Shown here piece by piece: positions 1-64,000 of a stretch of DNA of 64,000 nucleotides. Origin of the DNA: Enterococcaceae bacterium (GTDB taxonomy: Bacteria > Bacillota > Bacilli > Lactobacillales > Enterococcaceae); NCBI GenBank assembly GCA_022649665.1, contig JALCOL010000004.1, positions 1 to 64,000 of the forward strand, written 5' to 3'. A program made the translations under genes and the position numbers. The notes under the pieces were generated by a model that ran no database searches, was not told the origin of the DNA, and was given only the letters and a program-made list of their open reading frames with translations. How positions within the stretch are numbered: position 1 is the stretch's first letter; the number at the start of each line of letters is the position of its first letter.

Positions 1-2
1 CC

Positions 3-491
3 AAAAAGTACCGGCGGCTGAAGCGGTTTTGGAAGCTCCTTTTAAAAGATTCCGACGGCTTGGACAGCTCGAATTACCACTATGATCGCTCTTTCAAACA
101 GTTCATTACGGAACAGGCGATCGTGGACGAGCTCTTGACCTACGATGAGCGCTTGCGTTCCGCCTATGAAACTTGTCAGCTTCTGTGCTACCACTTCAAA
201 CAAAAAAACAGCCGGCACTTCTTTGAGCTGATCGATTCGCTTGACCCGCGTCTGCCAGAGTGGTTCCGCAAGAAGCTCACCTTTTTCCGCCGTTACCGCT
301 CAGGGATCGAAAATGCCCTGCGGGTCAACTACAGCAACGGTCCGGTCGAAGGGACAAACAACAAGATCAAAGTCATGAAAAGAGTTGCCTACGGCTATCG
401 AAATTTCTTGAACTTCCGCGCGCGGATCTACATGATCCAAGGGCTTATTTTTCAAAATAATTCCACTCTCCGCGCAGGAAAAACTGCTTAA
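3..491 (+). CDS. ISL3-family transposase, C-terminal part
   Basis: The frame is open from base 3 to the stop at 489-491, giving about 162 C-terminal residues of a DDE transposase that normally exceeds 400 residues; the start and most of the catalytic core lie outside the window. The signature of the ISL3 C-terminal DDE domain is present, with the conserved glutamate in the motif VEGTNNKIKVMKR followed by AYGYRNFLNFRARI. It would cut and join the ends of its own element. The visible part has no frameshift or internal stop, so it may belong to an active copy. Confidence 0.9.
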   Translation, partial: KKYRRLKRFWKLLLKDSDGLDSSNYHYDRSFKQFITEQAIVDELLTYDERLRSAYETCQLLCYHFKQKNSRHFFELIDSLDPRLPEWFRKKLTFFRRYRSGIENALRVNYSNGPVEGTNNKIKVMKRVAYGYRNFLNFRARIYMIQGLIFQNNSTLRAGKTA

Positions 492-511
492 AAGGATTCA
501 TTTTCTTAAAA

Positions 512-549
512 CAAAAAATCCCAAGCGGGCGTTTCTGCTCTCCTGGGAT
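512..549 (-). terminator. terminator inside the IS, reading leftward
   Basis: Arms around 519-526 and 541-548 (ATCCCA / TGGGAT) enclose a roughly 15-base loop. Read on the minus strand, the stem is followed by a T run at 512-517. It lies downstream of tRNA-Arg and inside the element, so it should stop transcription entering the IS from the tRNA promoter and protect the transposase gene from antisense read-through. Confidence 0.6.
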
Positions 550-574
550 CCACTACATTTTATTCAGTTTGAAA

Positions 575-602
575 GCTCACCAACACTATTTGACGAAGAG
601 CC
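575..602. repeat. right terminal inverted repeat of the ISL3 element
   Basis: The last 28 bases, read inward from 602, begin GGCTCTTCGTCAAATAGTG. This resembles ISL3-family termini and marks the transposase-distal end. The matching left repeat is outside the window. Confidence 0.75.
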
Positions 603-622
603 AAACATTGATGTTACAACAA

Positions 623-694
623 CGCGCCCTGAGGGAATCGAACCCCCGTCTCAAGAACCGGAATCTTACGTGATATCCACTACACTAAGGGCGC
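623..694 (-). tRNA. tRNA-Arg (anticodon CCG)
   Basis: The minus strand folds into a complete cloverleaf: acceptor arm GCGCCCT/AGGGCGC, a D arm, an anticodon stem TAAGA/TCTTG around loop TTCCGGT, and a T arm with TTCGATT. Anticodon CCG reads the arginine codon CGG. The discriminator is G at 623 and the 3' CCA is not encoded. CGG is common here, especially before ATC, so this tRNA is relevant to local codon use. Confidence 0.95.
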
Positions 695-709
695 ATGACA
701 ACGTTTACT

Positions 710-738
710 AGTATAATAGATTTTTTTTGAAAAGACAA
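710..738 (-). promoter_or_regulatory. promoter of tRNA-Arg
   Basis: On the minus strand TTGTCT (738-733) and TATACT (715-710) are separated by 17 bases and lie about 16 bases upstream of the tRNA 5' end, a good sigma-A arrangement. Confidence 0.65.
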
Positions 739-973
739 GCGCGATTAACCATTTAATGAAAAAAAGATCGTGGGACATAAAGTTGCCATCAAAAGTGGTC
801 CGAGGCACGAATGAAACTTTTTTTGCGGAATTAAATAAAATATTTTCTGGCAGAAACAAAAAGATTGAGGGGCCTTATTCCTTGCCTAATAATTCTAAAA
901 CTGATAATATCAGAGATGAGCAAGAGGTTAATTAAATAAATGATCCTTTGACTCTTCTCTTTTTTACACTTGG
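739..973. other. intergenic stretch between the tRNA promoter and the cggR operator
   Basis: No gene is supported. An imperfect stem can form between 768-776 (TCGTGGGAC) and 798-810 (GTCC and CACGA separated by four bases), followed by a T-rich stretch; it may be a decayed terminator. TTGACT at 948-953 is a good -35 element for cggR, but no convincing -10 lies 16-18 bases downstream; TACACT at 965-970 is too close. The cggR promoter is therefore not placed. Confidence 0.35.
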
Positions 974-1009
974 CGGGTCATTTAAAGTCTAATATGGACT
1001 TAAAATGTC
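974..1009 (+). promoter_or_regulatory. CggR operator
   Basis: Two tandem half-sites fit the Bacillus CggR consensus CGGGAC-N6-TGTC-N4-CGGGAC-N6-TGTC with exact spacing: CGGGTC (974-979), AGTC (986-989), ATGGAC (994-999), TGTC (1006-1009). The site ends five bases before the cggR ribosome site. This indicates autorepression of the glycolytic operon, relieved by fructose-1,6-bisphosphate as established for CggR. Confidence 0.85.
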
Positions 1010-1023
1010 CACGAAGGAGCATA

Positions 1024-2064
1024 ATGATGGAAATCCAGCTGAAACTGTTAAAAGCAGTTGCTCCCGATTTGATCGGTGAAATCAAAAAACGCTATCAAAT
1101 CCTGCGGAGTATTTACTGGATGCAGCCGGTCGGCCGCCGAACATTGGCAGAGGCGCTGGGAGTCACGGAGCGTATCCTGCGCAAAGAAACAGATACTTTG
1201 AAGTCTTTGCAGCTTGTCACGGCCTCGAAAAGCGGAATGTCATTGACGGAAAAAGGACTGAAACTAGTCCATGAATTGACGCCGGTAATCGATTCGCTTT
1301 CAGAAAGAGAAGAAACCGAGCAGCATCTGGCGAAGTTTTTGGGGAATCGGCAGTGCATCGTACTGAGTGAAGACGGCGACGAACGCCCGCAGATTTTTGA
1401 ACGTTTTGGACAGACGGTTACTGAACTGCTCGATAAAAGCCTGCCGCTCGGTCGAAACGTGATCGCGGTGATGGGCGGTACGACGATGGCCCAATTAGCG
1501 AAAAACATGGGAGACTTGACGCATCCCGGACGCTTCAATATGTTCGTTCCTGCCCGCGGCGGGATCGGTGAAGCGATCGATATCCAAGCCAATGCGGTCA
1601 GTGCAACGATGGCACTGAAAACCGGCGGTACGCATCGCGCACTTTATGTTCCTGAGCATGTCAGTCCGGAAACATATGAGTCGCTGCTCCATGAACCGTC
1701 GATCGAAGAAGTGCTGTTTCTGATCGACTCGGCGAATTGTGTGATCCACAGTATCGGCCGGGCACTTCATATGGCCGCCAGACGGCACATGAGTCCCAAG
1801 ATCATCGCCGCTTTGAAAAAAGATGGCGCTGTTTCGGAAAGTTTCGGCTATTTCTTTGATGCAAAAGGAAAAGTCGTCTATAAAATCCCGCGGATCGGAC
1901 TTCAGCTTGAAGATCTGAAAAAGATCCCGCTGGTCGTCGCGGTCGCCGGCGGCAAAAGCAAAGCGCTCGCGATCAAAGCATACATGAAAAATGCACCAAA
2001 GCACACGATTCTGGTAACGGATGAAGGTGCTGCCAAAGAGATTTTAAAAGGGACAACCCTTTAA
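1024..2064 (+). CDS. cggR: central glycolytic genes regulator CggR
   Basis: A SorC/DeoR-type repressor of about 346 residues, close to the B. subtilis length. An N-terminal winged-helix region (about residues 15-75, with GRRTLAEALGVTERILRKE as recognition helix) precedes a sugar-phosphate-binding domain with the conserved VIAVMGGTTMAQLA segment. CggR binds upstream of its own gene and represses gap-pgk-tpi-eno until fructose-1,6-bisphosphate accumulates. AAGGAG at 1014-1019 serves ATG 1024 or ATG 1027; 1027 has the better spacing. Forty bases separate it from gap, so the two are co-transcribed. Position next to gap and the operator make the assignment firm. Confidence 0.93.
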   Translation: MMEIQLKLLKAVAPDLIGEIKKRYQILRSIYWMQPVGRRTLAEALGVTERILRKETDTLKSLQLVTASKSGMSLTEKGLKLVHELTPVIDSLSEREETEQHLAKFLGNRQCIVLSEDGDERPQIFERFGQTVTELLDKSLPLGRNVIAVMGGTTMAQLAKNMGDLTHPGRFNMFVPARGGIGEAIDIQANAVSATMALKTGGTHRALYVPEHVSPETYESLLHEPSIEEVLFLIDSANCVIHSIGRALHMAARRHMSPKIIAALKKDGAVSESFGYFFDAKGKVVYKIPRIGLQLEDLKKIPLVVAVAGGKSKALAIKAYMKNAPKHTILVTDEGAAKEILKGTTL

Positions 2065-2104
2065 AATAAAAACTTTTTGATTTTCTAAAGGAGGAAATCT
2101 CAAC

Positions 2105-3106
2105 ATGACAGTTAAAGTAGGGATCAACGGATTTGGACGGATCGGACGTTTGGCATTTCGTCGGATTCAAGATTTAGAAGGAATCGAAGTTGTAGCTATC
2201 AATGATTTGACTGACTCGAAAATGTTGGCTTACTTATTAAAATATGACACGACGCAAGGCCGCTTCAACGGAACGATCGAAGTAAATGAAGGATCATTCA
2301 CCGTAAACGGCAAAGAAGTCAAAGTCCTTTCGAATCCAAAACCAGAAGAATTGCCTTGGAAAGAATTAGGCGTTGACATCGTTTTGGAATGTACTGGGTT
2401 CTTCACTTCCAAAGAAAAAGCCGAACTTCACTTGAAAGCCGGCGCAAAACGGGTCGTGATCTCTGCTCCAGGCGGAAACGACGTACCGACGATCGTATTC
2501 AATGTCAACCATGATACATTGACTGGTAAAGAAACCGTGATTTCCGGAGCTTCTTGCACCACGAACTGCCTAGCGCCAATGGCCAAAGTTTTGGAAGATG
2601 AATTTGGGATCGAAGAAGGTTTGATGACGACTATCCATGCTTATACCAGCGACCAAAACACTTTGGATGCACCGCACCGCAAGGGCAACTTCCGCCGTGC
2701 ACGGGCAGCTGCTGAAAATATCGTACCGACTTCCAGCGGTGCTGCGAAAGCGATCGGCCTTGTTATTCCTGAATTGAAAGGAAAACTTGACGGCGCAGCA
2801 CAACGGGTACCAGTGCCAGTCGGCTCTTTGACAGAACTTACGGCTGTCTTGAAAAAACCTGTTACAGTCGATGAAGTGAATGCAGCAATGAAGAAACATG
2901 AAAACGAATCTTTCGGCTACAATACCGATCAAATCGTTTCTTCTGATATCATCGGGATGACTTACGGCTCATTATATGACGAAACATTGACGAAGATCGT
3001 CACAGTCGGCGACAAACAATTGGTTCGGACCGTTGCTTGGTACGACAATGAAATGAGCTACACCTCTCAATTAGTTCGTACTTTGGAATATTTTGCAAAA
3101 CTTTAA
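2105..3106 (+). CDS. gap: glyceraldehyde-3-phosphate dehydrogenase, type I
   Basis: Oxidises and phosphorylates glyceraldehyde-3-phosphate to 1,3-bisphosphoglycerate with NAD in the cytoplasm. The 333-residue protein has the Rossmann motif [10 protein letters not shown] (residues 6-15), an acidic residue at the NAD-selecting position (INDL), the catalytic Cys151 in SGASCTTNC, and the usual C-terminal [16 protein letters not shown] lies upstream of the ATG. It is the second gene after cggR; a strong terminator follows, so cggR-gap mRNA may be made separately from the distal genes. Length and motifs are complete. Confidence 0.98.
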
Positions 3107-3150
3107 TCCAAACGCAAACTGCGGACTTTAAGGTGAACAGCAAGTATTTT

Positions 3151-3183
3151 AAAAGCGGGGAGCGCGCGCTTCCCGCTTTTTTT
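3151..3183 (+). terminator. terminator between gap and pgk
   Basis: A GC-rich stem (arms GCGGG and CCCGC extended by AGCGC pairing) is followed by seven T. It probably attenuates read-through from gap into pgk, a common way of keeping gap mRNA in excess. Confidence 0.85.
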
Positions 3184-3209
3184 CATAATGTACACAAGGA
3201 GTGAATATC

Positions 3210-4397
3210 ATGGCAAAAAGAACAATCCAAGATTTGGATCTGAAAGATAAAAAAGTCCTCGTCCGTGTTGACTTCAATGTGCCGATCAAAGACGGTGTGA
3301 TCGGCGACGACAACCGGATCGTAGCGGCGTTGCCAACAATCAAATATATCATTGAGCACGGCGGCAAAGCGATCCTTTTCTCCCACTTGGGGCGGGTCAA
3401 GACTGAAGAAGACAAAAAAGGGAAATCATTGGCGCCGGTTGCTAAACGCCTGCAAGAACTTCTAGGTCAAAAAGTCATTTTTGTTCCGCATACTCGCGGA
3501 CCGGAACTTGAAAAAGCGATCAACGATATGAAAGACGGCGACGTTCTGCTGGTCGAAAATACGCGTTTTGAAGATGTCGACGGCAAAAAGGAATCCGGCA
3601 ATGATCCTGAATTAGGGAAATACTGGGCTTCGCTGGGGGATGTGTTCGTGAATGACGCATTCGGTACGGCGCACCGCTCGCACGCCAGCAATGTCGGGAT
3701 CGCCTCGCATCTGCCTTCAGCAGTCGGCTTCTTGATGGAAAAAGAAATCAAATTCATCGGTGAAGCGGTCGAGCATCCGAAACGGCCGTTTGTCGCGATC
3801 TTAGGCGGGGCAAAAGTGTCCGATAAGATCGGCGTGATCGAAAATCTTTTGTCGAAAGCAGACAAGATCCTGATCGGCGGCGGCATGACGTATACATTTT
3901 ATGCAGCCAAAGGAATGGCAGTCGGCAAATCACTTTTAGAAGAAGAAAAAGTTGCGCTTGCCAAAGACATCCTGAAAAAAGCCGGCGACAAACTTGTTTT
4001 GCCGATCGACTCCAAAACAGCTGCTGAATTCTCAAACGACGTCCCCGTTGAAGAACACGCCGGCGATGTGCCGGAAGGGCAAATGGGATTAGATATCGGG
4101 CCGGAAACGATCGCATTATATGCGCAAATTTTAGATGGTTCGAAAACAGTCGTCTGGAACGGGCCGATGGGAGTCTTTGAAATGAGCAACTTCGCAGACG
4201 GCACGATCGGTGTATGCGAAGCGATCGCTAATTTGAAAGATGCCACCACGATCATCGGCGGGGGCGACTCGGCAGCGGCTGCCAAACAATTAGGCTTTGC
4301 CGACAAATTCACGCACATTTCGACCGGCGGCGGCGCGTCTCTTGAGCTGCTTGAAGGAAAGACACTGCCAGGCTTGGCAGCAATCGATGACAAATAA
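3210..4397 (+). CDS. pgk: phosphoglycerate kinase
   Basis: Transfers the acyl phosphate of 1,3-bisphosphoglycerate to ADP. About 395 residues, the usual length. Visible family features are the substrate-binding segment [10 protein letters not shown] near the N-terminus, [17 protein letters not shown], and the nucleotide-binding GGAKVSDKI and C-terminal GGGDSAAA stretches. The start is ATG 3210; AAGGAG ends at the GTG at 3201, which is too close to be used. It follows the gap terminator and is 22 bases upstream of tpiA, so pgk and tpiA form one unit. Confidence 0.97.
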
Positions 4398-4407
4398 TCA
4401 ATCATAA

Positions 4408-5175
<768 letters not shown>

Positions 5176-5215
5176 TTTTCCTTGCAGGAAACGCAATTAA
5201 AAATTATGATGTAAG

Positions 5216-5233
5216 TTAAGGGGAGCCCCTTAA
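5216..5233 (+). repeat. perfect hairpin between tpiA and eno
   Basis: TTAAGGGG and CCCCTTAA are separated by two bases, giving a perfect inverted repeat 24 bases before eno, just upstream of its ribosome site. No T run follows on either strand, so it is not an ordinary terminator. It could be an mRNA-stability or processing element for eno. Confidence 0.6.
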
Positions 5234-6571
<1,338 letters not shown>

Positions 6572-6600
6572 GTTTTATTTTGAAGCTTGAATAATGCAGC

Positions 6601-6635
6601 AGCTGCGGCGGATTCTTCGCCGCAGCTTTTTTTTA
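6601..6635 (+). terminator. terminator of the glycolytic operon
   Basis: Ten-base-pair stem AGCTGCGGCG / CGCCGCAGCT with a 7-base loop and eight T. Confidence 0.95.
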
Positions 6636-6691
6636 TAGCTTTTACAGTAGATTCCGGTACAATGGAAGGAGCAATAGTTGGGGGTATAAAA

Positions 6692-7090
6692 ATGAAAAAA
6701 CAGAATTTGTACGGTTGGGGGATCATTTTTTTCAGTTTGTTTTTAGGCGGATGCACCGCCAACAGCGCTGATGAACCAGTCGAGAAGATCCAGGAAGAGC
6801 CGGCTGTGGGCAGCACGACGACTTCCAGCAGTCAAACCACACAAACGGCGAGTACGCAAAATACTGCCGCCAGTGAATCAACGTATGAAGAAGACCAAAA
6901 ATTAGCAGCGATGATCGGGGAACTCGATTCATATGAGGTCGAGTGGACCGTCAACACGCCTAATAAGAGGATCCGGATCTTGACGAATCCAGCGCACCGT
7001 TACAAAGTTTTATATTTGCCGCAAAAGGGTTTGTTAAAGATCATTGATGAGGCAAATGATCAGTTGGCTTATCAAGGCCCGCTCGATTAA
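6692..7090 (+). CDS. putative lipoprotein, unknown function
   Basis: A 132-residue product with a lipoprotein signal peptide: MKKQN, a hydrophobic stretch, and the lipobox FLGGC that would be cleaved before Cys and lipidated. After a Ser/Thr-rich linker (about residues 30-70) comes a small folded region of about 60 residues containing AAMIGELDSYEVEWTVNTPN. No family is recognised. ATG 6692 is chosen because it opens directly on a signal peptide; an in-frame ATG at 6662 lacks a ribosome site. It stands alone after the eno terminator and 66 bases before the next gene. Confidence 0.75.
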   Translation: MKKQNLYGWGIIFFSLFLGGCTANSADEPVEKIQEEPAVGSTTTSSSQTTQTASTQNTAASESTYEEDQKLAAMIGELDSYEVEWTVNTPNKRIRILTNPAHRYKVLYLPQKGLLKIIDEANDQLAYQGPLD

Positions 7091-7156
7091 AAGAAAATAC
7101 GTGATTTTGCTTTTTTTCAGCGGAAAAGCTATTCTAGAGCAAGGAGGAATCAGCGA

Positions 7157-7396
7157 ATGGCGGTTTTTTTGTTTTGCGCGCTGCTCAGTGGCATTTGGGC
7201 AGGAAAATTGGATCGTTTTCCGGCTGGCGAGCGTCCGGCAAGCTTTTTCGTGTTATGGATCGGTTTATGGCTGAGTGTCCTGTGTTTCCGCGCAGGTCCG
7301 ACATTTTTGGGGATCGCGGTCGTTCCGCTTTTCGCCGGGGCCGTATTTTGGCGTCTTCTTTTGGCACTTGTTTTTAAGGTTCAGGGGGAAAATTAA
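7157..7396 (+). CDS. small membrane protein, unknown
   Basis: A 79-residue very hydrophobic protein with about three membrane segments (residues 2-16, 28-45, 48-75) and a short charged loop KLDRFPAGERP. AAGGAGG at 7141-7147 is well placed for the ATG. Its stop is directly followed by the GTG of the yunD-like gene, so the two are translationally coupled. No family recognised. Confidence 0.7.
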   Translation: MAVFLFCALLSGIWAGKLDRFPAGERPASFFVLWIGLWLSVLCFRAGPTFLGIAVVPLFAGAVFWRLLLALVFKVQGEN

Positions 7397-8785
7397 GTGG
7401 AAGAAGTTTTACATATTTATCATACGGCTGATCTGCATTCCCATTTGGATAAATGGCCGAAAACACGGCGCCGCTTGCAGGAGGCGAAAAAGGAAGCCGG
7501 AACGACGATGCTGATCGATCTGGGAGACTTTATCGACCGCTGGCATCCGCTTACTGAAGCGACGAACGGCCGTGCGAATGTCGAGCTGATGAATGAGGTC
7601 CCGTATGACTTTGCGACGATCGGCAACAATGAAGGCGTCGGCAACAGCAAAGCGATCTTGAATCATTTGTACGATGAAGCAGCTTTTTCGGTCCTTTTGG
7701 GAAATCTGCTCGATCCAGCCACTTGCGAGCTGCCGCATTGGGCCGAAGAATATCATATTTATGAAACGCCGCGCGGCACCAAGCTCGGTTTGATCGGCTT
7801 AACAGCCTATTTTCCGCTGACCTATGGGCCGAACGGCTGGTGGATCCGGCGGCCTGAGGAAGCACTGCCGGAAATCTTGGAAAAGGTCCTTCCGCAAGTC
7901 GATGAAGTGATTTTGCTGAGCCATTTGGGTGTCAGCGAGGATATCAAATTGGCGGAAGAATTTCCCGAGATCGCGGTGATCTTGGGCTCGCATACCCATC
8001 ACCGCTTTCCGCACGGCCGGATGATCGGCACAACGCTGCTCGCTGCGGCTGGAAAGCACGGTGAATATATCGGCCGCGTCGAGCTGGTTTTAAGAGATCA
8101 CCGGATCATTGGGAAAAGCGCGATCAATCTCGCCACGCGTGAGCTGCCGGCACTCCCGGCGGATCAAAAAGAAGCAGCAGACTACTATGAAGAGGGCAAA
8201 CTGCTTCTGGAAAGCCGCGTCCGCGCTGAATTGCCATATCCGCTCGAAACGGACCTTCAAAGCCCGCATCCTTTCGTTGACACCGCACTTGAAGCCGTCA
8301 AAGAAAAAGGCGGGACGGAAGCTGCGATCTTGAACAGCGGTTTGTTTTTACACGGTCTGCCGCAAGGAGACGTCAATGATTTTCAGATCCAGCAGGCGCT
8401 GCCGCATCCAATGCATCTCATCAATGTCACGCTTCCAGGACGCGAGCTGATCCGCTTGATCTGGGAGATGGAGAAGAACCGCTTTTTCTTGCGCGGTTTT
8501 CCGGTGATCGGCATGGGCTTTCGCGGCAAGATCTTTGGCGAGCTGATCTATTCCGGCATCGCCTATCACCGGCAGGACCGTTCGGTGACTTGGAATGGAG
8601 AAGCGATCGTCCCAGAGAAAAAATACACTTTTACGACCGTTGACCATTTGATGTTCGTCCCGTTTTTTCCGACGATCGAACTGGTCGGGAAGATCGCGTT
8701 TATCTTTCCAGAATTTTTGCGGCAAGTCGTCGGTGAATATTTGGCCGAACGATTTCCCGCAGACCAAGAAAGCAGGGTGAAATAA
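7397..8785 (+). CDS. yunD: metallophosphoesterase / 5'-nucleotidase family (YunD-like)
   Basis: About 462 residues with the two-domain layout of 5'-nucleotidases. The N-terminal calcineurin-like metal site is visible as HTADLHSH, DLGDFIDRW, TIGNNE and GSHTHHRFPHG; a C-terminal nucleotidase domain follows (from about residue 260, with LINVTLPGRELIRLI). The third metal motif reads GNNE rather than the common GNHE. No signal peptide is seen, so a cytoplasmic nucleotide or cyclic-nucleotide phosphatase is likely. GTG start; followed two bases later by yutD. Confidence 0.85.
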   Translation: MEEVLHIYHTADLHSHLDKWPKTRRRLQEAKKEAGTTMLIDLGDFIDRWHPLTEATNGRANVELMNEVPYDFATIGNNEGVGNSKAILNHLYDEAAFSVLLGNLLDPATCELPHWAEEYHIYETPRGTKLGLIGLTAYFPLTYGPNGWWIRRPEEALPEILEKVLPQVDEVILLSHLGVSEDIKLAEEFPEIAVILGSHTHHRFPHGRMIGTTLLAAAGKHGEYIGRVELVLRDHRIIGKSAINLATRELPALPADQKEAADYYEEGKLLLESRVRAELPYPLETDLQSPHPFVDTALEAVKEKGGTEAAILNSGLFLHGLPQGDVNDFQIQQALPHPMHLINVTLPGRELIRLIWEMEKNRFFLRGFPVIGMGFRGKIFGELIYSGIAYHRQDRSVTWNGEAIVPEKKYTFTTVDHLMFVPFFPTIELVGKIAFIFPEFLRQVVGEYLAERFPADQESRVK

Positions 8786-8787
8786 AT

Positions 8788-9372
8788 TTGACAGCAAAGA
8801 AACACCATAAATCAAAAGAAAAAGAAGCACTTGCCGAAGAGCTGCGCGATCCAAAAGGACAAGATGAAACGGCGCTTGCCGAAGCCGAGAGTAAAAAGGG
8901 CATACCGGTCACGGTACTGCCGGAGCAGCAGCTTTTGATCGGCGAACTCGGCTACACACTCGTACTTGATTATCGCAACGGCTTTGCAGCGGATAAATTG
9001 GGCGAGCGCTTTACCGAGATCCTTACGCGCTATGATTTCATCGTCGGCGACTGGGGGCATGATCAGTTGCGGCTGCGCGGCTTTTTTGCTGATGAAACAA
9101 ATCAAGGCAGCATCGATCAGCGGATCTCAACACTTGAAGATTATTTGAACGAGTATTGCAATTTCGGCTGCGCCTATTTTGTTTTGGAAAAAAATGAACG
9201 CACCAAACCGCATCCAACTCGCCGCAAACGGCACCGCCGCCGCAGCGAAAAACCGGCTGCTCGTACCCCGGAAAAAGCGGCTGCGAAGAAAACTGCTGAG
9301 AAAAAACCAGCGAAGCCGGCCAAGAAAGAGCAGCAGCATAATTTTGTGATGAGGAAGCGTGAAGAGGATTGA
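8788..9372 (+). CDS. yutD: YutD family protein (DUF1027)
   Basis: A 194-residue protein whose middle part (about residues 45-130) is the YutD domain, with LVLDYRNGF, RYDFIVGDWGHDQLRLRGF and the C-terminal YLNEYCNFGCAYFVL. The last 55 residues are a low-complexity Lys/Ala/Pro-rich tail that makes it longer than typical homologues and might bind nucleic acid (inference). The start is TTG 8788; the ribosome site is weak. The stop overlaps the TTG start of the next gene. Biochemical function of the family is not known to me. Confidence 0.85.
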   Translation: MTAKKHHKSKEKEALAEELRDPKGQDETALAEAESKKGIPVTVLPEQQLLIGELGYTLVLDYRNGFAADKLGERFTEILTRYDFIVGDWGHDQLRLRGFFADETNQGSIDQRISTLEDYLNEYCNFGCAYFVLEKNERTKPHPTRRKRHRRRSEKPAARTPEKAAAKKTAEKKPAKPAKKEQQHNFVMRKREED

Positions 9373-10145
9373 AGAAAAAAGACTATCAAGGCTATTTAGT
9401 AGATCTGGACGGGACGATCTATCTTGGAAAAGAAGGGATCCCAGCGGGCAAACGCTTTGTTGAACGCCTGCAAGCAGCCCAGAAGCCCTTTTTATTCGTG
9501 ACGAACAATACGACGAAATCTCCGCAGACAGTTGCCGACCGGCTCGCCAATGAGTTTGATATCCATGTCGCAGCAGAAAACGTTTATACAGCGACTTTGG
9601 CGACGATCGATCTGATGAAAGCGAAAAATCTCGGCGACACTTTTTTTGCGATCGGCGAAGCCGGCCTGCTCGATCTGATCAAAGCTGCCGGCTTCAAGTG
9701 GAATGAAGTCGATCCGGCGTATGTCGTGGTCGGCTTGGACACAAAAGTCACTTATGAAAAATTTGCCCTTGCGACGCTCGCGATCCAAAAAGGTGCTTAT
9801 TTCATCGGGACGAATCCGGACAAGAACATCCCGACTGAACGGGGGCTATTGCCTTCGGCTGGAGCGCTCGTTTCTTTTTTGGAAACGGCAACGCAAGAAG
9901 CTGCGTTTTATATCGGCAAACCGAATGCACCGATCATGGAAAAAGCGGTCGAACGCCTTAGGTTGAAAAAAAGCGAAGTGCTGATGGTCGGCGATAATTA
10001 TGAAACAGACATTTTAGCTGGGATCAATAACGGGATCGACACGCTCTTAGTTACGTCCGGCTTTACCGCGAAAGAGGACGTTCCGCAGCTGCCGGTCGCG
10101 CCGACTTATGTCGTGGACAGTCTGGATGATTGGCCCATCGAATGA
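9369..10145 (+). CDS. yutF: HAD-superfamily phosphatase, NagD/YutF type
   Basis: A 258-residue HAD IIA hydrolase. The nucleophile motif is GYLVDLDGTIYLGKEGIP at the N-terminus; FVTNNTTKS is motif II; the capping domain is central; VGDNYETDILAGINNGIDT is the motif IV acidic pair. Such enzymes dephosphorylate small sugar phosphates or nucleotides; the exact substrate cannot be read from sequence. It starts with TTG overlapping the yutD stop and its own stop overlaps the next start, so the five genes 7157-10777 form one operon. Confidence 0.88.
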   Translation: MKKKDYQGYLVDLDGTIYLGKEGIPAGKRFVERLQAAQKPFLFVTNNTTKSPQTVADRLANEFDIHVAAENVYTATLATIDLMKAKNLGDTFFAIGEAGLLDLIKAAGFKWNEVDPAYVVVGLDTKVTYEKFALATLAIQKGAYFIGTNPDKNIPTERGLLPSAGALVSFLETATQEAAFYIGKPNAPIMEKAVERLRLKKSEVLMVGDNYETDILAGINNGIDTLLVTSGFTAKEDVPQLPVAPTYVVDSLDDWPIE

Positions 10146-10777
10146 AGATGAAAGGAAAAGAAATATTCGGGGCGAGCTGCCTGATCCTTTTATGCTTGAC
10201 GCTTGCGATCGCACTAACGATCAACGCTGATTGGCTTTACTGGCTCGATATCCGCCATTTTCAGCTGCCGAAAGCCGTAGGACTCTCGGCAGAAAAAATT
10301 TGGAAAAATTATCAGCAGCTGATGAGCTATTCTGATCAACCGTTCGTCCATCATTTGGCGACCAGCGATTTTCCGATGTCAGCGAGCGGGCGCCATCATT
10401 TTGCGCAAGTCAAAAATCTGTTTTTGCTGGACTATTTTCTTTTAGCGTTGACCTTGATCCCGGGGAGCTTTTTTTTGCAGCGTGTGTTGCGGGAAAAACG
10501 CCTCTTCCTCTGGCGGCCGCTCTTTCAGATCATGGCAGTTTTGCCGCTTATTTTGGGAATTTTGATGGTTGGCGGATTTGATTCTTTTTTCACCTCTTTC
10601 CATCATCTTTTATTTCCAGGCGACAATTCATGGCTGTTTGATCCGGCAACGGATCCGATCATCAATGTCTTGCCGGAAGGCTTTTTTATGCACTGTTTTC
10701 TCTTGTTTTTCTGTTTGTTCGAAGGCAGTATGCTGGGACTCAGCTATCTCGGGCGGCGACAATTAAAGAAGAAGTGA
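10142..10777 (+). CDS. TIGR01906-type integral membrane protein
   Basis: A protein of about 211 residues with four predicted membrane segments: an N-terminal one (ILLCLTLAIALTI), two central ones (FLLALTLIPGSFFL and LFQIMAVLPLILGILMVGG) and a C-terminal one (MHCFLLFFCLFEGSMLGLSYLG). Between the first two lies an extracytoplasmic stretch of about 75 residues. The start ATG overlaps the yutF stop; a second ATG two codons on is also possible. It matches the conserved membrane protein usually found after yutF in Lactobacillales; its function is unknown. Confidence 0.75.
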   Translation: MKMKGKEIFGASCLILLCLTLAIALTINADWLYWLDIRHFQLPKAVGLSAEKIWKNYQQLMSYSDQPFVHHLATSDFPMSASGRHHFAQVKNLFLLDYFLLALTLIPGSFFLQRVLREKRLFLWRPLFQIMAVLPLILGILMVGGFDSFFTSFHHLLFPGDNSWLFDPATDPIINVLPEGFFMHCFLLFFCLFEGSMLGLSYLGRRQLKKK

Positions 10778-10810
10778 TCAAAGCGGCAAGTATTTTTGGG
10801 ACGTTGAAAC

Positions 10811-10844
10811 AGAAGGAGCCGCGACTGATGTCGCGGCTCCTTCT
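10811..10844. terminator. perfect 15-bp hairpin between convergent genes
   Basis: Arms 10811-10825 and 10830-10844 are perfectly complementary with loop TGAT. There is no T run on either side, yet the position between convergent genes suggests a bidirectional terminator. It is followed by a 19-base motif shared with 42236-42254. Confidence 0.65.
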
Positions 10845-10848
10845 GCCG

Positions 10849-10867
10849 ATAAACGGTGTTCCAAAAG
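10849..10867. repeat. dispersed 19-base motif, copy A
   Basis: ATAAACGGTGTT, one variable pyrimidine, then CAAAAG. The same motif with one mismatch is at 42236-42254, and both copies directly follow an intergenic hairpin. Confidence 0.6.
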
Positions 10868-10882
10868 ACGATTTTCGAAAAT

Positions 10883-11389
10883 TTATTTCATAGCGTCCGA
10901 CAGGCTCGGACGGTCATGCGCTAAACGGCTGGCCGCTGCTGCAGCGATCGCACCGACGAGATCATCCAGGAAGGTATTGCAGGACGCACTTTCGTGATCA
11001 TTCAGCTTCTCCAAGATCCCTGGTTTGATCTTATCGATGTAGCCGTAATTCGTGAAGCCGATCGAGCCGTATAAATTAACGATCGAAAATGCCATGATCT
11101 CATCGACACCGTACAATCCTTCGTCTTTGCGGACGATCGCTTGGAGCGGTTCGATCATTTCACCTTTTTCGGCTAAAAGGTCCAGTTGGATGCCGGTCAA
11201 AATCGCGTTGTGGACCTCTCTTTTCGTCAACACCGCGTTCACCGATTCCATGCATTCTTCGATCGTTAATTTGTCGATATATTGTTTTTGCAGGAACATG
11301 ACTAGCTCGGCAATGTCCGCGACTTCGACACCGCGTTCGGTTAAAAGCGAGCGGGCCGCTTCTTCTAAAGTTTTTCCCTTGATGACCAT
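10883..11389 (-). CDS. pgpA: phosphatidylglycerophosphatase A family (YutG-like)
   Basis: About 168 residues. It matches the soluble PgpA family of Firmicutes, with IADIAELVMFLQKQY, the histidine-containing KREVHNAILTGIQLD, KDEGLYGVDEIMAFSI, NLYGSIGFTNYGYIDK and a C-terminal LDDLVGAIAAAAASRLAH stretch. The family removes phosphate from phosphatidylglycerophosphate or acts as a related phosphatase. Start ATG at 11389 is preferred over 11407 because the GAAGGGGG ribosome site lies between them. Transcribed convergently to the yunD-yut operon, of which its homologue is a neighbour in B. subtilis. A TGATATACT extended -10 (minus strand, 11422-11414) lies upstream. Confidence 0.85.
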   Translation of the reverse strand: MVIKGKTLEEAARSLLTERGVEVADIAELVMFLQKQYIDKLTIEECMESVNAVLTKREVHNAILTGIQLDLLAEKGEMIEPLQAIVRKDEGLYGVDEIMAFSIVNLYGSIGFTNYGYIDKIKPGILEKLNDHESASCNTFLDDLVGAIAAAAASRLAHDRPSLSDAMK

Positions 11390-11453
11390 TGGACAAACCC
11401 CCTTCATGTCAATAGTATATCATCTTTCCAGCGGCTTGGGAGCGCCACTTTAC

Positions 11454-11482
11454 TTGCTAGTTAACTGAATAACTTTTAAAAT
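11454..11482 (+). promoter_or_regulatory. promoter for the 11512 gene
   Basis: TTGCTA (11454-11459), 17-base spacer, TAAAAT (11477-11482), followed by a strong ribosome site. Confidence 0.6.
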
Positions 11483-11511
11483 AAGGGTAGTGATCTGAAA
11501 GGAGCATTGCG

Positions 11512-11859
11512 ATGAATAGCGAAGCACATCGATCCAATTACCGCGGCGGTGCACGCAGTTATCGGGCGCCGCATGCGCGAGAAGCAGAACGACTGGATAT
11601 GCGGCTGGACAAAGTTGAACGCGCGGTCCAGATGCTGTTGGAGCAGCGGCTAGCGCAGCTGCAGCAAAAGGATGTCCAAAATTCAAAAGCGGCTGACACA
11701 CCGCGGAAGAAGAAATCAGCAAAAAAAATCTCTTCCAGCGGCGACATCCATTTGGACTTGTCCAATGGGCTCGATTTTGGGATGAAAGGCAGTTTGGGAC
11801 TGGGAAAACGAAAGTTCGGCTTCAAATTAGGGAATGACTATCATAAGAAAGAACAGTAA
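11512..11859 (+). CDS. small basic protein, unknown
   Basis: A 115-residue protein of unrecognised family. Residues 1-25 are Arg/His-rich, 25-50 form a likely coiled coil (LDMRLDKVERAVQMLLEQRLAQLQQK), 55-75 are Lys-rich (PRKKKSAKK), and the C-terminal 40 residues have a glycine-rich beta-like pattern (HLDLSNGLDFGMKGSLGLGKRKFGFKLG). GAAAGGAG precedes the ATG. It has its own promoter and terminator, so it is a single-gene unit. The mixture of basic tail and repeated G-hydrophobic strands is unusual; nucleic-acid or envelope binding is only a guess. Confidence 0.65.
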   Translation: MNSEAHRSNYRGGARSYRAPHAREAERLDMRLDKVERAVQMLLEQRLAQLQQKDVQNSKAADTPRKKKSAKKISSSGDIHLDLSNGLDFGMKGSLGLGKRKFGFKLGNDYHKKEQ

Positions 11860-11866
11860 AGAAAGC

Positions 11867-11901
11867 AGAATCGGCGGGACAGATCGGCCGATTCTCTTTT
11901 T
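11867..11901 (+). terminator. terminator after the 11512 gene
   Basis: Stem AGAATCGGC / GCCGATTCT, 11-base loop, then CTTTTT. It separates the small basic protein from the following two-gene cassette. Confidence 0.85.
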
Positions 11902-11922
11902 GATTTGGAAGGAAGAGACGCA

Positions 11923-12582
11923 ATGAAAACGCCGCTGACGCTGGCAATGGAAGAAACGCTGTATGCTTATTGCCGCGCGCGTCGTTACTATGTGATCGAG
12001 GAAGTCGCGATGCCGGAAGAAAGCGGGATCGTGGATACGCTGGCAGCCAGTTTCAAAGGCGACCGCTTAGACTGGCGCTGCTTTGAACTAAAAGCGAGCA
12101 AAAGTGATTTTCATTCTTCGGCAAAATTGACTTTTGTCGGCAATTTGAACTATTTTGTTTTGCCGGCAGTGCTCTTTGAGCAAGTCAAAGAAGAAATCCC
12201 AAAAGGCATCGGGGTCCTCATATATAGGCCTTATACCGAGGAAGCGGCGCAAGAAAACGGCGTGCCGGGATATTTCACCGTTCGAAAAACTGCCCGGCGT
12301 CAGGCGATCCCTTATGCGCCGGAAGCGATGCTGCGGGCTTTTTTACAGCGCTTTTCCGGAGAAGTCCATAAAGCCAAACGGATGGAGACTGGGCTCAGCA
12401 GCTATCAGACCGCCGAGCTGACGCGCGAGCTTGGGCGCCGCTTGAGTGCAGAAGATGATTTTTTGACGCAGCAGGCGGCGATCGAAGCGCTGAACGAGGA
12501 GAAACAGCTTCTGCTGGACGAAGTCGCTCATTGGCACCAAAAATATGAAGAAGCGCGCCGAAACGGGCTGCCGCTGTTGTGA
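11923..12582 (+). CDS. PD-(D/E)XK nuclease-like protein
   Basis: A 219-residue protein. Residues 8-60 carry a possible PD-(D/E)XK active site: Glu10/11 in an N-terminal helix, Asp38 in SGIVDTL, and Glu55-x-Lys57 in CFELKAS, in the right order and spacing; the overall look is MmcB-like. The rest includes a further domain (YFVLPAVLFEQVKEEIPKG) and a C-terminal coiled coil (about 190-213). ATG 11923 follows GGAAGAG. The next gene starts 8 bases after its stop. Role unknown: DNA repair, a restriction-like nuclease, or a conflict-system effector are all open. No methyltransferase is nearby. Confidence 0.65.
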   Translation: MKTPLTLAMEETLYAYCRARRYYVIEEVAMPEESGIVDTLAASFKGDRLDWRCFELKASKSDFHSSAKLTFVGNLNYFVLPAVLFEQVKEEIPKGIGVLIYRPYTEEAAQENGVPGYFTVRKTARRQAIPYAPEAMLRAFLQRFSGEVHKAKRMETGLSSYQTAELTRELGRRLSAEDDFLTQQAAIEALNEEKQLLLDEVAHWHQKYEEARRNGLPLL

Positions 12583-12590
12583 GGTGCTGT

Positions 12591-13529
12591 ATGAAATATT
12601 ACCCTTATTTGCGCGGCCGACAAGTCGAACTCGTGCTGTTAGGAAAGATGGCAGAAGAACACCTTCTTTCTTCAGATATCGTGCCGATCATTGAACCAGT
12701 GCGAGACTATTCTTTGACCTTGCGGACACTTGAAAAATTGTGCCGCGCGCAGCAAACTTTTTATTTAGTCGACACACCAAAGGTCGGCCAATATTATTTG
12801 AGCGAACAGCCGAAATATCCTTATGAAGAATTTTTTGCTGAACCGCAGTGTTTGCGGGCGCTCCATTATACTGGACAGCCGACCTTCAGTGCGGAGCCTG
12901 ATTTATTGATCTATCCGTTTGATTTTTTAGCTTCGCGCAAACTGGCGCCGCCGGCCGATTTTAACGGAAAGCAGCTGCTGCCCGCGCTCGCGCAGCCCGC
13001 AGACTTTCCGCCGGAGCGCTTGATCGTGGGCGAGTCGCCGTTCCATTTTCAAAAACTAGCGGACTATCAAAAGATGCCAGATGAATTTTTTTCGAATACC
13101 TTGATGTATTTTGATCACAAGGCGCTGGCCGGGGTGAGCGATTTTTTGTTGGGGCCCGCCCGTTATATCGAAAAAAGCTATCCGCGGCCGGGGCTGGTAC
13201 TTCACTTGACGTATCAAGATCCGTTCGGCAATTTGCGGATCCGCCACTTTGTCTCGGCGGTCATCGACTCGTTTCAAGCGCCAAAAGAGCGCTTTTTTGA
13301 GGCAATGACGCAAGTGAGACAGTGGTGTGCGCGTCATCCGCTTTATGCGCCGAAGACCGCGGCACTGCGTGAGTTGGAGGATTATTTCGCGCGGCGGGCT
13401 TTTCCCGGGATGCCGGGGATCAAACGCTTGACGTGGCAGCATCATTTGGAAGTGGTCGCCGCTCTGTTAGCGCAAAGAAATGGGACGATGAAGGGAGAAA
13501 CGGATGAAAACGACGATGAAACGTCTTGA
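12591..13529 (+). CDS. sce7725 / beta-family protein
   Basis: A 312-residue protein beginning MKYYPYLRGRQVELVLLG with VPIIEPVRDYS at about residue 30, the N-terminal signature I associate with the sce7725 family (related to phage T4 beta-type proteins). Members often sit next to a PD-(D/E)XK-like partner, as here. Later segments (LDTPKVGQYY-type loop, SDFLLGPARYIEKSY, HFVSAVIDSF) are consistent with one large alpha/beta fold. No signal peptide or membrane segment. ATG 12591 follows TGAGGTG, which overlaps the preceding stop, so the pair is translationally coupled. Function is unknown. Confidence 0.65.
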   Translation: MKYYPYLRGRQVELVLLGKMAEEHLLSSDIVPIIEPVRDYSLTLRTLEKLCRAQQTFYLVDTPKVGQYYLSEQPKYPYEEFFAEPQCLRALHYTGQPTFSAEPDLLIYPFDFLASRKLAPPADFNGKQLLPALAQPADFPPERLIVGESPFHFQKLADYQKMPDEFFSNTLMYFDHKALAGVSDFLLGPARYIEKSYPRPGLVLHLTYQDPFGNLRIRHFVSAVIDSFQAPKERFFEAMTQVRQWCARHPLYAPKTAALRELEDYFARRAFPGMPGIKRLTWQHHLEVVAALLAQRNGTMKGETDENDDETS

Positions 13530-14682
13530 TGCCTCGATGGAAGAGGCGATGTACCATTTGGCCGTCTACGCATTCAACCAAAAAATGACAGTCGAGCACC
13601 GCGAGGAGTTCGTTTCGCTGATGGACCATTCGCAAGTTTACGGAATCTTAGCGGAGAATGAGCTGGCTTCACAGGCTTTTTTGACGCCGCTGTCGATGAA
13701 TTTTTACGGCACGAAATATGCACTCGGCAAAATCAGCGAAATGAGCACTTTCCCGGAATATCGCGGAGAAGGATTCGCTGATCGCTTGATCATGCATCTT
13801 TTGGCGCAAATGCACCAGCAGAAAATGACGATCGCCTATTTGCGGCCGCATTCTTACCACTTTTATCGCGAATTCGGGTTTGAGCAGGCATTTGAAGAGA
13901 TCCAGTATACGATGACCCCCGCTGAATTTCCGGAGTATCCGAAAGAAGCAGGGCGCGTCAAGCGGATCAGCTTTTCGGCGGCGCTCCCCTTGATGAAGCC
14001 GCTCCACGCGCACCATGCGGCCAATCATTTGGGAGCGGTCGTGCGCCCCGAATGGTGGTGGTATTATTTAGCCAATCGCAACCGCGTGTGGGATTATGCG
14101 GTTTATCTGAATGAAGCCGGCCAGGCGGAAGGATACGTGATCTATTCCGGCAGCGGGCCGCTCTTTTCAGTCCATGAATGGCTTTATGAAAGCCCGCAAG
14201 CATTTCGGGCGCTCAGCCGCTTCATTACCAGCCACCGCTCTTCCTTTGAGAAATTCCGCTATTTATCCGCGGATCCGCAAAACCACGCCTATCTGCTGGA
14301 TGAAAACAGCATCGATGTTCGGATCCTGCCGGGAGCGATGGCGCGGATCGTTGATTTTGAAACATTTATCCGCAAATATCCGTTTCGAAGCGGGCATGAT
14401 GCCAGTTTCCTGCTGGAGGTGATCGATCCGAATGCTTCTTGGAATGCTGGTTTGTGGCAGCTGGAAGTCGAACGCGGTTTCCCAACGCTCAAACGAGTCC
14501 GCGGGACAGAGGGGACGCCGGATTTTTCGGCGAATATCGGCCGCTGGACCCAGATCTTGCTGGGATTTCGCAAAGTGTCCGACATCAGCGGATTCGGGCG
14601 GATGGAACTTTTGACGCAAAAGCAGCTTGATCTGGAAGCAGTCCTGCCGCGCAAAGCGCCGCAGCTTTTGCCGCTTGATTAG
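13504..14682 (+). CDS. Eis-type GNAT N-acetyltransferase
   Basis: About 392 residues with the three-domain layout of the Eis family: an N-terminal GNAT fold (MSTFPEYRGEGFADRLIMHLL is the acetyl-CoA loop with the R/Q-x-x-G-x-G/A pattern), a second GNAT-like half, and a C-terminal sterol-carrier-like domain (RGTEGTPDFSANIGRWTQILLGF). Eis proteins acetylate amines on antibiotics, polyamines or proteins; the native substrate here is unknown. It overlaps the sce7725 gene by 26 bases and is followed by a terminator, so 11923-14682 is one transcript. Confidence 0.88.
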   Translation: MKTTMKRLDASMEEAMYHLAVYAFNQKMTVEHREEFVSLMDHSQVYGILAENELASQAFLTPLSMNFYGTKYALGKISEMSTFPEYRGEGFADRLIMHLLAQMHQQKMTIAYLRPHSYHFYREFGFEQAFEEIQYTMTPAEFPEYPKEAGRVKRISFSAALPLMKPLHAHHAANHLGAVVRPEWWWYYLANRNRVWDYAVYLNEAGQAEGYVIYSGSGPLFSVHEWLYESPQAFRALSRFITSHRSSFEKFRYLSADPQNHAYLLDENSIDVRILPGAMARIVDFETFIRKYPFRSGHDASFLLEVIDPNASWNAGLWQLEVERGFPTLKRVRGTEGTPDFSANIGRWTQILLGFRKVSDISGFGRMELLTQKQLDLEAVLPRKAPQLLPLD

Positions 14683-14732
14683 CGCTGTTTTAAAAACAAG
14701 AAGTTTATTTAATAAAAAAAATATGTTATATC

Positions 14733-14769
14733 AAAAAACTTGGAAGATTTCACTCTTCCAAGTTTTTTT
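14733..14769 (+). terminator. terminator after the Eis-type gene
   Basis: Stem AAACTTGGAAGA / TCTTCCAAGTTT with a 6-base loop and seven T; the A run on the left could make it bidirectional. Confidence 0.9.
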
Positions 14770-14980
14770 ATTAAGAGAAAATTAAAAAACAAAAAATAAA
14801 TATGAAAATGAAAAACAAATGATGAATCATCTCATTTTATACATAGTGCAAAATCGTGTGAATTAGCGATTTTGAGTGAATATGGTGCCCGCGGCCGCAA
14901 ACAAGTGTTTTTTAGCGGAGCACCGGCGCATGAAAGACACTTCTTTTTACTGACCGGAAAAATCTCTCATTTATCAGCGG

Positions 14981-15000
14981 TTGCACTAATTTTAGTGCAA
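14981..15000 (+). promoter_or_regulatory. palindromic operator upstream of the catabolic operon
   Basis: Arms TTGCACTAA and TTAGTGCAA are perfectly complementary around a TT centre and extend one more G/C pair outward. The half-site TAGTGCAA recurs at 14844-14851. The palindrome lies immediately upstream of the promoter for the PRD-regulator operon, so it is probably the binding site of the operon's activator or of another sugar-responsive regulator. The remaining AT-rich stretch 14770-14980 contains nothing else I can assign. Confidence 0.7.
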
Positions 15001-15010
15001 CTATTTTGTA

Positions 15011-15038
15011 TTGTTATCATGCAAAACGGTTTTATAAT
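15011..15038 (+). promoter_or_regulatory. promoter of the PRD-SFCGS-DgaEF operon
   Basis: TTGTTA (15011-15016), 16-base spacer, TATAAT (15033-15038). The palindrome at 14981-15000 lies just upstream of the -35. Confidence 0.65.
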
Positions 15039-15060
15039 GAGATTGTAAGGGGTGATGATC

Positions 15061-16911
15061 ATGCAGCAGCTCTCCAAAAGGGAAATCAAAGTCCTTTTGC
15101 AATTGTTGGATACGGAAGAGAGTCTGACGACCAGGGAACTTGCCGAAACACACGCTGTCAGCATTCGCACTGTCAAATATGATCTTGATCACATTCGCGC
15201 TTGGCTGAAGGAACGGGACCAAATGCTCTCTAGCCGCCGAAGCAAAGGGATCTGGCTGGATCTCAGCGATTCTCGCAGGCTGGAGCTGAAAAATGAGTTG
15301 ATGGACACCGAACGTTTTGAGCTTTATCCGGATCAAAAAATGCGTCTGAGCCGCTTGTTTTTGATCCTGCTTTTGACCAACGAACATGTGACTTCGAAAG
15401 CATTGGCTGCTCAGCTCGAAGTGAGCAAAAATACCGTTTTGAGTGATTTGGATCATTTGGAAAAACATCTGCTGCGCCATCAGCTGCGGTTGGACCGCCA
15501 AAATCGCCAAGGATTTTTGATCAAAGGCCCGGAAAAAATGCTGCGCTTGGCGATGGAAAAAGTTTGTCAGAAAAATTTTACCGAATACGATATTTATCAG
15601 ATCATGGCCTGCCTGCTGAATACCGCGAAGCCGCAGCAGTATTTTGCAGCAGTCAATCACGAGTTTCAAGCGCTTTATGACGAGGTCTTGCAGGAAATGG
15701 GGAACCTGCTGGCCTGCCGGAAGCTGGAAGAATTCAATTATGCAGAGATTCTGGCGATGACGCTCCGAGTCGCGATCTCGGCGGCGCGGATGAAAAACGG
15801 TTTTACGATGGACCGCTACAAGCTCTTGGCGAATCAGGCGCTCTTGTCCGAACAAAATGAATTGCCTTTCTTATTAATGAAAGCGCTTTTCGAACGTTTT
15901 GAGCTGCCGCTTTTGGAAGACGAATATTTGTATATTTACAGCGATGCTTTTGAAAAAAACGATGAACAAGATGTTTTGCACCTGACGCGCCGCTTGATCG
16001 AAGACGTCAGCCGCGATATGGAGATGCCGTTTGTCAAAGATACTCAGCTGGCGACCAACTTGTTCGCACATTTGTCCTTGCGGCTTTCGCGCAAGCAGAA
16101 ATTCATCAATGAATACAATCCTTTCTCAGACGATATCAAAGCGAAGTATCCAAAGCTGTTTGCTGCGATCAAGCAGACGAGTGCCAAAAATATCGATGGT
16201 TCAGCGCTTTTGATCAACGATTCTTTTATTGCGTACATCGCGCTTCATTTTCTCGTTTCGTATGAAAAGCAGCAGGAAAAAGGGGCTGTTCGCGTCGTTT
16301 ACGTCTGTTCGACCGGTCTGGGGGTCACTAATCTGATCCAGCAGCGGATCAGCGAAGAAGTAAATAATATCGAGATCGCGAGTTTTGCTTCTGTTTTGAA
16401 CGCACAAGAAGTGATCGCAAAAAAAGATCCGGATCTGGTGATCAGCATTTTTCCGCTGGAAGAACGTAAACGGCCCGTCATCAAAGTCCATCCGCTGCCG
16501 ACTCCGGAAGACATGGCGCAGATCAAAGAGACAGTCAATAAAATCGCGGCGCAAGTTGGCCGCAAGCCGCGGCTCGTCCCGCGCAAGACAAACAGCGACG
16601 CACAAAGCATCGAAGCGCGAAGCCGCGACGTGATCGTCAAAGGATATGTGATCTACGAAGAGCTGAAAAAAGTATTTGAAGGCCGATTGGAACGGCATTA
16701 CCAGGAAGCCTTCCTGCTGCATGTTTTCCTGATGGTCCACCGCATCACTTTTGCTCAGCAGTATGAAAATGAAGGCAATGTAGCCGCTGATACACTGCTG
16801 GCAGAAGCGGAGCTGGTCGAAAAGATCGAAGCGCTGTTCGCCGAGAGTGAGCTGGCGATCAACCGAGCAGAGATCTCGGCATTATTGATTTATATACAGG
16901 AGGGAGCTTGA
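15061..16911 (+). CDS. BglG-family transcriptional activator with PRDs and EIIB-like domain
   Basis: About 616 residues. The N-terminal HTH regions (SLTTRELAETHAVSIRTVKYDLDHIR and VTSKALAAQLEVSKNTVLSDLDHLE) indicate DNA binding. PRD regions follow (about 180-400), then an EIIB-like domain with Cys416 in VVYVCSTGLGVTNLIQQRI, the phosphorylatable cysteine position. The last 100 residues look like another PRD (HYQEAFLLHVFLMVHRI). Such proteins sense substrate through PTS phosphorylation. No PTS permease is encoded nearby. The start is taken as ATG 15061, 8 bases after AAGGGG; the ATG at 15055 is too close. First gene of the operon, 3 bases before the next. Confidence 0.85.
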   Translation: MQQLSKREIKVLLQLLDTEESLTTRELAETHAVSIRTVKYDLDHIRAWLKERDQMLSSRRSKGIWLDLSDSRRLELKNELMDTERFELYPDQKMRLSRLFLILLLTNEHVTSKALAAQLEVSKNTVLSDLDHLEKHLLRHQLRLDRQNRQGFLIKGPEKMLRLAMEKVCQKNFTEYDIYQIMACLLNTAKPQQYFAAVNHEFQALYDEVLQEMGNLLACRKLEEFNYAEILAMTLRVAISAARMKNGFTMDRYKLLANQALLSEQNELPFLLMKALFERFELPLLEDEYLYIYSDAFEKNDEQDVLHLTRRLIEDVSRDMEMPFVKDTQLATNLFAHLSLRLSRKQKFINEYNPFSDDIKAKYPKLFAAIKQTSAKNIDGSALLINDSFIAYIALHFLVSYEKQQEKGAVRVVYVCSTGLGVTNLIQQRISEEVNNIEIASFASVLNAQEVIAKKDPDLVISIFPLEERKRPVIKVHPLPTPEDMAQIKETVNKIAAQVGRKPRLVPRKTNSDAQSIEARSRDVIVKGYVIYEELKKVFEGRLERHYQEAFLLHVFLMVHRITFAQQYENEGNVAADTLLAEAELVEKIEALFAESELAINRAEISALLIYIQEGA

Positions 16912-16914
16912 AAT

Positions 16915-17247
16915 ATGAGATTATCAGACGACGCTCAAGCCATTATTTCGAAAAGCTGCGACAAGGAAAAATTAATAGCTGTCATGAAGGCGGTCGAAGA
17001 AAAGATGGACGCTGCACAGATCACGCCAACCGAGCTGCAGTGGACGGTCTTGATCAATCATTTGAATGAAATGGTCGAACGAGCTGAGCGCGGGGAAAAA
17101 ATGAGCGGCGTCGATCCCGAGCTCTTCAGCGAAGTTTCACCAGAAGCGCTTGGAATCGCACGCGAAGTCGTAAACGAGATCGGCAACCTGACAGAGGATG
17201 AAAGTTACGTTCTATCGGTCCATTTTGAAACGGCGAAAATGAATTGA
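16915..17247 (+). CDS. small PRD-domain protein (EF_0829-type)
   Basis: A 110-residue protein made almost entirely of one PRD-like helical domain (LQWTVLINHLNEMVERAERGE, then FSEVSPEALGIAREVVNEIGN and the C-terminal SYVLSVHFETAK). It lacks a DNA-binding or RNA-binding part. The position between the activator and the SFCGS gene matches the EF_0829-type family of the E. faecalis locus. It could be a phosphorylation relay, decoy or subunit of the regulator; this is inference. AGGAGGGA precedes the ATG. Confidence 0.8.
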   Translation: MRLSDDAQAIISKSCDKEKLIAVMKAVEEKMDAAQITPTELQWTVLINHLNEMVERAERGEKMSGVDPELFSEVSPEALGIAREVVNEIGNLTEDESYVLSVHFETAKMN

Positions 17248-17273
17248 AAAACAAAAACCAGGAGGAGACCAAC

Positions 17274-17630
17274 ATGATTACAGTAGTGATTGCAGATCGG
17301 ATGGGCAAAGGACAAAATGTGGCAAAAGGCGTGGAAGCAGCCGGCGGACGAGCAGTTGTCGTTCCAGGAATGGGCGCAGATATGCGTTTGGGGGATGTAA
17401 TGCAAAAGGAGCAGGCTGACATGGGGATCTCATTTTGCGGCAGCGGCGGCGCCGGAGCGTTGACGGCAGCAACGAAATACGGCTATCCGGAGCGTCACGG
17501 GATGCGTTCCGTCGAAGAAGGGCTGACGGCGATCAAAGACGGCAAAACTGTGCTGGGCTTCGGCTTCATGGATCAAGAAGAACTAGGCAAACGGCTGACA
17601 GAAGAATTTATCAAAAAATACGGCGAATAA
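17274..17630 (+). CDS. SFCGS-family glycine-rich protein
   Basis: A 118-residue soluble protein with the family-defining SFCGSGGAGALTAATKYGY motif near residue 50, preceded by VVIADRMGKGQNVAKGVEAAGG. The small alpha/beta size and a conserved cysteine in a glycine-rich loop recall PTS EIIB proteins, but the similarity is only in general shape. CAGGAGGAG precedes ATG 17274. It belongs to the putative transporter set with DUF4312, DUF4311 and DUF4310. Mechanism unknown. Confidence 0.88.
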   Translation: MITVVIADRMGKGQNVAKGVEAAGGRAVVVPGMGADMRLGDVMQKEQADMGISFCGSGGAGALTAATKYGYPERHGMRSVEEGLTAIKDGKTVLGFGFMDQEELGKRLTEEFIKKYGE

Positions 17631-17648
17631 GCGTCAGGAGGGGACCGC

Positions 17649-18002
17649 ATGAATGCGACAGAGAACATTACCAAAACACTCATCGTCTCGGGAAAAGGAG
17701 ACACGAAGCAAAGCGCCTTTGCCAGCGCGCTGAGTACGATCCAAAAGCAAGTCATGGAAAAAAACGAAGACGTCACGCTGCAGATCACACCGGTCAGTGT
17801 TCAGGTGGTCTCCGCCAAAGCGCAAACGTATACGGAACGCTTTCTCTTCTTATTTTTGCCGCGGAAGCGGAGCGTTTACCGCGTAAAATTAGAAGTTACG
17901 GTAGCGATCACACAAATCAAAATGGATCAAATCAACTTTCTAGAAGAAACGATCAATGATCCCCAGGGAGTTGCGCTGCCGTTTTTGTCAAAAAAGGGAT
18001 AA
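17649..18002 (+). CDS. DUF4312 family protein
   Basis: A 117-residue soluble protein starting MNATENITKTLIVSGKGDTKQSAFASALSTI, with SVQVVSAKAQTYTERFLFLFLPRKRSVYRVKLEVTV in the middle. Composition suggests a single alpha/beta domain with a hydrophobic strand rather than a membrane segment. AGGAGGGG precedes the ATG; it lies 18 bases after SFCGS and 12 before the DUF4311 gene. Family members occur only in such loci as far as I know; no enzymatic motif is visible. Confidence 0.85.
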   Translation: MNATENITKTLIVSGKGDTKQSAFASALSTIQKQVMEKNEDVTLQITPVSVQVVSAKAQTYTERFLFLFLPRKRSVYRVKLEVTVAITQIKMDQINFLEETINDPQGVALPFLSKKG

Positions 18003-18014
18003 GGGGGAAATAAA

Positions 18015-18794
18015 GTGGAGTTTGTCATTATTTTAATCAAATCACTGATCATCGGCGGACTTTTGGGATTCGCTGCCGGGGCCGGGGCCGCCAGAATGTT
18101 CCATGCGCCGAGCACGCAAGGTTTAGGCGCGTTTCGGACGCTCGGGGAAATGAACGCCTGCATGGGCGACCCGGCTTCCCACTTTTCATTCGGCTTGGGA
18201 TTTTTCTTCAATGCATGGGCTTCAGCAGTCGGTGCCGGGGCATTTACGCAGGACGTGACGCACCGCGTGATCCCGAACTGGGCAGCGGCGGCACTGCTGC
18301 TCAGAAATAAAGACGTCGGCAAGACGATGCATGATCCAAAAAAAATGGGGATCGCCGGTGCGATCATCGGCGCGGTCACAGTCACATTCTTGAATTCAAC
18401 AGCGGCCGCAATCCCGCAAGCGCTCCAAGTTACCGCAGTCGCCGTACTGGTTCCTGCGGCAACGATCCTGATCAATACCGTGATGCCGGTCCTTTTTTGG
18501 CTGGCAGCGATCGATGCCGGCAAACGGACGGGTTTCTGGGGGACGCTGTTTGGCGGGATCGCACAACTTATTATGGGAAACGCCGTTCCAGGCGTCGTTT
18601 TGGGGATCTTGATCGGAAAAGGCGTCGACGAGCTGGGCTGGACGAAAGTCACGAAGATCATGATGGTCGCGATCATTCTTTTGTTCGTTTTCAGCGCATT
18701 TTTCCGCGGCTTCGATCTGCAGACGCTCGAAAGCTTCCGTTTGAATATCCCGCATTGGCTGAAGGGACTTCATGACGTCTTTACGGTGAAATAA
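18015..18794 (+). CDS. DUF4311 membrane protein
   Basis: A 259-residue integral membrane protein with about six or seven hydrophobic segments. Conserved-looking loops include GAGAARMFHAPSTQGLGAFRTLGE and GAGAFTQDVTHRVIPNWAAAALLL. The GTG start is preceded by AAGGGGG. With DUF4310 it probably forms the membrane part of an uptake system, since no other permease is in the operon. Its length and two-protein arrangement resemble split PTS IIC/IID permeases without recognisable PTS motifs. Confidence 0.88.
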   Translation: MEFVIILIKSLIIGGLLGFAAGAGAARMFHAPSTQGLGAFRTLGEMNACMGDPASHFSFGLGFFFNAWASAVGAGAFTQDVTHRVIPNWAAAALLLRNKDVGKTMHDPKKMGIAGAIIGAVTVTFLNSTAAAIPQALQVTAVAVLVPAATILINTVMPVLFWLAAIDAGKRTGFWGTLFGGIAQLIMGNAVPGVVLGILIGKGVDELGWTKVTKIMMVAIILLFVFSAFFRGFDLQTLESFRLNIPHWLKGLHDVFTVK

Positions 18795-18805
18795 GGAGGA
18801 GCACG

Positions 18806-19504
18806 ATGGAAAACAAACAAGAATGGGAACAAGAACAGACAGAAGTCTTAGAAGAAATGAAACAGAAAAGCTTTTGGTTCGCTGACTGGTCGTTTCCAAT
18901 CATCGTCGGACTGATGGCAGCGGCTGTTTTCGCCGGCACGCATATGTACGTTGTCTACGGTGTCGGCGCTTTCAATGAAGTGTCGATCGTTGCGATGCTG
19001 AAAGCGGGACTTGACGGCGGCTCATACGGGGCGGCTGCAGCATTTGGTGCGAGCTTCCTGTTTGCACGGATCTTGGAAGGTTCGCTTGTCGGGATCTTGG
19101 ACTTGGGCGGTTCGATCTTGACCGGGATCGGGATCGGGATCGGCATCCCGGCGATTTTCTTGAGTATGGGGATCACCGCGCCGATCAAAAATTTCCCGCT
19201 GGCACTTTTGACAGGTGCGATTTTGGGGCTGCTTGTCGGCGGCGTGATCATCTTGATCCGTAAATTTACGATCAACCAATCGAATTCAACATTTGGCGCA
19301 GATGTCATGATGGGCGCCGGCAACTCATCCGGCCGCTTTTTAGGGCCGCTGATCATTTTGAGTGCTTGTGCAGCTTCGATTCCGATCGGGATCGGGGCAA
19401 CGCTCGGGGCGATCGTCTTCTACCTCTGGAAAAAACCGATCGCCGGCGGAGCGATCCTCGGCGCGATGATCTTGGGCGCGATCTTCCCAGTGGCTTTGAA
19501 GTAA
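18806..19504 (+). CDS. DUF4310 membrane protein
   Basis: A 232-residue membrane protein. A charged N-terminal tail (ENKQEWEQEQTEVLEEMKQKS) precedes about six hydrophobic segments rich in glycine, including ILDLGGSILTGIGIGIGIPA and LLVGGVIILIRKF. AGGAGG precedes the ATG, 11 bases after the DUF4311 stop. Together they are the only membrane proteins of the operon. The glycine-rich helices are typical of transporters, but no known transporter family is evident. Confidence 0.88.
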   Translation: MENKQEWEQEQTEVLEEMKQKSFWFADWSFPIIVGLMAAAVFAGTHMYVVYGVGAFNEVSIVAMLKAGLDGGSYGAAAAFGASFLFARILEGSLVGILDLGGSILTGIGIGIGIPAIFLSMGITAPIKNFPLALLTGAILGLLVGGVIILIRKFTINQSNSTFGADVMMGAGNSSGRFLGPLIILSACAASIPIGIGATLGAIVFYLWKKPIAGGAILGAMILGAIFPVALK

Positions 19505-19537
19505 GCGGCCTGAAAAAGACAGAAAGCAGGGAAACAG

Positions 19538-20644
19538 ATGTATGAATTAGTGATCAAAAACGCAAAACTGATTACCGGCGAAGTGATCGAACTCGCGGTC
19601 CAAGACGGAAAGATCGCGCTGGTCGCCGGTGAAATCAACGAGCCAGCTGAAAAAGTGATCGACTTGAAAAATGACGCGTATCTTTCACCCGGCTGGATCG
19701 ATGACCATGTCCACTGCTATGAAAAAATGGAGCTGTATTATGATTTTCCCGATCAGATCGGGGCAGCGGCCGGTGTTACGACGGTGATCGATGCCGGCAG
19801 CACCGGTGCGGAAAATATCGGCGACTTTTATGCTTTAGCCCAACAAGTGAAAACAAATGTCTTCGCACTCTTGAATATCTCCAAAGAAGGGATCGTCGCG
19901 CAGGATGAATTGGCGGACCTTGCACAGGTCAATAGTGATTTAGTCAAAGAAGCGCTCGAAAAATATCCAGACTTTATCGTTGGGATCAAAGCCCGCATGA
20001 GCAAGACGGTGATCGGCAATAACGGGATCACGCCGCTGACGCTTGCCAAAACGATCCAGCGGGAAAACGGCGGATTGCCGCTGATGGTCCATATCGGCTC
20101 GGCACCGCCGGAATTGGCAGAAGTTCTGGATCTTTTGGAGCAGGGGGACGTTTTGACCCACTGCTTCAACGGCAAAGCGAACGGGATCCTGGACCGGGCA
20201 AGCGGCAAGATCAAAGAGTTCATCTGGCCGGCTTATCAAAAAGGCATTGTATTTGATATCGGTCACGGGACCGACAGTTTTAATTTCGATGTCGCAGAAA
20301 CAGCACGCAAAGAAGGACTGCGATCAACGTCGATCAGTACCGATATTTATCACCGCAACCGTGAAAACGGACCAGTCTATGATTTGGCGACGACGATGGA
20401 AAAGCTGAATGTGATCGGTTATTCGTGGGAAGAGATCATCGATCAAGTCACGCGGGTCCCCGCGCAGAATTTTAATTTGGCGCGCAAAGGGCGGATCGAG
20501 ACAAGGTTTGATGCGGATCTGACGCTCTTCCGGCTGGAAGAAGACGAAAAACTGCTTACTGATTCAAACGGCAATACGCGGACGACACAGACGCAGATCG
20601 TGCCATTCAAAACGATCATAGGAGGAGTGGTATATGACAATTAG
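19538..20644 (+). CDS. amidohydrolase/deacetylase-family metallohydrolase (EF_0837-type)
   Basis: A 368-residue TIM-barrel amidohydrolase. Metal ligands are visible: HVH in GWIDDHVHCYE, a likely carboxylated lysine in VGIKARMS, the histidine in LMVHIGSAPPE, the histidine in LTHCFNGKANG, and DIGHGTDSFNF. It is related to N-acetyl-amino-acid or N-acetylglucosamine-phosphate deacetylase-like enzymes. In this operon it would open or deacylate an N-substituted substrate before the lyase step (inference). Its stop overlaps the dgaE-like start by 11 bases. Confidence 0.88.
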   Translation: MYELVIKNAKLITGEVIELAVQDGKIALVAGEINEPAEKVIDLKNDAYLSPGWIDDHVHCYEKMELYYDFPDQIGAAAGVTTVIDAGSTGAENIGDFYALAQQVKTNVFALLNISKEGIVAQDELADLAQVNSDLVKEALEKYPDFIVGIKARMSKTVIGNNGITPLTLAKTIQRENGGLPLMVHIGSAPPELAEVLDLLEQGDVLTHCFNGKANGILDRASGKIKEFIWPAYQKGIVFDIGHGTDSFNFDVAETARKEGLRSTSISTDIYHRNRENGPVYDLATTMEKLNVIGYSWEEIIDQVTRVPAQNFNLARKGRIETRFDADLTLFRLEEDEKLLTDSNGNTRTTQTQIVPFKTIIGGVVYDN

Positions 20645-21734
20645 TTTGGAAAAGTTCGGCCTGCGGGAAGTGATCAATGCCTCGGGACGCATGACGATCT
20701 TGGGCGTTTCCAAAGTTTCAGAGAGCGTCTTAGCGGCGCAAAAATTCGGCGGTCAGCATTTTTTTGAAATGAGCGAACTCAGCATTCAGACCGGAAAGTA
20801 TTTGGCGAATTTGCTGCATGTCGATGATGTGCAGATCGTCGCTTCTGCTTCAGCGGGGATCGCCCAAAGTGTCGCAGCAGTGATCGGTCGCGGTAGTTTG
20901 TTCCATACGTATCACCCATATACGAAACGCATCACCAAGCGTGAAATCATTTTGCCGAAAGGGCACAATGTCGATTATGGGACTGCCGTCGAGATCATGG
21001 TCGCTGAAGGCGGCGGCCAAGTCGTCGAAGCCGGGTACGCCAATATGTGCACACCGGAGCATATCGAAATGATGATCACCGACGAGACGGCCGCGGTGCT
21101 TTATATCAAGAGCCACCATACTGTCCAAAAGTCGATGCTGACTGTCCAAGAAGCCGCTGAAGCAGCTCATCGCCATCAGCTGCCGCTGATCGTCGACGCT
21201 GCGGCTGAAGAAGATTTGTGCAAATATAGCGAAATGGGCGCGGATTTGGTGATCTACAGCGGCGCCAAAGCGATCGAAGGCCCGAGCGCCGGAATGGTGA
21301 TCGGCAAAAAAGAACTGATCGAGTGGGTCCGCCTTCAAAGCAAAGGGATCGGCCGCGCGATGAAGATCGGCAAAGACAATATTCTAGGATTTACACAAGC
21401 CGTCGAAGATTATCTCGCGCATGGCCCAGAAGCGGGGAGTGCGATGCTGGAGCGCTTGACACCGTTTGTTGCGGCGCTGAACGAGATCGATCATTTGAAA
21501 GCGCAAGCTGTTCAAGATAGTGCAGGCCGGGCGATCTACCGGGCAAGTGTTCGTGTAAGCGGCGTGAAAAGCGCGAAAGAAGTGATCCGCCAGTTGAAAG
21601 AAAAAAGCCCGGCGATCTACACGCGCGAATATCAAGCGAACAACGGGATCATCGAGTTCGATATTCGTTCGCTCGATCAAGAAGAGATGGATAAAATCGT
21701 GCGGCGCCTGAAAGAAATCATGGAGGAAGATTAG
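20634..21734 (+). CDS. DgaE-family PLP-dependent ammonia lyase
   Basis: A 366-residue fold-type I PLP enzyme. The likely Schiff-base lysine is in VIYSGAKAIEGPSAG; the cofactor region has LIVDAAAEEDL and HHTVQKSMLTVQEAAEAAH. In Salmonella, DgaE converts glucosaminate-6-phosphate to 2-keto-3-deoxy-6-phosphogluconate plus ammonia. The same reaction or a close relative is expected here, given the aldolase gene directly downstream. AGGAGTGG precedes the ATG. Confidence 0.9.
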   Translation: MTISLEKFGLREVINASGRMTILGVSKVSESVLAAQKFGGQHFFEMSELSIQTGKYLANLLHVDDVQIVASASAGIAQSVAAVIGRGSLFHTYHPYTKRITKREIILPKGHNVDYGTAVEIMVAEGGGQVVEAGYANMCTPEHIEMMITDETAAVLYIKSHHTVQKSMLTVQEAAEAAHRHQLPLIVDAAAEEDLCKYSEMGADLVIYSGAKAIEGPSAGMVIGKKELIEWVRLQSKGIGRAMKIGKDNILGFTQAVEDYLAHGPEAGSAMLERLTPFVAALNEIDHLKAQAVQDSAGRAIYRASVRVSGVKSAKEVIRQLKEKSPAIYTREYQANNGIIEFDIRSLDQEEMDKIVRRLKEIMEED

Positions 21735-21735
21735 T

Positions 21736-22488
21736 ATGCAGCTGACACCTAATTATTTACAAGACCGGATCTGCCTGAATGTTTTGGCAAATTCCGTTGA
21801 AAATGCTCAAGAATGCTACGAAGCCGCTGAGGGACATGTCGTTTTAGGGGTTTTGTCGAAAAACTACTCCAGCGATGAAGCAGCGATCAAAGCGATGAAA
21901 AAATATCAAGCAGCAACGAACAATGCCTTGTCGGTCGGACTTGGAGCAGGCGATCCGAATCAAAGCCAAATGGTTTCACGGATCTCCGCGGTCCTCCAGC
22001 CGCAGCACGTCAATCAAGTGTTTACCGGGGTCGGAACTTCCCGCGCGCTTTTGGGACAAAGCGAGACGATCGTGAATGGACTCGTTTCACCGACCGGAAA
22101 AGTCGGAGTCGTCAATATCGCGACCGGTCCGCTGAGCGCACTCGCCCCAGCGGCTGAAGTACCGATCGAAACCGCGATCAAGATGCTGCAAGACATGGGC
22201 GGCAGCTCGCTGAAATATTTCCCGATGAAAGGCTTGGCGCATAAAGCAGAGTATCAAGCAGTTGCTGAGGCGTGTGCAAAATTTGATTTTTATCTTGAAC
22301 CGACTGGCGGGATCGACTTGGACAATTTTGAAGAGATCATTGCGATCGCGATCCGCGCGGGCGTTAAAAAAGTGATCCCGCATGTGTACAGCTCGATCAT
22401 CGACAAAGCAACCGGCGATACAAAACCGGAAGACGTACAAAAATTATTGACACTGATGAAAAAAGCGGTAGTAAGCATCGAGAAATAA
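21736..22488 (+). CDS. DgaF-family 2-keto-3-deoxy-6-phosphogluconate aldolase
   Basis: A 250-residue aldolase (EF_0839-type). It would cleave 2-keto-3-deoxy-6-phosphogluconate into pyruvate and glyceraldehyde-3-phosphate, feeding the lower glycolysis encoded at the left of this window. Recognisable parts are NALSVGLGAGDPNQSQM, FTGVGTSRALLG, MGGSSLKYFPMKG (with a lysine suitable as the Schiff base) and EPTGGIDLDNFEEI. One base after the dgaE-like stop; last gene before a strong terminator. Confidence 0.9.
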   Translation: MQLTPNYLQDRICLNVLANSVENAQECYEAAEGHVVLGVLSKNYSSDEAAIKAMKKYQAATNNALSVGLGAGDPNQSQMVSRISAVLQPQHVNQVFTGVGTSRALLGQSETIVNGLVSPTGKVGVVNIATGPLSALAPAAEVPIETAIKMLQDMGGSSLKYFPMKGLAHKAEYQAVAEACAKFDFYLEPTGGIDLDNFEEIIAIAIRAGVKKVIPHVYSSIIDKATGDTKPEDVQKLLTLMKKAVVSIEK

Positions 22489-22505
22489 GGAAAGCTGCTT
22501 CTATT

Positions 22506-22549
22506 CGCAAAAAAGGACAGCGGCAAATTTGCCGCTGTCCTTTTTTGCG
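22506..22549 (+). terminator. terminator of the catabolic operon
   Basis: A perfect 44-base palindrome: arms GGACAGCGGCAAA / TTTGCCGCTGTCC flanked by A and T runs. It could act on both strands. Confidence 0.95.
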
Positions 22550-22679
22550 AACGATTTACCAATTTAAACGGCTGAAATAACCGATAAATCTTAATTATTC
22601 GCGATTATATACTAGATTATTTCAGATGGAGATAATATATATAAATATATGAAGATCAATAAATTATCGATTTTTTCCT

Positions 22680-22708
22680 TTGACATTTCCATAAATATAA
22701 GGTAAATT
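22680..22708 (+). promoter_or_regulatory. promoter of guaC
   Basis: TTGACA (22680-22685), 17-base spacer, TAAATT (22703-22708). The surrounding region 22550-22679 is AT-rich and shows nothing else. Confidence 0.75.
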
Positions 22709-22745
22709 AACGTAGGAATTAATAAAAGAAACATAAAACACAATT

Positions 22746-22782
22746 AATGTTCGTGTTTTACTGCAGTTAAAATCCGAACATT
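22746..22782 (+). promoter_or_regulatory. inverted PurR boxes upstream of guaC
   Basis: The right box at 22770-22782 matches the PurBox consensus AWWWCCGAACWWT at every position. The left box at 22746-22758 is its inverted counterpart with two mismatches; both share CGAACATT. The pair lies between the promoter and the guaC start, which suits repression by PurR with release by PRPP. guaC (yumD) is in the B. subtilis PurR regulon. Confidence 0.8.
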
Positions 22783-22805
22783 CTAAACCAGAGGAGAATC
22801 GATGT

Positions 22806-23783
22806 ATGAGAATTTTTGATTACGAAGATATTCAGTTGATCCCCAATAAATGTATCGTCCGCAGCCGTTCAGAATGCGACACTTCTGTTGAACTCGGCGG
22901 CCGGCGCTTCCGTCTGCCGGTCGTTCCAGCCAATATGCAAACGATCATCGATGAAGATATCGCCGAATCTTTGGCGCAGCACGGCTATTTTTATATTATG
23001 CACCGTTTTCAGGCGGAAGACCGCAAAGCGTTTATCCGCAACATGCACGCGCAAAATCTGTTCGCTTCGATCTCGGTAGGGGTCAAAGCGGGCGAATATG
23101 AGTTTATTGACGAGCTGGCAAAAGAAAAACTGCTCCCGGAATACGTGACGATCGATGTGGCGCATGGCCATTCGAATGCAGTGATCGAAATGATCGGTCA
23201 TATCAAAAAAACGCTGCCGGACAGTTTTTTGATCGCGGGCAACGTCGGGACACCGGAAGCGATCCGCGAACTGGAAAATGCCGGCGCAGATGCGACAAAA
23301 GTCGGCATCGGGCCTGGGAAAGTCTGTATCACGAAAATCAAGACCGGCTTTGGGACGGGCGGCTGGCAGCTTGCGGCTTTGCGCTGGTGCTCCAAGGCGG
23401 CGCGCAAGCCGATCATCGCTGATGGCGGGATCCGCACGCCGGGAGACATTGCCAAATCCGTCCGCTTTGGGGCAACGATGGTCATGATCGGTTCGCTTTT
23501 TGCCGGACACGAAGAGTCCCCTGGTGAAACGAAAGTGGAAGATGGGGTCGTTTATAAAGAATACTTCGGCTCCGCTTCGGAATTTCAAAAGGGCGAAAAA
23601 CGCAATGTCGAAGGCAAAAAAATCTGGATCAAGCACCGCGGGCGTTTAGCGGATACTTTGCAGGAGATGGAACAGGACCTACAGTCATCGATCTCTTACG
23701 CCGGCGGACGCGATCTGGAAGCGATCCGCAAAGTCGATTATGTGATCGTCAAAAACTCGATCTTCAACGGCGATACGATTTAA
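22806..23783 (+). CDS. guaC: GMP reductase
   Basis: Converts GMP to IMP with NADPH and release of ammonia, linking guanine salvage to adenine nucleotides. 325 residues, without the CBS pair of IMP dehydrogenase. The catalytic Cys174 is in [17 protein letters not shown], and the phosphate-binding loop is in [12 protein letters not shown]-terminal [19 protein letters not shown] matches the Firmicute type. GAGGAG precedes ATG 22806. A single-gene unit with promoter, PurR boxes and terminator. Confidence 0.95.
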
Positions 23784-23791
23784 TTGCGAAT

Positions 23792-23829
23792 AAAAAAATG
23801 TCTGCCCTTTTGCGGGGCAGACATTTTTT
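23792..23829. terminator. bidirectional terminator between guaC and pdxK
   Basis: Stem ATGTCTGCCC / GGGCAGACAT with 7-base loop, an A run on the left and a T run on the right; it lies between convergent genes. Confidence 0.92.
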
Positions 23830-23864
23830 GTTTAGAACTGTAAAGAAAATGATTTTCAAATTTT

Positions 23865-24692
23865 TTATTCTTGCGGCTGCAAGCGGTCTTCGGCATGATT
23901 GTATGCCCCGTGCCACAGATGGCCGAGAAACGGATTGATCTTTTGCCCGCGCTCGATTCCGGCGGCAACGAAATCTTTCGCTAAACTAACAGATTCCAAA
24001 GTGGAAAAGCCTTTCGCAAGTCCGGCTGTGCAGGCGGCCGCAAATGTGCAGCCGGCACCGTGATTGAAATCGGTCGTGAACATTTCGCCTTCCAAAACGG
24101 TAAAGTCTGTGCCGTCATAAAAAAGATCGACGGCCTTGTCGCCGTTCAAGCGGCGGCCGCCTTTGATCACGACATTTTTCGCGCCTAAGAGCAAGATTTT
24201 TTTGGCCGCTTGCTTCATCTGATCGATCGAAGTCAATTCGCCCATTTCGGAAAGAATGCCTGCTTCAAGCAGGTTGGGCGTCGTCAAGTCCGCTTTGGGC
24301 AAGAGCAGTTTTTTCATCAAAGCGACATTTTCCGGCTGCAGCAATTCATTCGTTCCTTTACAAGCCATGACCGGATCGATCACGATATTCGGCATGTCGA
24401 ACTGGTCGATATATTTGCGGGTGACTTCGATCGCTTCGAGCGTTCCAAGCATCCCGGTTTTCATCGCTTGAAGGGGGGCCCCGGCAAAGATCGTTTTCAG
24501 CTGTTTATCGACCAAGTCGCCGGCGATCGGCGTGACTTCATGCTGCCAATTTTGATCAGGATCCATCGTGACGATGCACGTGATCGCACAAAAGCCGAAT
24601 GTCCCGAATTCTTCAAACGTTTTCAAGTCGGCTTCCAAACCGGCTCCGCCGCTTGCGTCCGAACCGGCTACTGTCAATGTTTTTGGAATCAT
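23865..24692 (-). CDS. pdxK: pyridoxine/hydroxymethylpyrimidine kinase (PdxK/ThiD family)
   Basis: A 275-residue ribokinase-like enzyme. N-terminal TVAGSDASGGAGLEADLKTF, VIDPVMACKG, the anion-hole motif FNHGAGCTFAAACTAGLAKG and VVIKGGRR are diagnostic of the ThiD/PdxK family. It phosphorylates pyridoxine-type vitamers or HMP with ATP. The divergent MocR/PdxR-type regulator favours a role as pyridoxal kinase. ATG at 24692 is used because GGAAGG lies just upstream; the longer frame would include the ribosome site. Confidence 0.85.
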   Translation of the reverse strand: MIPKTLTVAGSDASGGAGLEADLKTFEEFGTFGFCAITCIVTMDPDQNWQHEVTPIAGDLVDKQLKTIFAGAPLQAMKTGMLGTLEAIEVTRKYIDQFDMPNIVIDPVMACKGTNELLQPENVALMKKLLLPKADLTTPNLLEAGILSEMGELTSIDQMKQAAKKILLLGAKNVVIKGGRRLNGDKAVDLFYDGTDFTVLEGEMFTTDFNHGAGCTFAAACTAGLAKGFSTLESVSLAKDFVAAGIERGQKINPFLGHLWHGAYNHAEDRLQPQE

Positions 24693-24742
24693 AAAAAACC
24701 TTCCTTTCAAAAATCAATCGTTGGTATAACCATAAGTGAAAT

Positions 24743-24789
24743 GGATGAACTTTCAACATCCAATTCAAAATACTTTTTCTCATCCAATT
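24743..24789. promoter_or_regulatory. repeated CATCCAATT sites between divergent pdxK and pdxR-type genes
   Basis: CATCCAATT occurs at 24757-24765 and 24781-24789, 24 bases apart, and a reverse-oriented GGATGAA lies at 24743-24749. Widely spaced direct repeats in divergent intergenic regions are typical of MocR/PdxR operators. They are probable sites for the adjacent regulator controlling both genes. Confidence 0.55.
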
Positions 24790-24874
24790 TTAATAAAATG
24801 AAAGTGAATAAGATGAAATGCCCTGCCGCCTATAGTATAGTGAAGATGAAGAGTTTAAAAACGGGGGAAAACAC

Positions 24875-26317
24875 ATGTGGAAAGTAACCAAAGAAGCGGG
24901 AATACCGATCTACCGTAGTATTATGCAGCTGATCATCCAAAAAATCCAGCAAGGCGACCTTTTGCCTGGCGAGAAACTCCCCCCGGAGCGCACGCTGGCA
25001 GAAAAACTGGGGGTAAACCGCTCCACGGTCGTGCATGCGCTGGATGAGCTGGCGGCTGACGGCGTTGTGATCCGGCGGCAAGGATCGGGAACACAAGTCA
25101 ATGAAGGCAAATGGGGGCTCACGCTCGAAGCGCGGACCGATTGGCATCAGTATTTGTCGCATGCGATGCTTTCGCCCAAAAATGCCTATCAGCAAAAAAT
25201 CGAACAAATCTTGAAAGGTCCTGCATGCGCAGAATATCTCGATCTATATACTGGCGAGCTGCCGCTGGACTTGATCCCGAGTTTTTCGCTTCCCATGGGA
25301 TCATGGAAAGACTTCTTGAATGAAGAAAAGCATCAAGACGAACTTGGGTATCTGCCGCTGCGCGCGGCGATCAGCCGCCGCCTGGCAGAAAAGTTTACGC
25401 TCGACATTTTACCCAAAGAGCTCTTGATCACCTCTGGGGCGCAGCAGGCGCTTCTTTTATTGATCCAAAGTTTATTATCGCAAGGGGACGCGGTCGCGAT
25501 CGAAGACCCCTCCTTTTTCTATGCCCTGCCGATCTTCCAAGCAGCGGGTATTCGGCTTTTTGCGGTGCCGCTTGACGACGAAGGGATCGATCTGGCGGCT
25601 TTGGAGCACGTGATCTTGAAGCACCGCGTCAAAATGGTGCTCGTGAACCCGAACTTTCAAAACCCGACCGGCAAGCTGATGAGTCTTTTGCGCCGCAAAA
25701 ATCTGGTCGAATTGTGCCGAAAGTTTGCCCTGCCGATCGTTGAAGACGATGCATTCAATGAGCTATATTTCAGCGCCGCGCCTTTGCCGACCTTGAAAAG
25801 CCTGGCGCCTGACAGCGTCCTGTATGTCGGCTCCTTTTCCAAAACGCTTGGCGCGACAACGAAGATCGGCTGGCTTGCCGCGCCGCGTCCCGTGATCCAG
25901 AAATTGGCGGATGCTCGTCAGCTGATGGATCAAGAGGTCAGCGTTTTTCCGCAAGTCTTGGCCGCGATGGCCCTTAATGATCCTACTTTTGAGCAAAAAG
26001 TAGTACAATTGCGTCAGAGGCTTAAGACGCGAGCCGCCGGTGCTGCCGCGGTTTGCCGCACATTTTCGCACTGGCATTTTTATACGCCGGCGGGCGGATA
26101 TTATTTGTGGCTTTTCCAAAAAAGCGGCCGCTTGACACCCGTCCAAATGGAGCAAGCGATCGACTGCCGGCTCTTAGTTGCACCGAGCTATCAGTTTGGG
26201 ACGAACCGCCGCGCGATCCGCCTCAATTTTGCGCGGATCGCCCCTGATCAGCTGCCCACGTTCAAAGAACGGATGCAGCAGCTTTTGACACTTTGGGATC
26301 AAACAGGAAGGAATTGA
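24875..26317 (+). CDS. MocR/PdxR-type regulator (GntR HTH plus aminotransferase domain)
   Basis: A 480-residue fusion. Residues 1-75 are a GntR winged helix (IYRSIMQLIIQKIQQGDLLPGEKLPPERTLAEKLGVNRSTV in pieces), followed by a linker and a fold-type I aminotransferase-like domain (from about 110) with the PLP lysine in VGSFSKTLGATTKIGWLAAP and VNPNFQNPTGKLMS. Such proteins sense pyridoxal phosphate or a derivative and regulate vitamin B6 genes. The divergent pdxK-type kinase supports this. TATAGT at 24834-24839 may be its -10. The following reductase starts 6 bases after its stop. Confidence 0.87.
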   Translation: MWKVTKEAGIPIYRSIMQLIIQKIQQGDLLPGEKLPPERTLAEKLGVNRSTVVHALDELAADGVVIRRQGSGTQVNEGKWGLTLEARTDWHQYLSHAMLSPKNAYQQKIEQILKGPACAEYLDLYTGELPLDLIPSFSLPMGSWKDFLNEEKHQDELGYLPLRAAISRRLAEKFTLDILPKELLITSGAQQALLLLIQSLLSQGDAVAIEDPSFFYALPIFQAAGIRLFAVPLDDEGIDLAALEHVILKHRVKMVLVNPNFQNPTGKLMSLLRRKNLVELCRKFALPIVEDDAFNELYFSAAPLPTLKSLAPDSVLYVGSFSKTLGATTKIGWLAAPRPVIQKLADARQLMDQEVSVFPQVLAAMALNDPTFEQKVVQLRQRLKTRAAGAAAVCRTFSHWHFYTPAGGYYLWLFQKSGRLTPVQMEQAIDCRLLVAPSYQFGTNRRAIRLNFARIAPDQLPTFKERMQQLLTLWDQTGRN

Positions 26318-26323
26318 TTTTTG

Positions 26324-27055
26324 ATGAATGAGGTCATTGAGCAATTATTGAACCACCGGACGTACCGTAAACTAGATCCGACATATCGTTTGCCGCAAGA
26401 GGCGCTGCAGCAGATCTTGGATAGTGCTCGCCAAGCGCCGACATGGATGAATGCCCAGCTGTATTCGATCATCGTGCTGGAAAAGAAAGCGACTCGTGAA
26501 AAAATATTCGAATGGGTTCCTACTAATCATCAGATCGTTGACGGCTCAGTATTTTTGATTTTTGTTGCTGATCTTGAACGGGCCGCAAAAGTCGTTAAAG
26601 CGGCAGGCGATCTGCAGCAGTTCAATGTCGGGAAATCTCCTGATCCGCTGATCTGGGCGACGATCGATGCCAGTTTAGCTGCTGAAAACGCGCTGGTTGC
26701 CGCCGAATCGCTTGAGTTGGGCGGCGTTGTCACCGGCAGCATCACGAGCCACGCAGAAGAACTCAGCGCTTTATTGGGATTACCGGAATATACCTATCCG
26801 CTTTTTGGTTTGGCACTCGGCAAGCCGGCCGCCAAAGCCCTCAAAAAACCGCGGCTGCCAGAAAAAGCCGTGATCCACTATGAAAAATGGACAGATTATC
26901 CCGCTGCGCTGTTGAAAGAATATGATCAGACGCTTTTAGCAAATAAAGATCCGCGCGACACGGTGCCATGGACAGAAAAAATCGATCATATTTATACGAA
27001 AGCCGTGGATCCGGAAATCACAGACACCTTGCGCAAACAAAAACTGCTGCCGTAA
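26324..27055 (+). CDS. nitroreductase-family NADPH oxidoreductase (NfrA-like)
   Basis: A flavoprotein of about 243 residues. FMN-binding features are the N-terminal HRTYRKLD, SARQAPTWMNAQLYS and GGVVTGSITSH segments; the C-terminal region has the extended arm seen in NfsA/NfrA proteins. It would reduce FMN, nitro compounds or quinones with NADPH. ATG 26324 follows AGGAAGGA. It is in one transcript with the upstream PdxR-type regulator and, 25 bases on, mgtA; the link between them is not obvious. Confidence 0.87.
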   Translation: MNEVIEQLLNHRTYRKLDPTYRLPQEALQQILDSARQAPTWMNAQLYSIIVLEKKATREKIFEWVPTNHQIVDGSVFLIFVADLERAAKVVKAAGDLQQFNVGKSPDPLIWATIDASLAAENALVAAESLELGGVVTGSITSHAEELSALLGLPEYTYPLFGLALGKPAAKALKKPRLPEKAVIHYEKWTDYPAALLKEYDQTLLANKDPRDTVPWTEKIDHIYTKAVDPEITDTLRKQKLLP

Positions 27056-27080
27056 AATCACAATAGGAAGGGGAAGGAGA

Positions 27081-29687
27081 ATGCGCAAAAGTTTTGAAGC
27101 ATCCAAACGGGTCCGCAAAGATGACCAGCTGAAAAAAATGGCGACTCTTTCCGAACGAGAGTTAATGATGGAGCTCCGCACTTCGCCGACCGGCTTGAAA
27201 AGCGAAGATGCGGCGCGCCGGCTGGAGGAATATGGGATAAACGAAGTCAGCGCGCAAAAACCGACACCGGCTTGGCGTCTTTTTTTCGATGCGTTCAATG
27301 ATCCATTCGTTTATATTTTGATTCTTTTGATGGTCGTCTCTTTTTTTACAAAAGATTACGATGCGAGCGTCGTGGTCGGCTTCATGATCACCGCGAGCGT
27401 CGTGATCCATTTCGTGCAGGATTACCGCTCGCAAAAAGCCAGCCTGAATCTTAAGCACTTGACGGAAAATACGGCTTCGGTGATGCGCGACGGGACGTTC
27501 AACGAGCATCCGATGGAAGAGATCGTTCCGGGTGACGTGATCCAGCTTTCGACTGGCGACATGATCCCGGCAGATGCGGTCTTGATCCAGACAAAAGATC
27601 TATTCGTCAATCAAAGTTCGCTGACTGGTGAATCTGTCCCGGTCGAAAAACGTGTCGGACCGCTGAAAGAGCAGGACAGCAATACGACCGCCCTTGATTT
27701 GCAGAACTTGATTTTTATGGGAACGGACGTGATCAGCGGGACCGGGACGGCCATTATTTTGAAAACCGGTGCGAATACATTTTTCGGCGATGTCGCCAAA
27801 CATGCGACAACTGAACGCGGTGCGACGGCTTTTGATATTGGTTTGAAGCGCGTCAGCCGTTTCCTGCTGATTTTTATCGGCGTTTTGTTCCCGATCGTTT
27901 TTCTTTTGAACGGCTTTACCAAAGGGGACTGGATGCAGGCATTCTTCTTTGCGATCGCGGTCGCAGTCGGACTGACGCCGGAGATGCTGCCGATGATCGT
28001 TACCAGCAACTTGGCGAAAGGCGCAATCACTCTAGCCCGCAAAAAAGTGATCGTCAAAGAGCTGCCCGCGATCCAAAACCTGGGCAGCATGGATGTGCTT
28101 TGCACGGATAAAACGGGTACGATCACCGAAGACCGGATCGTCCTTGTTGAACATGTTTCCCCGCTCGGAGAAAAAGATTCGCAAGTTTTAGAAGTGGCCT
28201 TTATGAATTCGGAGTATCAAACCGGCTGGAAAAATATCATGGATCTGGCGGTGATCGATTATTGGAAAAAGCACGGCAAGAATCCGGCAGTCCAGCAGAT
28301 GACAAAAGTCGATGAGATCCCGTTTGATTTTCTGCGCCGGCGGCTGACGGTCGTATTAAAAGACCGGGAGCATCAGTGGATGATCACCAAAGGCGCTGTC
28401 GAAGAGATGGACGAGATCTCGACCAAAGCGATGATCAACGGTGAAGAAGTGCCGCTGACGCCAGCGCTGCGTGAAAAGATGCAGGCAGTCAACCGCTCGA
28501 TGAATGAGCAGGGGATGCGCGTGATCGCGGTTGCGATCCGCAAAGATGTCCACCAAGACGCGACTTATACGGTCAAAGATGAGGCCGATATGACACTGGT
28601 CGGCTTCGTCGGTTTTCTTGATCCGCCGAAAGCCAGCGCGGTGACGGCGATCCGCTCGCTCCACGAGCACGGGGTCGATGTCAAAGTGCTGACCGGCGAC
28701 AATGCGATCGTTGCGCGCAAAGTCTGCCAAGACGTCGGGATCGATGCGGCGCGCTTTTATTTGGGCAGTCAGCTGGAAGAGATGAGCGATGAAGAGATCA
28801 TCCGCGAAATCAATGACGTCCAGCTTTATGCGAAACTGACGCCCCTTCAAAAAGCGCGGATCATTCGGCTCCTGCAAGCGGCGGGACACACGGTCGGTTT
28901 TATGGGCGACGGTATCAACGATGCCCCGGCTCTAAGAAAAGCCGATGTCGGGATCTCAGTCGATAACGCTGCCGACATTACAAAAGACGCCAGTTCGATC
29001 ATTTTACTCGAAAAAAGTTTGAATGTTTTAGAAGACGGAGTGATCGGCGGCCGGCAAGTCTTCAATAATATGATGAAATACATCAAGATCACGATCAGCT
29101 CCAATTTCGGGAACGTCTTTTCGATTTTAGTCGCCAGTGCGTTTCTGCCGTTTCTGCCAATGCTCTCACTTCAGCTTTTGCTGCAGAATTTGATCTATGA
29201 CTTGTCGCAAATGACGATCCCGTGGGATCACGTTGACGAGATCGAGACACTGAAGCCGGTCAAGTGGGGGATCCGCGGACTTTTGCGCTTTACGCTCGTT
29301 ATGGGGCCGATCAGCAGCATTTTTGATTTGCTGACGTTTGCCGTGATGTGGTTCGTTTTCCATGCTGATACGATGGCGCAGCAGGGGATGTTCCAAGCCG
29401 GCTGGTTCACGGTCGGGCTGACGACACAGCTCTTTGCTTTCCAAGTCATCCGGACCCGCTTTTTGCCGGTCATCCAGAGCCGCGCTTCGCGCCTGGTGAC
29501 ATTCGGAACTTTTCTCGCACTGTTTCTTGGTCTTTTATTGGTCACGACACCACTGCGGCAGTTTGTCGATTTTCTGCGATTACCGAACGCTTATTGGGGC
29601 TGGTACGCGGGGATCGTTGTTTTATACCTTTGTTTGACACAAGCGGTCAAGCGTATTTATATCCGGCGCTATCATGAATGGATGTAG
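27081..29687 (+). CDS. mgtA: magnesium-transporting P-type ATPase (MgtA/MgtB family)
   Basis: An 868-residue P3B-type ATPase for magnesium influx. The phosphorylation motif is VLCTDKTGTITEDRI, the actuator loop has SSLTGESVPVEK, and the hinge has GFMGDGINDAPALRKADVGISV. About ten membrane segments are visible, four before the phosphorylation domain and six after. The N-terminal cytoplasmic region begins with a basic stretch (KSFEASKRVRKDDQLKK). GGAAGGGGAAGGAG precedes the ATG. There is no room for a magnesium riboswitch in the 25-base upstream gap, so regulation must act at the promoter of the upstream genes or internally. Confidence 0.93.
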   Translation: MRKSFEASKRVRKDDQLKKMATLSERELMMELRTSPTGLKSEDAARRLEEYGINEVSAQKPTPAWRLFFDAFNDPFVYILILLMVVSFFTKDYDASVVVGFMITASVVIHFVQDYRSQKASLNLKHLTENTASVMRDGTFNEHPMEEIVPGDVIQLSTGDMIPADAVLIQTKDLFVNQSSLTGESVPVEKRVGPLKEQDSNTTALDLQNLIFMGTDVISGTGTAIILKTGANTFFGDVAKHATTERGATAFDIGLKRVSRFLLIFIGVLFPIVFLLNGFTKGDWMQAFFFAIAVAVGLTPEMLPMIVTSNLAKGAITLARKKVIVKELPAIQNLGSMDVLCTDKTGTITEDRIVLVEHVSPLGEKDSQVLEVAFMNSEYQTGWKNIMDLAVIDYWKKHGKNPAVQQMTKVDEIPFDFLRRRLTVVLKDREHQWMITKGAVEEMDEISTKAMINGEEVPLTPALREKMQAVNRSMNEQGMRVIAVAIRKDVHQDATYTVKDEADMTLVGFVGFLDPPKASAVTAIRSLHEHGVDVKVLTGDNAIVARKVCQDVGIDAARFYLGSQLEEMSDEEIIREINDVQLYAKLTPLQKARIIRLLQAAGHTVGFMGDGINDAPALRKADVGISVDNAADITKDASSIILLEKSLNVLEDGVIGGRQVFNNMMKYIKITISSNFGNVFSILVASAFLPFLPMLSLQLLLQNLIYDLSQMTIPWDHVDEIETLKPVKWGIRGLLRFTLVMGPISSIFDLLTFAVMWFVFHADTMAQQGMFQAGWFTVGLTTQLFAFQVIRTRFLPVIQSRASRLVTFGTFLALFLGLLLVTTPLRQFVDFLRLPNAYWGWYAGIVVLYLCLTQAVKRIYIRRYHEWM

Positions 29688-29719
29688 CGCCCATAAGCAA
29701 GACGAAAGGCAGGAGAAAG

Positions 29720-30013
29720 ATGAAAGAAAGCTATAATTATCCGCTCGATCCGTATTGGACCAAAAAAGAACTGATGATCGTGATCGAGATGTGGAATCTC
29801 GTCGAAGCGGTTTACGAAAAAGGGATCAGCCCGCAAGCGTTTTTAGCACATTACCGCCGCTTTAAAGAGGTCGTTCCTTCGATCGGCGAAGAAAAAAAGC
29901 TCGATAAAGAATTTAAAGAAGTTTCGGGCGGCTATTCGCTCTATCAAGCGAAAAAAGCTTGTCTGGCAGCTGAAAAAGAAGGCGACGCATGCGTGCGTTT
30001 GGAGGAAAGATAA
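29720..30013 (+). CDS. yktA: UPF0223 family protein YktA
   Basis: A 97-residue helical protein. ESYNYPLDPYWTKKELMIVIEMWNLVE and the middle FLAHYRRFKEVVPSIGEEKKLDKEF are typical of the UPF0223 family. Start ATG 29720 follows AGGAG. It ends directly at the start of the inositol-phosphatase gene, the same neighbourhood as yktA-yktC of B. subtilis. Function unknown. Confidence 0.88.
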   Translation: MKESYNYPLDPYWTKKELMIVIEMWNLVEAVYEKGISPQAFLAHYRRFKEVVPSIGEEKKLDKEFKEVSGGYSLYQAKKACLAAEKEGDACVRLEER

Positions 30014-30799
30014 ATGGAAAAAGAAGCTTTGGAGATTTTGACCGTCGAAGTGAAAAAGTGGCTGCGTGCAGCGAAAGATCTGATCATGATGAGTTTCTCG
30101 GAAACGATCGAAGTATCCGAAAAATCGGCGCGCAATGATCTCGTGACGAATATCGATCGAGAAGTCCAGGCGTTTTTGATCGAGCAGATCAAAGCCTATG
30201 ATCCAGAGGCGAATATCTTAGCGGAGGAGTCCGGCGAAAACGAACTTTCTTCACTCAAAGGGCATGTCTGGGTGATCGATCCGATCGACGGGACACTGAA
30301 TTTTATTTTGCAGCAGGATCACTTTTGCATCATGCTGGGCTACTTTGAAGACGGAATCGGGCAAGTCGGCTTCATCTATGAAGTGATGACCGATGAGCTT
30401 TTCTGGGGCGGGCCGGTGCTCGGGGTCTTTACTAATGAAGAGCCGCTCCCGAAATGCCCTGATACCGCTCTCGCCGACGGGCTGCTGGGCTTCAATGCAG
30501 TGATGTACGGGCACGACCGTTTCCAAACCCGCCGTGTCGGCGACGCGGCGATGGGGATCCGGATCAGCGGCTGCGCAGGGATCGAGCTCACGCAAGTTTT
30601 GAAGGGCGAACTCGCCGGCTACGTCTCGAATCTTTATCCATGGGACTATGCAGCGGGGAAGATCATGCTGGAGACACTTGGCTACCACGTCACCGATCTT
30701 TTCGGCAAACCGCTGCCTTTTCACGGCCGTACGCCGTTTCTGGCAGCGGGACCGCGTGCACACGCTGAAATTTTAGAAAAAGTTTCTGATAAATATTGA
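30014..30799 (+). CDS. inositol monophosphatase family protein (YktC/SuhB type)
   Basis: A 261-residue lithium-sensitive-phosphatase-family enzyme. Metal ligands are seen in ILAEESGENE, WVIDPIDGTLNFI and SNLYPWDYAAGKIM. It removes phosphate from inositol-1-phosphate or another small phosphate such as NADP-related substrates; the physiological substrate is not deducible. ATG follows yktA directly, with GAGGAAAG upstream. No terminator is seen after it; the next promoter is at 30836. Confidence 0.9.
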   Translation: MEKEALEILTVEVKKWLRAAKDLIMMSFSETIEVSEKSARNDLVTNIDREVQAFLIEQIKAYDPEANILAEESGENELSSLKGHVWVIDPIDGTLNFILQQDHFCIMLGYFEDGIGQVGFIYEVMTDELFWGGPVLGVFTNEEPLPKCPDTALADGLLGFNAVMYGHDRFQTRRVGDAAMGIRISGCAGIELTQVLKGELAGYVSNLYPWDYAAGKIMLETLGYHVTDLFGKPLPFHGRTPFLAAGPRAHAEILEKVSDKY

Positions 30800-30835
30800 A
30801 AATAATGTAAACTGCTGTATTTTTTTCAATTTTTT

Positions 30836-30844
30836 TGTTATAAT
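30836..30844 (+). promoter_or_regulatory. extended -10 promoter of typA
   Basis: TGTTATAAT (TG at 30836-30837, TATAAT at 30839-30844) without a clear -35. A leader of about 105 bases follows. Confidence 0.7.
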
Positions 30845-30898
30845 GTTGAGTCGAAGTCTGTAAATGATTAGACGCTTGATTACCCCGCGGGATTTTTC

Positions 30899-30922
30899 GA
30901 TTTCCACTTGGATTTCCACTTG
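30899..30922 (+). repeat. 12-base tandem repeat in the typA leader
   Basis: GATTTCCACTTG occurs twice in direct succession just before the ribosome site; a partial copy (GATTTTTC) precedes it at 30891. Confidence 0.6.
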
Positions 30923-30954
30923 GTAGTTTAATAAAGATGAAGGAGCAATTTATT

Positions 30955-32799
30955 TTGAAATACAGAAATGACATCCGCAATGTCGCAATTATCGCCCACG
31001 TCGATCACGGAAAAACAACATTGGTCGATGAACTCTTGAAACAATCCGATACATTGCCGGCGCATACTCATTTGGAAGAACGAGCCATGGATTCGAACGC
31101 AATCGAAAAAGAACGCGGAATCACGATTTTGGCGAAAAACACAGCTGTCCATTATAAAGATACAAAAATCAATATTTTAGATACTCCCGGGCACGCGGAT
31201 TTCGGCGGCGAAGTCGAACGGATCATGAAAATGGTCGACGGCGTTGTTTTAGTCGTTGATGCCTATGAAGGAACGATGCCGCAAACGCGTTTTGTTTTGA
31301 AAAAAGCATTGGAACAAAACTTGAAACCGATCGTGGTCGTTAATAAGATCGACAAGCCTTCCGCACAGCCGGAAGTCGTCGTCGATGAGGTACTGGAACT
31401 TTTCATCGAACTCGGTGCCAATGATGAACAACTGGAATTTCCGGTACTCTATGCTTCGGCACTGAACGGCACTTCTTCGGAATCTTCTGATCCCGCTGAT
31501 CAAAAACATACGATGCAGCCGATCTTGGAAACGATCGTCAAATATATCCCGGCGCCGATCGATAACAGCGATGAACCGCTGCAGTTCCAAGTATCGCTTT
31601 TGGACTATAACGATTATGTCGGCCGGATCGGGATCGGCCGTGTATTCCGCGGAACGATCAAAGTCGGCGACCAAGTATCCCTTTTGAAATTGGACGGCTC
31701 GGTCAAAAATTTCCGCGTCACGAAGCTGATGGGCTTTTTCGGTTTGAAACGCTTGGAGATCAATGAAGCAAAAGCAGGCGACTTGATCGCGGTTTCCGGG
31801 ATGGAAGATATTTTCGTCGGTGAAACGATCACTCCGGTTGACCATCAAGATGCGCTGCCGATCTTGCATATCGATGAACCGACTTTGCAAATGACGTTTG
31901 TCGTCAACAATTCGCCGTTTGCCGGGCGTGAAGGGAAATGGGTCACGGCCCGCAAGATCGAAGAACGGCTCTATCAAGAGCTGCAAACGGATGTTTCCCT
32001 GCGTGTCGATCCGACCGAATCTCCTGACCGCTGGGTCGTTTCCGGCCGCGGCGAGCTGCACTTGTCGATCTTGATCGAAACGATGCGCCGCGAAGGTTTT
32101 GAGTTGCAAGTTTCGCGTCCGGAGGTCATCGAAAAAGAAGTCGACGGCGTGAAATGCGAACCTTTTGAACGGGTTCAGATCGATACGCCTGAAGAATACA
32201 TGGGCTCGGTCATCGAAACTCTCAGCCAGCGCAAGGGCGAAATGCAGGATATGATCCATTCCGGCAATGGCCAGATGCGCTTGATTTTCTTGGCACCAGC
32301 CCGCGGTTTGATCGGCTATTCGACTGAATTCTTGTCGCTGACACACGGTTACGGGATCATGAACCATACGTTCGATTCCTACTTGCCGATGTTCAAAGGC
32401 AATATCGGCGGACGCCGCACCGGGGCACTGGTTTCGATCGATGCCGGCAAAGCGACTGCTTATTCGATCATGTCGGTCGAAGAACGCGGGACCGTGTTCG
32501 TTGACCCAGGGACCGAAGTCTATGAAGGAATGATCGTCGGCGAAAGCAGCCGCGACAAAGATATCACGGTCAATATCACGAAGGGCAAACAGATGACCAA
32601 TGTCCGCTCAGCCAACAAAGACCAAACGTCTGTCATCAAAAAACCGCGCCATCTCACTTTAGAAGAATCTTTAGAATTCTTGAATGAAGATGAGTATTGT
32701 GAAGTCACGCCAGAATCGATCCGCTTGAGAAAGCAGATCCTCGACAAGAGCGAACGTGAAAGAGCTGCGAAAAAAATCAAAAAAGCAGAACAAAAATAA
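30955..32799 (+). CDS. typA: translational GTPase TypA/BipA
   Basis: A ribosome-associated GTPase of about 614 residues. G motifs: [15 protein letters not shown], a switch [18 protein letters not shown], and [13 protein letters not shown]-like domains II, III and V follow, and the C-terminal domain has [19 protein letters not shown]. It helps late large-subunit assembly and growth under stress. The start is TTG 30955: the ATG at 30937 overlaps the AAGGAG ribosome site and is excluded. Closed by a terminator. Confidence 0.96.
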
Positions 32800-32807
32800 G
32801 AGAATAT

Positions 32808-32847
32808 CAGGGCTTGGGGTGCAAATCGGCTCCAAGCCCTGTTTTTG
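32808..32847 (+). terminator. terminator of typA
   Basis: Stem CAGGGCTTGG / CCAAGCCCTG with a loop of 14 bases and five T. Confidence 0.9.
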
Positions 32848-32879
32848 AACAGAAACTCGCTCTTCATTTTTTTCGGATA

Positions 32880-32888
32880 TGTTATAAT
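32880..32888 (+). promoter_or_regulatory. extended -10 promoter of ylaN-ftsW
   Basis: TGTTATAAT, the same nine bases as upstream of typA, about 17 bases before the AAAGGAGG ribosome site. Confidence 0.65.
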
Positions 32889-32918
32889 TAGTCGCAAGGA
32901 AAAAAGGAGGTCTTTTTG

Positions 32919-33209
32919 ATGGATACACAAGATCAAAAGCGCGCGGTTCTGCTGCTCGAAAAAGAGGCAGAGCGCATCAAACAATTGATCCAAAACCAAA
33001 ACAACAGTTTATGCATTGCGCAATGCAAAGCATTTGAAGAAGTCGTCGATACGCAAATGTACGGGTTTTCCCGGCAAATTTCTTACGCGATCCAGCTCGG
33101 GGTCGTCGAGTCGTCCGCTGGGCATCAGATCCTCGCCGATTTGGAGCGCGAGCTGAATACGCTCTATTCCAAGATCTATCAAGGGCAGCGGGATCAAAAG
33201 GAGGTTTGA
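32919..33209 (+). CDS. ylaN: YlaN family protein (DUF1507)
   Basis: A 96-residue helical protein conserved in Firmicutes, with KRAVLLLEKEAERIKQLI, CIAQCKAFEEVVDTQMYGFSRQ and the C-terminal AIQLGVVESSAGHQILADLERELNTLY. Work on YlaN in Bacillus and Staphylococcus connects it with iron-responsive regulation through Fur; that is recalled knowledge. AAGGAGG fits ATG 32919. Adjacent to ftsW, as in B. subtilis. Confidence 0.9.
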   Translation: MDTQDQKRAVLLLEKEAERIKQLIQNQNNSLCIAQCKAFEEVVDTQMYGFSRQISYAIQLGVVESSAGHQILADLERELNTLYSKIYQGQRDQKEV

Positions 33210-33213
33210 CTCC

Positions 33214-34434
33214 TTGGCACAGAAAAAAGTTCCGCAGCCAAGCAAGTGGCACTATCTTGATTATTCGATCTTGATCCCGTATTTGATCCTTTGTGTGATC
33301 GGGATCATCATGGTCTACAGCTCGACCTCTTATTTGCAGTATCTGCCGGCGACTAAAGACATCACGCCTTTTTCGTATGCGCGGAATCAGATGTTCTTCT
33401 TTTTTTTGAGTCTGGTGGCGATCGCATTTATTTTTCGCATGAAAACCGCGATCTTGGAGCGGCAGCGCTTGATCAAGTGGGTACTCATCGTGATCTTCGG
33501 GCTGCTTTTATTGACCCGTTTTTCAAGCTTCGGCGTCGAAGTCAACGGTGCGCGCGGCTGGCTCCAGCTGCCGGGCGGTTTTCGCCTGCAGCCGGTCGAA
33601 TTTCTTAAAATCGCGGTCGTTTGGTATTTGGCGGTCGAATTCTCCCGGCAGCAGAAGATGATCAAAACCGCTTTTTTCCGCACGACCAAAATCAAGCTTT
33701 TGATCTTGGCGGCTTTTATTGGGCTCGTCATGCTCCAGCCGGACCTTGGCGGCGCGATCATTTTGATTTTGCTGATCGGCGGGATGATGCTTGTCAGCGG
33801 TCAAAATTATATGTGGGCCTGGGCGGCGATGATCGGTACGCCGATTCTTTTGCGGTTAGGAACCTTTCTGAGTATTCATTTCGGCAAAAATATTCTTCCA
33901 GCCCATGCGTATCAGCGGCTGGTGAATTTCGCTGATCCGTTTGCAAACGCGAAAGATCAAGGAATGCAGATGGTCCAGTCCTACTATGCGATCAGCAATG
34001 GCGGGCTTTTCGGCCGCGGGCTGGGGAACAGCCTGCAAAAGCGCGGCTATCTGCCGGAAGCGCATACCGACTTTATTTTTTCGATCGTCGTTGAAGAGCT
34101 GGGCGCGTTGCGGGCGATTTTGATCTTGGCACTTCTATTCTTTTTGATCAGCCGGATCATGCTGGTCGGAATTCGGGCGAAAAATCCGTTTCATAGTCTT
34201 TTGTGTTTGGGGATCGGGATCTTGTTTATGACGCAAGTCTTCATTAATCTGGGCGGTGTCTTGGGATTGATCCCGCTGACCGGGGTGACTTTTCCATTTC
34301 TGTCGCAAGGCGGTTCTTCGCTCTTGGTGCTTTCGATCGCAGTCGGGATGGCGCTCAATATTTCCGCTGCGGAAAAGCGCGATTTGACGAGAATCGAACA
34401 AGATCGCAATTTTAAAGTTTTGACGATCAAATAA
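33214..34434 (+). CDS. ftsW: SEDS peptidoglycan glycosyltransferase FtsW
   Basis: A 406-residue membrane protein of the SEDS family that polymerises septal peptidoglycan from lipid II with its partner class B PBP. Ten membrane segments are expected. Conserved SEDS regions: IGIIMVYSSTS near the N-terminus, GARGWLQLPGGFRLQPVEFLKIAVV (the catalytic loop region), LVMLQPDLGGAIIL, GLFGRGLGNSLQKRGYLPEAHTDFIF and PLTGVTFPFLSQGGSSLL. TTG start with AAAAGGAGG upstream. Confidence 0.95.
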   Translation: MAQKKVPQPSKWHYLDYSILIPYLILCVIGIIMVYSSTSYLQYLPATKDITPFSYARNQMFFFFLSLVAIAFIFRMKTAILERQRLIKWVLIVIFGLLLLTRFSSFGVEVNGARGWLQLPGGFRLQPVEFLKIAVVWYLAVEFSRQQKMIKTAFFRTTKIKLLILAAFIGLVMLQPDLGGAIILILLIGGMMLVSGQNYMWAWAAMIGTPILLRLGTFLSIHFGKNILPAHAYQRLVNFADPFANAKDQGMQMVQSYYAISNGGLFGRGLGNSLQKRGYLPEAHTDFIFSIVVEELGALRAILILALLFFLISRIMLVGIRAKNPFHSLLCLGIGILFMTQVFINLGGVLGLIPLTGVTFPFLSQGGSSLLVLSIAVGMALNISAAEKRDLTRIEQDRNFKVLTIK

Positions 34435-34529
34435 ATGACGTTTATTAAAAAATATTATCGTTTTCTCACTAGTTTTTTTACAAATTTTAAGCTAAAATAG
34501 CTGTTAAATTAAGAAGAGGGGTGAAAGGC

Positions 34530-37500
34530 TTGAAAAAAGTACTAGTCGCCAACCGCGGCGAAATCGCAATCCGGGTTTTTCGGGCATGTACGGAACTGGG
34601 GATCGCGACCGTCGGGATCTATGCAGAAGAAGACAGCTATTCAGTACATCGTTTCAAAGCCGATGAAGCATATTTAGTAGGAAAGGGAAAGAAGCCGATC
34701 GAAGCGTATTTGGATATGGACGGCATCATCGCGATCGCGAAAAAAAGCGGTGCGGATGCGATTCACCCCGGGTACGGCTTTCTTTCTGAAAATTTGGAAT
34801 TCGCCAAACGTTGCGAAGCCGCCGGTTTGATTTTTATCGGGCCGTCGCTTCATCATTTAGATATTTTCGGTGATAAGATCAAAGCCAAAGCTGCTGCTAA
34901 AGCAGCTGGCATCCAAGGGATCCCCGGAACAGACGGACCAGTTGAGTCGATCGAGGAAGTCTTGGCATTTGCAGATGAATTCGGGTATCCGATCATGATC
35001 AAGGCGGCTTTGGGCGGCGGCGGACGCGGAATGCGTTCGGCATTCACTGCAGAAGAAGCCCGCGAAGGCTATGAACGCGCTAAAAGCGAGGCACTTGCGT
35101 CGTTCGGCAGCGACGAAGTCTATGTCGAAAAATATGTACAAGATCCAAAACATATCGAAGTCCAGATCTTGGGGGATACCCACGGCAACGTCGTCAATCT
35201 GCATGAACGGGATTGTTCCGTGCAGCGGCGCAATCAAAAAGTAGTCGAAGTCGCCCCGTGTGTCTCGCTGACTCCGGAAAAACGCGATGAGATCTGTAGT
35301 GCAGCGGTCAAGCTGATGAAGCATGTCGGCTATATCAACGCCGGAACGGTCGAATTCTTGCTTGAAAAAGATCACTTCTATTTTATTGAAGTCAACCCGC
35401 GTGTCCAAGTGGAGCATACGATCACTGAAATGATCACCGATGTCGATATCGTCCAAGCACAGATCCTGATCGCAGATGGTCAAGATCTCCACCAAGATAT
35501 CGGGATCCCGCAGCAGGAAGACATCCCGCTGATCGGTGCCGCGATCCAGTGCCGGATCACCACAGAAGATCCGCTCAACAACTTTTTGCCTGACACCGGC
35601 AAGATCGATACGTATCGTTCACCGGGCGGCTTTGGGATCCGTTTAGACGTCGGCAATGCTTATACGGGAGCGATCGTGACGCCGTATTTTGATTCGCTTT
35701 TAGTCAAAGTTTCCGTGCAAGCCGCTGATTTTGAACATACGATCCAAAAAATGCTGCGCGCGCTCAAAGAATTTCGGATCCGCGGCGTCAAAACGAATAT
35801 TCCATTTTTGCAAAATGTCTTGAAGCACCCCTTGTTCGTTTCCGGCGAGGCAAAGACGACGTTCATCGACAACGAACCGAATCTCTTCAAATTCCCGAAA
35901 CTGCGCGACCGCGGCAACAAAACGATGAAATATATCGGCGAGATCACACTCAACGGCTTCCCGGGGATCGAAAAAGAACGCAAACATTTCTTTGACGAAC
36001 CGAGGATGCCACGCCATATCGATCGCGTTGAGATCGTGACTCCGAAAGACATTTTGGATGCTGAAGGACCCGAAGCAGTCAGTGATTGGGTCAAACAGCA
36101 GAACCATGTGCTCTTGACGGATACGACCTTCCGCGACGCACATCAAAGCCTGTTGGCAACTCGGATCCGGACGCGCGATTTTGTCAATATCGCCAAACAG
36201 ACCGGGGAAGCAATGCCGCAGCTCTTCTCAAGCGAGATGTGGGGCGGGGCGACGTTCGATGTGGCTTTCCGTTTCTTAAAAGAAGATCCATGGGAACGTC
36301 TGCGTAAAATTCGCAAAGCGATGCCGCATACGCTTTTGCAAATGCTGTTCCGCGGATCAAACGCAGTCGGTTATCAAAACTATCCCGACAATGTCCTTGA
36401 AGCATTCATTCAAGAGGCTGCGGCGAGCGGGATCGATGTCTTTCGGATCTTCGACAGTCTGAACTGGATCCCGCAAATGGAAAAAAGCATCCAATATGTG
36501 CGCGATGCCGGCAAGATCGCCGAAGCAACGATGTGCTATACTGGGGACATCGATGACCCGAACCGCCAAAAATATTCTTTGGAATACTATAAAAATATGG
36601 CAAAAGAGCTCGAAAATCTCGGGGCACATACGATCGCGATCAAAGATATGGCAGGTGTTTTGAAGCCGCAAGCAGCCTATCGCCTAGTCAGTGAACTGAA
36701 AGCGACAGTTGACTTGCCGATCCATCTCCATACGCACGATACGAGCGGCAATGGCGTGATGATCTACTCTGAAGCGATCCGCGCCGGTGTCGATATCGTT
36801 GATGTCGCAGTTAGTGCGCTCTCCGGCGGGACCAGCCAGCCAAGTATGAGCAGTTTGTACTACGCGCTTGAAAACAGCGAATACGCACCGAATATCAATA
36901 TCAAAAATGTCCAGCAGCTCAATCATTACTGGGAAGATGTACGTCCGTATTACTATGCATTTGAAAATGGCATGAATGCACCGCAGACTGAAGTTTATCA
37001 GCACGAGATGCCGGGCGGGCAGTATTCGAACTTGCAGCAGCAAGCGAAAGCAGTCGGCCTCGGCAAAGAATGGGACGACATCAAAGAAATGTATCAAAAA
37101 GTCAACATGATGTTCGGCGACATCGTCAAAGTAACGCCTTCTTCAAAAGTCGTTGGCGATATGGCGCTCTTCATGGTGCAAAATAAGTTGAGTGAAAAAG
37201 ACGTGTATGACAAAGGTGAAACGCTGAATTTCCCTGAGTCGGTGATCAATTTCTTCGAAGGCAACCTTGGCCAGCCGGTCGGCGGCTTCCCGAAAAAATT
37301 GCAGCGGATCATCTTGCACGGCCGACCGGCCTTTACGGTGCGGCCCGGTGAATTAGCCGAACCGGTCGATTTCACGCAAGTCAAAGCTGAATTAGCGAAA
37401 AAAATGGGTGAAGAACCGACGAATCAGCAAGTGCTCAGCTACTTGATGTATCCGGAAGTCTTTATGGATTATTATAAGATGTGGGAAGAATACGGCGACG

Positions 37501-37955
37501 TCACGAAACTCGATACGCCGACCTTCTTTTACGGGATCCGCCAAGGCGAGTCCGTCGAAGTCCAGATCGAACGCGGAAAAACGCTTTTGATCCGCTTGGA
37601 TGAAGTCGGCGAACCGGACGATGAAGGAAACCGCGTACTCTTCTTCAACTTGAACGGTCAACGCCGTGAAGTAGCGATCAAAGATCGTTCGATCATTTCG
37701 ACAGTCAAGACACGCCGCAAGGCTGAGCCGACCGATCCGGATGAGATCGGCGCAACGATGAGCGGCTCGGTGCTGGAAGTCCTGGTCGAAAAAGGGCAAA
37801 AGGTCGAAAAAGGCGAACCGCTTTTGGTAACGGAAGCGATGAAGATGGAAACGACGGTCACAGCCCCTTTTGAAGCTGTCGTCAGAGCGCTTCATGTCAA
37901 AGATGGCGAGAGCATCTCTTCGGGAGATCTCTTGATCGAATTGTCAGAAGTTTAA
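34530..37955 (+). CDS. pyc: pyruvate carboxylase
   Basis: Carboxylates pyruvate to oxaloacetate with ATP and biotin. About 1141 residues in the usual order: biotin carboxylase (about 1-450, with ALGGGGRGMR and VQVEHTITEM), carboxyltransferase barrel (about 530-800, with TTFRDAHQSLLATRIRT and HLHTHDTSGN), and C-terminal biotinyl domain with Lys1105 in TEAMKMET. GAGGGG fits TTG 34530; the GTG at 34521 overlaps that site. The AT-rich 85-base upstream gap can hold its promoter, but none is clear. Confidence 0.97.
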   Translation: MKKVLVANRGEIAIRVFRACTELGIATVGIYAEEDSYSVHRFKADEAYLVGKGKKPIEAYLDMDGIIAIAKKSGADAIHPGYGFLSENLEFAKRCEAAGLIFIGPSLHHLDIFGDKIKAKAAAKAAGIQGIPGTDGPVESIEEVLAFADEFGYPIMIKAALGGGGRGMRSAFTAEEAREGYERAKSEALASFGSDEVYVEKYVQDPKHIEVQILGDTHGNVVNLHERDCSVQRRNQKVVEVAPCVSLTPEKRDEICSAAVKLMKHVGYINAGTVEFLLEKDHFYFIEVNPRVQVEHTITEMITDVDIVQAQILIADGQDLHQDIGIPQQEDIPLIGAAIQCRITTEDPLNNFLPDTGKIDTYRSPGGFGIRLDVGNAYTGAIVTPYFDSLLVKVSVQAADFEHTIQKMLRALKEFRIRGVKTNIPFLQNVLKHPLFVSGEAKTTFIDNEPNLFKFPKLRDRGNKTMKYIGEITLNGFPGIEKERKHFFDEPRMPRHIDRVEIVTPKDILDAEGPEAVSDWVKQQNHVLLTDTTFRDAHQSLLATRIRTRDFVNIAKQTGEAMPQLFSSEMWGGATFDVAFRFLKEDPWERLRKIRKAMPHTLLQMLFRGSNAVGYQNYPDNVLEAFIQEAAASGIDVFRIFDSLNWIPQMEKSIQYVRDAGKIAEATMCYTGDIDDPNRQKYSLEYYKNMAKELENLGAHTIAIKDMAGVLKPQAAYRLVSELKATVDLPIHLHTHDTSGNGVMIYSEAIRAGVDIVDVAVSALSGGTSQPSMSSLYYALENSEYAPNINIKNVQQLNHYWEDVRPYYYAFENGMNAPQTEVYQHEMPGGQYSNLQQQAKAVGLGKEWDDIKEMYQKVNMMFGDIVKVTPSSKVVGDMALFMVQNKLSEKDVYDKGETLNFPESVINFFEGNLGQPVGGFPKKLQRIILHGRPAFTVRPGELAEPVDFTQVKAELAKKMGEEPTNQQVLSYLMYPEVFMDYYKMWEEYGDVTKLDTPTFFYGIRQGESVEVQIERGKTLLIRLDEVGEPDDEGNRVLFFNLNGQRREVAIKDRSIISTVKTRRKAEPTDPDEIGATMSGSVLEVLVEKGQKVEKGEPLLVTEAMKMETTVTAPFEAVVRALHVKDGESISSGDLLIELSEV

Positions 37956-37971
37956 GCAAGGAGGATTGCGG

Positions 37972-39075
37972 GTGAAACGGGCTGGAAGGTTCTTTGCGAT
38001 CTTTGTGATCGTTTTGATTTTGTTTTATGCAAAACCGATTCTTTTTCCGGAAACCCCTGCCTCTCCTGACCGCGAAGCTGCAGAAGAAAAGACCCAAGAG
38101 TATCAAGCATTGCCTTACCAGACGATCTCGACCAATGCTTGGGGCGAGTGGATCGGTCAAAGCGCAGCGACCCTGACAGAAACGTTGGGCGAGCCGCTGC
38201 AGAAATTCAAAGACGGAAACGGACTGGAATGGTGGTCGTTTGGAACAACGGCGCAAGACCGTTTTGCGATCGAAGTCGCTGCTGGAAAAGTCCAGCAAGT
38301 CGTGATCGTCGGCCGCCAAATCGAAGAAGCGCCCTTTACGATCGGCAGCTCGATCGATTCATTGGTCGAGTCCTTTACAACGTATTCGAATTTTATCGTA
38401 CAGCGCGACAATCACGAGTATTCTTTTGAGTTATCGGAAGGCGATCTTTCAGCGATCCCGCTCGTCGCTTTTGATAACGAGACTTTCCTGATGCTTTTTA
38501 TCGACCAGACAGACAATCGCTTGGCGGCGACGCGTTATTTGAGTACGGAGCGCCTCTTGCAGCTGATGCCTTATCATTTGAAAAAAGGAGAAAAAGCGGA
38601 CTTTCCGGCTAATAAACCGGGAAGTGCTGCACAGCGGCAAACACTGACGATCCAACTTTGGAATGATCTGCGTGAAAACAAGAGTCTCTCAAAGTTTGAA
38701 ACAGAACAGTTCCAAGCAAGCAAACTCGAATTAGCGCTCGATGCCTTTTTGAAGACTCCCAAGAAGTTTTTAGAAGAGAAAGAAGCTGGTAAAGCCGCTG
38801 CGGCATTTAAAGCGCCGCAAAAGCATTACGCGTTGAAAGACAAGCAGCTGAAGCCGCTTTTAACCTCTGTCGCGCTGCCGCTCGGAAGTTCGGCTGAATT
38901 TGTGAAACCGGTCGCTGACGATCTCCAGCAGAGTCTTTTTGATTTTGCCGGCGGGTCGCTTGCGAGTGCGCTTCATGCAACAGAGCCGGCTGTGTTGAGT
39001 GTGGCTCTCAAAGCGGAGAATCGGCTGGTCTTGATCGATCCGGCGGAAGCAACGAAAGCGAGTGGAGATTCTTGA
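37972..39075 (+). CDS. membrane-anchored CAP-associated-domain protein (YlbC-like)
   Basis: About 367 residues. An N-terminal membrane anchor (FFAIFVIVLILFYAKPILF) is followed by a CAP-associated N-terminal domain in two repeats (ALPYQTISTNAWGEWIGQSAATLTETLGEPLQ and the later FTIGSSIDSLVESF). Homologues end in a CAP/SCP domain; here the last 160 residues align only loosely (LWNDLRENKSLSKFETEQFQASKLELALDAF) and the usual His/Glu pattern with a HS-x-D-M stretch is not seen. AAGGAGG fits GTG 37972. Sits between pyc and ylbF, the YlbC position. Extracytoplasmic, function unknown. Confidence 0.75.
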   Translation: MKRAGRFFAIFVIVLILFYAKPILFPETPASPDREAAEEKTQEYQALPYQTISTNAWGEWIGQSAATLTETLGEPLQKFKDGNGLEWWSFGTTAQDRFAIEVAAGKVQQVVIVGRQIEEAPFTIGSSIDSLVESFTTYSNFIVQRDNHEYSFELSEGDLSAIPLVAFDNETFLMLFIDQTDNRLAATRYLSTERLLQLMPYHLKKGEKADFPANKPGSAAQRQTLTIQLWNDLRENKSLSKFETEQFQASKLELALDAFLKTPKKFLEEKEAGKAAAAFKAPQKHYALKDKQLKPLLTSVALPLGSSAEFVKPVADDLQQSLFDFAGGSLASALHATEPAVLSVALKAENRLVLIDPAEATKASGDS

Positions 39076-39503
39076 TTTATGATGAAGCATATTTTGAACT
39101 GCTGGAGAAAAGCCGCGAAGTCGGGCAGCGTCTTCGGCGCCATCCTGCATACCTGAACTATCAAGCAGCCAAAAAAGCATTTGCGGCAGACGCTGCTGTG
39201 CAAGCGGAGATCGCAATGTTCGGCCGGGCAAAAGAAAAATGGGAAGAACAGCGCACTTTCGCGCGTTATCGCCCTGAGATCGCCAAACAGCAGCACACGC
39301 TCCAGTCGCAAAAAGCGCGTCTTGATCAATATCCAAGTGTTGCAGCACTCCATCAAGCAGAGTTTGCGCTGCAAAAAGTGTTGGATGAAGTCGCTGAACA
39401 GATCGCACAGACCGTTTCAGAAAAAGTGCGTGTCGATCACGGCAATCCGTTCAGCGCAGCAAAACATTCGTGTGGAGGGAATCATGGAAAAAGAAATTGT
39501 TGA
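39072..39503 (+). CDS. ylbF: YlbF/YmcA family protein
   Basis: A 143-residue helical protein of the YlbF family (YDEAYFELLEKSREVGQRLRRHPAYLNYQAAKKAF). In B. subtilis YlbF, with YmcA and YaaT, forms the complex that promotes RNase Y-dependent mRNA processing and biofilm/competence control. The TTG start overlaps the upstream stop, with a GGAG site; its 3' end overlaps ylbG by 20 bases. Confidence 0.88.
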   Translation: MIYDEAYFELLEKSREVGQRLRRHPAYLNYQAAKKAFAADAAVQAEIAMFGRAKEKWEEQRTFARYRPEIAKQQHTLQSQKARLDQYPSVAALHQAEFALQKVLDEVAEQIAQTVSEKVRVDHGNPFSAAKHSCGGNHGKRNC

Positions 39504-39855
39504 AGCGAAAGCAAACGCCGCACCGTCATTTCAGATGACGGCGCGGCGCGCGCTGATCGTGTACGTCTATAATTTAAAGCATCTGCGCATCTTGAAGCGT
39601 TACGGCTTGATCCAATACGTTTCCCGCAGAATGAAATATGTAGTGCTGTACATGGATGCAGACAAAGAGAAGGAAACGCGGGGAAAAGTTGAAAAACTTC
39701 ATTTTGTTCGTGAAGTGATCCCGTCTTATCGCGCGGAGATCGCGATGAATTTCGGCGAAAAGATCGGGAATACCAAAAAGATCCCGACCGGTCGGCCGAT
39801 CAGCAGTCCGGATGAAGTTCCGGAGATCCGGCTGGCAGAAAACGCGCATATTTGA
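39484..39855 (+). CDS. ylbG: YlbG family protein (UPF0298)
   Basis: 123 residues, with the YlbG core in residues 15-90 (RALIVYVYNLKHLRILKRYGLIQYVSRRMKYVVLYM, AEIAMNFGEKIG). It is longer than the roughly 90 residues usual for the family because of an N-terminal extension (MEKEIVEAKANAAPSFQ) and a C-terminal tail rich in Pro and Glu. GGAGGG fits ATG 39484. Function of the family is unknown. A shared-core hairpin terminator follows. Confidence 0.87.
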   Translation: MEKEIVEAKANAAPSFQMTARRALIVYVYNLKHLRILKRYGLIQYVSRRMKYVVLYMDADKEKETRGKVEKLHFVREVIPSYRAEIAMNFGEKIGNTKKIPTGRPISSPDEVPEIRLAENAHI

Positions 39856-39939
39856 GCAACTGCACGAAAAGAGAGGTTGCGAGAAAAGTGTTCCGCTTCG
39901 AGAAAGAAGCTCATTTGAAACGCCGTTTATTCGGATATC

Positions 39940-39978
39940 GGGACCGTGGCAAGACTTATGTCACGGTCCCCTTTTTTT
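39940..39978 (+). terminator. terminator after ylbG (shared-core hairpin)
   Basis: Stem GGGACCGTGGCA / TGTCACGGTCCC around AGACTTA, then seven T. The core is shared with the hairpins at 42196 and 49164. Confidence 0.92.
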
Positions 39979-40031
39979 CGGGCAAAAAGTTCTTCCAGCG
40001 ATATCTTTCATCCGAAAGAATCGGACAAGTA

Positions 40032-40040
40032 TGTTATACT
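40032..40040 (+). promoter_or_regulatory. extended -10 promoter of rsmD-coaD-sepM
   Basis: TGTTATACT with TG two bases upstream of TATACT and no good -35; 20 bases before the ribosome site. Confidence 0.5.
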
Positions 40041-40073
40041 ATATGAATTGAAAAAGACATGGAGGCATCTAAT

Positions 40074-41119
<1,046 letters not shown>

Positions 41120-41120
41120 C

Positions 41121-42188
41121 ATGAAACAAGTCCCTGTTCAAAAAAAACATGCTTCAAAACGCAGTCTCTATCTTTTGATCGGGATCGTCGTGATCTTAGC
41201 GATTTTAGCGGCCACTTTTTTGCCGATTCCCTATTATTTGGAAGTCCCGGGAACGGCCGAAAAATTGAATGACATCGTGACGGTCGATTCCAAAAATGAT
41301 ACCGCCAAAGGCTCATTCATGCTGACGACGGTCGGTTTGCAGCAGGCCACTTTGACCAGCGCGATCGTGGGGCATTTTCAGCCGTTTGTCGATGTTGTAC
41401 CGAAAGATGAATTGATGGGCGACACCAGCAGTGCAGAGTACGATCAGATCCAAAAATATTATATGACTTCCTCGCAAAATGCTGCGATCCAAGTCGCACT
41501 TGATCTGGCCGGAAAACCGTATACGATGGCGTTTAAAGGCATCTATGTGATGAGCATCCAGCCGAATTCGAAATTCAGCAAAGAGCTGGCAGTTGGCGAT
41601 GTCGTCAATACTGTCGATGGCCGTGCGTTTCAAACGACTGAAGACTTTATGGAGTATGTTCAAAAGCACAAAGTCGGCGACAAATTAACGATCGGGTTTA
41701 CGCATGACGGCAAGCAGAAAACGGCAACGGCACCTTTGATCCGGCTTTCAAACGGGAAAGTCGGGATCGGGATCACATTGACCGATTCGACGGAGATCGA
41801 AAGCGAAGTGCCGATCAAGATCAACGCTGGCGACATCGGCGGACCGTCCGCTGGGCTGATGTTCACGCTCGAAACTTATGAGCTCTTGAGCGGCAAAGAC
41901 TTGCGCCAAGGACGCCAGATCGCCGGGACCGGCACGATCTCTTCTGATGGAAAAGTCGGTGATATCGGCGGAATCGATAAAAAAGTCGTGGCGGCCGACG
42001 CGGCTGGAGCAGTGATCTTTTTCGCGCCGAACAATCCGCTTTCCAAAGAAGAGAAAAAAGCGGATCCGACGGCGAAAACAAATTATGCGACCGCAAAAGC
42101 TGCGGCAGAAAAAATCGGTTCTAAGATGAAGATCGTCCCAGTGAAAAAAGTTCAGGACGCGCTCGACTACTTGGAAAAAACAGAATAA
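41121..42188 (+). CDS. sepM: SepM-type PDZ/Lon-like membrane protease (YlbL)
   Basis: A 355-residue protein with an N-terminal membrane anchor (LYLLIGIVVILAILAATFLPI), a PDZ domain (about 120-210, with GIYVMSIQPNSKFSKELAVGD) and a C-terminal S16/Lon-like protease domain. The catalytic serine is in IGGPSAGLMFTLE and the lysine in IGGIDKKVVAADAAG. Homologues process competence or signalling peptides (SepM in S. mutans) or regulate cell division. AGGGGTGG fits ATG 41121. Confidence 0.9.
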   Translation: MKQVPVQKKHASKRSLYLLIGIVVILAILAATFLPIPYYLEVPGTAEKLNDIVTVDSKNDTAKGSFMLTTVGLQQATLTSAIVGHFQPFVDVVPKDELMGDTSSAEYDQIQKYYMTSSQNAAIQVALDLAGKPYTMAFKGIYVMSIQPNSKFSKELAVGDVVNTVDGRAFQTTEDFMEYVQKHKVGDKLTIGFTHDGKQKTATAPLIRLSNGKVGIGITLTDSTEIESEVPIKINAGDIGGPSAGLMFTLETYELLSGKDLRQGRQIAGTGTISSDGKVGDIGGIDKKVVAADAAGAVIFFAPNNPLSKEEKKADPTAKTNYATAKAAAEKIGSKMKIVPVKKVQDALDYLEKTE

Positions 42189-42195
42189 ACAGAGC

Positions 42196-42232
42196 GGGGA
42201 CTGCGGCAAGATCTTGTCGCAGTCCCCATTTT
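42196..42232 (+). terminator. terminator after sepM (shared-core hairpin)
   Basis: A 16-bp stem (42196-42211 with 42212-42227; one G-U pair) with essentially no loop, then ATTTT. Core GACTGCGGCAAGA resembles the hairpins at 39940 and 49164. Confidence 0.8.
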
Positions 42233-42235
42233 CGA

Positions 42236-42254
42236 ATAAACGGTGTTTCAAAAG
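42236..42254. repeat. dispersed 19-base motif, copy B
   Basis: ATAAACGGTGTT, one variable pyrimidine, CAAAAG; one mismatch to copy A at 10849-10867. As there, it directly follows a hairpin. Confidence 0.6.
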
Positions 42255-42297
42255 CAGCCTTTGCGTATTTATTAGTGAAGCGCAAGGAGGCGGAGAA

Positions 42298-42960
42298 ATG
42301 AAGGAGAATTGGCAGGAATGGCTGATCGAAAGAAAGAAATTGCTGATCATTTGCGGAGTGGGGCTTGCAGCTCTGCTGACGACTTTTTACTTAAAAAGCG
42401 GGGCGGCAGCGCCGGAAACCCCGGCAGCACTTGAGACATCTTTAAGTACGCAGCGCGCTGGTACTGGGAAAGAAAGCAGCACGAGCACTTCTGAGAACAG
42501 CAATTGGTTCGCTGATGTCAAAGGTGCCGTGAAAAAGCCCGGGGTCTATCCGATCACTTCGCAAATGCGGGTGGAAAATTTGATCGCGCTGGCCGGCGGA
42601 GCGATGGAAGAAGCAGATTTGAAGCGTCTCAATCTGGCAGCACAGGTGGCCGATCAAATGGTCGTTTATGTTCCGAAAGTCGGCGAGGAAGTCGCTGAAG
42701 AGTGGACAGCTCCCGTTGACGCAGCCGGATCGGCCGGGAGCGCGGGCAGTTCGGAAAATTCGGATGGAAAAATCAATTTGAACACGGCGACCGCGGCTGA
42801 ACTTCAAACGCTGAACGGGATCGGTGAGAAAAAAGCGGAAGCGATCATCGAATATCGCGAGAAAAACGGCAGCTTTCAAGATGTTGAAGATTTGAAAAAA
42901 GTCAGCGGGATCGGCGAGGCAACGTTTACAAAGCTGGAAGAGTTGATTACAATCAATTAG
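42298..42960 (+). CDS. comEA: ComEA competence DNA receptor
   Basis: A 220-residue protein with an N-terminal membrane anchor (LLIICGVGLAALLTTFYLK), a SLBB domain (about 62-130: FADVKGAVKKPGVYPI, MRVENLIALAGGAMEEADL) and two C-terminal helix-hairpin-helix motifs (INLNTATAAELQTLNGIGEKKAEAI and FQDVEDLKKVSGIG) that bind double-stranded DNA at the cell surface. AAGGAGG fits ATG 42298. A putative sequence with a Ser-Thr-rich linker joins anchor and SLBB. First gene of the comE operon. Confidence 0.93.
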   Translation: MKENWQEWLIERKKLLIICGVGLAALLTTFYLKSGAAAPETPAALETSLSTQRAGTGKESSTSTSENSNWFADVKGAVKKPGVYPITSQMRVENLIALAGGAMEEADLKRLNLAAQVADQMVVYVPKVGEEVAEEWTAPVDAAGSAGSAGSSENSDGKINLNTATAAELQTLNGIGEKKAEAIIEYREKNGSFQDVEDLKKVSGIGEATFTKLEELITIN

Positions 42961-42997
42961 AAAAGTGCAAGAACAGCTATTTAAGGAGGGGTCAGCT

Positions 42998-43537
42998 ATG
43001 GCCGAAAAAGATGAACTTCAACAGCCTATGAACCAAGAACATTCGGAACATATACATAAAGACAGCCGCATTCCGTGGAATCAATATTTCATGGTGCAGG
43101 CACTGCTTTTATCGCTTCGCAGCACATGCGAGCGGTTGTCGGTCGGGGCGACATTGGTCCGGAACAATCGAATCATCGCCGGCGGTTATAATGGGTCGGT
43201 TTCCGGCGATGTCCACTGTTTGGATGAAGGGTGCTATGTAGTTGATGACCACTGTGTTCGGACGATCCATGCCGAAATGAATGCGATCTTGCAATGTGCG
43301 AAACTTGGGATCCCCACTGATGGGTCGGTTATTTATGTGACACATTTCCCGTGTCTTTCCTGCACGAAAATGCTGCTTCAAGCGGGGGTAAAAAAAATTT
43401 ATTATTATCAAGATTACCGCAATGATCCTTACGCAGAGCGTTTGTTCAAACAAGTGGGCGTGACGGTTGAACAAGTCACGCTTGATGAAAAATATTTTCA
43501 GGAGTTTTTTGCGAAGCTGTTCCATCCGGCTGATTAG
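42998..43537 (+). CDS. comEB: ComEB, deoxycytidylate deaminase family
   Basis: A 179-residue zinc deaminase. The zinc and proton-shuttle motifs are TIHAEMNAILQC and HFPCLSCTKMLL. It would convert dCMP to dUMP. Residues 1-30 are a charged, His-containing N-terminal extension compared with many homologues. AAGGAGGG fits ATG 42998. The next gene starts on the base after its stop. Confidence 0.92.
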   Translation: MAEKDELQQPMNQEHSEHIHKDSRIPWNQYFMVQALLLSLRSTCERLSVGATLVRNNRIIAGGYNGSVSGDVHCLDEGCYVVDDHCVRTIHAEMNAILQCAKLGIPTDGSVIYVTHFPCLSCTKMLLQAGVKKIYYYQDYRNDPYAERLFKQVGVTVEQVTLDEKYFQEFFAKLFHPAD

Positions 43538-45856
43538 ATGTTTTCCCGGGCGGACGGCCGACCGGTTCAGGCTTTTTTGACAGCGCTCAGCGGCTGGTGG
43601 ATCTTTCCGGTTCTGGCTTTTGCCGCCGGAACACTGCTTTTAGAACATCGCTATCTCCTTTATGGAGTATTGGCGGCGTATTTTCTTTTGAAAGGAAGAT
43701 GTTCTTTTCCCAAAGAATTGCAGCACGCAGTTTGGCTGATGATGCTTTTGGGTGTGCTTTTTTTCGGATATGCCGGTTTTTCTCAGACGCAGACCAACCT
43801 CTCGGCAGCAGCACGGGGCAGTTTTCTTATTCAAGCTGATCCGACCCAGACGCTGATCGAAGAGGACTACTGGCAGGCGCGTGTCCAACTACAAACTGCT
43901 AAAGGCTCATGGGAAAAGGTTTTAGTGAAGGGCACGATCACCGATCCTATTCAACTGGAACAGTTGAGATACTCAGCGCAGCCGCTGCTGCTGCGGGTCG
44001 CCGGCGAGCTCGAAAAGCCGGCGCAGGCGCGAAATTTTTCTGGCTTTTCGCAAGCGGATTACTTGGCAGAAAAAGGCATTCAGCGTGTTCTGGTGATCGA
44101 GAAGATCGAAAGAAGCGCTGCGGCAAAAAAACCTTTTTTCAATTTTTGGGGATGGCGCAAACAATGGATCTTGAATATTTCAGCACATTTGCCCGAACAT
44201 TGGAAAAATTTGATCCTCAGTTTATTCTTCAATGAACGCCTGAGCGGATTTCGCGACTGGCAGATCAGTTTGAAGCGCTGGGGGATCATGCACTTCTTTG
44301 CGCTTTCCGGGCTGCATCTGCAGTTTTTCTTGACGCGCTGCAGCTATTTATTTCGCCGGGGCGGGCTGCCGCTTCACTTAGTTCCGGTCGCTGAGGGAAT
44401 CTCAGTACTGTTTTTAATGGGAGTCGCGGCTTTCTCGGTCAGTATACTGCGTGCCGGGATCCAGCACTTATTAGGCAAAGCCAATCAAGCGGGCGGCCGG
44501 CCGTTTTCAGCGATGGATATCTGGGCATTCACGCTGCTGATCATGCTCGTGATCTCGCCTGCGGTCCTCTTGACGGTCGGCGGGCAACTATCGCTTTTTC
44601 TGCCGTTCTTCTTGCGACTGATCGAACGCGGCGGCACACGCAAAATTTCGCATTGGCTGCGGGAGCAATTTTGGCTGGTCATGTTTTTATTGCCGCTTCA
44701 GCTGGCACACTTTTATCAGTACAGTCTGATCGGGATCTTTTTTGGGTTGCTTTTGACACCGCTATTGAGCAGTGTGATCTTTCCGCTGATCATTCTGGCC
44801 GCGATCATGATCGGGCTATTTCCAGCAGCCGGCGGAAGCATTTTTTTCGAGGGGACAGAAAATCTGGTGCGGCCGGTTTTAAGCGTTGTAGATGCGCTGC
44901 CGCTGCGGCCGCTGGTTTTCGGCAAGTTGCCGATAGTCATGCTGTTCATCGGTTTTTTGCTGATTTGGAATTGGCATGATACGCTGCCGTTTAAAAAAGC
45001 CGCGCCGCGCTGCACCGCATTGATCATGCTTTTGTATTGCGCCAGTTATTGCGATCCGCGCGGTGAAGTTACTTTTGTCGATGTTGGGCAAGGTGACAGT
45101 ATTTACATCCAAATGCCATTTCAAAAAGAAAATCTATTGATCGATGTCGGCGGGCGCATGAATTTTTCCGGCAAACCAGAAGGACGGACGAACGCCGACG
45201 ATACGCTGATCCCTTATTTGAAAGCGCGCGGTGTCAAACAGTTGAAGCATGTTGTTTTGACGCACGGCGATACGGATCATCTGGGAGATATCCTCGCGGT
45301 TGCAAAAGAGATCCCGATCGAGACGATCTATTATCCAGCGGGCTGCGAGAAGAATGCTCTGTTTCACGCGAAACAGCAAGCACTTCAAAAGCAGGTCCGC
45401 TTTGTCCCGCTGCGCACCGGGATGACCCTTCCGCTCCAACAGGCGGGCTTCCATGTTCTTCACCCGCTGCACACAGAAGACGGCGGCAATGATGATTCAC
45501 TGGTTGTTTATGCAGCGATCCAAAAAACGCACTTCTTATTTACCGGCGACTTGGAGAAGTCTGGCGAACAGGCGCTTTTAAAGCGTTACCCGCACTTGAC
45601 TGTTGATGTGCTGAAAGTCGGCCATCATGGTTCGCGCACTTCGACGGATCCAGAATTTTTGCGGCAGCTGGCACCGAAAATCGCTGTGATCAGCTGCGGA
45701 AAAGAGAACCGTTTCGGACACCCGCACCCAGAAGTTTTGGACAATCTGGCGGAGCGCGAAGTGAAGGTGCTGCGGACAGATCAAGCGGGGGCGATCCGCT
45801 ATCAGTGGACGCCGCACGATTCGCCGCACTGGGCGAGCGTGAAAAACGGCGAATGA
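43538..45856 (+). CDS. comEC: ComEC DNA translocation channel
   Basis: A complete 772-residue protein. Order: N-terminal membrane segments and a DUF4131 extracellular region (about 1-200), the competence channel core (about 225-510, beginning LFFNERLSGFRDWQISLKRWGIMHFFALSGLHLQFF) and a C-terminal metallo-beta-lactamase domain (from about 510: FVDVGQGDSIYI, LTHGDTDHLGDI, FTGDLEKSGE, VLKVGHHGSRTST) that may degrade the non-transported strand. Full length without frameshift. No ribosome site; translation must couple to comEB. Confidence 0.95.
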   Translation: MFSRADGRPVQAFLTALSGWWIFPVLAFAAGTLLLEHRYLLYGVLAAYFLLKGRCSFPKELQHAVWLMMLLGVLFFGYAGFSQTQTNLSAAARGSFLIQADPTQTLIEEDYWQARVQLQTAKGSWEKVLVKGTITDPIQLEQLRYSAQPLLLRVAGELEKPAQARNFSGFSQADYLAEKGIQRVLVIEKIERSAAAKKPFFNFWGWRKQWILNISAHLPEHWKNLILSLFFNERLSGFRDWQISLKRWGIMHFFALSGLHLQFFLTRCSYLFRRGGLPLHLVPVAEGISVLFLMGVAAFSVSILRAGIQHLLGKANQAGGRPFSAMDIWAFTLLIMLVISPAVLLTVGGQLSLFLPFFLRLIERGGTRKISHWLREQFWLVMFLLPLQLAHFYQYSLIGIFFGLLLTPLLSSVIFPLIILAAIMIGLFPAAGGSIFFEGTENLVRPVLSVVDALPLRPLVFGKLPIVMLFIGFLLIWNWHDTLPFKKAAPRCTALIMLLYCASYCDPRGEVTFVDVGQGDSIYIQMPFQKENLLIDVGGRMNFSGKPEGRTNADDTLIPYLKARGVKQLKHVVLTHGDTDHLGDILAVAKEIPIETIYYPAGCEKNALFHAKQQALQKQVRFVPLRTGMTLPLQQAGFHVLHPLHTEDGGNDDSLVVYAAIQKTHFLFTGDLEKSGEQALLKRYPHLTVDVLKVGHHGSRTSTDPEFLRQLAPKIAVISCGKENRFGHPHPEVLDNLAEREVKVLRTDQAGAIRYQWTPHDSPHWASVKNGE

Positions 45857-45896
45857 GCACGGGATTTGTGATATAGTTTGTAAAGAGGTGAGTGGA

Positions 45897-46913
45897 ATGT
45901 TTCAAGAAGTGCTGCGGCAGATCGCACATAAGCAGTTTGCACCAGTTTATTTAGTGACCGGAACAGAACAGTATCTGATCGGGCAATTCATAAAACAGTT
46001 GCAGAAGTCATTGGCACAAGAATTCGGTGAGATCGATGAGATCTCTTTTGATATGAAAGAAGTTCCGCTGACTGAAGCACTTGCAGAAGCCAACAGTTTG
46101 CCGTTTTTAAGTGAACGGCGGCTGATCCTGCTGCGCAATCCGTATTTTTTGACAGGTGAGCGGCCGAACGGGGTGCCGGAACAGACACCGGCAAAATTAC
46201 AGGAATATTTAGAAAACCCGAATCCGGCGACCATTTTGGTGGTGATCGCGGATTACAAAAAATTAGACCAACGCAAAAAAGTGACAAAGATGCTGCAAAA
46301 ATCAGCGGTCGTTGTCGAAGCGGTCCCGCTTAAAGAACGTGCGATCCAAAATTATGTCTTAGATTATTTGAACAATGCCGGCTATGAGATCACAAAGGAA
46401 GCCTTTCAGCTGCTGCTCCAGCTGACGAATGAGCAGTTTTCTGCATTGATGAATGAATTAGATAAGCTGATGATCTATGCGGCAGCTTCCAGAAAAATCA
46501 CGAAAGAAGCGGTCGCTTCGCTTGTCCCGCGTTCGCTTGAGCATAATATTTTTGCGCTGACCGAGCTGGTGCTGCAAGGCGAAAAAGCGCAGGCACTCCG
46601 GCTTTATGCGGATCTTCTGCATGAAGGCGAAGAGACGCTGAAAATTTTGGCGGTTTTTTTAAGCCAGATCCGCCTCTATATCCAAGTGAAGATCTTGCAG
46701 CAGTCGGGTCTCCAGCAAGGGCCGGCTGCGCAAATGCTGAAGACTCATCCATACCGCGTCAAATTGGCATGGCGCGAAGTCCGGCGCTATCCGCTTAATG
46801 AGCTTTTTACGATCTATGACCGCTTGGTGGAGCTGGAGTATCAGATCAAGACCGGCCGCGCTGAAAAAGAGTTGGCATTTCAGTTATTGATTTTAAAGAT
46901 CAATACTGCATAA
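45897..46913 (+). CDS. holA: DNA polymerase III subunit delta
   Basis: A 338-residue clamp-loader subunit. PVYLVTGTEQYLIGQFIKQL at the N-terminus, then the AAA-like region (EANSLPFLSERRLILLRNPYFL, ATILVVIADYKKLDQRKK) and the C-terminal collar (YPLNELFTIYDRLVELEYQIKTGRAEKELAFQLLILK). It opens the sliding clamp. AGAGGTGAG fits ATG 45897. TGATATAGT at 45869-45877 may be a promoter of its own within the comEC-holA gap. Confidence 0.93.
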   Translation: MFQEVLRQIAHKQFAPVYLVTGTEQYLIGQFIKQLQKSLAQEFGEIDEISFDMKEVPLTEALAEANSLPFLSERRLILLRNPYFLTGERPNGVPEQTPAKLQEYLENPNPATILVVIADYKKLDQRKKVTKMLQKSAVVVEAVPLKERAIQNYVLDYLNNAGYEITKEAFQLLLQLTNEQFSALMNELDKLMIYAAASRKITKEAVASLVPRSLEHNIFALTELVLQGEKAQALRLYADLLHEGEETLKILAVFLSQIRLYIQVKILQQSGLQQGPAAQMLKTHPYRVKLAWREVRRYPLNELFTIYDRLVELEYQIKTGRAEKELAFQLLILKINTA

Positions 46914-46955
46914 AAAAGCGGGAAGCTTCCGTAATGGAAAGCTTCCCGCTTTTTT
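46912..46955. terminator. bidirectional terminator between holA and rpsT
   Basis: Stem GCGGGAAGCTTCC / GGAAAGCTTCCCGC with A run left and T run right, between convergent genes. Confidence 0.93.
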
Positions 46956-46972
46956 ATGATGGTCAAATTCAA

Positions 46973-47227
46973 TTATTTTGCTAATAATCGAGACAAGCGC
47001 GCTTTGTCGCGGCTGGCTTTATTTTGATGGATAAGCCCTTTTGTTTCAGCCATATCGATAGCTTTGATCGCAGTTTTGAAAGCTGCTTCTTTATCGTCGG
47101 CACCCGTTTCAACTGCTTGTTCAAATTTTTTGACAGCTGTTCGCAATGCGCTCATTTGCGCTGCGTTATGCGCTTTTGCTTTTTCATTCGTTTTGACACG
47201 TTTGATTGCAGATTTGATCTGTGGCAT
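46973..47227 (-). CDS. rpsT: 30S ribosomal protein S20
   Basis: An 84-residue basic helical protein that binds 16S rRNA early in small-subunit assembly. [35 protein letters not shown] and the C-terminal [21 protein letters not shown] are typical. ATG 47227 is used because GGAGGTG lies just upstream; the longer frame would contain the ribosome site. Convergent to holA, its usual neighbour. Confidence 0.97.
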
Positions 47228-47284
47228 TTCTTTCACCTCCACCTCTTCCAATTTACGCTGGAAAAGCGTAATTCAACATTTTTC

Positions 47285-47313
47285 ATTATACCGAAATGAT
47301 TTCGGGATTGCAA
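47285..47313 (-). promoter_or_regulatory. promoter of rpsT with a palindrome in the spacer
   Basis: Minus-strand TTGCAA (47313-47308), 17-base spacer, TATAAT (47290-47285). The spacer contains the perfect inverted repeat CCGAAAT / ATTTCGG around one base (47291-47305). Confidence 0.75.
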
Positions 47314-47477
47314 TAAAGAACTCGCTGAAAATCCAAGATAACCCAAGGGAATCACCTTTATTTAGCGGAATTGTGAAAAACTTCTTTTTTATTGAATTGA
47401 AATAAGCTATGATGAATATGCTTGATTTTTTATTGCTATTCGACAGTTCAAAATAATCGCTTGGAGTGAAAAGTTTA

Positions 47478-48494
47478 ATGAATATAGCTTTAGTCGTTTC
47501 AATAACCCTCGTCATGGGGGTCATTTTTGTGAACGGATGGACGGATGCGCCGAATGCGATCGCGACCGCAGTATCGACACGGGTGTTGAAGCCGAATACG
47601 GCGATCTTGATGGCAGTGATCATGAACTTTTTCGGCGCCTTGGTGATGACCTATTTCAATGCCCAAGTAGCCGAGACGATCAGCAACATCGTCTCGTTTG
47701 ATTCAGGAAGCGGAAACGCTTCGCAGATCGCACTGGCCGCTTCGCTGTTTGCGATCGTGGTCTGGGCTGTCGTTGCCTGGTATTTTGGGATCCCGACCAG
47801 CGAGTCGCATGCGCTGATCGCGGGGCTTACCGGTTCAGCGATGGCGCTCGGCGGGATCGGGGCAGTCAACGGGGTGGAATGGCTGAAAGTCATTATCGGC
47901 TTAGTCGTGTCGACGATCATGGGGTTTGGCGGCGGCTTCATCGTGACCAAAGCAATGATCTTCTTTTTCAGAGGCGTTTCAAGACCCAAGGCGAACAAAG
48001 TCTTTACGATCGGTCAAGCCAGCGGTGCCGGTATCATGGCATTTCTTCACGGGGCACAGGACGGCCAGAAATTTATGGGGGTCTTCATGCTGGTCCTCTA
48101 CTATAACAATTTAGCCGCCAAAACGGGCAGCGGCTTCGTGATCCCGCTGTGGGTGATCGTGCTGTGTTCGCTCACGATGGGATTAGGGACTTCGATCGGC
48201 GGCAGCCGGATCATCAAATCGGTCGGGATGGACATGGTCAAACTGGAAAAGTTCCAAGGTTTTTCGGCGGATGTTTCCGCCGCGATCTGTTTGTTCTTGG
48301 CTTCCGTTTTTGGGATCCCGGTTTCAACGACTCATACAAAAACAACTGCGATCATGGGAGTCGGCGCGGCCAAACGATTTTCAAGTGTCGATTGGAGCAT
48401 TGTCAAAGATATGGTGCTGGCTTGGATATTGACCTTTCCAGGCTGCGGTTTGATAGCTTTTATTATGTCTGAATTGTTTATGGCGATTTTTTAA
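47478..48494 (+). CDS. pit: PiT-family inorganic phosphate transporter
   Basis: A 338-residue membrane protein with about ten segments and the two PiT repeats: N-terminal FVNGWTDAPNAIATAVSTRVL with WYFGIPTSESHALIAGLTG, and later FLHGAQDGQKFMGV and VFGIPVSTTHTKTTAIMGVG. It takes up phosphate as a metal-phosphate complex coupled to the proton gradient. TTGGAG fits ATG 47478; an upstream GTG overlaps the site. TATGAT at 47409-47414 may be its -10, but no -35 is clear. Confidence 0.94.
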   Translation: MNIALVVSITLVMGVIFVNGWTDAPNAIATAVSTRVLKPNTAILMAVIMNFFGALVMTYFNAQVAETISNIVSFDSGSGNASQIALAASLFAIVVWAVVAWYFGIPTSESHALIAGLTGSAMALGGIGAVNGVEWLKVIIGLVVSTIMGFGGGFIVTKAMIFFFRGVSRPKANKVFTIGQASGAGIMAFLHGAQDGQKFMGVFMLVLYYNNLAAKTGSGFVIPLWVIVLCSLTMGLGTSIGGSRIIKSVGMDMVKLEKFQGFSADVSAAICLFLASVFGIPVSTTHTKTTAIMGVGAAKRFSSVDWSIVKDMVLAWILTFPGCGLIAFIMSELFMAIF

Positions 48495-48506
48495 GGAGAG
48501 AATGGA

Positions 48507-49136
48507 ATGGCACGGAAAAAAGCTTACAATTATTTTGAAGCAATGGCTCATTTAGCGGACAATGCACAGCAAGCTGGTAAAATTTTAGCAAAGATCTTAT
48601 CAAGCGAAGATTACAGTCTGGAAACACTGCTTGCAAAGTCTGATCAGATCCATCAGCTGGAGCACGACGGTGACGATGTCGTCAAAGAAACGATGCGCGA
48701 GTTGTATGTATCTTTCATCACCCCGATCGATCGTGAAGATATCGTGCAGATCACGGATCGTTTGGATGACATTTTAGACGGGATCAATTCGGTGACTTAT
48801 TTGTTCGAGCATTTGGTCGTGACAGAATTGCGGCCGGAGCTGGAAGGCTTTTTGGCGCTTGTCTTGGAAGCTTTGAACGGCGTTGATGCAGCAGTCAAAG
48901 AATTTGCGAAATTTAAAAACTCAAAACAGCTGATCAAATATATCGAACAAGTCAATCTCGTCGAGTCTGAAGGCGACCGCTATTACAGCAATTCGTTGAA
49001 AAACCTTTTCACTAATGAAAAAGATCCGATCGAGATCATCAAATGGAAAGATATCTTTGATAAATTGGAAAGCGTTCTTGACGACTGCGAATCCTCAGTC
49101 GATATCATTGAAGGGCTCGTTATCAAAAATTCATAA
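48507..49136 (+). CDS. DUF47/PhoU-like partner of PiT
   Basis: A 209-residue all-helical protein of the DUF47 (YkaA/PhoU-related) family: YNYFEAMAHLADNAQQAGKIL, SDQIHQLEHDGDDVVKETMREL, FITPIDREDIVQITDRLDDILDGINSV, and the C-terminal DIFDKLESVLDDCESSVDIIEGLVIK. Twelve bases separate it from the transporter, so they are one operon; such proteins regulate or stabilise PiT transporters. Confidence 0.93.
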   Translation: MARKKAYNYFEAMAHLADNAQQAGKILAKILSSEDYSLETLLAKSDQIHQLEHDGDDVVKETMRELYVSFITPIDREDIVQITDRLDDILDGINSVTYLFEHLVVTELRPELEGFLALVLEALNGVDAAVKEFAKFKNSKQLIKYIEQVNLVESEGDRYYSNSLKNLFTNEKDPIEIIKWKDIFDKLESVLDDCESSVDIIEGLVIKNS

Positions 49137-49163
49137 AATTGTAAGAAGAAAATCCAAAAAGCT

Positions 49164-49196
49164 GGACCGTGACAAGATGTTTTGTCACGGTCCTTT
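49164..49196. terminator. terminator between DUF47 and the metal ATPase (shared-core hairpin)
   Basis: A 12-bp stem GGACCGTGACAA / TTGTCACGGTCC with loop GATGTT and a weak T run. It lies between convergent genes; the minus-strand gene ends at 49195, inside the right side of the element. Confidence 0.85.
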
Positions 49197-51120
49197 ATGC
49201 TGACAGCTCTTCTTCACGAGTTTTCTTGGATTCAGGAGCGGCGGCAGAAGAGGCGGCTGGCAAAAGTTTCGGCGGGCGCAAAAGCCGCAGACCATTCAAG
49301 ATCACGAGCAGTGTGCTGCCTTCGTGGCCGATCACGCCGAGCGGCAAACTGAGCCATTGGGTAAAATTTGCAATGACCAAAAGCAAGATCACCGCCAGTG
49401 AAAAAATGATGTTTTGCATAATGATCCGCCGCAAACGTTGGGAGAGCTGATGGGCGGTGATGAGTTTTCGCAGATCATTTTTCATCAGCACGACATCTGC
49501 CACATCGATCGCGATATCGGTTCCTTCTCCCATTGCGATCCCGATCGCAGCATTCGCGAGTGCCGGAGCATCATTGATCCCGTCGCCGATCATCGCATTG
49601 GTGCCGTACTGCTCTTTTTGAGCCAAGATCAGCTCTGCTTTTGTTTGCGGCGTTGCACTGGCTTTGATTTCATCAATGGCAAGCGCACGGCCGATCGTTT
49701 CGGCAGTCAGCGGATTGTCGCCGGTCAAAAGCATCGTATGGATCTTTTGTTTTTGAAAATAGCGGATCGTTTGAGCTGCTTCGGGTTTTTCAGTGTCCAA
49801 AAGAGCGATCATCCCAACGACGGTTTCGTCCTTCATTAAATAAGCCACTGTTTTCCCGGCACGCTGCCATACTTTAGTCAAACGTGTTTGTTCAGGATCC
49901 AAATAGCGGAAATCAGATTTTCCGATATGCCAATGCGCGTTCTGATAATCTAGATCCAGCCCGCGGCCAGCGACTTCTTTGACCGCCAGCTGCTGGATCT
50001 CTTCTGGGACTTCGACTTCGGGAAAAGCATTGAGGATCGCAAGCGCGAGCGGATGCGCAGAGTGCTGTTCCAAATGGATCAAAATCGCGGCAGCTTCCGG
50101 TTCAGCTGTGGAAAACTCATGATCGGTCACGCGCGGCTTGCCATGGGTCAGCGTGCCGGTCTTATCAAATGTGATGGCTTGAAGCGCCGAAAAGTTATCC
50201 AGATAACGACCGCCTTTAAAGAGAACACCGCTTTTAGCACCGCTTGAAAGGGCGGCAAGCGTTGCAGGAGTCGCTGCTGCGACAAGTGCGCAAGGCGAAG
50301 CGACGACCAAAAGGACCATTCCGCGGTAAAAAGATTCTTCAAATGTCCAGCCGGCTCCCTGCCAAAGTCCCAGAATGATGAGCGGCGTCAAAAGAAGCAC
50401 TGCTTTTACATAAATATTCTCGATTTTTTCGATCATCGTCGCAGTTTGTGAAGGTTCAGACTGGGCTTGTTCGACAAGCGTCAAGATCTTGGCGAAACGC
50501 GTTTCTTTGCTGGTCCGTTCCACGCGAAAAAGCAGATTCTCCCCAAGATTCAGTGAACCGGCCAAGATCTCATCATCCACGCTTTTTTCCACCGGCAGCG
50601 GCTCACCCGTCAGTGCGGCTTCATCCAGCAAGCTGCTTCCGCGTAAAATAAAGCCGTCGAGCGGAACTTGCTGCCCTTTTGCGACCAGTACTTGATCGCC
50701 GACTTTCAGCAACTCGACTGGGACTTCGCTGGTTTCGCCGGTCGCCGCCACTTTGACGGCGCTTTGCGGCTGGAGCTTGAGCAGTTTTTGGATCTCGTTG
50801 CGGCTTTTGCCAAGAGTATAGGCTTCAAGTGCGCCGCTTAGACAAAAAATAAACGTCAAAACAGCTCCCTCGCGCCAGTGACCGATGATACCTGCGCCGA
50901 TCGCAGCGAGTGCCATCAAGAGATCAACGTTGAGCTTGCGATCTTGAAGCAGCTCTTCTAATCCGGCCAGCGTGCGTTTCGTTCCGCCGACGAGCATCGC
51001 CGCAATGAACAAAAACGGGGCCGCAGCTGATGACCAGCTTTCTGCGAGAACACCGATAAGCAGCAATAGGAAGCACAGCAGCGGGGCGGAAAAAAATTTC
51101 TTTGCTTGCATTTGTGTCAT
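49195..51120 (-). CDS. P1B-4-type heavy-metal ATPase
   Basis: A 641-residue metal-transporting P-type ATPase without an N-terminal metal-binding domain. Phosphorylation motif ITFDKTGTLTHGKPRV, hinge GDGINDAPALANAAIG, actuator TGEPLP. The membrane metal motifs are SPCALV instead of CPC and, near the C-terminus, HEGSTLLVILNGLRLL; this combination defines the P1B-4 group, which exports Fe(II), Co(II) or Zn(II) (PfeT/CtpD-like). ATG 51120 follows GGAGG. About six membrane segments. The AT-rich upstream 60 bases carry its promoter but no metalloregulator box I could confirm. Confidence 0.9.
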   Translation of the reverse strand: MTQMQAKKFFSAPLLCFLLLLIGVLAESWSSAAAPFLFIAAMLVGGTKRTLAGLEELLQDRKLNVDLLMALAAIGAGIIGHWREGAVLTFIFCLSGALEAYTLGKSRNEIQKLLKLQPQSAVKVAATGETSEVPVELLKVGDQVLVAKGQQVPLDGFILRGSSLLDEAALTGEPLPVEKSVDDEILAGSLNLGENLLFRVERTSKETRFAKILTLVEQAQSEPSQTATMIEKIENIYVKAVLLLTPLIILGLWQGAGWTFEESFYRGMVLLVVASPCALVAAATPATLAALSSGAKSGVLFKGGRYLDNFSALQAITFDKTGTLTHGKPRVTDHEFSTAEPEAAAILIHLEQHSAHPLALAILNAFPEVEVPEEIQQLAVKEVAGRGLDLDYQNAHWHIGKSDFRYLDPEQTRLTKVWQRAGKTVAYLMKDETVVGMIALLDTEKPEAAQTIRYFQKQKIHTMLLTGDNPLTAETIGRALAIDEIKASATPQTKAELILAQKEQYGTNAMIGDGINDAPALANAAIGIAMGEGTDIAIDVADVVLMKNDLRKLITAHQLSQRLRRIIMQNIIFSLAVILLLVIANFTQWLSLPLGVIGHEGSTLLVILNGLRLLRPPKLLPAASSAAAPESKKTREEELSA

Positions 51121-51207
51121 GGTCCGCTCCTCCCTTCTAATAATATGATAACATAAGTATAAAAAGAGAAGCGAGCAAGAGGCTTTTGCGTTGCAATAAT
51201 ATCCACA

Positions 51208-51252
51208 ATAAAAAACACCTAAAAAGCAGGAATGCTCTTTGGGTGTTTTTAT
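51208..51252 (-). terminator. terminator of uppP
   Basis: Stem AAACACC / GGGTGTTTT region with an inner AGC/GCT pairing and T run on the minus strand. Confidence 0.8.
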
Positions 51253-51269
51253 AAAGATCATTTTCGATT

Positions 51270-52097
51270 TTAAAAGAACCAGTAGCCCAGCAAGATGATC
51301 CCCAAGACGATCCGGTACCAGCCGAATGCTTTGAAGTCGTTGCGTTTCAAATAATTCAGCAAGAACTTGATCGCCAAAATCGAAACTAGAAAAGCCACCA
51401 CGCAGCCGGTCAATAGGATCACCGTTTGATCGAAAGTGAAGTGATTGCCTTTCAATAAGAATTTGAAGATCTTGAGCCCGCTTGCGCCAAACATCACCGG
51501 GATCCCTAAGAAGAAAGAAAATTCGGTCGCGACATAGCGGGAAGCCCCGATCATGATCGCCCCTAAGATCGTTGCGCCGCTGCGCGATGTCCCGGGGATC
51601 AGCGCCAAAACTTGGAAGATCCCGATGAAAAGAGCGATCTGGTACGGAAGATTGTTCAAATCGGTAAACTTCGCTGTTTTGCCTTTGTTGTGGTTTTCCA
51701 CGACGATAAAAAGCACCCCGTAAAGGATCAGCATCGCAGCCACAGTAATGAAGTTATAAAAGTGCGCGTCCAAATAATCGTCAAATGGAAGACCAATAAT
51801 GATTGCTGGCAGACACGCGATGATCACCTTGAGCCAGAGGACCCAAGTATTGTGTTTTTCCGCCGAATCTTTCGATGGCGAAAAAGGATTGAGCTTGTAG
51901 AAATATAAGACGACGACGGCGAGGATCGCGCCGAGTTGGATCACGACGTTGAACATTTCCATAAAATCGGCGGAAAGATCAAGTTTGATGAATTGGTTCG
52001 CCAAGATCAAGTGGCCGGTACTGCTGATCGGCAGCCATTCGGTGATCCCTTCGATGATCCCGAGAATGACGGCTTTCAAAAGTTCTATCAGGTTCAC
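51270..52097 (-). CDS. uppP: undecaprenyl-diphosphate phosphatase
   Basis: A 275-residue membrane phosphatase (BacA family) that recycles the lipid carrier for peptidoglycan. Active-site regions: [19 protein letters not shown] near the N-terminus and [20 protein letters not shown] in the second half. Eight membrane segments are expected. The start is GTG 52097 ([12 protein letters not shown]) with AAAGGATGG upstream; an ATG in another frame nearby gives no product. Overexpression gives bacitracin resistance in other bacteria. Confidence 0.95.
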
Positions 52098-52182
52098 TGC
52101 ATTCCATCCTTTCTGAATAAAGCATTCTTTTTTAGTATACTGGTTTTTCCCGGAGCTGTCCTTTAAACTTTTCAAAAGACAA

Positions 52183-52219
52183 AAAAAGAGCCCCACGACA
52201 TGCGTTTGTCAGGGCCCTT
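52183..52219 (-). terminator. hairpin terminator upstream of uppP
   Basis: Minus strand: GGGCCCTGACA, loop, TGTCGTGGGGCTC (with a bulge), then seven T. It ends the histidine phosphatase transcript. A T run on the other side makes it potentially bidirectional. Confidence 0.75.
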
Positions 52220-52283
52220 TTTCAGGATTTTTTTGATGTTCAAAGCTGGACACTTTTGTCTCAGCTCGCGCGAGTGCGCCGAA

Positions 52284-52991
52284 TCAGTCGCCGTTTAAAA
52301 ATTGCTGCGAGATCGTTTGGCCATTTTTCAAGTAGCTCATGTCATTGATCGCTTCGATCTCGTATTTTCCTTTTGAATAAGTGAGACGAGTCACTGAAGC
52401 ATTCTCCAAATTTTGCTGCAGCGGCTGCTTGGGATCGATCAAATAAAGAAGATGCGAGATCGTCATCCCGTGCGAGACGATGAGCGCATTGCCGCCGCCG
52501 CGGTTTTCAACGCGCTGGGCGATGTCTTCAAAGCCGTTCCAGATCCGCGTCTTGATCGTTTCATACGGTTCCGACCAATCAGTTGTATCAGCTTCTTGGA
52601 TCGCACCGGCCAGCTTTTCATACGTCAGATCAGCCCACATCTCCTGGTCGTTTTGATAGGCAAGCACGCGCGGAACGACGCCCCAAAGTTCGCCGTCGTA
52701 GCCGCCGTCTAAGCTGCCGAAGCACCATTCGCGGATCCGCTGATCGATAAAATACGGGATCTTCGCATCATTGTGTTCGCCAAGGACCAAGCGCGACGTC
52801 TGGATCGCGCGGCCGCTGTCGCTTGAGTAGGCGATCGCAAACGGCGTATCTTTCAAGCCCAAACCAAGGTAGTGGATGCTTTCAACTCCTTCACGCGTGA
52901 GCGGCGTATCCGACCAGCCCTGCGTGCGGCCGATCGCGTTGAACATCGTTTTTCCGTGGCGGACGATATAAAGCGTTGTTGGATTAGACAC
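52284..52991 (-). CDS. histidine phosphatase family protein
   Basis: A 235-residue branch-1 histidine phosphatase: catalytic histidine in YIVRHGKTMFNAIGR, second arginine/histidine region with SSDSGRAIQTSRLVL and the acid residue near REWCFGSLDGGYDGE, and the second catalytic histidine in LIVSHGMTISHLL. Related to phosphoglycerate mutases and broad phosphatases. The GTG start is preceded by AGGAGG. A role as the phosphoglycerate mutase missing from the glycolytic operon is possible but unlikely, since dedicated enzymes usually have different active-site spacing. Confidence 0.88.
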   Translation of the reverse strand: MSNPTTLYIVRHGKTMFNAIGRTQGWSDTPLTREGVESIHYLGLGLKDTPFAIAYSSDSGRAIQTSRLVLGEHNDAKIPYFIDQRIREWCFGSLDGGYDGELWGVVPRVLAYQNDQEMWADLTYEKLAGAIQEADTTDWSEPYETIKTRIWNGFEDIAQRVENRGGGNALIVSHGMTISHLLYLIDPKQPLQQNLENASVTRLTYSKGKYEIEAINDMSYLKNGQTISQQFLNGD

Positions 52992-53026
52992 AAAAAAACC
53001 TCCTAGAATAAATTGATCATTTTTGA

Positions 53027-53656
53027 TTATTGAAAGAAAGGATTTGTCTGCTTTTCATGACCGATCGATGTTTGGGGACCATGACCTGGCAAGGCCAAGT
53101 AATCATCCCGCAAAGTGAAAAGCTCTGACGTGATGCTTTCTTTCAGCTGTTCCATGCTGCCGCTGAAAAGATCCGTGCGGCCGATGCTGCCACTGAAAAG
53201 TGCGTCTCCGGTAAAAACGACTTGATCCTCGGGAAAAACAAAACTGACGCTCCCCATCGAGTGTCCCGGCGTCTCGCGAACTTCAAAGCGAAAGTCGCCG
53301 ATCGAATACGGGGCCGCTTTCAAAAGTTCGTCAGCCGGCCGGATGATCACGTCGGCGATATCATTATGACGCCACAAGCCTGAGAGATTTTTGATCGGGT
53401 CGCCCAGCCAGTCATTTTCTGCCGGATGGACATAGAGCGGGATATGGTACTTGTCGCGCAAGAGGTCGCTGGCGCCGATATGATCATAGTGCGTGTGGGT
53501 CAAGAGGATCGCACGCGGCTTCAAACCGGAAGCCGCGATGTGCTTAGCGAGCACGTCGCCGTCAGCTCCCGGATCGATCACGAGAAGTTCTTTGCCGCTG
53601 GTCAGCAAATAGCAATTTTCCTCGATTTCACCAGTCAAGATACGTTGTACATTCAA
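53027..53656 (-). CDS. MBL-fold metallohydrolase (glyoxalase II-like)
   Basis: A 209-residue metallo-beta-lactamase-fold enzyme. Metal motifs: LTHTHYDHIGAS, the ligand histidine in ETPGHSMGSVSF, FTGDALFSGSIGRTDL and LPGHGPQTSIGHE. It resembles YqgX-type hydroxyacylglutathione-hydrolase-like proteins; Lactobacillales often lack glutathione, so another thioester may be the substrate. Start TTG 53656 with AAGGAG upstream. Confidence 0.88.
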   Translation of the reverse strand: MNVQRILTGEIEENCYLLTSGKELLVIDPGADGDVLAKHIAASGLKPRAILLTHTHYDHIGASDLLRDKYHIPLYVHPAENDWLGDPIKNLSGLWRHNDIADVIIRPADELLKAAPYSIGDFRFEVRETPGHSMGSVSFVFPEDQVVFTGDALFSGSIGRTDLFSGSMEQLKESITSELFTLRDDYLALPGHGPQTSIGHEKQTNPFFQ

Positions 53657-53680
53657 TAGAAAAACTCCTTTATGAAGTGA

Positions 53681-54073
53681 TTAACAAGATTTTTTGCGGC
53701 TCTTCGGCAGAAGCTTGAAAGAGATCCGCGAAAAAGAATAAATGAAAGAACATAGAATCATTTGAAAAACGGCATAGACCAGGCTCCATGAAAAGATCAG
53801 CTGTTTAGAGAACAATCCCGGCATCACAAGACTATAGGATTGGTGAAACGAACCGAACAACTTCACGGAAAGCAGCAGACTGAGGAGATTGCCGAAAACA
53901 CCGATGAGCAATGAATTACGATACCAAACGATGCAAGTCAGGATCGTTAAATACAAAAAGGCAAGCGGGATAAACAAAGAGGTCTGCAGGACGTAATTGC
54001 CGAAAAGCGAGAGAAAGCAGAACGGCACAGCATATAAAAGTAAAATCAAGATATTTTTGATTAGATTTTTCAT
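53681..54073 (-). CDS. four-segment membrane protein, unknown
   Basis: A 130-residue protein made almost entirely of four hydrophobic segments (ILILLLYAVPFCFLSLFGNYVL, IPLAFLYLTILTCIVWY, LLIGVFGNLLSLLLSV, FSWSLVYAVFQMILCSFIY) with a basic C-terminus KLLPKSRKKSC. GGAGG fits ATG 54073. No family recognised. It lies 24 bases upstream of the MBL gene on the same strand. Confidence 0.65.
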   Translation of the reverse strand: MKNLIKNILILLLYAVPFCFLSLFGNYVLQTSLFIPLAFLYLTILTCIVWYRNSLLIGVFGNLLSLLLSVKLFGSFHQSYSLVMPGLFSKQLIFSWSLVYAVFQMILCSFIYSFSRISFKLLPKSRKKSC

Positions 54074-54242
54074 AGGAACTGCCTCCTTTATTACATTATA
54101 ACCGTTTTTAAGTACGACTTCCAAAAAAAGAAATTTTCGCTAAAAAACGAGGAGATTTCGAATATTATGAGAAAACATTCATTTTGTTTTCATCTGTTTC
54201 TGCAGATTATGGTAAGATGGAGGAGAAAAGGGAGGATGAGTC

Positions 54243-55415
54243 ATGGATCTAAGTAAAAAATTCAATCCGCAAGTCTATAAAATCGCCGTTTCGCTGATTC
54301 GGCAATTCGATGAAAAGGTCTCCGATATCCCGGACATCCTGCGTCTGACGCTGGGAGAGCCGGATTTTAATACGCCGGAACATGTCAAACAAGCCGGGAT
54401 CGATGCGATCACGGGAAATGCGTCCCACTATACCGGGATGCGCGGCCTGCCCGAACTGCGTGAAGCCGCTGCTGATTTTATGGCGAAAAAGTATCATGTC
54501 GCTTTCGCTGCAGATCATGAAATTCTGGTTTCTGTCGGCGTCACGGAAGCGATCGCGGCCTCGCTCCTTTCGATCCTTGAAGCAGGCGACGTCGTTTTGC
54601 TGCCGTCACCGATCTATCCGGGATATGAACCGGTCATTACTTTGGCGGGTGCTGAGGCGGTCTATATGGACACGAGTGCCGATGCGTTCGTTTTGACACC
54701 GGAGAATCTGAACAAGCATTTAGAAAAATATGAGGGGCGCGTCAAAGCGGTCATTTTGAATTATCCAAGCAACCCGACTGGCGTGACGTATACGCGCGCA
54801 GAAGTTGCTGCGCTTGCCGGAGTGCTCAAAGAGCATGAAGTGTTCGTCGTGAGCGATGAAGTATACAGCGAGCTCGCCTATGACCATCCGCATGTTTCGA
54901 TCGCGGAGTTTTTGCCGGAGCAGACGATCTTGCTGAACGGCCTTTCCAAGTCGCACGCGATGACCGGCTGGCGCTTAGGATTCATTTACGCGCCGAAGAT
55001 CTTTATCGACGAGATCATCAAAGTCCATCAATATTTGGTGACGGCTGCCGCGACAGTTTCGCAAAAAGCGGCGGTCGAAGCGTTGACTGCTGGAGCAGAC
55101 GACGGACTGCAGATGCGCAAAGCTTATTTGAAACGGCGCGACTATTTATGCGAAGCTTTGAAGCAGTTGGGCTTTGAAGTAGCGCGTCCCAACGGGGCTT
55201 TTTATTTGTTTGCCAAGATCCCCGCCGGACAGATCCAAGATTCGATGGCTTTTTGTGTTGATCTGGCGGAAAAAGCCGCACTTGCCGTGATCCCCGGGAT
55301 CGCGTTCGGCCAAGCCGGTGAAGGCTATATCCGGATCAGCTACGCTTCAGATTTGCCGAAGCTTGAAGAAGCGGTGCGCCGGCTCGAAAAGTATCTGGCA
55401 CTGGCAAAAGTCTAA
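54243..55415 (+). CDS. PatA-type aminotransferase, class I/II
   Basis: A 390-residue fold-type I PLP enzyme. LTLGEPDFNTPEHVKQAG at the N-terminus, substrate loop ASHYTGMRGLPELREA, SNPTGVTY, the PLP lysine in LNGLSKSHAMTGWRLGF, and C-terminal PNGAFYLFAKI. In Firmicutes such proteins include PatA (N-acetyl-LL-diaminopimelate aminotransferase) and aromatic/alanine aminotransferases. GGGAGGATGAGTC leads to ATG. Monocistronic, ended by a large hairpin. Confidence 0.85.
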   Translation: MDLSKKFNPQVYKIAVSLIRQFDEKVSDIPDILRLTLGEPDFNTPEHVKQAGIDAITGNASHYTGMRGLPELREAAADFMAKKYHVAFAADHEILVSVGVTEAIAASLLSILEAGDVVLLPSPIYPGYEPVITLAGAEAVYMDTSADAFVLTPENLNKHLEKYEGRVKAVILNYPSNPTGVTYTRAEVAALAGVLKEHEVFVVSDEVYSELAYDHPHVSIAEFLPEQTILLNGLSKSHAMTGWRLGFIYAPKIFIDEIIKVHQYLVTAAATVSQKAAVEALTAGADDGLQMRKAYLKRRDYLCEALKQLGFEVARPNGAFYLFAKIPAGQIQDSMAFCVDLAEKAALAVIPGIAFGQAGEGYIRISYASDLPKLEEAVRRLEKYLALAKV

Positions 55416-55445
55416 AGCGAACCGCTCGATTTTTTATTCGGAAGG

Positions 55446-55508
55446 TCGTGGCAAAGGTTTTCAGCTTTTCAACATCGGAAGCTGGGGGCTTTTGTCATGA
55501 TTTTTTTT
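55446..55508 (+). terminator. long wobble-paired terminator after the aminotransferase
   Basis: A 22-bp stem between 55446-55467 and 55479-55500 in which every position pairs if G-U is allowed, with an 11-base loop and eight T. Confidence 0.9.
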
Positions 55509-55532
55509 ACACTAATAAACTTCTCGATTTTT

Positions 55533-55541
55533 TGCTATAAT
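55533..55541 (+). promoter_or_regulatory. extended -10 promoter of DUF523-ylxM-ffh
   Basis: TGCTATAAT (TATAAT 55536-55541) with no clear -35, about 26 bases before the start codon. Confidence 0.6.
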
Positions 55542-55567
55542 AGCACAGTATGGAAGGAAGTGCCGCG

Positions 55568-56011
55568 ATGATCGGAATGTCTGCCTGTTTGTTCGGCGAA
55601 AAATGCCGCTATGACGGAAAAAGCCAAGCGGAAAAATTGAAAACTGCGATCCCGCGGGGAGCCGCGATCGTACCATTTTGTTCTGAAGTTGCCGGCGGGC
55701 TCGGGATCCCGCGGACCCCAGCTGAGATCCAAGGCGGCAGTGCCGAAGCGGTGCTCGCCGGAACAGCGCAAGTCGTCGATCAAACAGGCCGCGACGTCAC
55801 GCACGAATTTCTAACAGGCGCCCGGGCGTGTCTCCGCGAGTTCAAGGCGCGCGGCATTACCGAAGCGATTTTTAAAGACGGCTCGCCCAGCTGCGGAACG
55901 CATCGGGTCTACGACGGCTCGTTTTCCGGCAAACAGCAGCCCGGCCGCGGAGTGACCTGCGCACTTTTAGAAGCGAACGGGATCCGCTGCATCAATGAAA
56001 ACGGTGAATAA
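55568..56011 (+). CDS. DUF523 family protein
   Basis: A 147-residue protein of the DUF523 family: conserved cysteines in MSACLFGEKCRYDG, VPFCSEVAGGLGIPRTP and DGSPSCGTHRVYDG. These may bind a metal or iron-sulfur cluster, or form a thiol centre. GGAAGGAAG fits ATG 55568. It precedes ylxM by 13 bases, which is not the usual arrangement. Function unknown. Confidence 0.85.
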   Translation: MIGMSACLFGEKCRYDGKSQAEKLKTAIPRGAAIVPFCSEVAGGLGIPRTPAEIQGGSAEAVLAGTAQVVDQTGRDVTHEFLTGARACLREFKARGITEAIFKDGSPSCGTHRVYDGSFSGKQQPGRGVTCALLEANGIRCINENGE

Positions 56012-56024
56012 AGGAGCGTAAGCA

Positions 56025-56366
56025 ATGGAACTTGAAAAAACGAACCGGATGAATGCGCTCTTCAGCTTTTATGCGAATCTGTTGACGGAAAAGCAAATGA
56101 ACTATTTGGAGCTTTATTATGCTGACGATTATTCGCTGGGAGAGATCGCCGAAGAGTATCAAGTCAGCCGCCAAGCGGTCTATGATAATTTGAAACGCTC
56201 CAGCAAGCTGCTCGAGAATTATGAGCGCCGCCTCCATTTGTATTCTGATTATGTTGTAAAAAGCGAAGTCTACGATGAAATGGAAAAATATTTTAAAAAT
56301 CAGTATCCGGAAGACGAGATGCTGCCGCTCTACATAGATCGCTTGCGCGAAATCGAAGAAGAATAG
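56025..56366 (+). CDS. ylxM: YlxM, signal-recognition-particle-associated HTH protein
   Basis: A 113-residue helix-turn-helix protein: [51 protein letters not shown], similar to sigma-70 region 4. YlxM binds SRP components and affects targeting in streptococci. AAAGGAGCG fits the ATG. ffh starts 12 bases later. Confidence 0.93.
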
Positions 56367-56378
56367 GATGAAGAAATT

Positions 56379-57797
56379 ATGGCTTTTGAAAGTTTAAGCG
56401 ACCGCCTGAAAAAGGCAATGTCCAAATTAGGCCGCAAAGGAAAAGTATCGAAAAGCGACGTCAATGAAATGATGCGCGAGATCCGTCTGGCGCTCCTCGA
56501 AGCCGATGTCAACTACAAAGTCGTCAAAGACTTTACGAAACGTGTCGGCGAACGGGCAGTCGGCGCTGAAGTACTTGACAGTCTGACGCCGGCCCAGCAA
56601 GTCGTCAAGATCGTCGACCAAGAATTGACGCAAACGCTCGGCGGCGAAACCGTACCGCTCGCAAAAAGCCCGAAGATCCCGACCGTGATCATGATGGTCG
56701 GACTGCAAGGGGCCGGGAAAACGACTTTTGCGGCAAAACTTGCCAATCTGCTGAAGAAAAATGAAAAAGCCCGGCCTTTACTGATCGCCGGCGACGTGTA
56801 TCGTCCGGCAGCGATCGACCAGTTGAAAGTCTTGGGCCGCGATCTGGATGTACCGGTTTTTGAGCTGGGAACTGACGCATCGCCCGTCGAGATCGTCCGC
56901 CAAGGGCTGCAAGAGGCGGCAGCCCACAATAATGATTATGTGCTGATCGATACTGCGGGGCGTCTGCATGTCGATGAAAAACTGATGAACGAGCTGAAAG
57001 ACATCAAAGAGCTCGCCCATCCGGATGAGATCTTGCTGGTCGTTGATGCGATGACCGGGCAAGATGCAGTCAATGTGGCGGAAAGCTTCAACAAGCAGCT
57101 CGGGATCACCGGCGTCGTCGTTACGAAGCTCGATGGCGATACCCGCGGCGGGGCAGCCCTTTCGATCCGTGCCGTCACCGGCAAACCGATCAAATTCGTC
57201 GGGACCGGTGAGAAGATCAGCGACTTGGAAGTATTCCATCCGGACCGGATGAGTTCACGGATCCTCGGAATGGGCGATATGCTGACGCTGATCGAAAAAG
57301 CGCAGCAGGATTATGATGAAGAAAAAGCGCAGGAAATGACGCGCAAGATGAAAGAAAACACATTCGACTTCAATGATTTCATCGATCAGCTCGAACAAGT
57401 CGAAGGAATGGGGCCGCTTGAAGATCTGGTCAAAATGATCCCCGGGATGGGGGACCTGCCAGGGATCGATCAAGTCAAAGTCGATCCGAAAGAAATGGCG
57501 CGCAAAAAGGCTGTCGTTTATTCGATGACGCCGGAAGAACGTGAAAATCCCGATCTTTTGAATCCCTCGCGCCGCCGCCGGATCGCCGCCGGCAGTGGAA
57601 ACTCGGTGATCGAAGTCAACCGGATGATCAAGCAGTTCAACGAAGCGAAAAAGATGATGCGCCAAATGACGAAAGGCAATATGCAGGGAATGGATCAGCT
57701 TTTTGGCGGCGGGATCAAAGGCAAAATGAGCAAAATGGCGATGAAATCGGTCATGAAGAAAACCCAGAAAAAGAAGAAGCGCCGCAAAAAACGGTAA
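56379..57797 (+). CDS. ffh: signal recognition particle protein Ffh
   Basis: A 472-residue GTPase that binds signal peptides and 4.5S RNA/scRNA. N domain, then G domain (GLQGAGKTTFAAKLANLL, VLIDTAGRLHVDEKLM, VVTKLDGDTRGGAALS, GTGEKISDLEVFHP), then a methionine-rich M domain with RRRRIAAGSGNSVIEVNRMIKQF and a basic C-terminus. Co-transcribed with ylxM. The weak ribosome site reads GATGAAG. Confidence 0.97.
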   Translation: MAFESLSDRLKKAMSKLGRKGKVSKSDVNEMMREIRLALLEADVNYKVVKDFTKRVGERAVGAEVLDSLTPAQQVVKIVDQELTQTLGGETVPLAKSPKIPTVIMMVGLQGAGKTTFAAKLANLLKKNEKARPLLIAGDVYRPAAIDQLKVLGRDLDVPVFELGTDASPVEIVRQGLQEAAAHNNDYVLIDTAGRLHVDEKLMNELKDIKELAHPDEILLVVDAMTGQDAVNVAESFNKQLGITGVVVTKLDGDTRGGAALSIRAVTGKPIKFVGTGEKISDLEVFHPDRMSSRILGMGDMLTLIEKAQQDYDEEKAQEMTRKMKENTFDFNDFIDQLEQVEGMGPLEDLVKMIPGMGDLPGIDQVKVDPKEMARKKAVVYSMTPEERENPDLLNPSRRRRIAAGSGNSVIEVNRMIKQFNEAKKMMRQMTKGNMQGMDQLFGGGIKGKMSKMAMKSVMKKTQKKKKRRKKR

Positions 57798-57825
57798 AAA
57801 CTTTCCCGCTGTCAAGAAAAAAAGC

Positions 57826-57854
57826 TTTACAGCGATTTGAAAAACTGGTAGACT
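57826..57854 (+). promoter_or_regulatory. promoter of rpsP
   Basis: TTTACA (57826-57831), 17-base spacer, TAGACT (57849-57854), in the 101-base gap after ffh. Confidence 0.8.
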
Positions 57855-57898
57855 ACCTTTTGTGATCAATTGAAAATTATTTGGAGGGAAACTAACTA

Positions 57899-58174
57899 AT
57901 GGCAGTAAAAATTCGTTTGAAACGCATGGGATCAAAAAAGACTCCTTTTTATCGTATCGTAGTTGCTGATTCACGTTCACCGCGTGACGGCCGCTTTATC
58001 GAAGAAATCGGCACGTACAATCCTTTGAAAGATCCAGCAGTCGTTGAATTGAAAGAAGAAGTTGTGATGGACTGGCTTGGCAAAGGCGCACAGCCTTCTG
58101 ATACCGTCCGCAATATTTTGTCCCGCGAAGGAATCATGAAAAAATTCCACGAAGCAAAATATACCAAGAAATAG
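57899..58174 (+). CDS. rpsP: 30S ribosomal protein S16
   Basis: A 91-residue ribosomal protein: [41 protein letters not shown] in pieces, VVDWL-like segment, and [21 protein letters not shown] fits the ATG 57899. First gene of the rpsP-khpA segment. Confidence 0.97.
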
Positions 58175-58183
58175 GTGATGTCG

Positions 58184-58429
58184 ATGACTGAAGTGAAAGA
58201 ATTGATTTTAACGATCGTTCGTCCACTTGTAGTGCATCCCGACAAGATCAAATTGAATGTCAAAGAATCGGATGATTTTTACGAGTACGATTTGATCGTC
58301 CAGCCGGATGATATCGGCCGCATTATCGGTAAACAAGGGCGTGTCGCTAAAGCGATCCGCACGATCGTTTACAGCGTCCGCATCAAAGGCGGCAAAAGAG
58401 TGCGTTTGAATATTTTAGACGCAAAATAG
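58184..58429 (+). CDS. khpA: KH-domain RNA-binding protein KhpA (YlqC)
   Basis: An 81-residue single KH protein with the GRIIGKQGRVAKAIR loop. KhpA with KhpB binds RNAs, including ones acting in cell elongation, in streptococci and enterococci. Starts at 58175 (GTG) and 58178 overlap the AGGTG site; ATG 58184 with spacing 6 is preferred. Confidence 0.93.
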   Translation: MTEVKELILTIVRPLVVHPDKIKLNVKESDDFYEYDLIVQPDDIGRIIGKQGRVAKAIRTIVYSVRIKGGKRVRLNILDAK

Positions 58430-58433
58430 TTCG

Positions 58434-58473
58434 CGGAGGGGGAGATCAGCACACGCTGGCCCTCTCTTTTTTG
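58434..58473 (+). terminator. terminator after khpA
   Basis: Outer pairing GAGGG / CCCTC, inner CAGC / GCTG around ACAC, then CTTTTTTG. It separates rpsP-khpA from the YitT gene and rimM. Confidence 0.75.
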
Positions 58474-58487
58474 TTGGAGGGAAGATT

Positions 58488-59360
58488 TTGAACGGATTAG
58501 TCAATGGAAAAATGAAAACCGCAGCAGCTTTTGTGATCGGCTCGTTTCTGACAGCCTTTTCGGTCAACTGCATGGCGGTCCCGAATCGTTTGGGGGAAGG
58601 CGGGATCGTCGGGCTGACGATGATCTTCTACTATGTCTTCCACATCCCCACCTTCCTTTCGACGGCAGTGATGAATGCGATCCTGCTGGTGATCGGCTGG
58701 AAGCTTTTGGACCGGAAAGTGATCATTCGCACGATCGGCAGTGTCGCTTTGACGACGATCTTTTTGAAGCTTTTGACGAATGTCCAGTTTCCGATGCAAA
58801 ACAGTCTGCTGGGCGCGATGGGCGCGGGGCTCACGATGGGGACTGGGATCGGTCTTGTCTATTCCGCCGGCGGAACGACCGCCGGCAGCACGATCATCGC
58901 TAAAATGCTGCAAAAGTATTTCGGGATCCCGCAAAGCAAAGGGGTTCTTTTTATGGATCTGGCAGTTGTGATTCCGTCCGGCTTGATCATCGGGATGGAG
59001 CGGATGCTTCTGACGATGATCTCTGTCTTTTTAGGGTCGCGAGCGATTGCTTACGTGGTCGAAGGCGCCAAACCGCGCAAAGCGCTGACTTTGATCTCGC
59101 CCAAACGGGCAATGATCCAAGAAGAGCTGCGCGATCAGCTGAATGTCGGCAGCACGCTCTTGGAGGCGCACGGCGGCTACCGCGGCGAAGCGCAGCAAGT
59201 GCTTTATACCGTGGTTGAAAATGATCAGGTCCAGCCGATCATCGAATTGGTCCAAGCCGCGGATCCGCAAGCATTTCTTGTGATCCATGAAGTCCAAAAT
59301 GTCTTTGGACAAGCGTTTGATTCATTAGTACCGGAAACGAAACGAATAAGGAAGGAATGA
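58488..59360 (+). CDS. YitT family membrane protein (DUF161 plus DUF2179)
   Basis: A 290-residue protein with an N-terminal membrane part of about five segments (AAAFVIGSFLTAFSVNCMAVPNRLGEGGIVGL, TMGTGIGLVYSAGGTTAGSTIIAKML) and a C-terminal DUF2179-type cytosolic domain (about 210-290: RDQLNVGSTLLEAHGGYRGEAQQVLYTVV). Putative transporter or regulator with unknown cargo. The TTG start follows GGAGGG. It sits between khpA and rimM, where B. subtilis has neither. Confidence 0.87.
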   Translation: MNGLVNGKMKTAAAFVIGSFLTAFSVNCMAVPNRLGEGGIVGLTMIFYYVFHIPTFLSTAVMNAILLVIGWKLLDRKVIIRTIGSVALTTIFLKLLTNVQFPMQNSLLGAMGAGLTMGTGIGLVYSAGGTTAGSTIIAKMLQKYFGIPQSKGVLFMDLAVVIPSGLIIGMERMLLTMISVFLGSRAIAYVVEGAKPRKALTLISPKRAMIQEELRDQLNVGSTLLEAHGGYRGEAQQVLYTVVENDQVQPIIELVQAADPQAFLVIHEVQNVFGQAFDSLVPETKRIRKE

Positions 59361-59366
59361 GCGGAT

Positions 59367-59888
59367 TTGGATTATTTGACCGTTGGCGAAATCGTCAATA
59401 CGCAAGGCATCAAAGGCGAGGTACGGGTTGCTTCGCGCACGGATTTTCCCGAGGAACGCTTTCAGGCCGGCAGCCGCCTTTTGATTTTTCAAGACGGCAA
59501 ATTTTTGCAAGAAGTCACAGTCGCCGCCGCCCGCAAAAAGAAAAATCTGATGATCGTCAAATTCAAAGAGTTCTCTTCGATTAATGAAGTCGAACAGCTG
59601 AAGGGAAGCGAGCTCAAGATCGCAAAAGACGCTTTGCAAGAGCTTGCTGCCGATGAATACTATTATCACGAGATCATCGGCCTGACCGTTGAAACGCTCG
59701 CAGGCGAAGTGCTCGGTACGATCAAAGAGATCTTATCACCCGGCGCCAATGATGTCTGGGTCGTCGAACGGCCCGGAAAAAGCGATCTTTTGATTCCCTA
59801 CATCAAAGAGGTGGTGCGCGCGGTCGATCTGGAGAACGGGCGCGTCAAAGTCGAATTGTTGGAAGGGCTGGATCCGGATGAAGATTGA
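59367..59888 (+). CDS. rimM: 16S rRNA processing protein RimM
   Basis: A 173-residue two-domain protein (PRC barrel C-terminal: [56 protein letters not shown]) needed for 30S head maturation with S19. N-terminal [21 protein letters not shown] start; six bases after the YitT stop. The 3' end overlaps trmD by 11 bases. Confidence 0.95.
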
Positions 59889-60636
59889 CGTATTGAGCCT
59901 TTTTCCTAACATGTTCGCGGGTCCCTTGGGCGAGTCGATGATCGGCAAAGCGGTCGAAAAGGGCTTCCTTGAGATTGATGTGACGGATTTTCGCGCGTAT
60001 TCTGACGACAAGCATCATTCTGTCGATGATTATCCGTATGGCGGCGGGGCCGGGATGCTCCTTAAAGTGCAGCCGATCGATGCGGCGCTCGAGGCGATCC
60101 GTGAAAAGTCGCCGGCAACCAAAAAAAGGATCATTTTGATGGATCCGGCGGGCGTCCCGTTCACGCAAAAACTGGCAGAAGAATTCGCGCACGAAGAACA
60201 TCTCGTTTTTGTTTGCGGCCATTATGAAGGCTACGACGAACGGATCCGTTCGCTTGTGACCGATGAAGTGTCGATCGGCGACTTTGTCTTGACCGGCGGC
60301 GAACTTGGCGCGATGGCGATGATCGATGCGACCGCGCGTCTCTTGCCGAATGTGCTGGGCAATGAAACATCAGCCGCGACCGACTCGTTTTCGACCGGTC
60401 TTTTGGAATACCCGCAGTACACCCGCCCGGCGGAATACAAGGGAATGGAAGTGCCGGAAGTTTTGCGCAACGGCAATCATAAACTGATCCTGGAGTGGCA
60501 GGAAAAAGAATCGCTGCGCCGAACCCTTCTGCGCCGCCCGGAACTCTTATGCGCGACCACACTTTCAAGCACGCAGGAAAAAATGCTGGCGGAGCTCAAG
60601 GAAGAAAAAGCGGAAGATCTGCGCGAAAAGAATTGA
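59878..60636 (+). CDS. trmD: tRNA (guanine37-N1)-methyltransferase TrmD
   Basis: A 252-residue SPOUT enzyme that methylates G37 of tRNAs reading CNN codons. The knot region shows [53 protein letters not shown] in pieces, and the N-terminus has [13 protein letters not shown] and [21 protein letters not shown]. The ATG is inside the last codons of rimM. Confidence 0.97.
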
Positions 60637-60639
60637 AAC

Positions 60640-60668
60640 TTGGCTTTACAGCGCTAAGCATTTATGAT
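60640..60668 (+). promoter_or_regulatory. promoter of rplS
   Basis: TTGGCT (60640-60645), 17-base spacer, TATGAT (60663-60668). A leader of about 85 bases follows; an L19 autoregulatory leader is known in Bacillus, but I cannot confirm its structure here. Confidence 0.7.
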
Positions 60669-60759
60669 AGTCTTTTTAAGTGAGCGTTTTGCGCCACCAT
60701 TACGATATTCCGCTGGAAGTAAGACTTTGTATGAATATCTGAAATAAGGAGAAATAATA

Positions 60760-61107
60760 ATGAATCCATTGATCGAAGAATTGACCAAAGCACAATTGCG
60801 TGACGACATCCCTGCTTTTCGTGCCGGCGACACTTTGCGCGTGCATGCAAAAGTAGTCGAAGGAACACGTGAACGTATCCAGCTTTTTGAAGGTGTTGTC
60901 ATCAAACGCCGCGGAGCAGGAATCAGCGAAACGTATACTGTTCGTAAAATCTCAAACGGCGTTGGCGTGGAAAGAACTTTCCCGATTCACACACCGCGTG
61001 TTGCAAAAATCGAAGTGATCCGTCATGGTAAAGTACGTCGTGCGAAATTGTACTACCTGCGTGCACTTCACGGAAAAGCAGCCCGGATCAAAGAAGTCCG
61101 TCGCTAA
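60760..61107 (+). CDS. rplS: 50S ribosomal protein L19
   Basis: A 115-residue protein at the 30S-50S interface: [50 protein letters not shown] in pieces, and C-terminal [26 protein letters not shown] fits the ATG. Last gene of the block, followed by a strong terminator. Confidence 0.97.
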
Positions 61108-61132
61108 AAAATGTTTTTTGCGCTTGCGCATG

Positions 61133-61164
61133 AGGACCCTTGGCTATCAAGGGTCCTTTTTTTG
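61133..61164 (+). terminator. terminator of rplS
   Basis: Ten-bp stem AGGACCCTTG / CAAGGGTCCT with loop GCTAT and seven T. Confidence 0.95.
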
Positions 61165-61898
61165 TCTGATGATCGATTAAGGATTCTGAGGAACACTGTC
61201 AATCCCCCAACAAAAGAAGGTTTCAAGTTCGGTGCGAATGATTGCAGTCCGCTGTATTGCCATCAGTTCCAAAGGTCCACTGCTGCAGGGGCTTTTTTCT
61301 TTTTATGCAAAAGTTTGGAAATACAAATCTATTTTGTAAATCATTCAATCGTTTTACACTATTAAAAATTCATTGACGACCATATTCGCCTGAAAATGAA
61401 GATGTTTTTTTCAAGAGATGTTTTTATTCGATAATTGTTTTTTTATGCAGAGTATAATCAGTTGATAAACTTTTCCAAAGGATTATTTTTATCGATGATT
61501 AAATAAATTTTTTAATTTTTTCTAACTGAATCAATGATTTTGTGCTACACTATGGGCAAAAGATACAGTAATCAAAAATGTATTGACGATTTAATCATTT
61601 GTCTTCGATGTATTAGCAGTTAGATCGTATGACTGAAATGAATGAATACTTATACAATACATGATTCATCAAAGAAGTCTTTTCAGGTTTGTGTAAATCA
61701 TCAGTATTTTGATCGGAAATAGAAATTAATTGTCTAATATGTATCGTCACTGTTGGAAGTACTTTTTGTAGTTCATGTTTATTTCGTTGAATGAACATAA
61801 CGCGCTGAGTGCTTTTTTTGTGCATCCGGACGAAAGATTTTTTACATGATCGCTGCGCAGTGAACTCAAATTTCTCAAAGAGGGAGGGAGTGCTGCAG
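61165..61898. other. 734-base AT-rich intergenic region before the surface locus
   Basis: No gene with a ribosome site is found. The region is markedly more AT-rich than its neighbours and shows no GATC excess (4 copies, near random). It contains a promoter-like element at 61543-61551, and a possible imperfect stem around 61245-61295 followed by a T run. Such long AT-rich gaps upstream of WxL loci often hold control sequences, but none is recognised. Confidence 0.4.
61543..61551 (+). promoter_or_regulatory. extended -10 promoter candidate for the WxL locus
   Basis: TGCTACACT (TACACT 61546-61551) with a weak -35-like TAACTG about 18 bases upstream. The next ribosome site is about 330 bases on, giving a long leader. 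Confidence 0.45.
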
Positions 61899-62228
61899 AT
61901 GAAAAGGAGAAAGATCTTTTTAGCTATGCTGCTGCTGACGATCGCGGTTGTCAGTCTGCCGGCAGCAGTATTTGCCTCAGATGCGGCCTCGTTGCCGACA
62001 AGTACTTTTAAGATCACTATTTTAAAAGGCGACGATCCTCCGCGGCCGCCAGAACCGACACCGCCGAAGCCCTTCATCAATGAAAAAAAAGTTTTGACAT
62101 CCAGTAATCTGCCTGCCACAGGAGAAACTGCCACACCGTCAGCAGCAATGACCGGCTGGCTATGTATCTTGTTCTCAGCCAGCGGCTATGTTTTTCAACG
62201 GTGCCATAAAAAACGGGAGAGAAGATGA
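61899..62228 (+). CDS. short LPXTG-anchored surface protein
   Basis: A 109-residue precursor: signal peptide (KRRKIFLAMLLLTIAVVSLPAAVFA), a mature part of only about 40 residues with a Pro-rich stretch (DDPPRPPEPTPPKPF), the sortase motif LPATG (residues 71-75), a hydrophobic segment and a basic tail CHKKRERR. GAGGGAGGG fits ATG 61899. Small LPXTG proteins of this type are usual first members of WxL gene clusters. It lies 6 bases upstream of the DUF916 gene. Confidence 0.88.
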   Translation: MKRRKIFLAMLLLTIAVVSLPAAVFASDAASLPTSTFKITILKGDDPPRPPEPTPPKPFINEKKVLTSSNLPATGETATPSAAMTGWLCILFSASGYVFQRCHKKRERR

Positions 62229-62234
62229 GCTTTT

Positions 62235-63269
62235 ATGTCAAAAAAACAAAAAATCTTCGGCATTTTTACGCTATTTCTTGTGATTTTCTTCACTTGTTTA
62301 AGCGGCAAAGCAGCTTCTGCAGCTGATAACAGTACGGTCGGCTTTCTAGTGACCCCAAAATACAGCGATACGCAGAAAAAAGAGAGCAGCTTCTTTGATT
62401 TGCTGGTTGCTCCCGGAAGCCAGCAGACGATCGGGGTCACCGTAACCAATACGAGTCAAGAGGCAGCTGCTTACCATCTGCAAGTCATTCAGGCGAGTAC
62501 CAATAAAAACGGGATCATCGATTATTCTGATCCAAAGGGACAATTTTCGGCATCGCGGCCGCTGGATTTAACGAAACAAGCTTCGTATGAAAAAGAGATC
62601 CAGCTGTCTCCTAATGAATCTAAATTAGTACCGATCCAGCTGGAGATCCCGGCAACGCCTTTCAAAGGCGAGGTGCTTGGCGGAGTGAATGTCACCAAAG
62701 AAATCCCAAAAAATAAAAAACAGCCGCAATTGGTCAATCAATACAGCTACGTGCTCGGACTTCGGTTGCGGGAAGGAGAAGAGAATGCTGAGCGTGCACT
62801 TTCAGCGGGCAAAGCAAAACCAGAAGTCAGTTTCGGGAAAACAGGGGTCTCGGTTGCGATCAGCAACGACCGCGCCAATGCGATGGGGCATTTGCAAGTC
62901 GACTCTACCCTAAAAAAAGATGGGCAAAAAATCACACAAGCGACATATAAGGAGCGCGAGATCGCGCCGAATTCCATTTATCCATATACGCTCAGCTGGG
63001 ATAAAAAAGATTATCAGCCGGGAAAGTATCAGCTGAACATCACGATCAAAGATGCGCAGGCTCATACGTGGACGTTCCAAAAAGCTTTTGTATTGTCAGC
63101 AGAAGAAGTGAAGAAGGTAAAAGAGCAAGCGATCCAGCCCCAGCCGCAAGCAGCACAAAACAATTGGATTTGGCTGATCATCGCGATCAGCGTGCTCATC
63201 ATTTTGGGGTTGATTTTGTATATTATCAAAATGAAAAGAGACAGCAGCGCGGGGAGAGAGTCCAAATGA
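62235..63269 (+). CDS. WxL-interacting protein (DUF916/DUF3324 family)
   Basis: A 344-residue membrane protein: signal peptide (IFGIFTLFLVIFFTCLSGKAASA), DUF916-type beta domain (about 30-150: VGFLVTPKYSDTQKKESSFFDLLVAPG, QQTIGVTVTNTSQEAAAY), a second domain (about 160-300), and a C-terminal membrane segment (WIWLIIAISVLIILGLILYII) with basic tail. Such proteins bind WxL proteins and peptidoglycan at the surface. Its stop overlaps the next start (ATGA). Confidence 0.9.
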   Translation: MSKKQKIFGIFTLFLVIFFTCLSGKAASAADNSTVGFLVTPKYSDTQKKESSFFDLLVAPGSQQTIGVTVTNTSQEAAAYHLQVIQASTNKNGIIDYSDPKGQFSASRPLDLTKQASYEKEIQLSPNESKLVPIQLEIPATPFKGEVLGGVNVTKEIPKNKKQPQLVNQYSYVLGLRLREGEENAERALSAGKAKPEVSFGKTGVSVAISNDRANAMGHLQVDSTLKKDGQKITQATYKEREIAPNSIYPYTLSWDKKDYQPGKYQLNITIKDAQAHTWTFQKAFVLSAEEVKKVKEQAIQPQPQAAQNNWIWLIIAISVLIILGLILYIIKMKRDSSAGRESK

Positions 63270-64000
63270 AAACATATTTTGGCTACCTTGGATTGGGCCT
63301 GCTTTTCTTAGCGGGTCTGCTCTTTTCAACCACGCGTGCCTTGGCGGAAGTGCCGTCAAGTGCGGAGAGTACCAGCTCTTTACCCGCCACAACCGAGTCG
63401 AGCGCTGCCGTTCAGCCGGCCGGTGCGCAGACGAACGCGGTCGAAGTGTCTAGTTGGCAAGAATTTGTAAGCGCTTATAATGATAAAAATGTAACGAACA
63501 TTAAAGTGACGAATGATATCAGAAATGATAATCGAGCGTTCATTCAGGCGCGTGCGAATTCGATCGATATCGATGGCGGAAACCATGTCTTCGATATGCA
63601 ATACGCATCTCTCGGGATCGTGCCGTTTAATACTGGTCCCCAGACGTTTTCGGTGCATGACGTCAGCAAAGTCATTTCGAAACAAGCAACCGTTCAAGGG
63701 TTCATTAGTAACGGTCTCGACTGGGCGATGGGAAATTCCGGCTGGACGATCAATGTCGCGAACGTCTCAAGCGATCCGGGGATGCGTACGCGGCTGGTTA
63801 CTTCACTCGGATCACAATTGAATTTATCGGGGAATATTACTTGGTATACGGCGAGTGAAATGGCGCAAGTCAGCGGCGTCAAGATCACTGACAACGCAAA
63901 CGTCACTAGCTTTAAAGCGAATTCTCCTGAAGATCGGTCCTTTTTCTGGTTTGCGGATACGACCGGACTGGGAGTGGGTTCCAGAGAGTTTGTTGTTAGC
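63266..64000 (+). CDS. surface protein of the WxL locus, N-terminal part
   Basis: The first 245 codons of a longer gene cut by the window edge, with no stop reached. Signal peptide YFGYLGLGLLFLAGLLFSTTRALA, then a Ser/Thr/Ala-rich linker (about 25-55), then a repetitive beta-strand region (VEVSSWQEFVSAYNDKNVTNIKVTNDI, IDIDGGNHVFDMQ) like the pectate-lyase-like N-terminal domains of large WxL adhesins. A WxL domain would be expected at the far end. The ATG overlaps the DUF916 stop. Confidence 0.8.
   Translation, partial: MKTYFGYLGLGLLFLAGLLFSTTRALAEVPSSAESTSSLPATTESSAAVQPAGAQTNAVEVSSWQEFVSAYNDKNVTNIKVTNDIRNDNRAFIQARANSIDIDGGNHVFDMQYASLGIVPFNTGPQTFSVHDVSKVISKQATVQGFISNGLDWAMGNSGWTINVANVSSDPGMRTRLVTSLGSQLNLSGNITWYTASEMAQVSGVKITDNANVTSFKANSPEDRSFFWFADTTGLGVGSREFVVS

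Follow-up and report, generated by a model that had tools for sequence, protein, structure and literature searches.

A conserved five-gene module of non-PTS parts that may couple uptake of an amino sugar acid to the PTS

The window, a 64-kb stretch of DNA from an Enterococcaceae bacterium, carries one operon encoding a PRD-containing regulator, a single PRD protein, SFCGS, DUF4312, DUF4311, DUF4310, an amidohydrolase, a DgaE-family lyase and DgaF (Table 1). We tentatively propose, at somewhat less than even confidence, that the five proteins from the single PRD protein to DUF4310 form a PTS-coupled uptake system built of non-PTS parts, with a 2-amino-2-deoxy-aldonic acid, most likely N-acetyl-D-glucosaminate, as its substrate. 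We infer transport, substrate and phosphotransfer from the gene set, the conserved residues, the gene neighbourhoods and the predicted fold of SFCGS, which were computed directly. No match to a known transporter emerged for the parts of this putative uptake machine, and the proteins to examine first are singled out by the comparisons below. If correct, the proposal would describe a form of transport that phosphorylates sugars yet has no kinship with known PTS permeases. It would also give a role to isolated PRD-domain proteins and to YhfYUT of E. coli, and would provide these bacteria with a so far missing way to import the oxidised ends of chitin. The proposal lends itself to direct testing, through a likely substrate and two or three residues open to point mutation.

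Table 1. Features of the operon and its control region (positions in the window)
Feature	Position	Strand	Basis or remark
Perfect palindrome TTGCACT-N6-AGTGCAA	14981..15000	+	probable operator of the regulator
Sigma-70-like promoter TTGTTA-16-TATAAT	15011..15038	+	consensus scan, 10/12
PRD/EIIB-type transcription regulator	15052..16911	+	HTH, Mga and PRD domains
Single PRD-domain protein, EF_0829 family	16915..17247	+	TIGR03582, E 2.5e-38
SFCGS protein, EF_0830 family	17274..17630	+	PF14272, E 1.6e-61
DUF4312 protein, EF_0831 family	17649..18002	+	PF14189, E 1.1e-32
DUF4311 integral membrane protein, EF_0832 family	18015..18794	+	PF14188, E 2.4e-114; 5 hydropathy segments
DUF4310 integral membrane protein, EF_0833 family	18806..19504	+	PF14187, E 1.8e-101; 5 hydropathy segments
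EF_0837-type amidohydrolase	19538..20644	+	TIGR03583, E 3.7e-165; proposed N-acetylglucosaminate deacetylase
DgaE-family PLP ammonia-lyase	20634..21734	+	TIGR01437, E 3.6e-166
DgaF, 2-keto-3-deoxy-6-phosphogluconate aldolase	21736..22488	+	NF047796, E 9.8e-117; 388.8 bits against a cut-off of 300

The operon genes are open reading frames on a single strand, and the named ones match their family models far above the cut-offs of Pfam and NCBIfam, where matches were taken at E ≤ 1 and, for some proteins, among the best 25. The presence and clustering of these genes, reported in an initial annotation of the region, were thereby confirmed. No module protein matched a PTS EIIA, EIIB, EIIC or EIID model among the matches listed at E ≤ 1, in agreement with the same annotation, which had found no PTS component in the operon. 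The open reading frames and family matches also revealed no kinase gene in the window operon. The cluster type had been named from E. faecalis (EF_0829 to EF_0839); NCBIfam indeed holds families of those names, all of them hypothetical. A search of the open-licence literature found no paper on the four families from SFCGS to DUF4310 or on their transport. In the available portions of the literature that names EF0839, none of EF0829-EF0833 is mentioned; one such paper suggests from Tn-seq that EF0839 may add to fitness and also notes EF0838.

Clustering of the gene set recurred across 77 loci at 76 distinct places, so the arrangement is not due to chance. Its hosts were enterococci, lactic acid bacteria, insect-associated and marine enterobacteria, vibrios and a Streptomyces. 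Weak, below-cut-off matches to DUF4311 occurred in genomes G301 and G684; those in G204 and G275, also below cut-off, were taken for chance after the surrounding stretches had been read.

The region singled out by the initial annotation starts at position 14981, exactly where a perfect palindrome begins. The pattern TTGCAC-N4..12-GTGCAA had its sole match in the window here, against 0.03 expected. Of 43 loci scanned, 36 had a similar palindrome close to the start of the regulator gene (35 with a stricter flank), and the exact N6 form occurred once each in 30 of 169 loci scanned. The palindrome is the probable operator of the regulator. The promoter listed in Table 1 rests on consensus only, as it is one of 12 such sites in a region where 7.9 would be expected. 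The regulator begins at GTG 15052, with ATG 15061 as an alternative, and its residues H340, H399, C419 and H557 were kept in 43/43 aligned regulators, the window's included. C419 is the residue previously described as an EIIB-like Cys416 accompanying the PRDs, numbered from the ATG; that description holds.

The initial annotation had proposed a transporter of four families. The conserved module stood up to comparison, but the count overlooked a fifth part, the single PRD protein, which has two conserved histidines and adjoins SFCGS. H49 was present in 72 of 73 aligned sequences, the remaining one having a gap, and H103 in all 73. The protein was encoded in 72 of the 77 loci; of the five without it, four were contigs that start inside the module, and the fifth, L030, lacked SFCGS as well. 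Wherever both genes were present (72/72) they were adjacent on the same strand, separated by at most 110 bases in 71 loci and by 270 in L037. In genome G274 the two were joined in one open frame, although at a locus whose DUF4311 gene contains an internal TAG. PRDs are classical targets of HPr and EIIB, and their usual role is regulatory rather than the delivery of phosphate to a substrate. The conserved histidines, the adjacency and the single in-frame fusion make the PRD protein the better candidate for a phosphocarrier.

SFCGS had been likened to EIIB on account of its cysteine. Cys55 was invariant in 74/74 sequences, and in the predicted structure it follows the third strand. However, the best fold matches of the model were to RpiB/LacAB isomerases (RpiB: Foldseek E 2.2e-5; VIA Z 12.6, rmsd 2.5 over 113 residues), the first other fold appeared at VIA Z 8.3, and no EIIB was among the best 50 matches of either fold search. 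At the sequence level, PF02502 matched the SFCGS gene of G055 at E 7.1e-5 and the window protein at only E 0.23; an RpiB profile reached 3.3e-5 at best among the 74 SFCGS sequences, and hhalign gave Prob 17.6, E 0.0014. Searching PDB sequences with phmmer yielded no SFCGS relative (two chance matches, E 1.2 and 1.4), and a SFCGS-DUF4312 profile found no RpiB there at E ≤ 10, the only match being RsfS at 0.33. On the fold matches listed and on sequence, we rejected SFCGS as an EIIB. By its predicted fold, and with modest sequence support, SFCGS appears to belong with the RpiB/LacAB isomerases. It has in common with them the predicted fold, the catalytic Cys and a Gly-Ser/Thr-Gly loop, and is shorter, at 118 residues against 149.

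The window DUF4312 has neither Cys nor His and so is not an EIIA-type phosphocarrier. It carries a hydrophobic FLFFFLPR-type hairpin and looks dodecin-like: its model matched dodecins at VIA Z 7.2-7.4 over 65-67 of 66-68 residues, which, at Z < 8, lies under the clear range. Its predicted strand-helix-strand-strand arrangement resembles that of dodecins, and the long hydrophobic hairpin is additional in DUF4312. No dodecin model was among its Pfam matches at E ≤ 1. For the membrane proteins, a DUF4311 relative from L029 was modelled as helical, and a DUF4311-DUF4310 model was of moderate quality (pLDDT 71, pTM 0.66). The latter had no fold match at E ≤ 0.001, the best being VIA Z 4.4 over 47 residues, which does not prove a new fold. 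Neither family models nor the best 50 matches of the fold searches indicated likeness of DUF4311/DUF4310 to EIIC or EIID. The comparison of predicted folds with those of the PTS, proposed in the initial annotation, suggested an RpiB/LacAB-like fold for SFCGS and a dodecin-like one for DUF4312; among the matches listed it gave no EIIB for SFCGS and no EIIC, EIID or other usable match for the membrane pair.

The catabolic enzymes point to the substrate. The amidohydrolase has a relative of known structure, 2ICS (E 3.9e-167), as does DgaF (3M0Z, E 1.8e-106). The lyase reached the TIGR01437 subfamily at 552.5 bits (cut-off 385.3) and scored 348.1 bits against the DGL equivalog model, under its cut-off of 600. 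Its Arg303, 331 and 345 correspond to Arg301, 332 and 346 of DGL and were kept in 66/66 aligned sequences. Phillips et al. place this DGL triad near the substrate phosphate, by manual docking, and Arg226 near the carboxylate (PMC9529869). The Arg226 position is Lys in the window protein and Arg in only 10 of the 66 sequences. Because the triad is invariant, the substrate of the DgaE-family lyase is probably 6-phosphorylated. Loci with a kinase gene kept the triad too, and it may therefore be no indicator that the substrate is phosphorylated as it is taken up.

According to the same source, Salmonella takes up D-glucosaminate through a mannose-family PTS, DgaABCD, followed by DgaE and DgaF (PMC9529869). 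The module operon shares DgaF with that system, and its DgaE-family lyase has the Arg triad and the His pair of the Salmonella enzyme. Where the PTS permease sits in the Salmonella operon, the module operon instead has the PRD protein, SFCGS, DUF4312, DUF4311 and DUF4310, and it additionally encodes the amidohydrolase. This replacement, noted in the initial annotation, was upheld: the four families are a conserved module, and a dga set occurs near one of its loci. At that locus, L060, two genes separate the module operon from a further dga set ~1.5 kb away, which comprises another DgaE/DgaF pair, a regulator resembling DagR and divergent mannose-type EIIA and EIIB genes; the locus ends before any EIIC or EIID gene. 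Together, the enzymes, this neighbouring dga set and the GH170/EIIC inserts described below suggest, by analogy, N-acetylglucosaminate from LPMO-oxidised chitin as the substrate. This acid (GlcNAc1A) is the oxidised end that chitin acquires through LPMOs; a study of Aeromonas could not confirm a GlcNAc1A route in that genus (PMC11653859).

A link of the module to the PTS is likely, given the conserved PRD histidines, the PTS-type regulator and genome G159, in which the genes for HPr and EI follow shortly after the operon on its strand. EI was found in 34 of 36 module-bearing genomes tested and HPr in 10 of 12; the two genomes without either hold PTS EIIC genes, and one of them is a fragmented assembly. 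A caveat to these counts is that the PTS is common in these lineages. Genome G412 (L049), which we take, as a guess, to be Wohlfahrtiimonas-like, lacks both EI and HPr, and was considered as evidence for PTS independence. This was dropped: the assembly is fragmented (6 GTP_EFTU matches against 12 in its relative G427) and holds three PTS EIIC genes, which makes a gap in the assembly the most likely cause of the absence. Within its family, 8 of 18 genomes lacked EI, G412 being one of the eight. A second candidate for PTS independence, G424 (no EI, no HPr), was likewise dropped, one EIIC gene being present.

In the mechanism we propose, HPr~P would phosphorylate a histidine of the PRD protein, which in turn would phosphorylate SFCGS at Cys55, within its glycine-rich loop. 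DUF4311 and DUF4310 would form the membrane path, and DUF4312 would serve as an oligomeric, dodecin-like cytoplasmic adaptor that contacts the membrane through its hydrophobic hairpin. SFCGS would phosphorylate the incoming sugar acid at O6, and the amidohydrolase would take off acetate inside the cell. As judged from their families, and as described for glucosaminate in Salmonella, DgaE would then eliminate ammonia and water, yielding KDG-6-phosphate, which DgaF would cleave to pyruvate and glyceraldehyde-3-phosphate. The regulator would read PTS phosphorylation via its PRDs and EIIB-like Cys and act at the palindrome. Against this scheme, no EIIA, EIIB, EIIC or EIID homologue was found among the matches listed, and in RpiB the conserved Cys acts as a base that transfers protons and does not carry phosphate.

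A strong rival to the PTS-coupled reading, serious although we consider it doubtful, is a transporter that does not phosphorylate: DUF4311/DUF4310 would be ion-coupled, the PRD protein and SFCGS would be gates for PTS regulation, as befits the mainly regulatory role of PRDs, the acid would lose its acetyl and amino groups while still unphosphorylated, and a KDG kinase, encoded in the operon or elsewhere, would make KDPG. The ong pathway of Pseudoalteromonas offers a precedent, in which OngIT imports GlcNAc1A and OngB, OngC and KdgK act on it with no phosphorylation before KDG (PMC9537276). A deacetylase, a PLP deaminase, a KDG kinase and a KDPG aldolase follow there in the same logical order; OngIT is described as a sodium solute symporter and OngB as D-aminoacylase-type, whereas the module's transporter and deacetylase are of other families. 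A KDG-kinase-like PfkB gene adjoined or lay inside the operon in 15 of the 77 loci, between DgaE and DgaF in two from Lactococcus, and in one, L051 (Brochothrix), it was present with no GH170 gene. The other 62 loci showed none in the sequenced stretch, some of these stretches ending early. The kinase gene was present in 14 of the 18 loci with a GH170-type gene (the exceptions being L020, L026, L077 and L037, the last cut short), against 1 of the 59 loci without one. The association persisted (14/17 against 1/38) when the count was limited to the 55 loci that have DgaF and show 1.1 kb or more past it. These counts cover the loci only, and by our rough estimate the pattern rests on about three gains. 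Since the kinase tracks GH170, it occurs where a disaccharide would release unphosphorylated acid, and hardly where the module is the sole route seen. This pattern and the lyase arginines argue against the rival, and indicate that uptake itself may phosphorylate.

Alternatively, and improbably in our estimation, the module may be a membrane-bound enzyme assembly, with SFCGS an isomerase or C2 epimerase using its Cys as base, DUF4312 an anchor, and DUF4311/DUF4310 either exporting a product such as acetate or anchoring. In a joint alignment, Cys66-Gly67-Thr68-Gly69 of RpiB matched C-G-S-G in 8/8 SFCGS sequences and Asp9 was kept in 6/8, as such an enzyme would have it, and DUF4311/DUF4310 were retained in the 18 loci with a GH170 route in the operon, 17 of them with EIIC. 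However, RpiB His99, Asn100 and the phosphate-binding Arg133 and Arg137 were missing from 8/8 SFCGS. Moreover, at L013, L021 and L031 (= L085), three distinct places, the module occurred without the amidohydrolase, DgaE and DgaF in the sequenced stretch. A highly diverged PTS, the option raised in the initial annotation, is taken here to mean a classical system whose EIIB would be SFCGS and whose EIIC/EIID would be DUF4311/DUF4310, all by true homology. It matches the mannose-type PTS in part count and operon position and would explain the invariant Cys. It is nevertheless very improbable, given the RpiB/LacAB-like predicted fold of SFCGS with its Cys after the third strand, a window DUF4312 devoid of His and Cys, and membrane proteins for which no likeness to EIIC or EIID was found among the matches listed.

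Extending the PTS-coupled reading, group translocation may have evolved independently of PTS permeases, with EI/HPr feeding the PRD protein (EIIA role) and then SFCGS (EIIB role), an unrelated two-subunit channel and a dodecin-like adaptor; YhfY-YhfU-YhfT would be a second, simpler member. We regard this as conceivable, if rather doubtful. The yhf operon of E. coli comprises YhfY (a PRD protein), YhfU (DUF2620), the membrane protein YhfT and YhfS, and, like the module, lines up the genes of a PRD protein, a small protein with a Cys loop and a membrane protein. By contrast, it has no DUF4312, its annotated operon has no DgaF, and YhfT is one 434-residue protein rather than two. Kinship of DUF4311/DUF4310 with YhfT seemed likely by eye and was set aside, as neither hhalign nor hmmsearch --max gave a significant match; a match of the DUF4311 model in E. 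coli fell below cut-off. SFCGS is related to YhfU (hhalign Prob 91, E 1.1e-6), and RpiB His99 and Arg133/Arg137 were missing from 12/12 YhfU sequences too. Among the YhfT loci of the phylum sample, a YhfU relative was present in 11/11 and a YhfY relative in 10/11.

The operon lies on contig C4 of a 2.37-Mb genome assembled in 26 contigs. The initial annotation had described SFCGS, DUF4312, DUF4311 and DUF4310 between a PTS-type regulator and DgaE/DgaF-like enzymes, without a PTS component. This description was borne out: nine genes were matched, and no PTS EII model occurred among the family matches of their products. The gene after the regulator encodes a 110-residue PRD protein of the EF_0829 family, which is the fifth part of the module. 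We propose that the module would couple the uptake of an N-acetylated amino-sugar acid to the PTS. It would consist of the PRD protein, an RpiB-like Cys protein (SFCGS), a dodecin-like adaptor (DUF4312) and an unclassified two-subunit membrane path (DUF4311 and DUF4310). We consider the uptake function and substrate class, taken together, to be probable. That the substrate is phosphorylated through the PRD protein and SFCGS is a distinctly more tentative proposal. Such a system would work like a PTS but, by the tests made, could not be placed in any PTS permease family.

Coordinates of the operon and of features in related loci
Feature	Locus	Coordinates	Remarks
Operon	window	15052 to 22488	nine genes, one strand: PRD-type regulator, PRD protein, SFCGS, DUF4312, DUF4311, DUF4310, EF_0837 amidohydrolase, DgaE-family lyase, DgaF
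Palindrome	window	14981-15000	TTGCACT-N6-AGTGCAA
EIIC and GH170 insert	L011	10636-13481	before amidohydrolase; 17 other loci with GH170
~94-residue protein	L026	12007-12291	also in L030, L032 and L077
Shortened regulator, no PRD or SFCGS gene	L030, Lactococcus raffinolactis	7442-9000	
Second dga set	L060, Companilactobacillus jidongensis	12699-18708	mannose-PTS type
PRD frame continuing into SFCGS	L086, genome G274	8602-10383	
HAD phosphatase, HPr and EI genes after the operon	L166, genome G159	11683-14840	
yhf genes	L094, E. coli K-12	5936-13345	

A joined model of SFCGS and DUF4312, built from 40 sequences, had a mean pLDDT of 86.6 and a pTM of 0.49, indicating that each domain was modelled well and their mutual placement was not. 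In Foldseek, the first 41 matches to this model were RpiB, LacAB or their relatives (best E 2.2e-5). VIA superimposed SFCGS on RpiB over 113 residues with a Z of 12.6 and an rmsd of 2.5; the first other fold had a Z of 8.3. On this predicted fold, SFCGS is placed with RpiB/LacAB-type proteins; the EIIB-like identity initially suspected was not supported, as no EIIB occurred among the 50 matches listed by either fold search. The sequence evidence was weaker and pointed in the same direction. Pfam LacAB_rpiB matched the SFCGS gene of genome G055 with an E of 7.1e-5 and that of the window with an E of only 0.23. A profile of 31 RpiB sequences retrieved SFCGS members with E values down to 3.3e-5 in a search set of 74, the RpiB Cys aligning on Cys55 of SFCGS. 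The direct hhalign comparison with RpiB gave Prob 17.6 and E 0.0014, and a profile search of PDB sequences with SFCGS-DUF4312 found no RpiB. By hhalign, SFCGS is also related to YhfU (DUF2620) of E. coli (Prob 91, E 1.1e-6); YhfU itself matched RpiB with Prob 56 and E 1.1e-4, and its family keeps the Cys in 12 of 12 sequences.

RpiB uses a His for ring opening and residues of its tail for binding phosphate. When the two families were aligned together, 8/8 SFCGS sequences kept the Cys and the Gly-Ser-Gly loop and 6/8 kept Asp9, and His99, Asn100, Arg133 and Arg137 were absent. SFCGS would therefore be an RpiB scaffold lacking the ring-opening His and the phosphate-binding tail. The window's genome also has four LacAB_rpiB matches on contigs C1 and C3, arranged as two tandem pairs that are probably LacA/LacB.

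The DUF4312 model has a strand-helix-strand-strand order with long strands, and VIA aligned it with dodecins over nearly their whole length (Z 7.2-7.4), a likeness that is suggestive rather than secure. The protein of the window has no Cys or His, and neither is conserved across 75 sequences. A conserved hydrophobic stretch, E-x-F-L-F-F-F-x-P-R, may mark a contact with the membrane or with a partner. Five hydropathy segments are present in each of the membrane proteins DUF4311 and DUF4310, together with many invariant polar residues, including Arg27, Arg41, Glu45, Asp52, His56, Asp80, His83 and Arg84 of DUF4311. Structure prediction, which the initial annotation had proposed, gave a likely fold for SFCGS; for the joined DUF4311-DUF4310 model (from locus L029; pLDDT 71, pTM 0.66), comparison with solved structures gave no useful match.

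DUF4311 scored above its cut-off in 7/398 sampled genomes of the window's phylum (the window's own included), 1/13 in the class sample of G159, 1/396 in the Streptomyces phylum sample and 12/398 in the phylum sample of G412, each count including the sample's centre genome. One scan of genome contigs yielded 72 loci, mainly from Enterococcus, Vagococcus, Lactococcus, lactobacilli, Xenorhabdus, Serratia and Aliivibrio, with one from Streptomyces; five loci cut from further genomes brought the working set to 77 (76 distinct). Six-frame profile searches detected DUF4311 (by construction) and DUF4310 in all 77, DUF4312 in 75, SFCGS in 73 and the PRD protein in 72, including that of Streptomyces L075, which BLAST had missed. 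The misses were contigs starting inside the module, except in L. raffinolactis, where the module is probably decaying.

The PRD and SFCGS genes lay on one strand in the 72 loci with both, at most 110 bases apart in 71 and 270 in L037. In G274, the PRD frame continues into SFCGS without a stop; AGGAGG precedes an internal ATG of SFCGS, so free SFCGS may be made too. The DUF4311 gene of G274 has an in-frame internal TAG, so this module copy may be decaying. PRDs are phosphorylated on His by HPr or EIIB. His103 of the PRD protein was kept in 73/73 sequences and His49 in 72, the remaining one having a gap. The E. coli yhf genes resemble the module in encoding a PRD protein (YhfY), YhfU and a membrane protein (YhfT), although YhfY lacks the second His. 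The phylum sample has 11 YhfT loci; a YhfU relative occurred in all and a YhfY relative in 10. These three proteins look like another system built on the module's plan, with fewer parts. No kinase is present among the annotated yhf genes of E. coli K-12.

The amidohydrolase and DgaE were each found in 72/77 loci and DgaF in 57, some contigs ending early. Three loci (L013, L021 and L031, identical to L085) carry the module without any of these enzymes within 18 kb, so the module's function is separable from their pathway or the enzymes are encoded elsewhere; L039, which stops directly after DUF4310, is uninformative. In Xenorhabdus (L054, L055, L058, L059, L063, L071, L074, L076 and L081), DgaE is present and no DgaF was seen in the 5 to 6 kb beyond, implying that the aldolase is elsewhere or different.

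DgaF scored above its equivalog cut-off. DgaE fell within its subfamily but below the cut-off of the glucosaminate-6-phosphate lyase equivalog. Its His162/163 and its Arg301/332/346 cluster were kept in 66/66 aligned sequences, and Arg226 in only 10. In the accessible text of Phillips et al. (PMC9529869), manual docking puts Arg301, Arg332 and Arg346 of DGL near the substrate phosphate; Lys-217 of that text has no Lys at its index in the PDB chain and was left out of the comparison.

The presence of an amidohydrolase ahead of a DgaE-type lyase points to a substrate that is N-acylated. Directly before the amidohydrolase, 18/77 loci have a GH170-type gene, with a gap of 16 to 46 bases (Pfam MupG_N and MupG_C in L011; other copies by tblastn), and 17 of these also have an EIIC gene resembling the L011 copy, a member of the lactose/cellobiose family. 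The insert suggests uptake of oxidised chitobiose, on whose 6-phosphate the GH170 hydrolases may act. In the portions available of two studies, growth of Lacticaseibacillus on N,N'-diacetylchitobiose depends on ChbE, which belongs to GH170, and on a cellobiose-type EIIC (PMC12791066), and Pseudoalteromonas imports N-acetyl-D-glucosaminate (GlcNAc1A) from LPMO-cut chitin by a sodium symporter, then deacetylates, deaminates and, at the KDG stage, phosphorylates it, the final split being the authors' supposition (PMC9537276). From these accounts and the gene arrangement together, we infer that the module likely takes up GlcNAc1A and that the GH170/EIIC branch likely handles the oxidised disaccharide, GlcNAc-GlcNAc1A. 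An Aeromonas chitin study was unable to confirm a GlcNAc1A route there (PMC11653859). Adjoining the GH170 gene in four loci is a gene for a ~94-residue protein, whose L026 copy matched nothing in Pfam at E <= 0.001 or in NCBIfam at E <= 1e-5.

The distribution of a PfkB gene bears on phosphorylation at entry. The gene is present in 15/77 loci, and its products come closest to KDG kinases without reaching the equivalog cut-offs, as checked for three copies in one scan and two in another. In Enterococcus and Brochothrix it follows DgaF; Lactococcus L030 and L032 have it between DgaE and DgaF. The gene occurred in 14/18 loci with GH170 versus 1/59 without (Fisher p 5e-11) and, when the count was restricted to the 55 loci that have DgaF and show at least 1.1 kb past it, in 14/17 versus 1/38 (p 2e-9), values that overstate the association because related loci are not independent. 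A kinase thus accompanies the disaccharide branch, which would release the acid unphosphorylated, and is hardly seen in loci whose only visible route is the module; this pattern fits phosphorylating uptake. Against this stand Brochothrix L051, with a kinase and no GH170, and L020, L026 and L077, with GH170 and no kinase; kinases may also be encoded elsewhere.

The PTS is present in the module-bearing genomes tested: EI was detected in 34/36, and the other two have PTS EIIC genes; an argument from G412 as a PTS-less module genome was dropped on this account. In G159, the operon is followed on the same strand by a HAD phosphatase gene, ~310 bases, and genes for HPr and EI (TIGR01417), additional EI-type and HPr genes lying elsewhere in the genome. 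L060 has another DgaE/DgaF pair, accompanied by a gene for a DagR-like regulator (538.7 bits; equivalog cut-off 1400, not reached) and by divergent EIIA and EIIB genes of the mannose type. Two phosphatase-like genes separate this set from the module operon, ~1.5 kb away. The arrangement suggests that either kind of uptake can feed the same enzymes.

The palindrome just before the regulator's promoter-like site is the window's sole match to its pattern, against 0.03 expected, and one like it occurs near the regulator start in 36/43 loci scanned. From its sequence and position it is a probable operator, usable for mapping regulons. In the regulator itself, H340, H399, C419 and H557 were invariant in 43/43 sequences.
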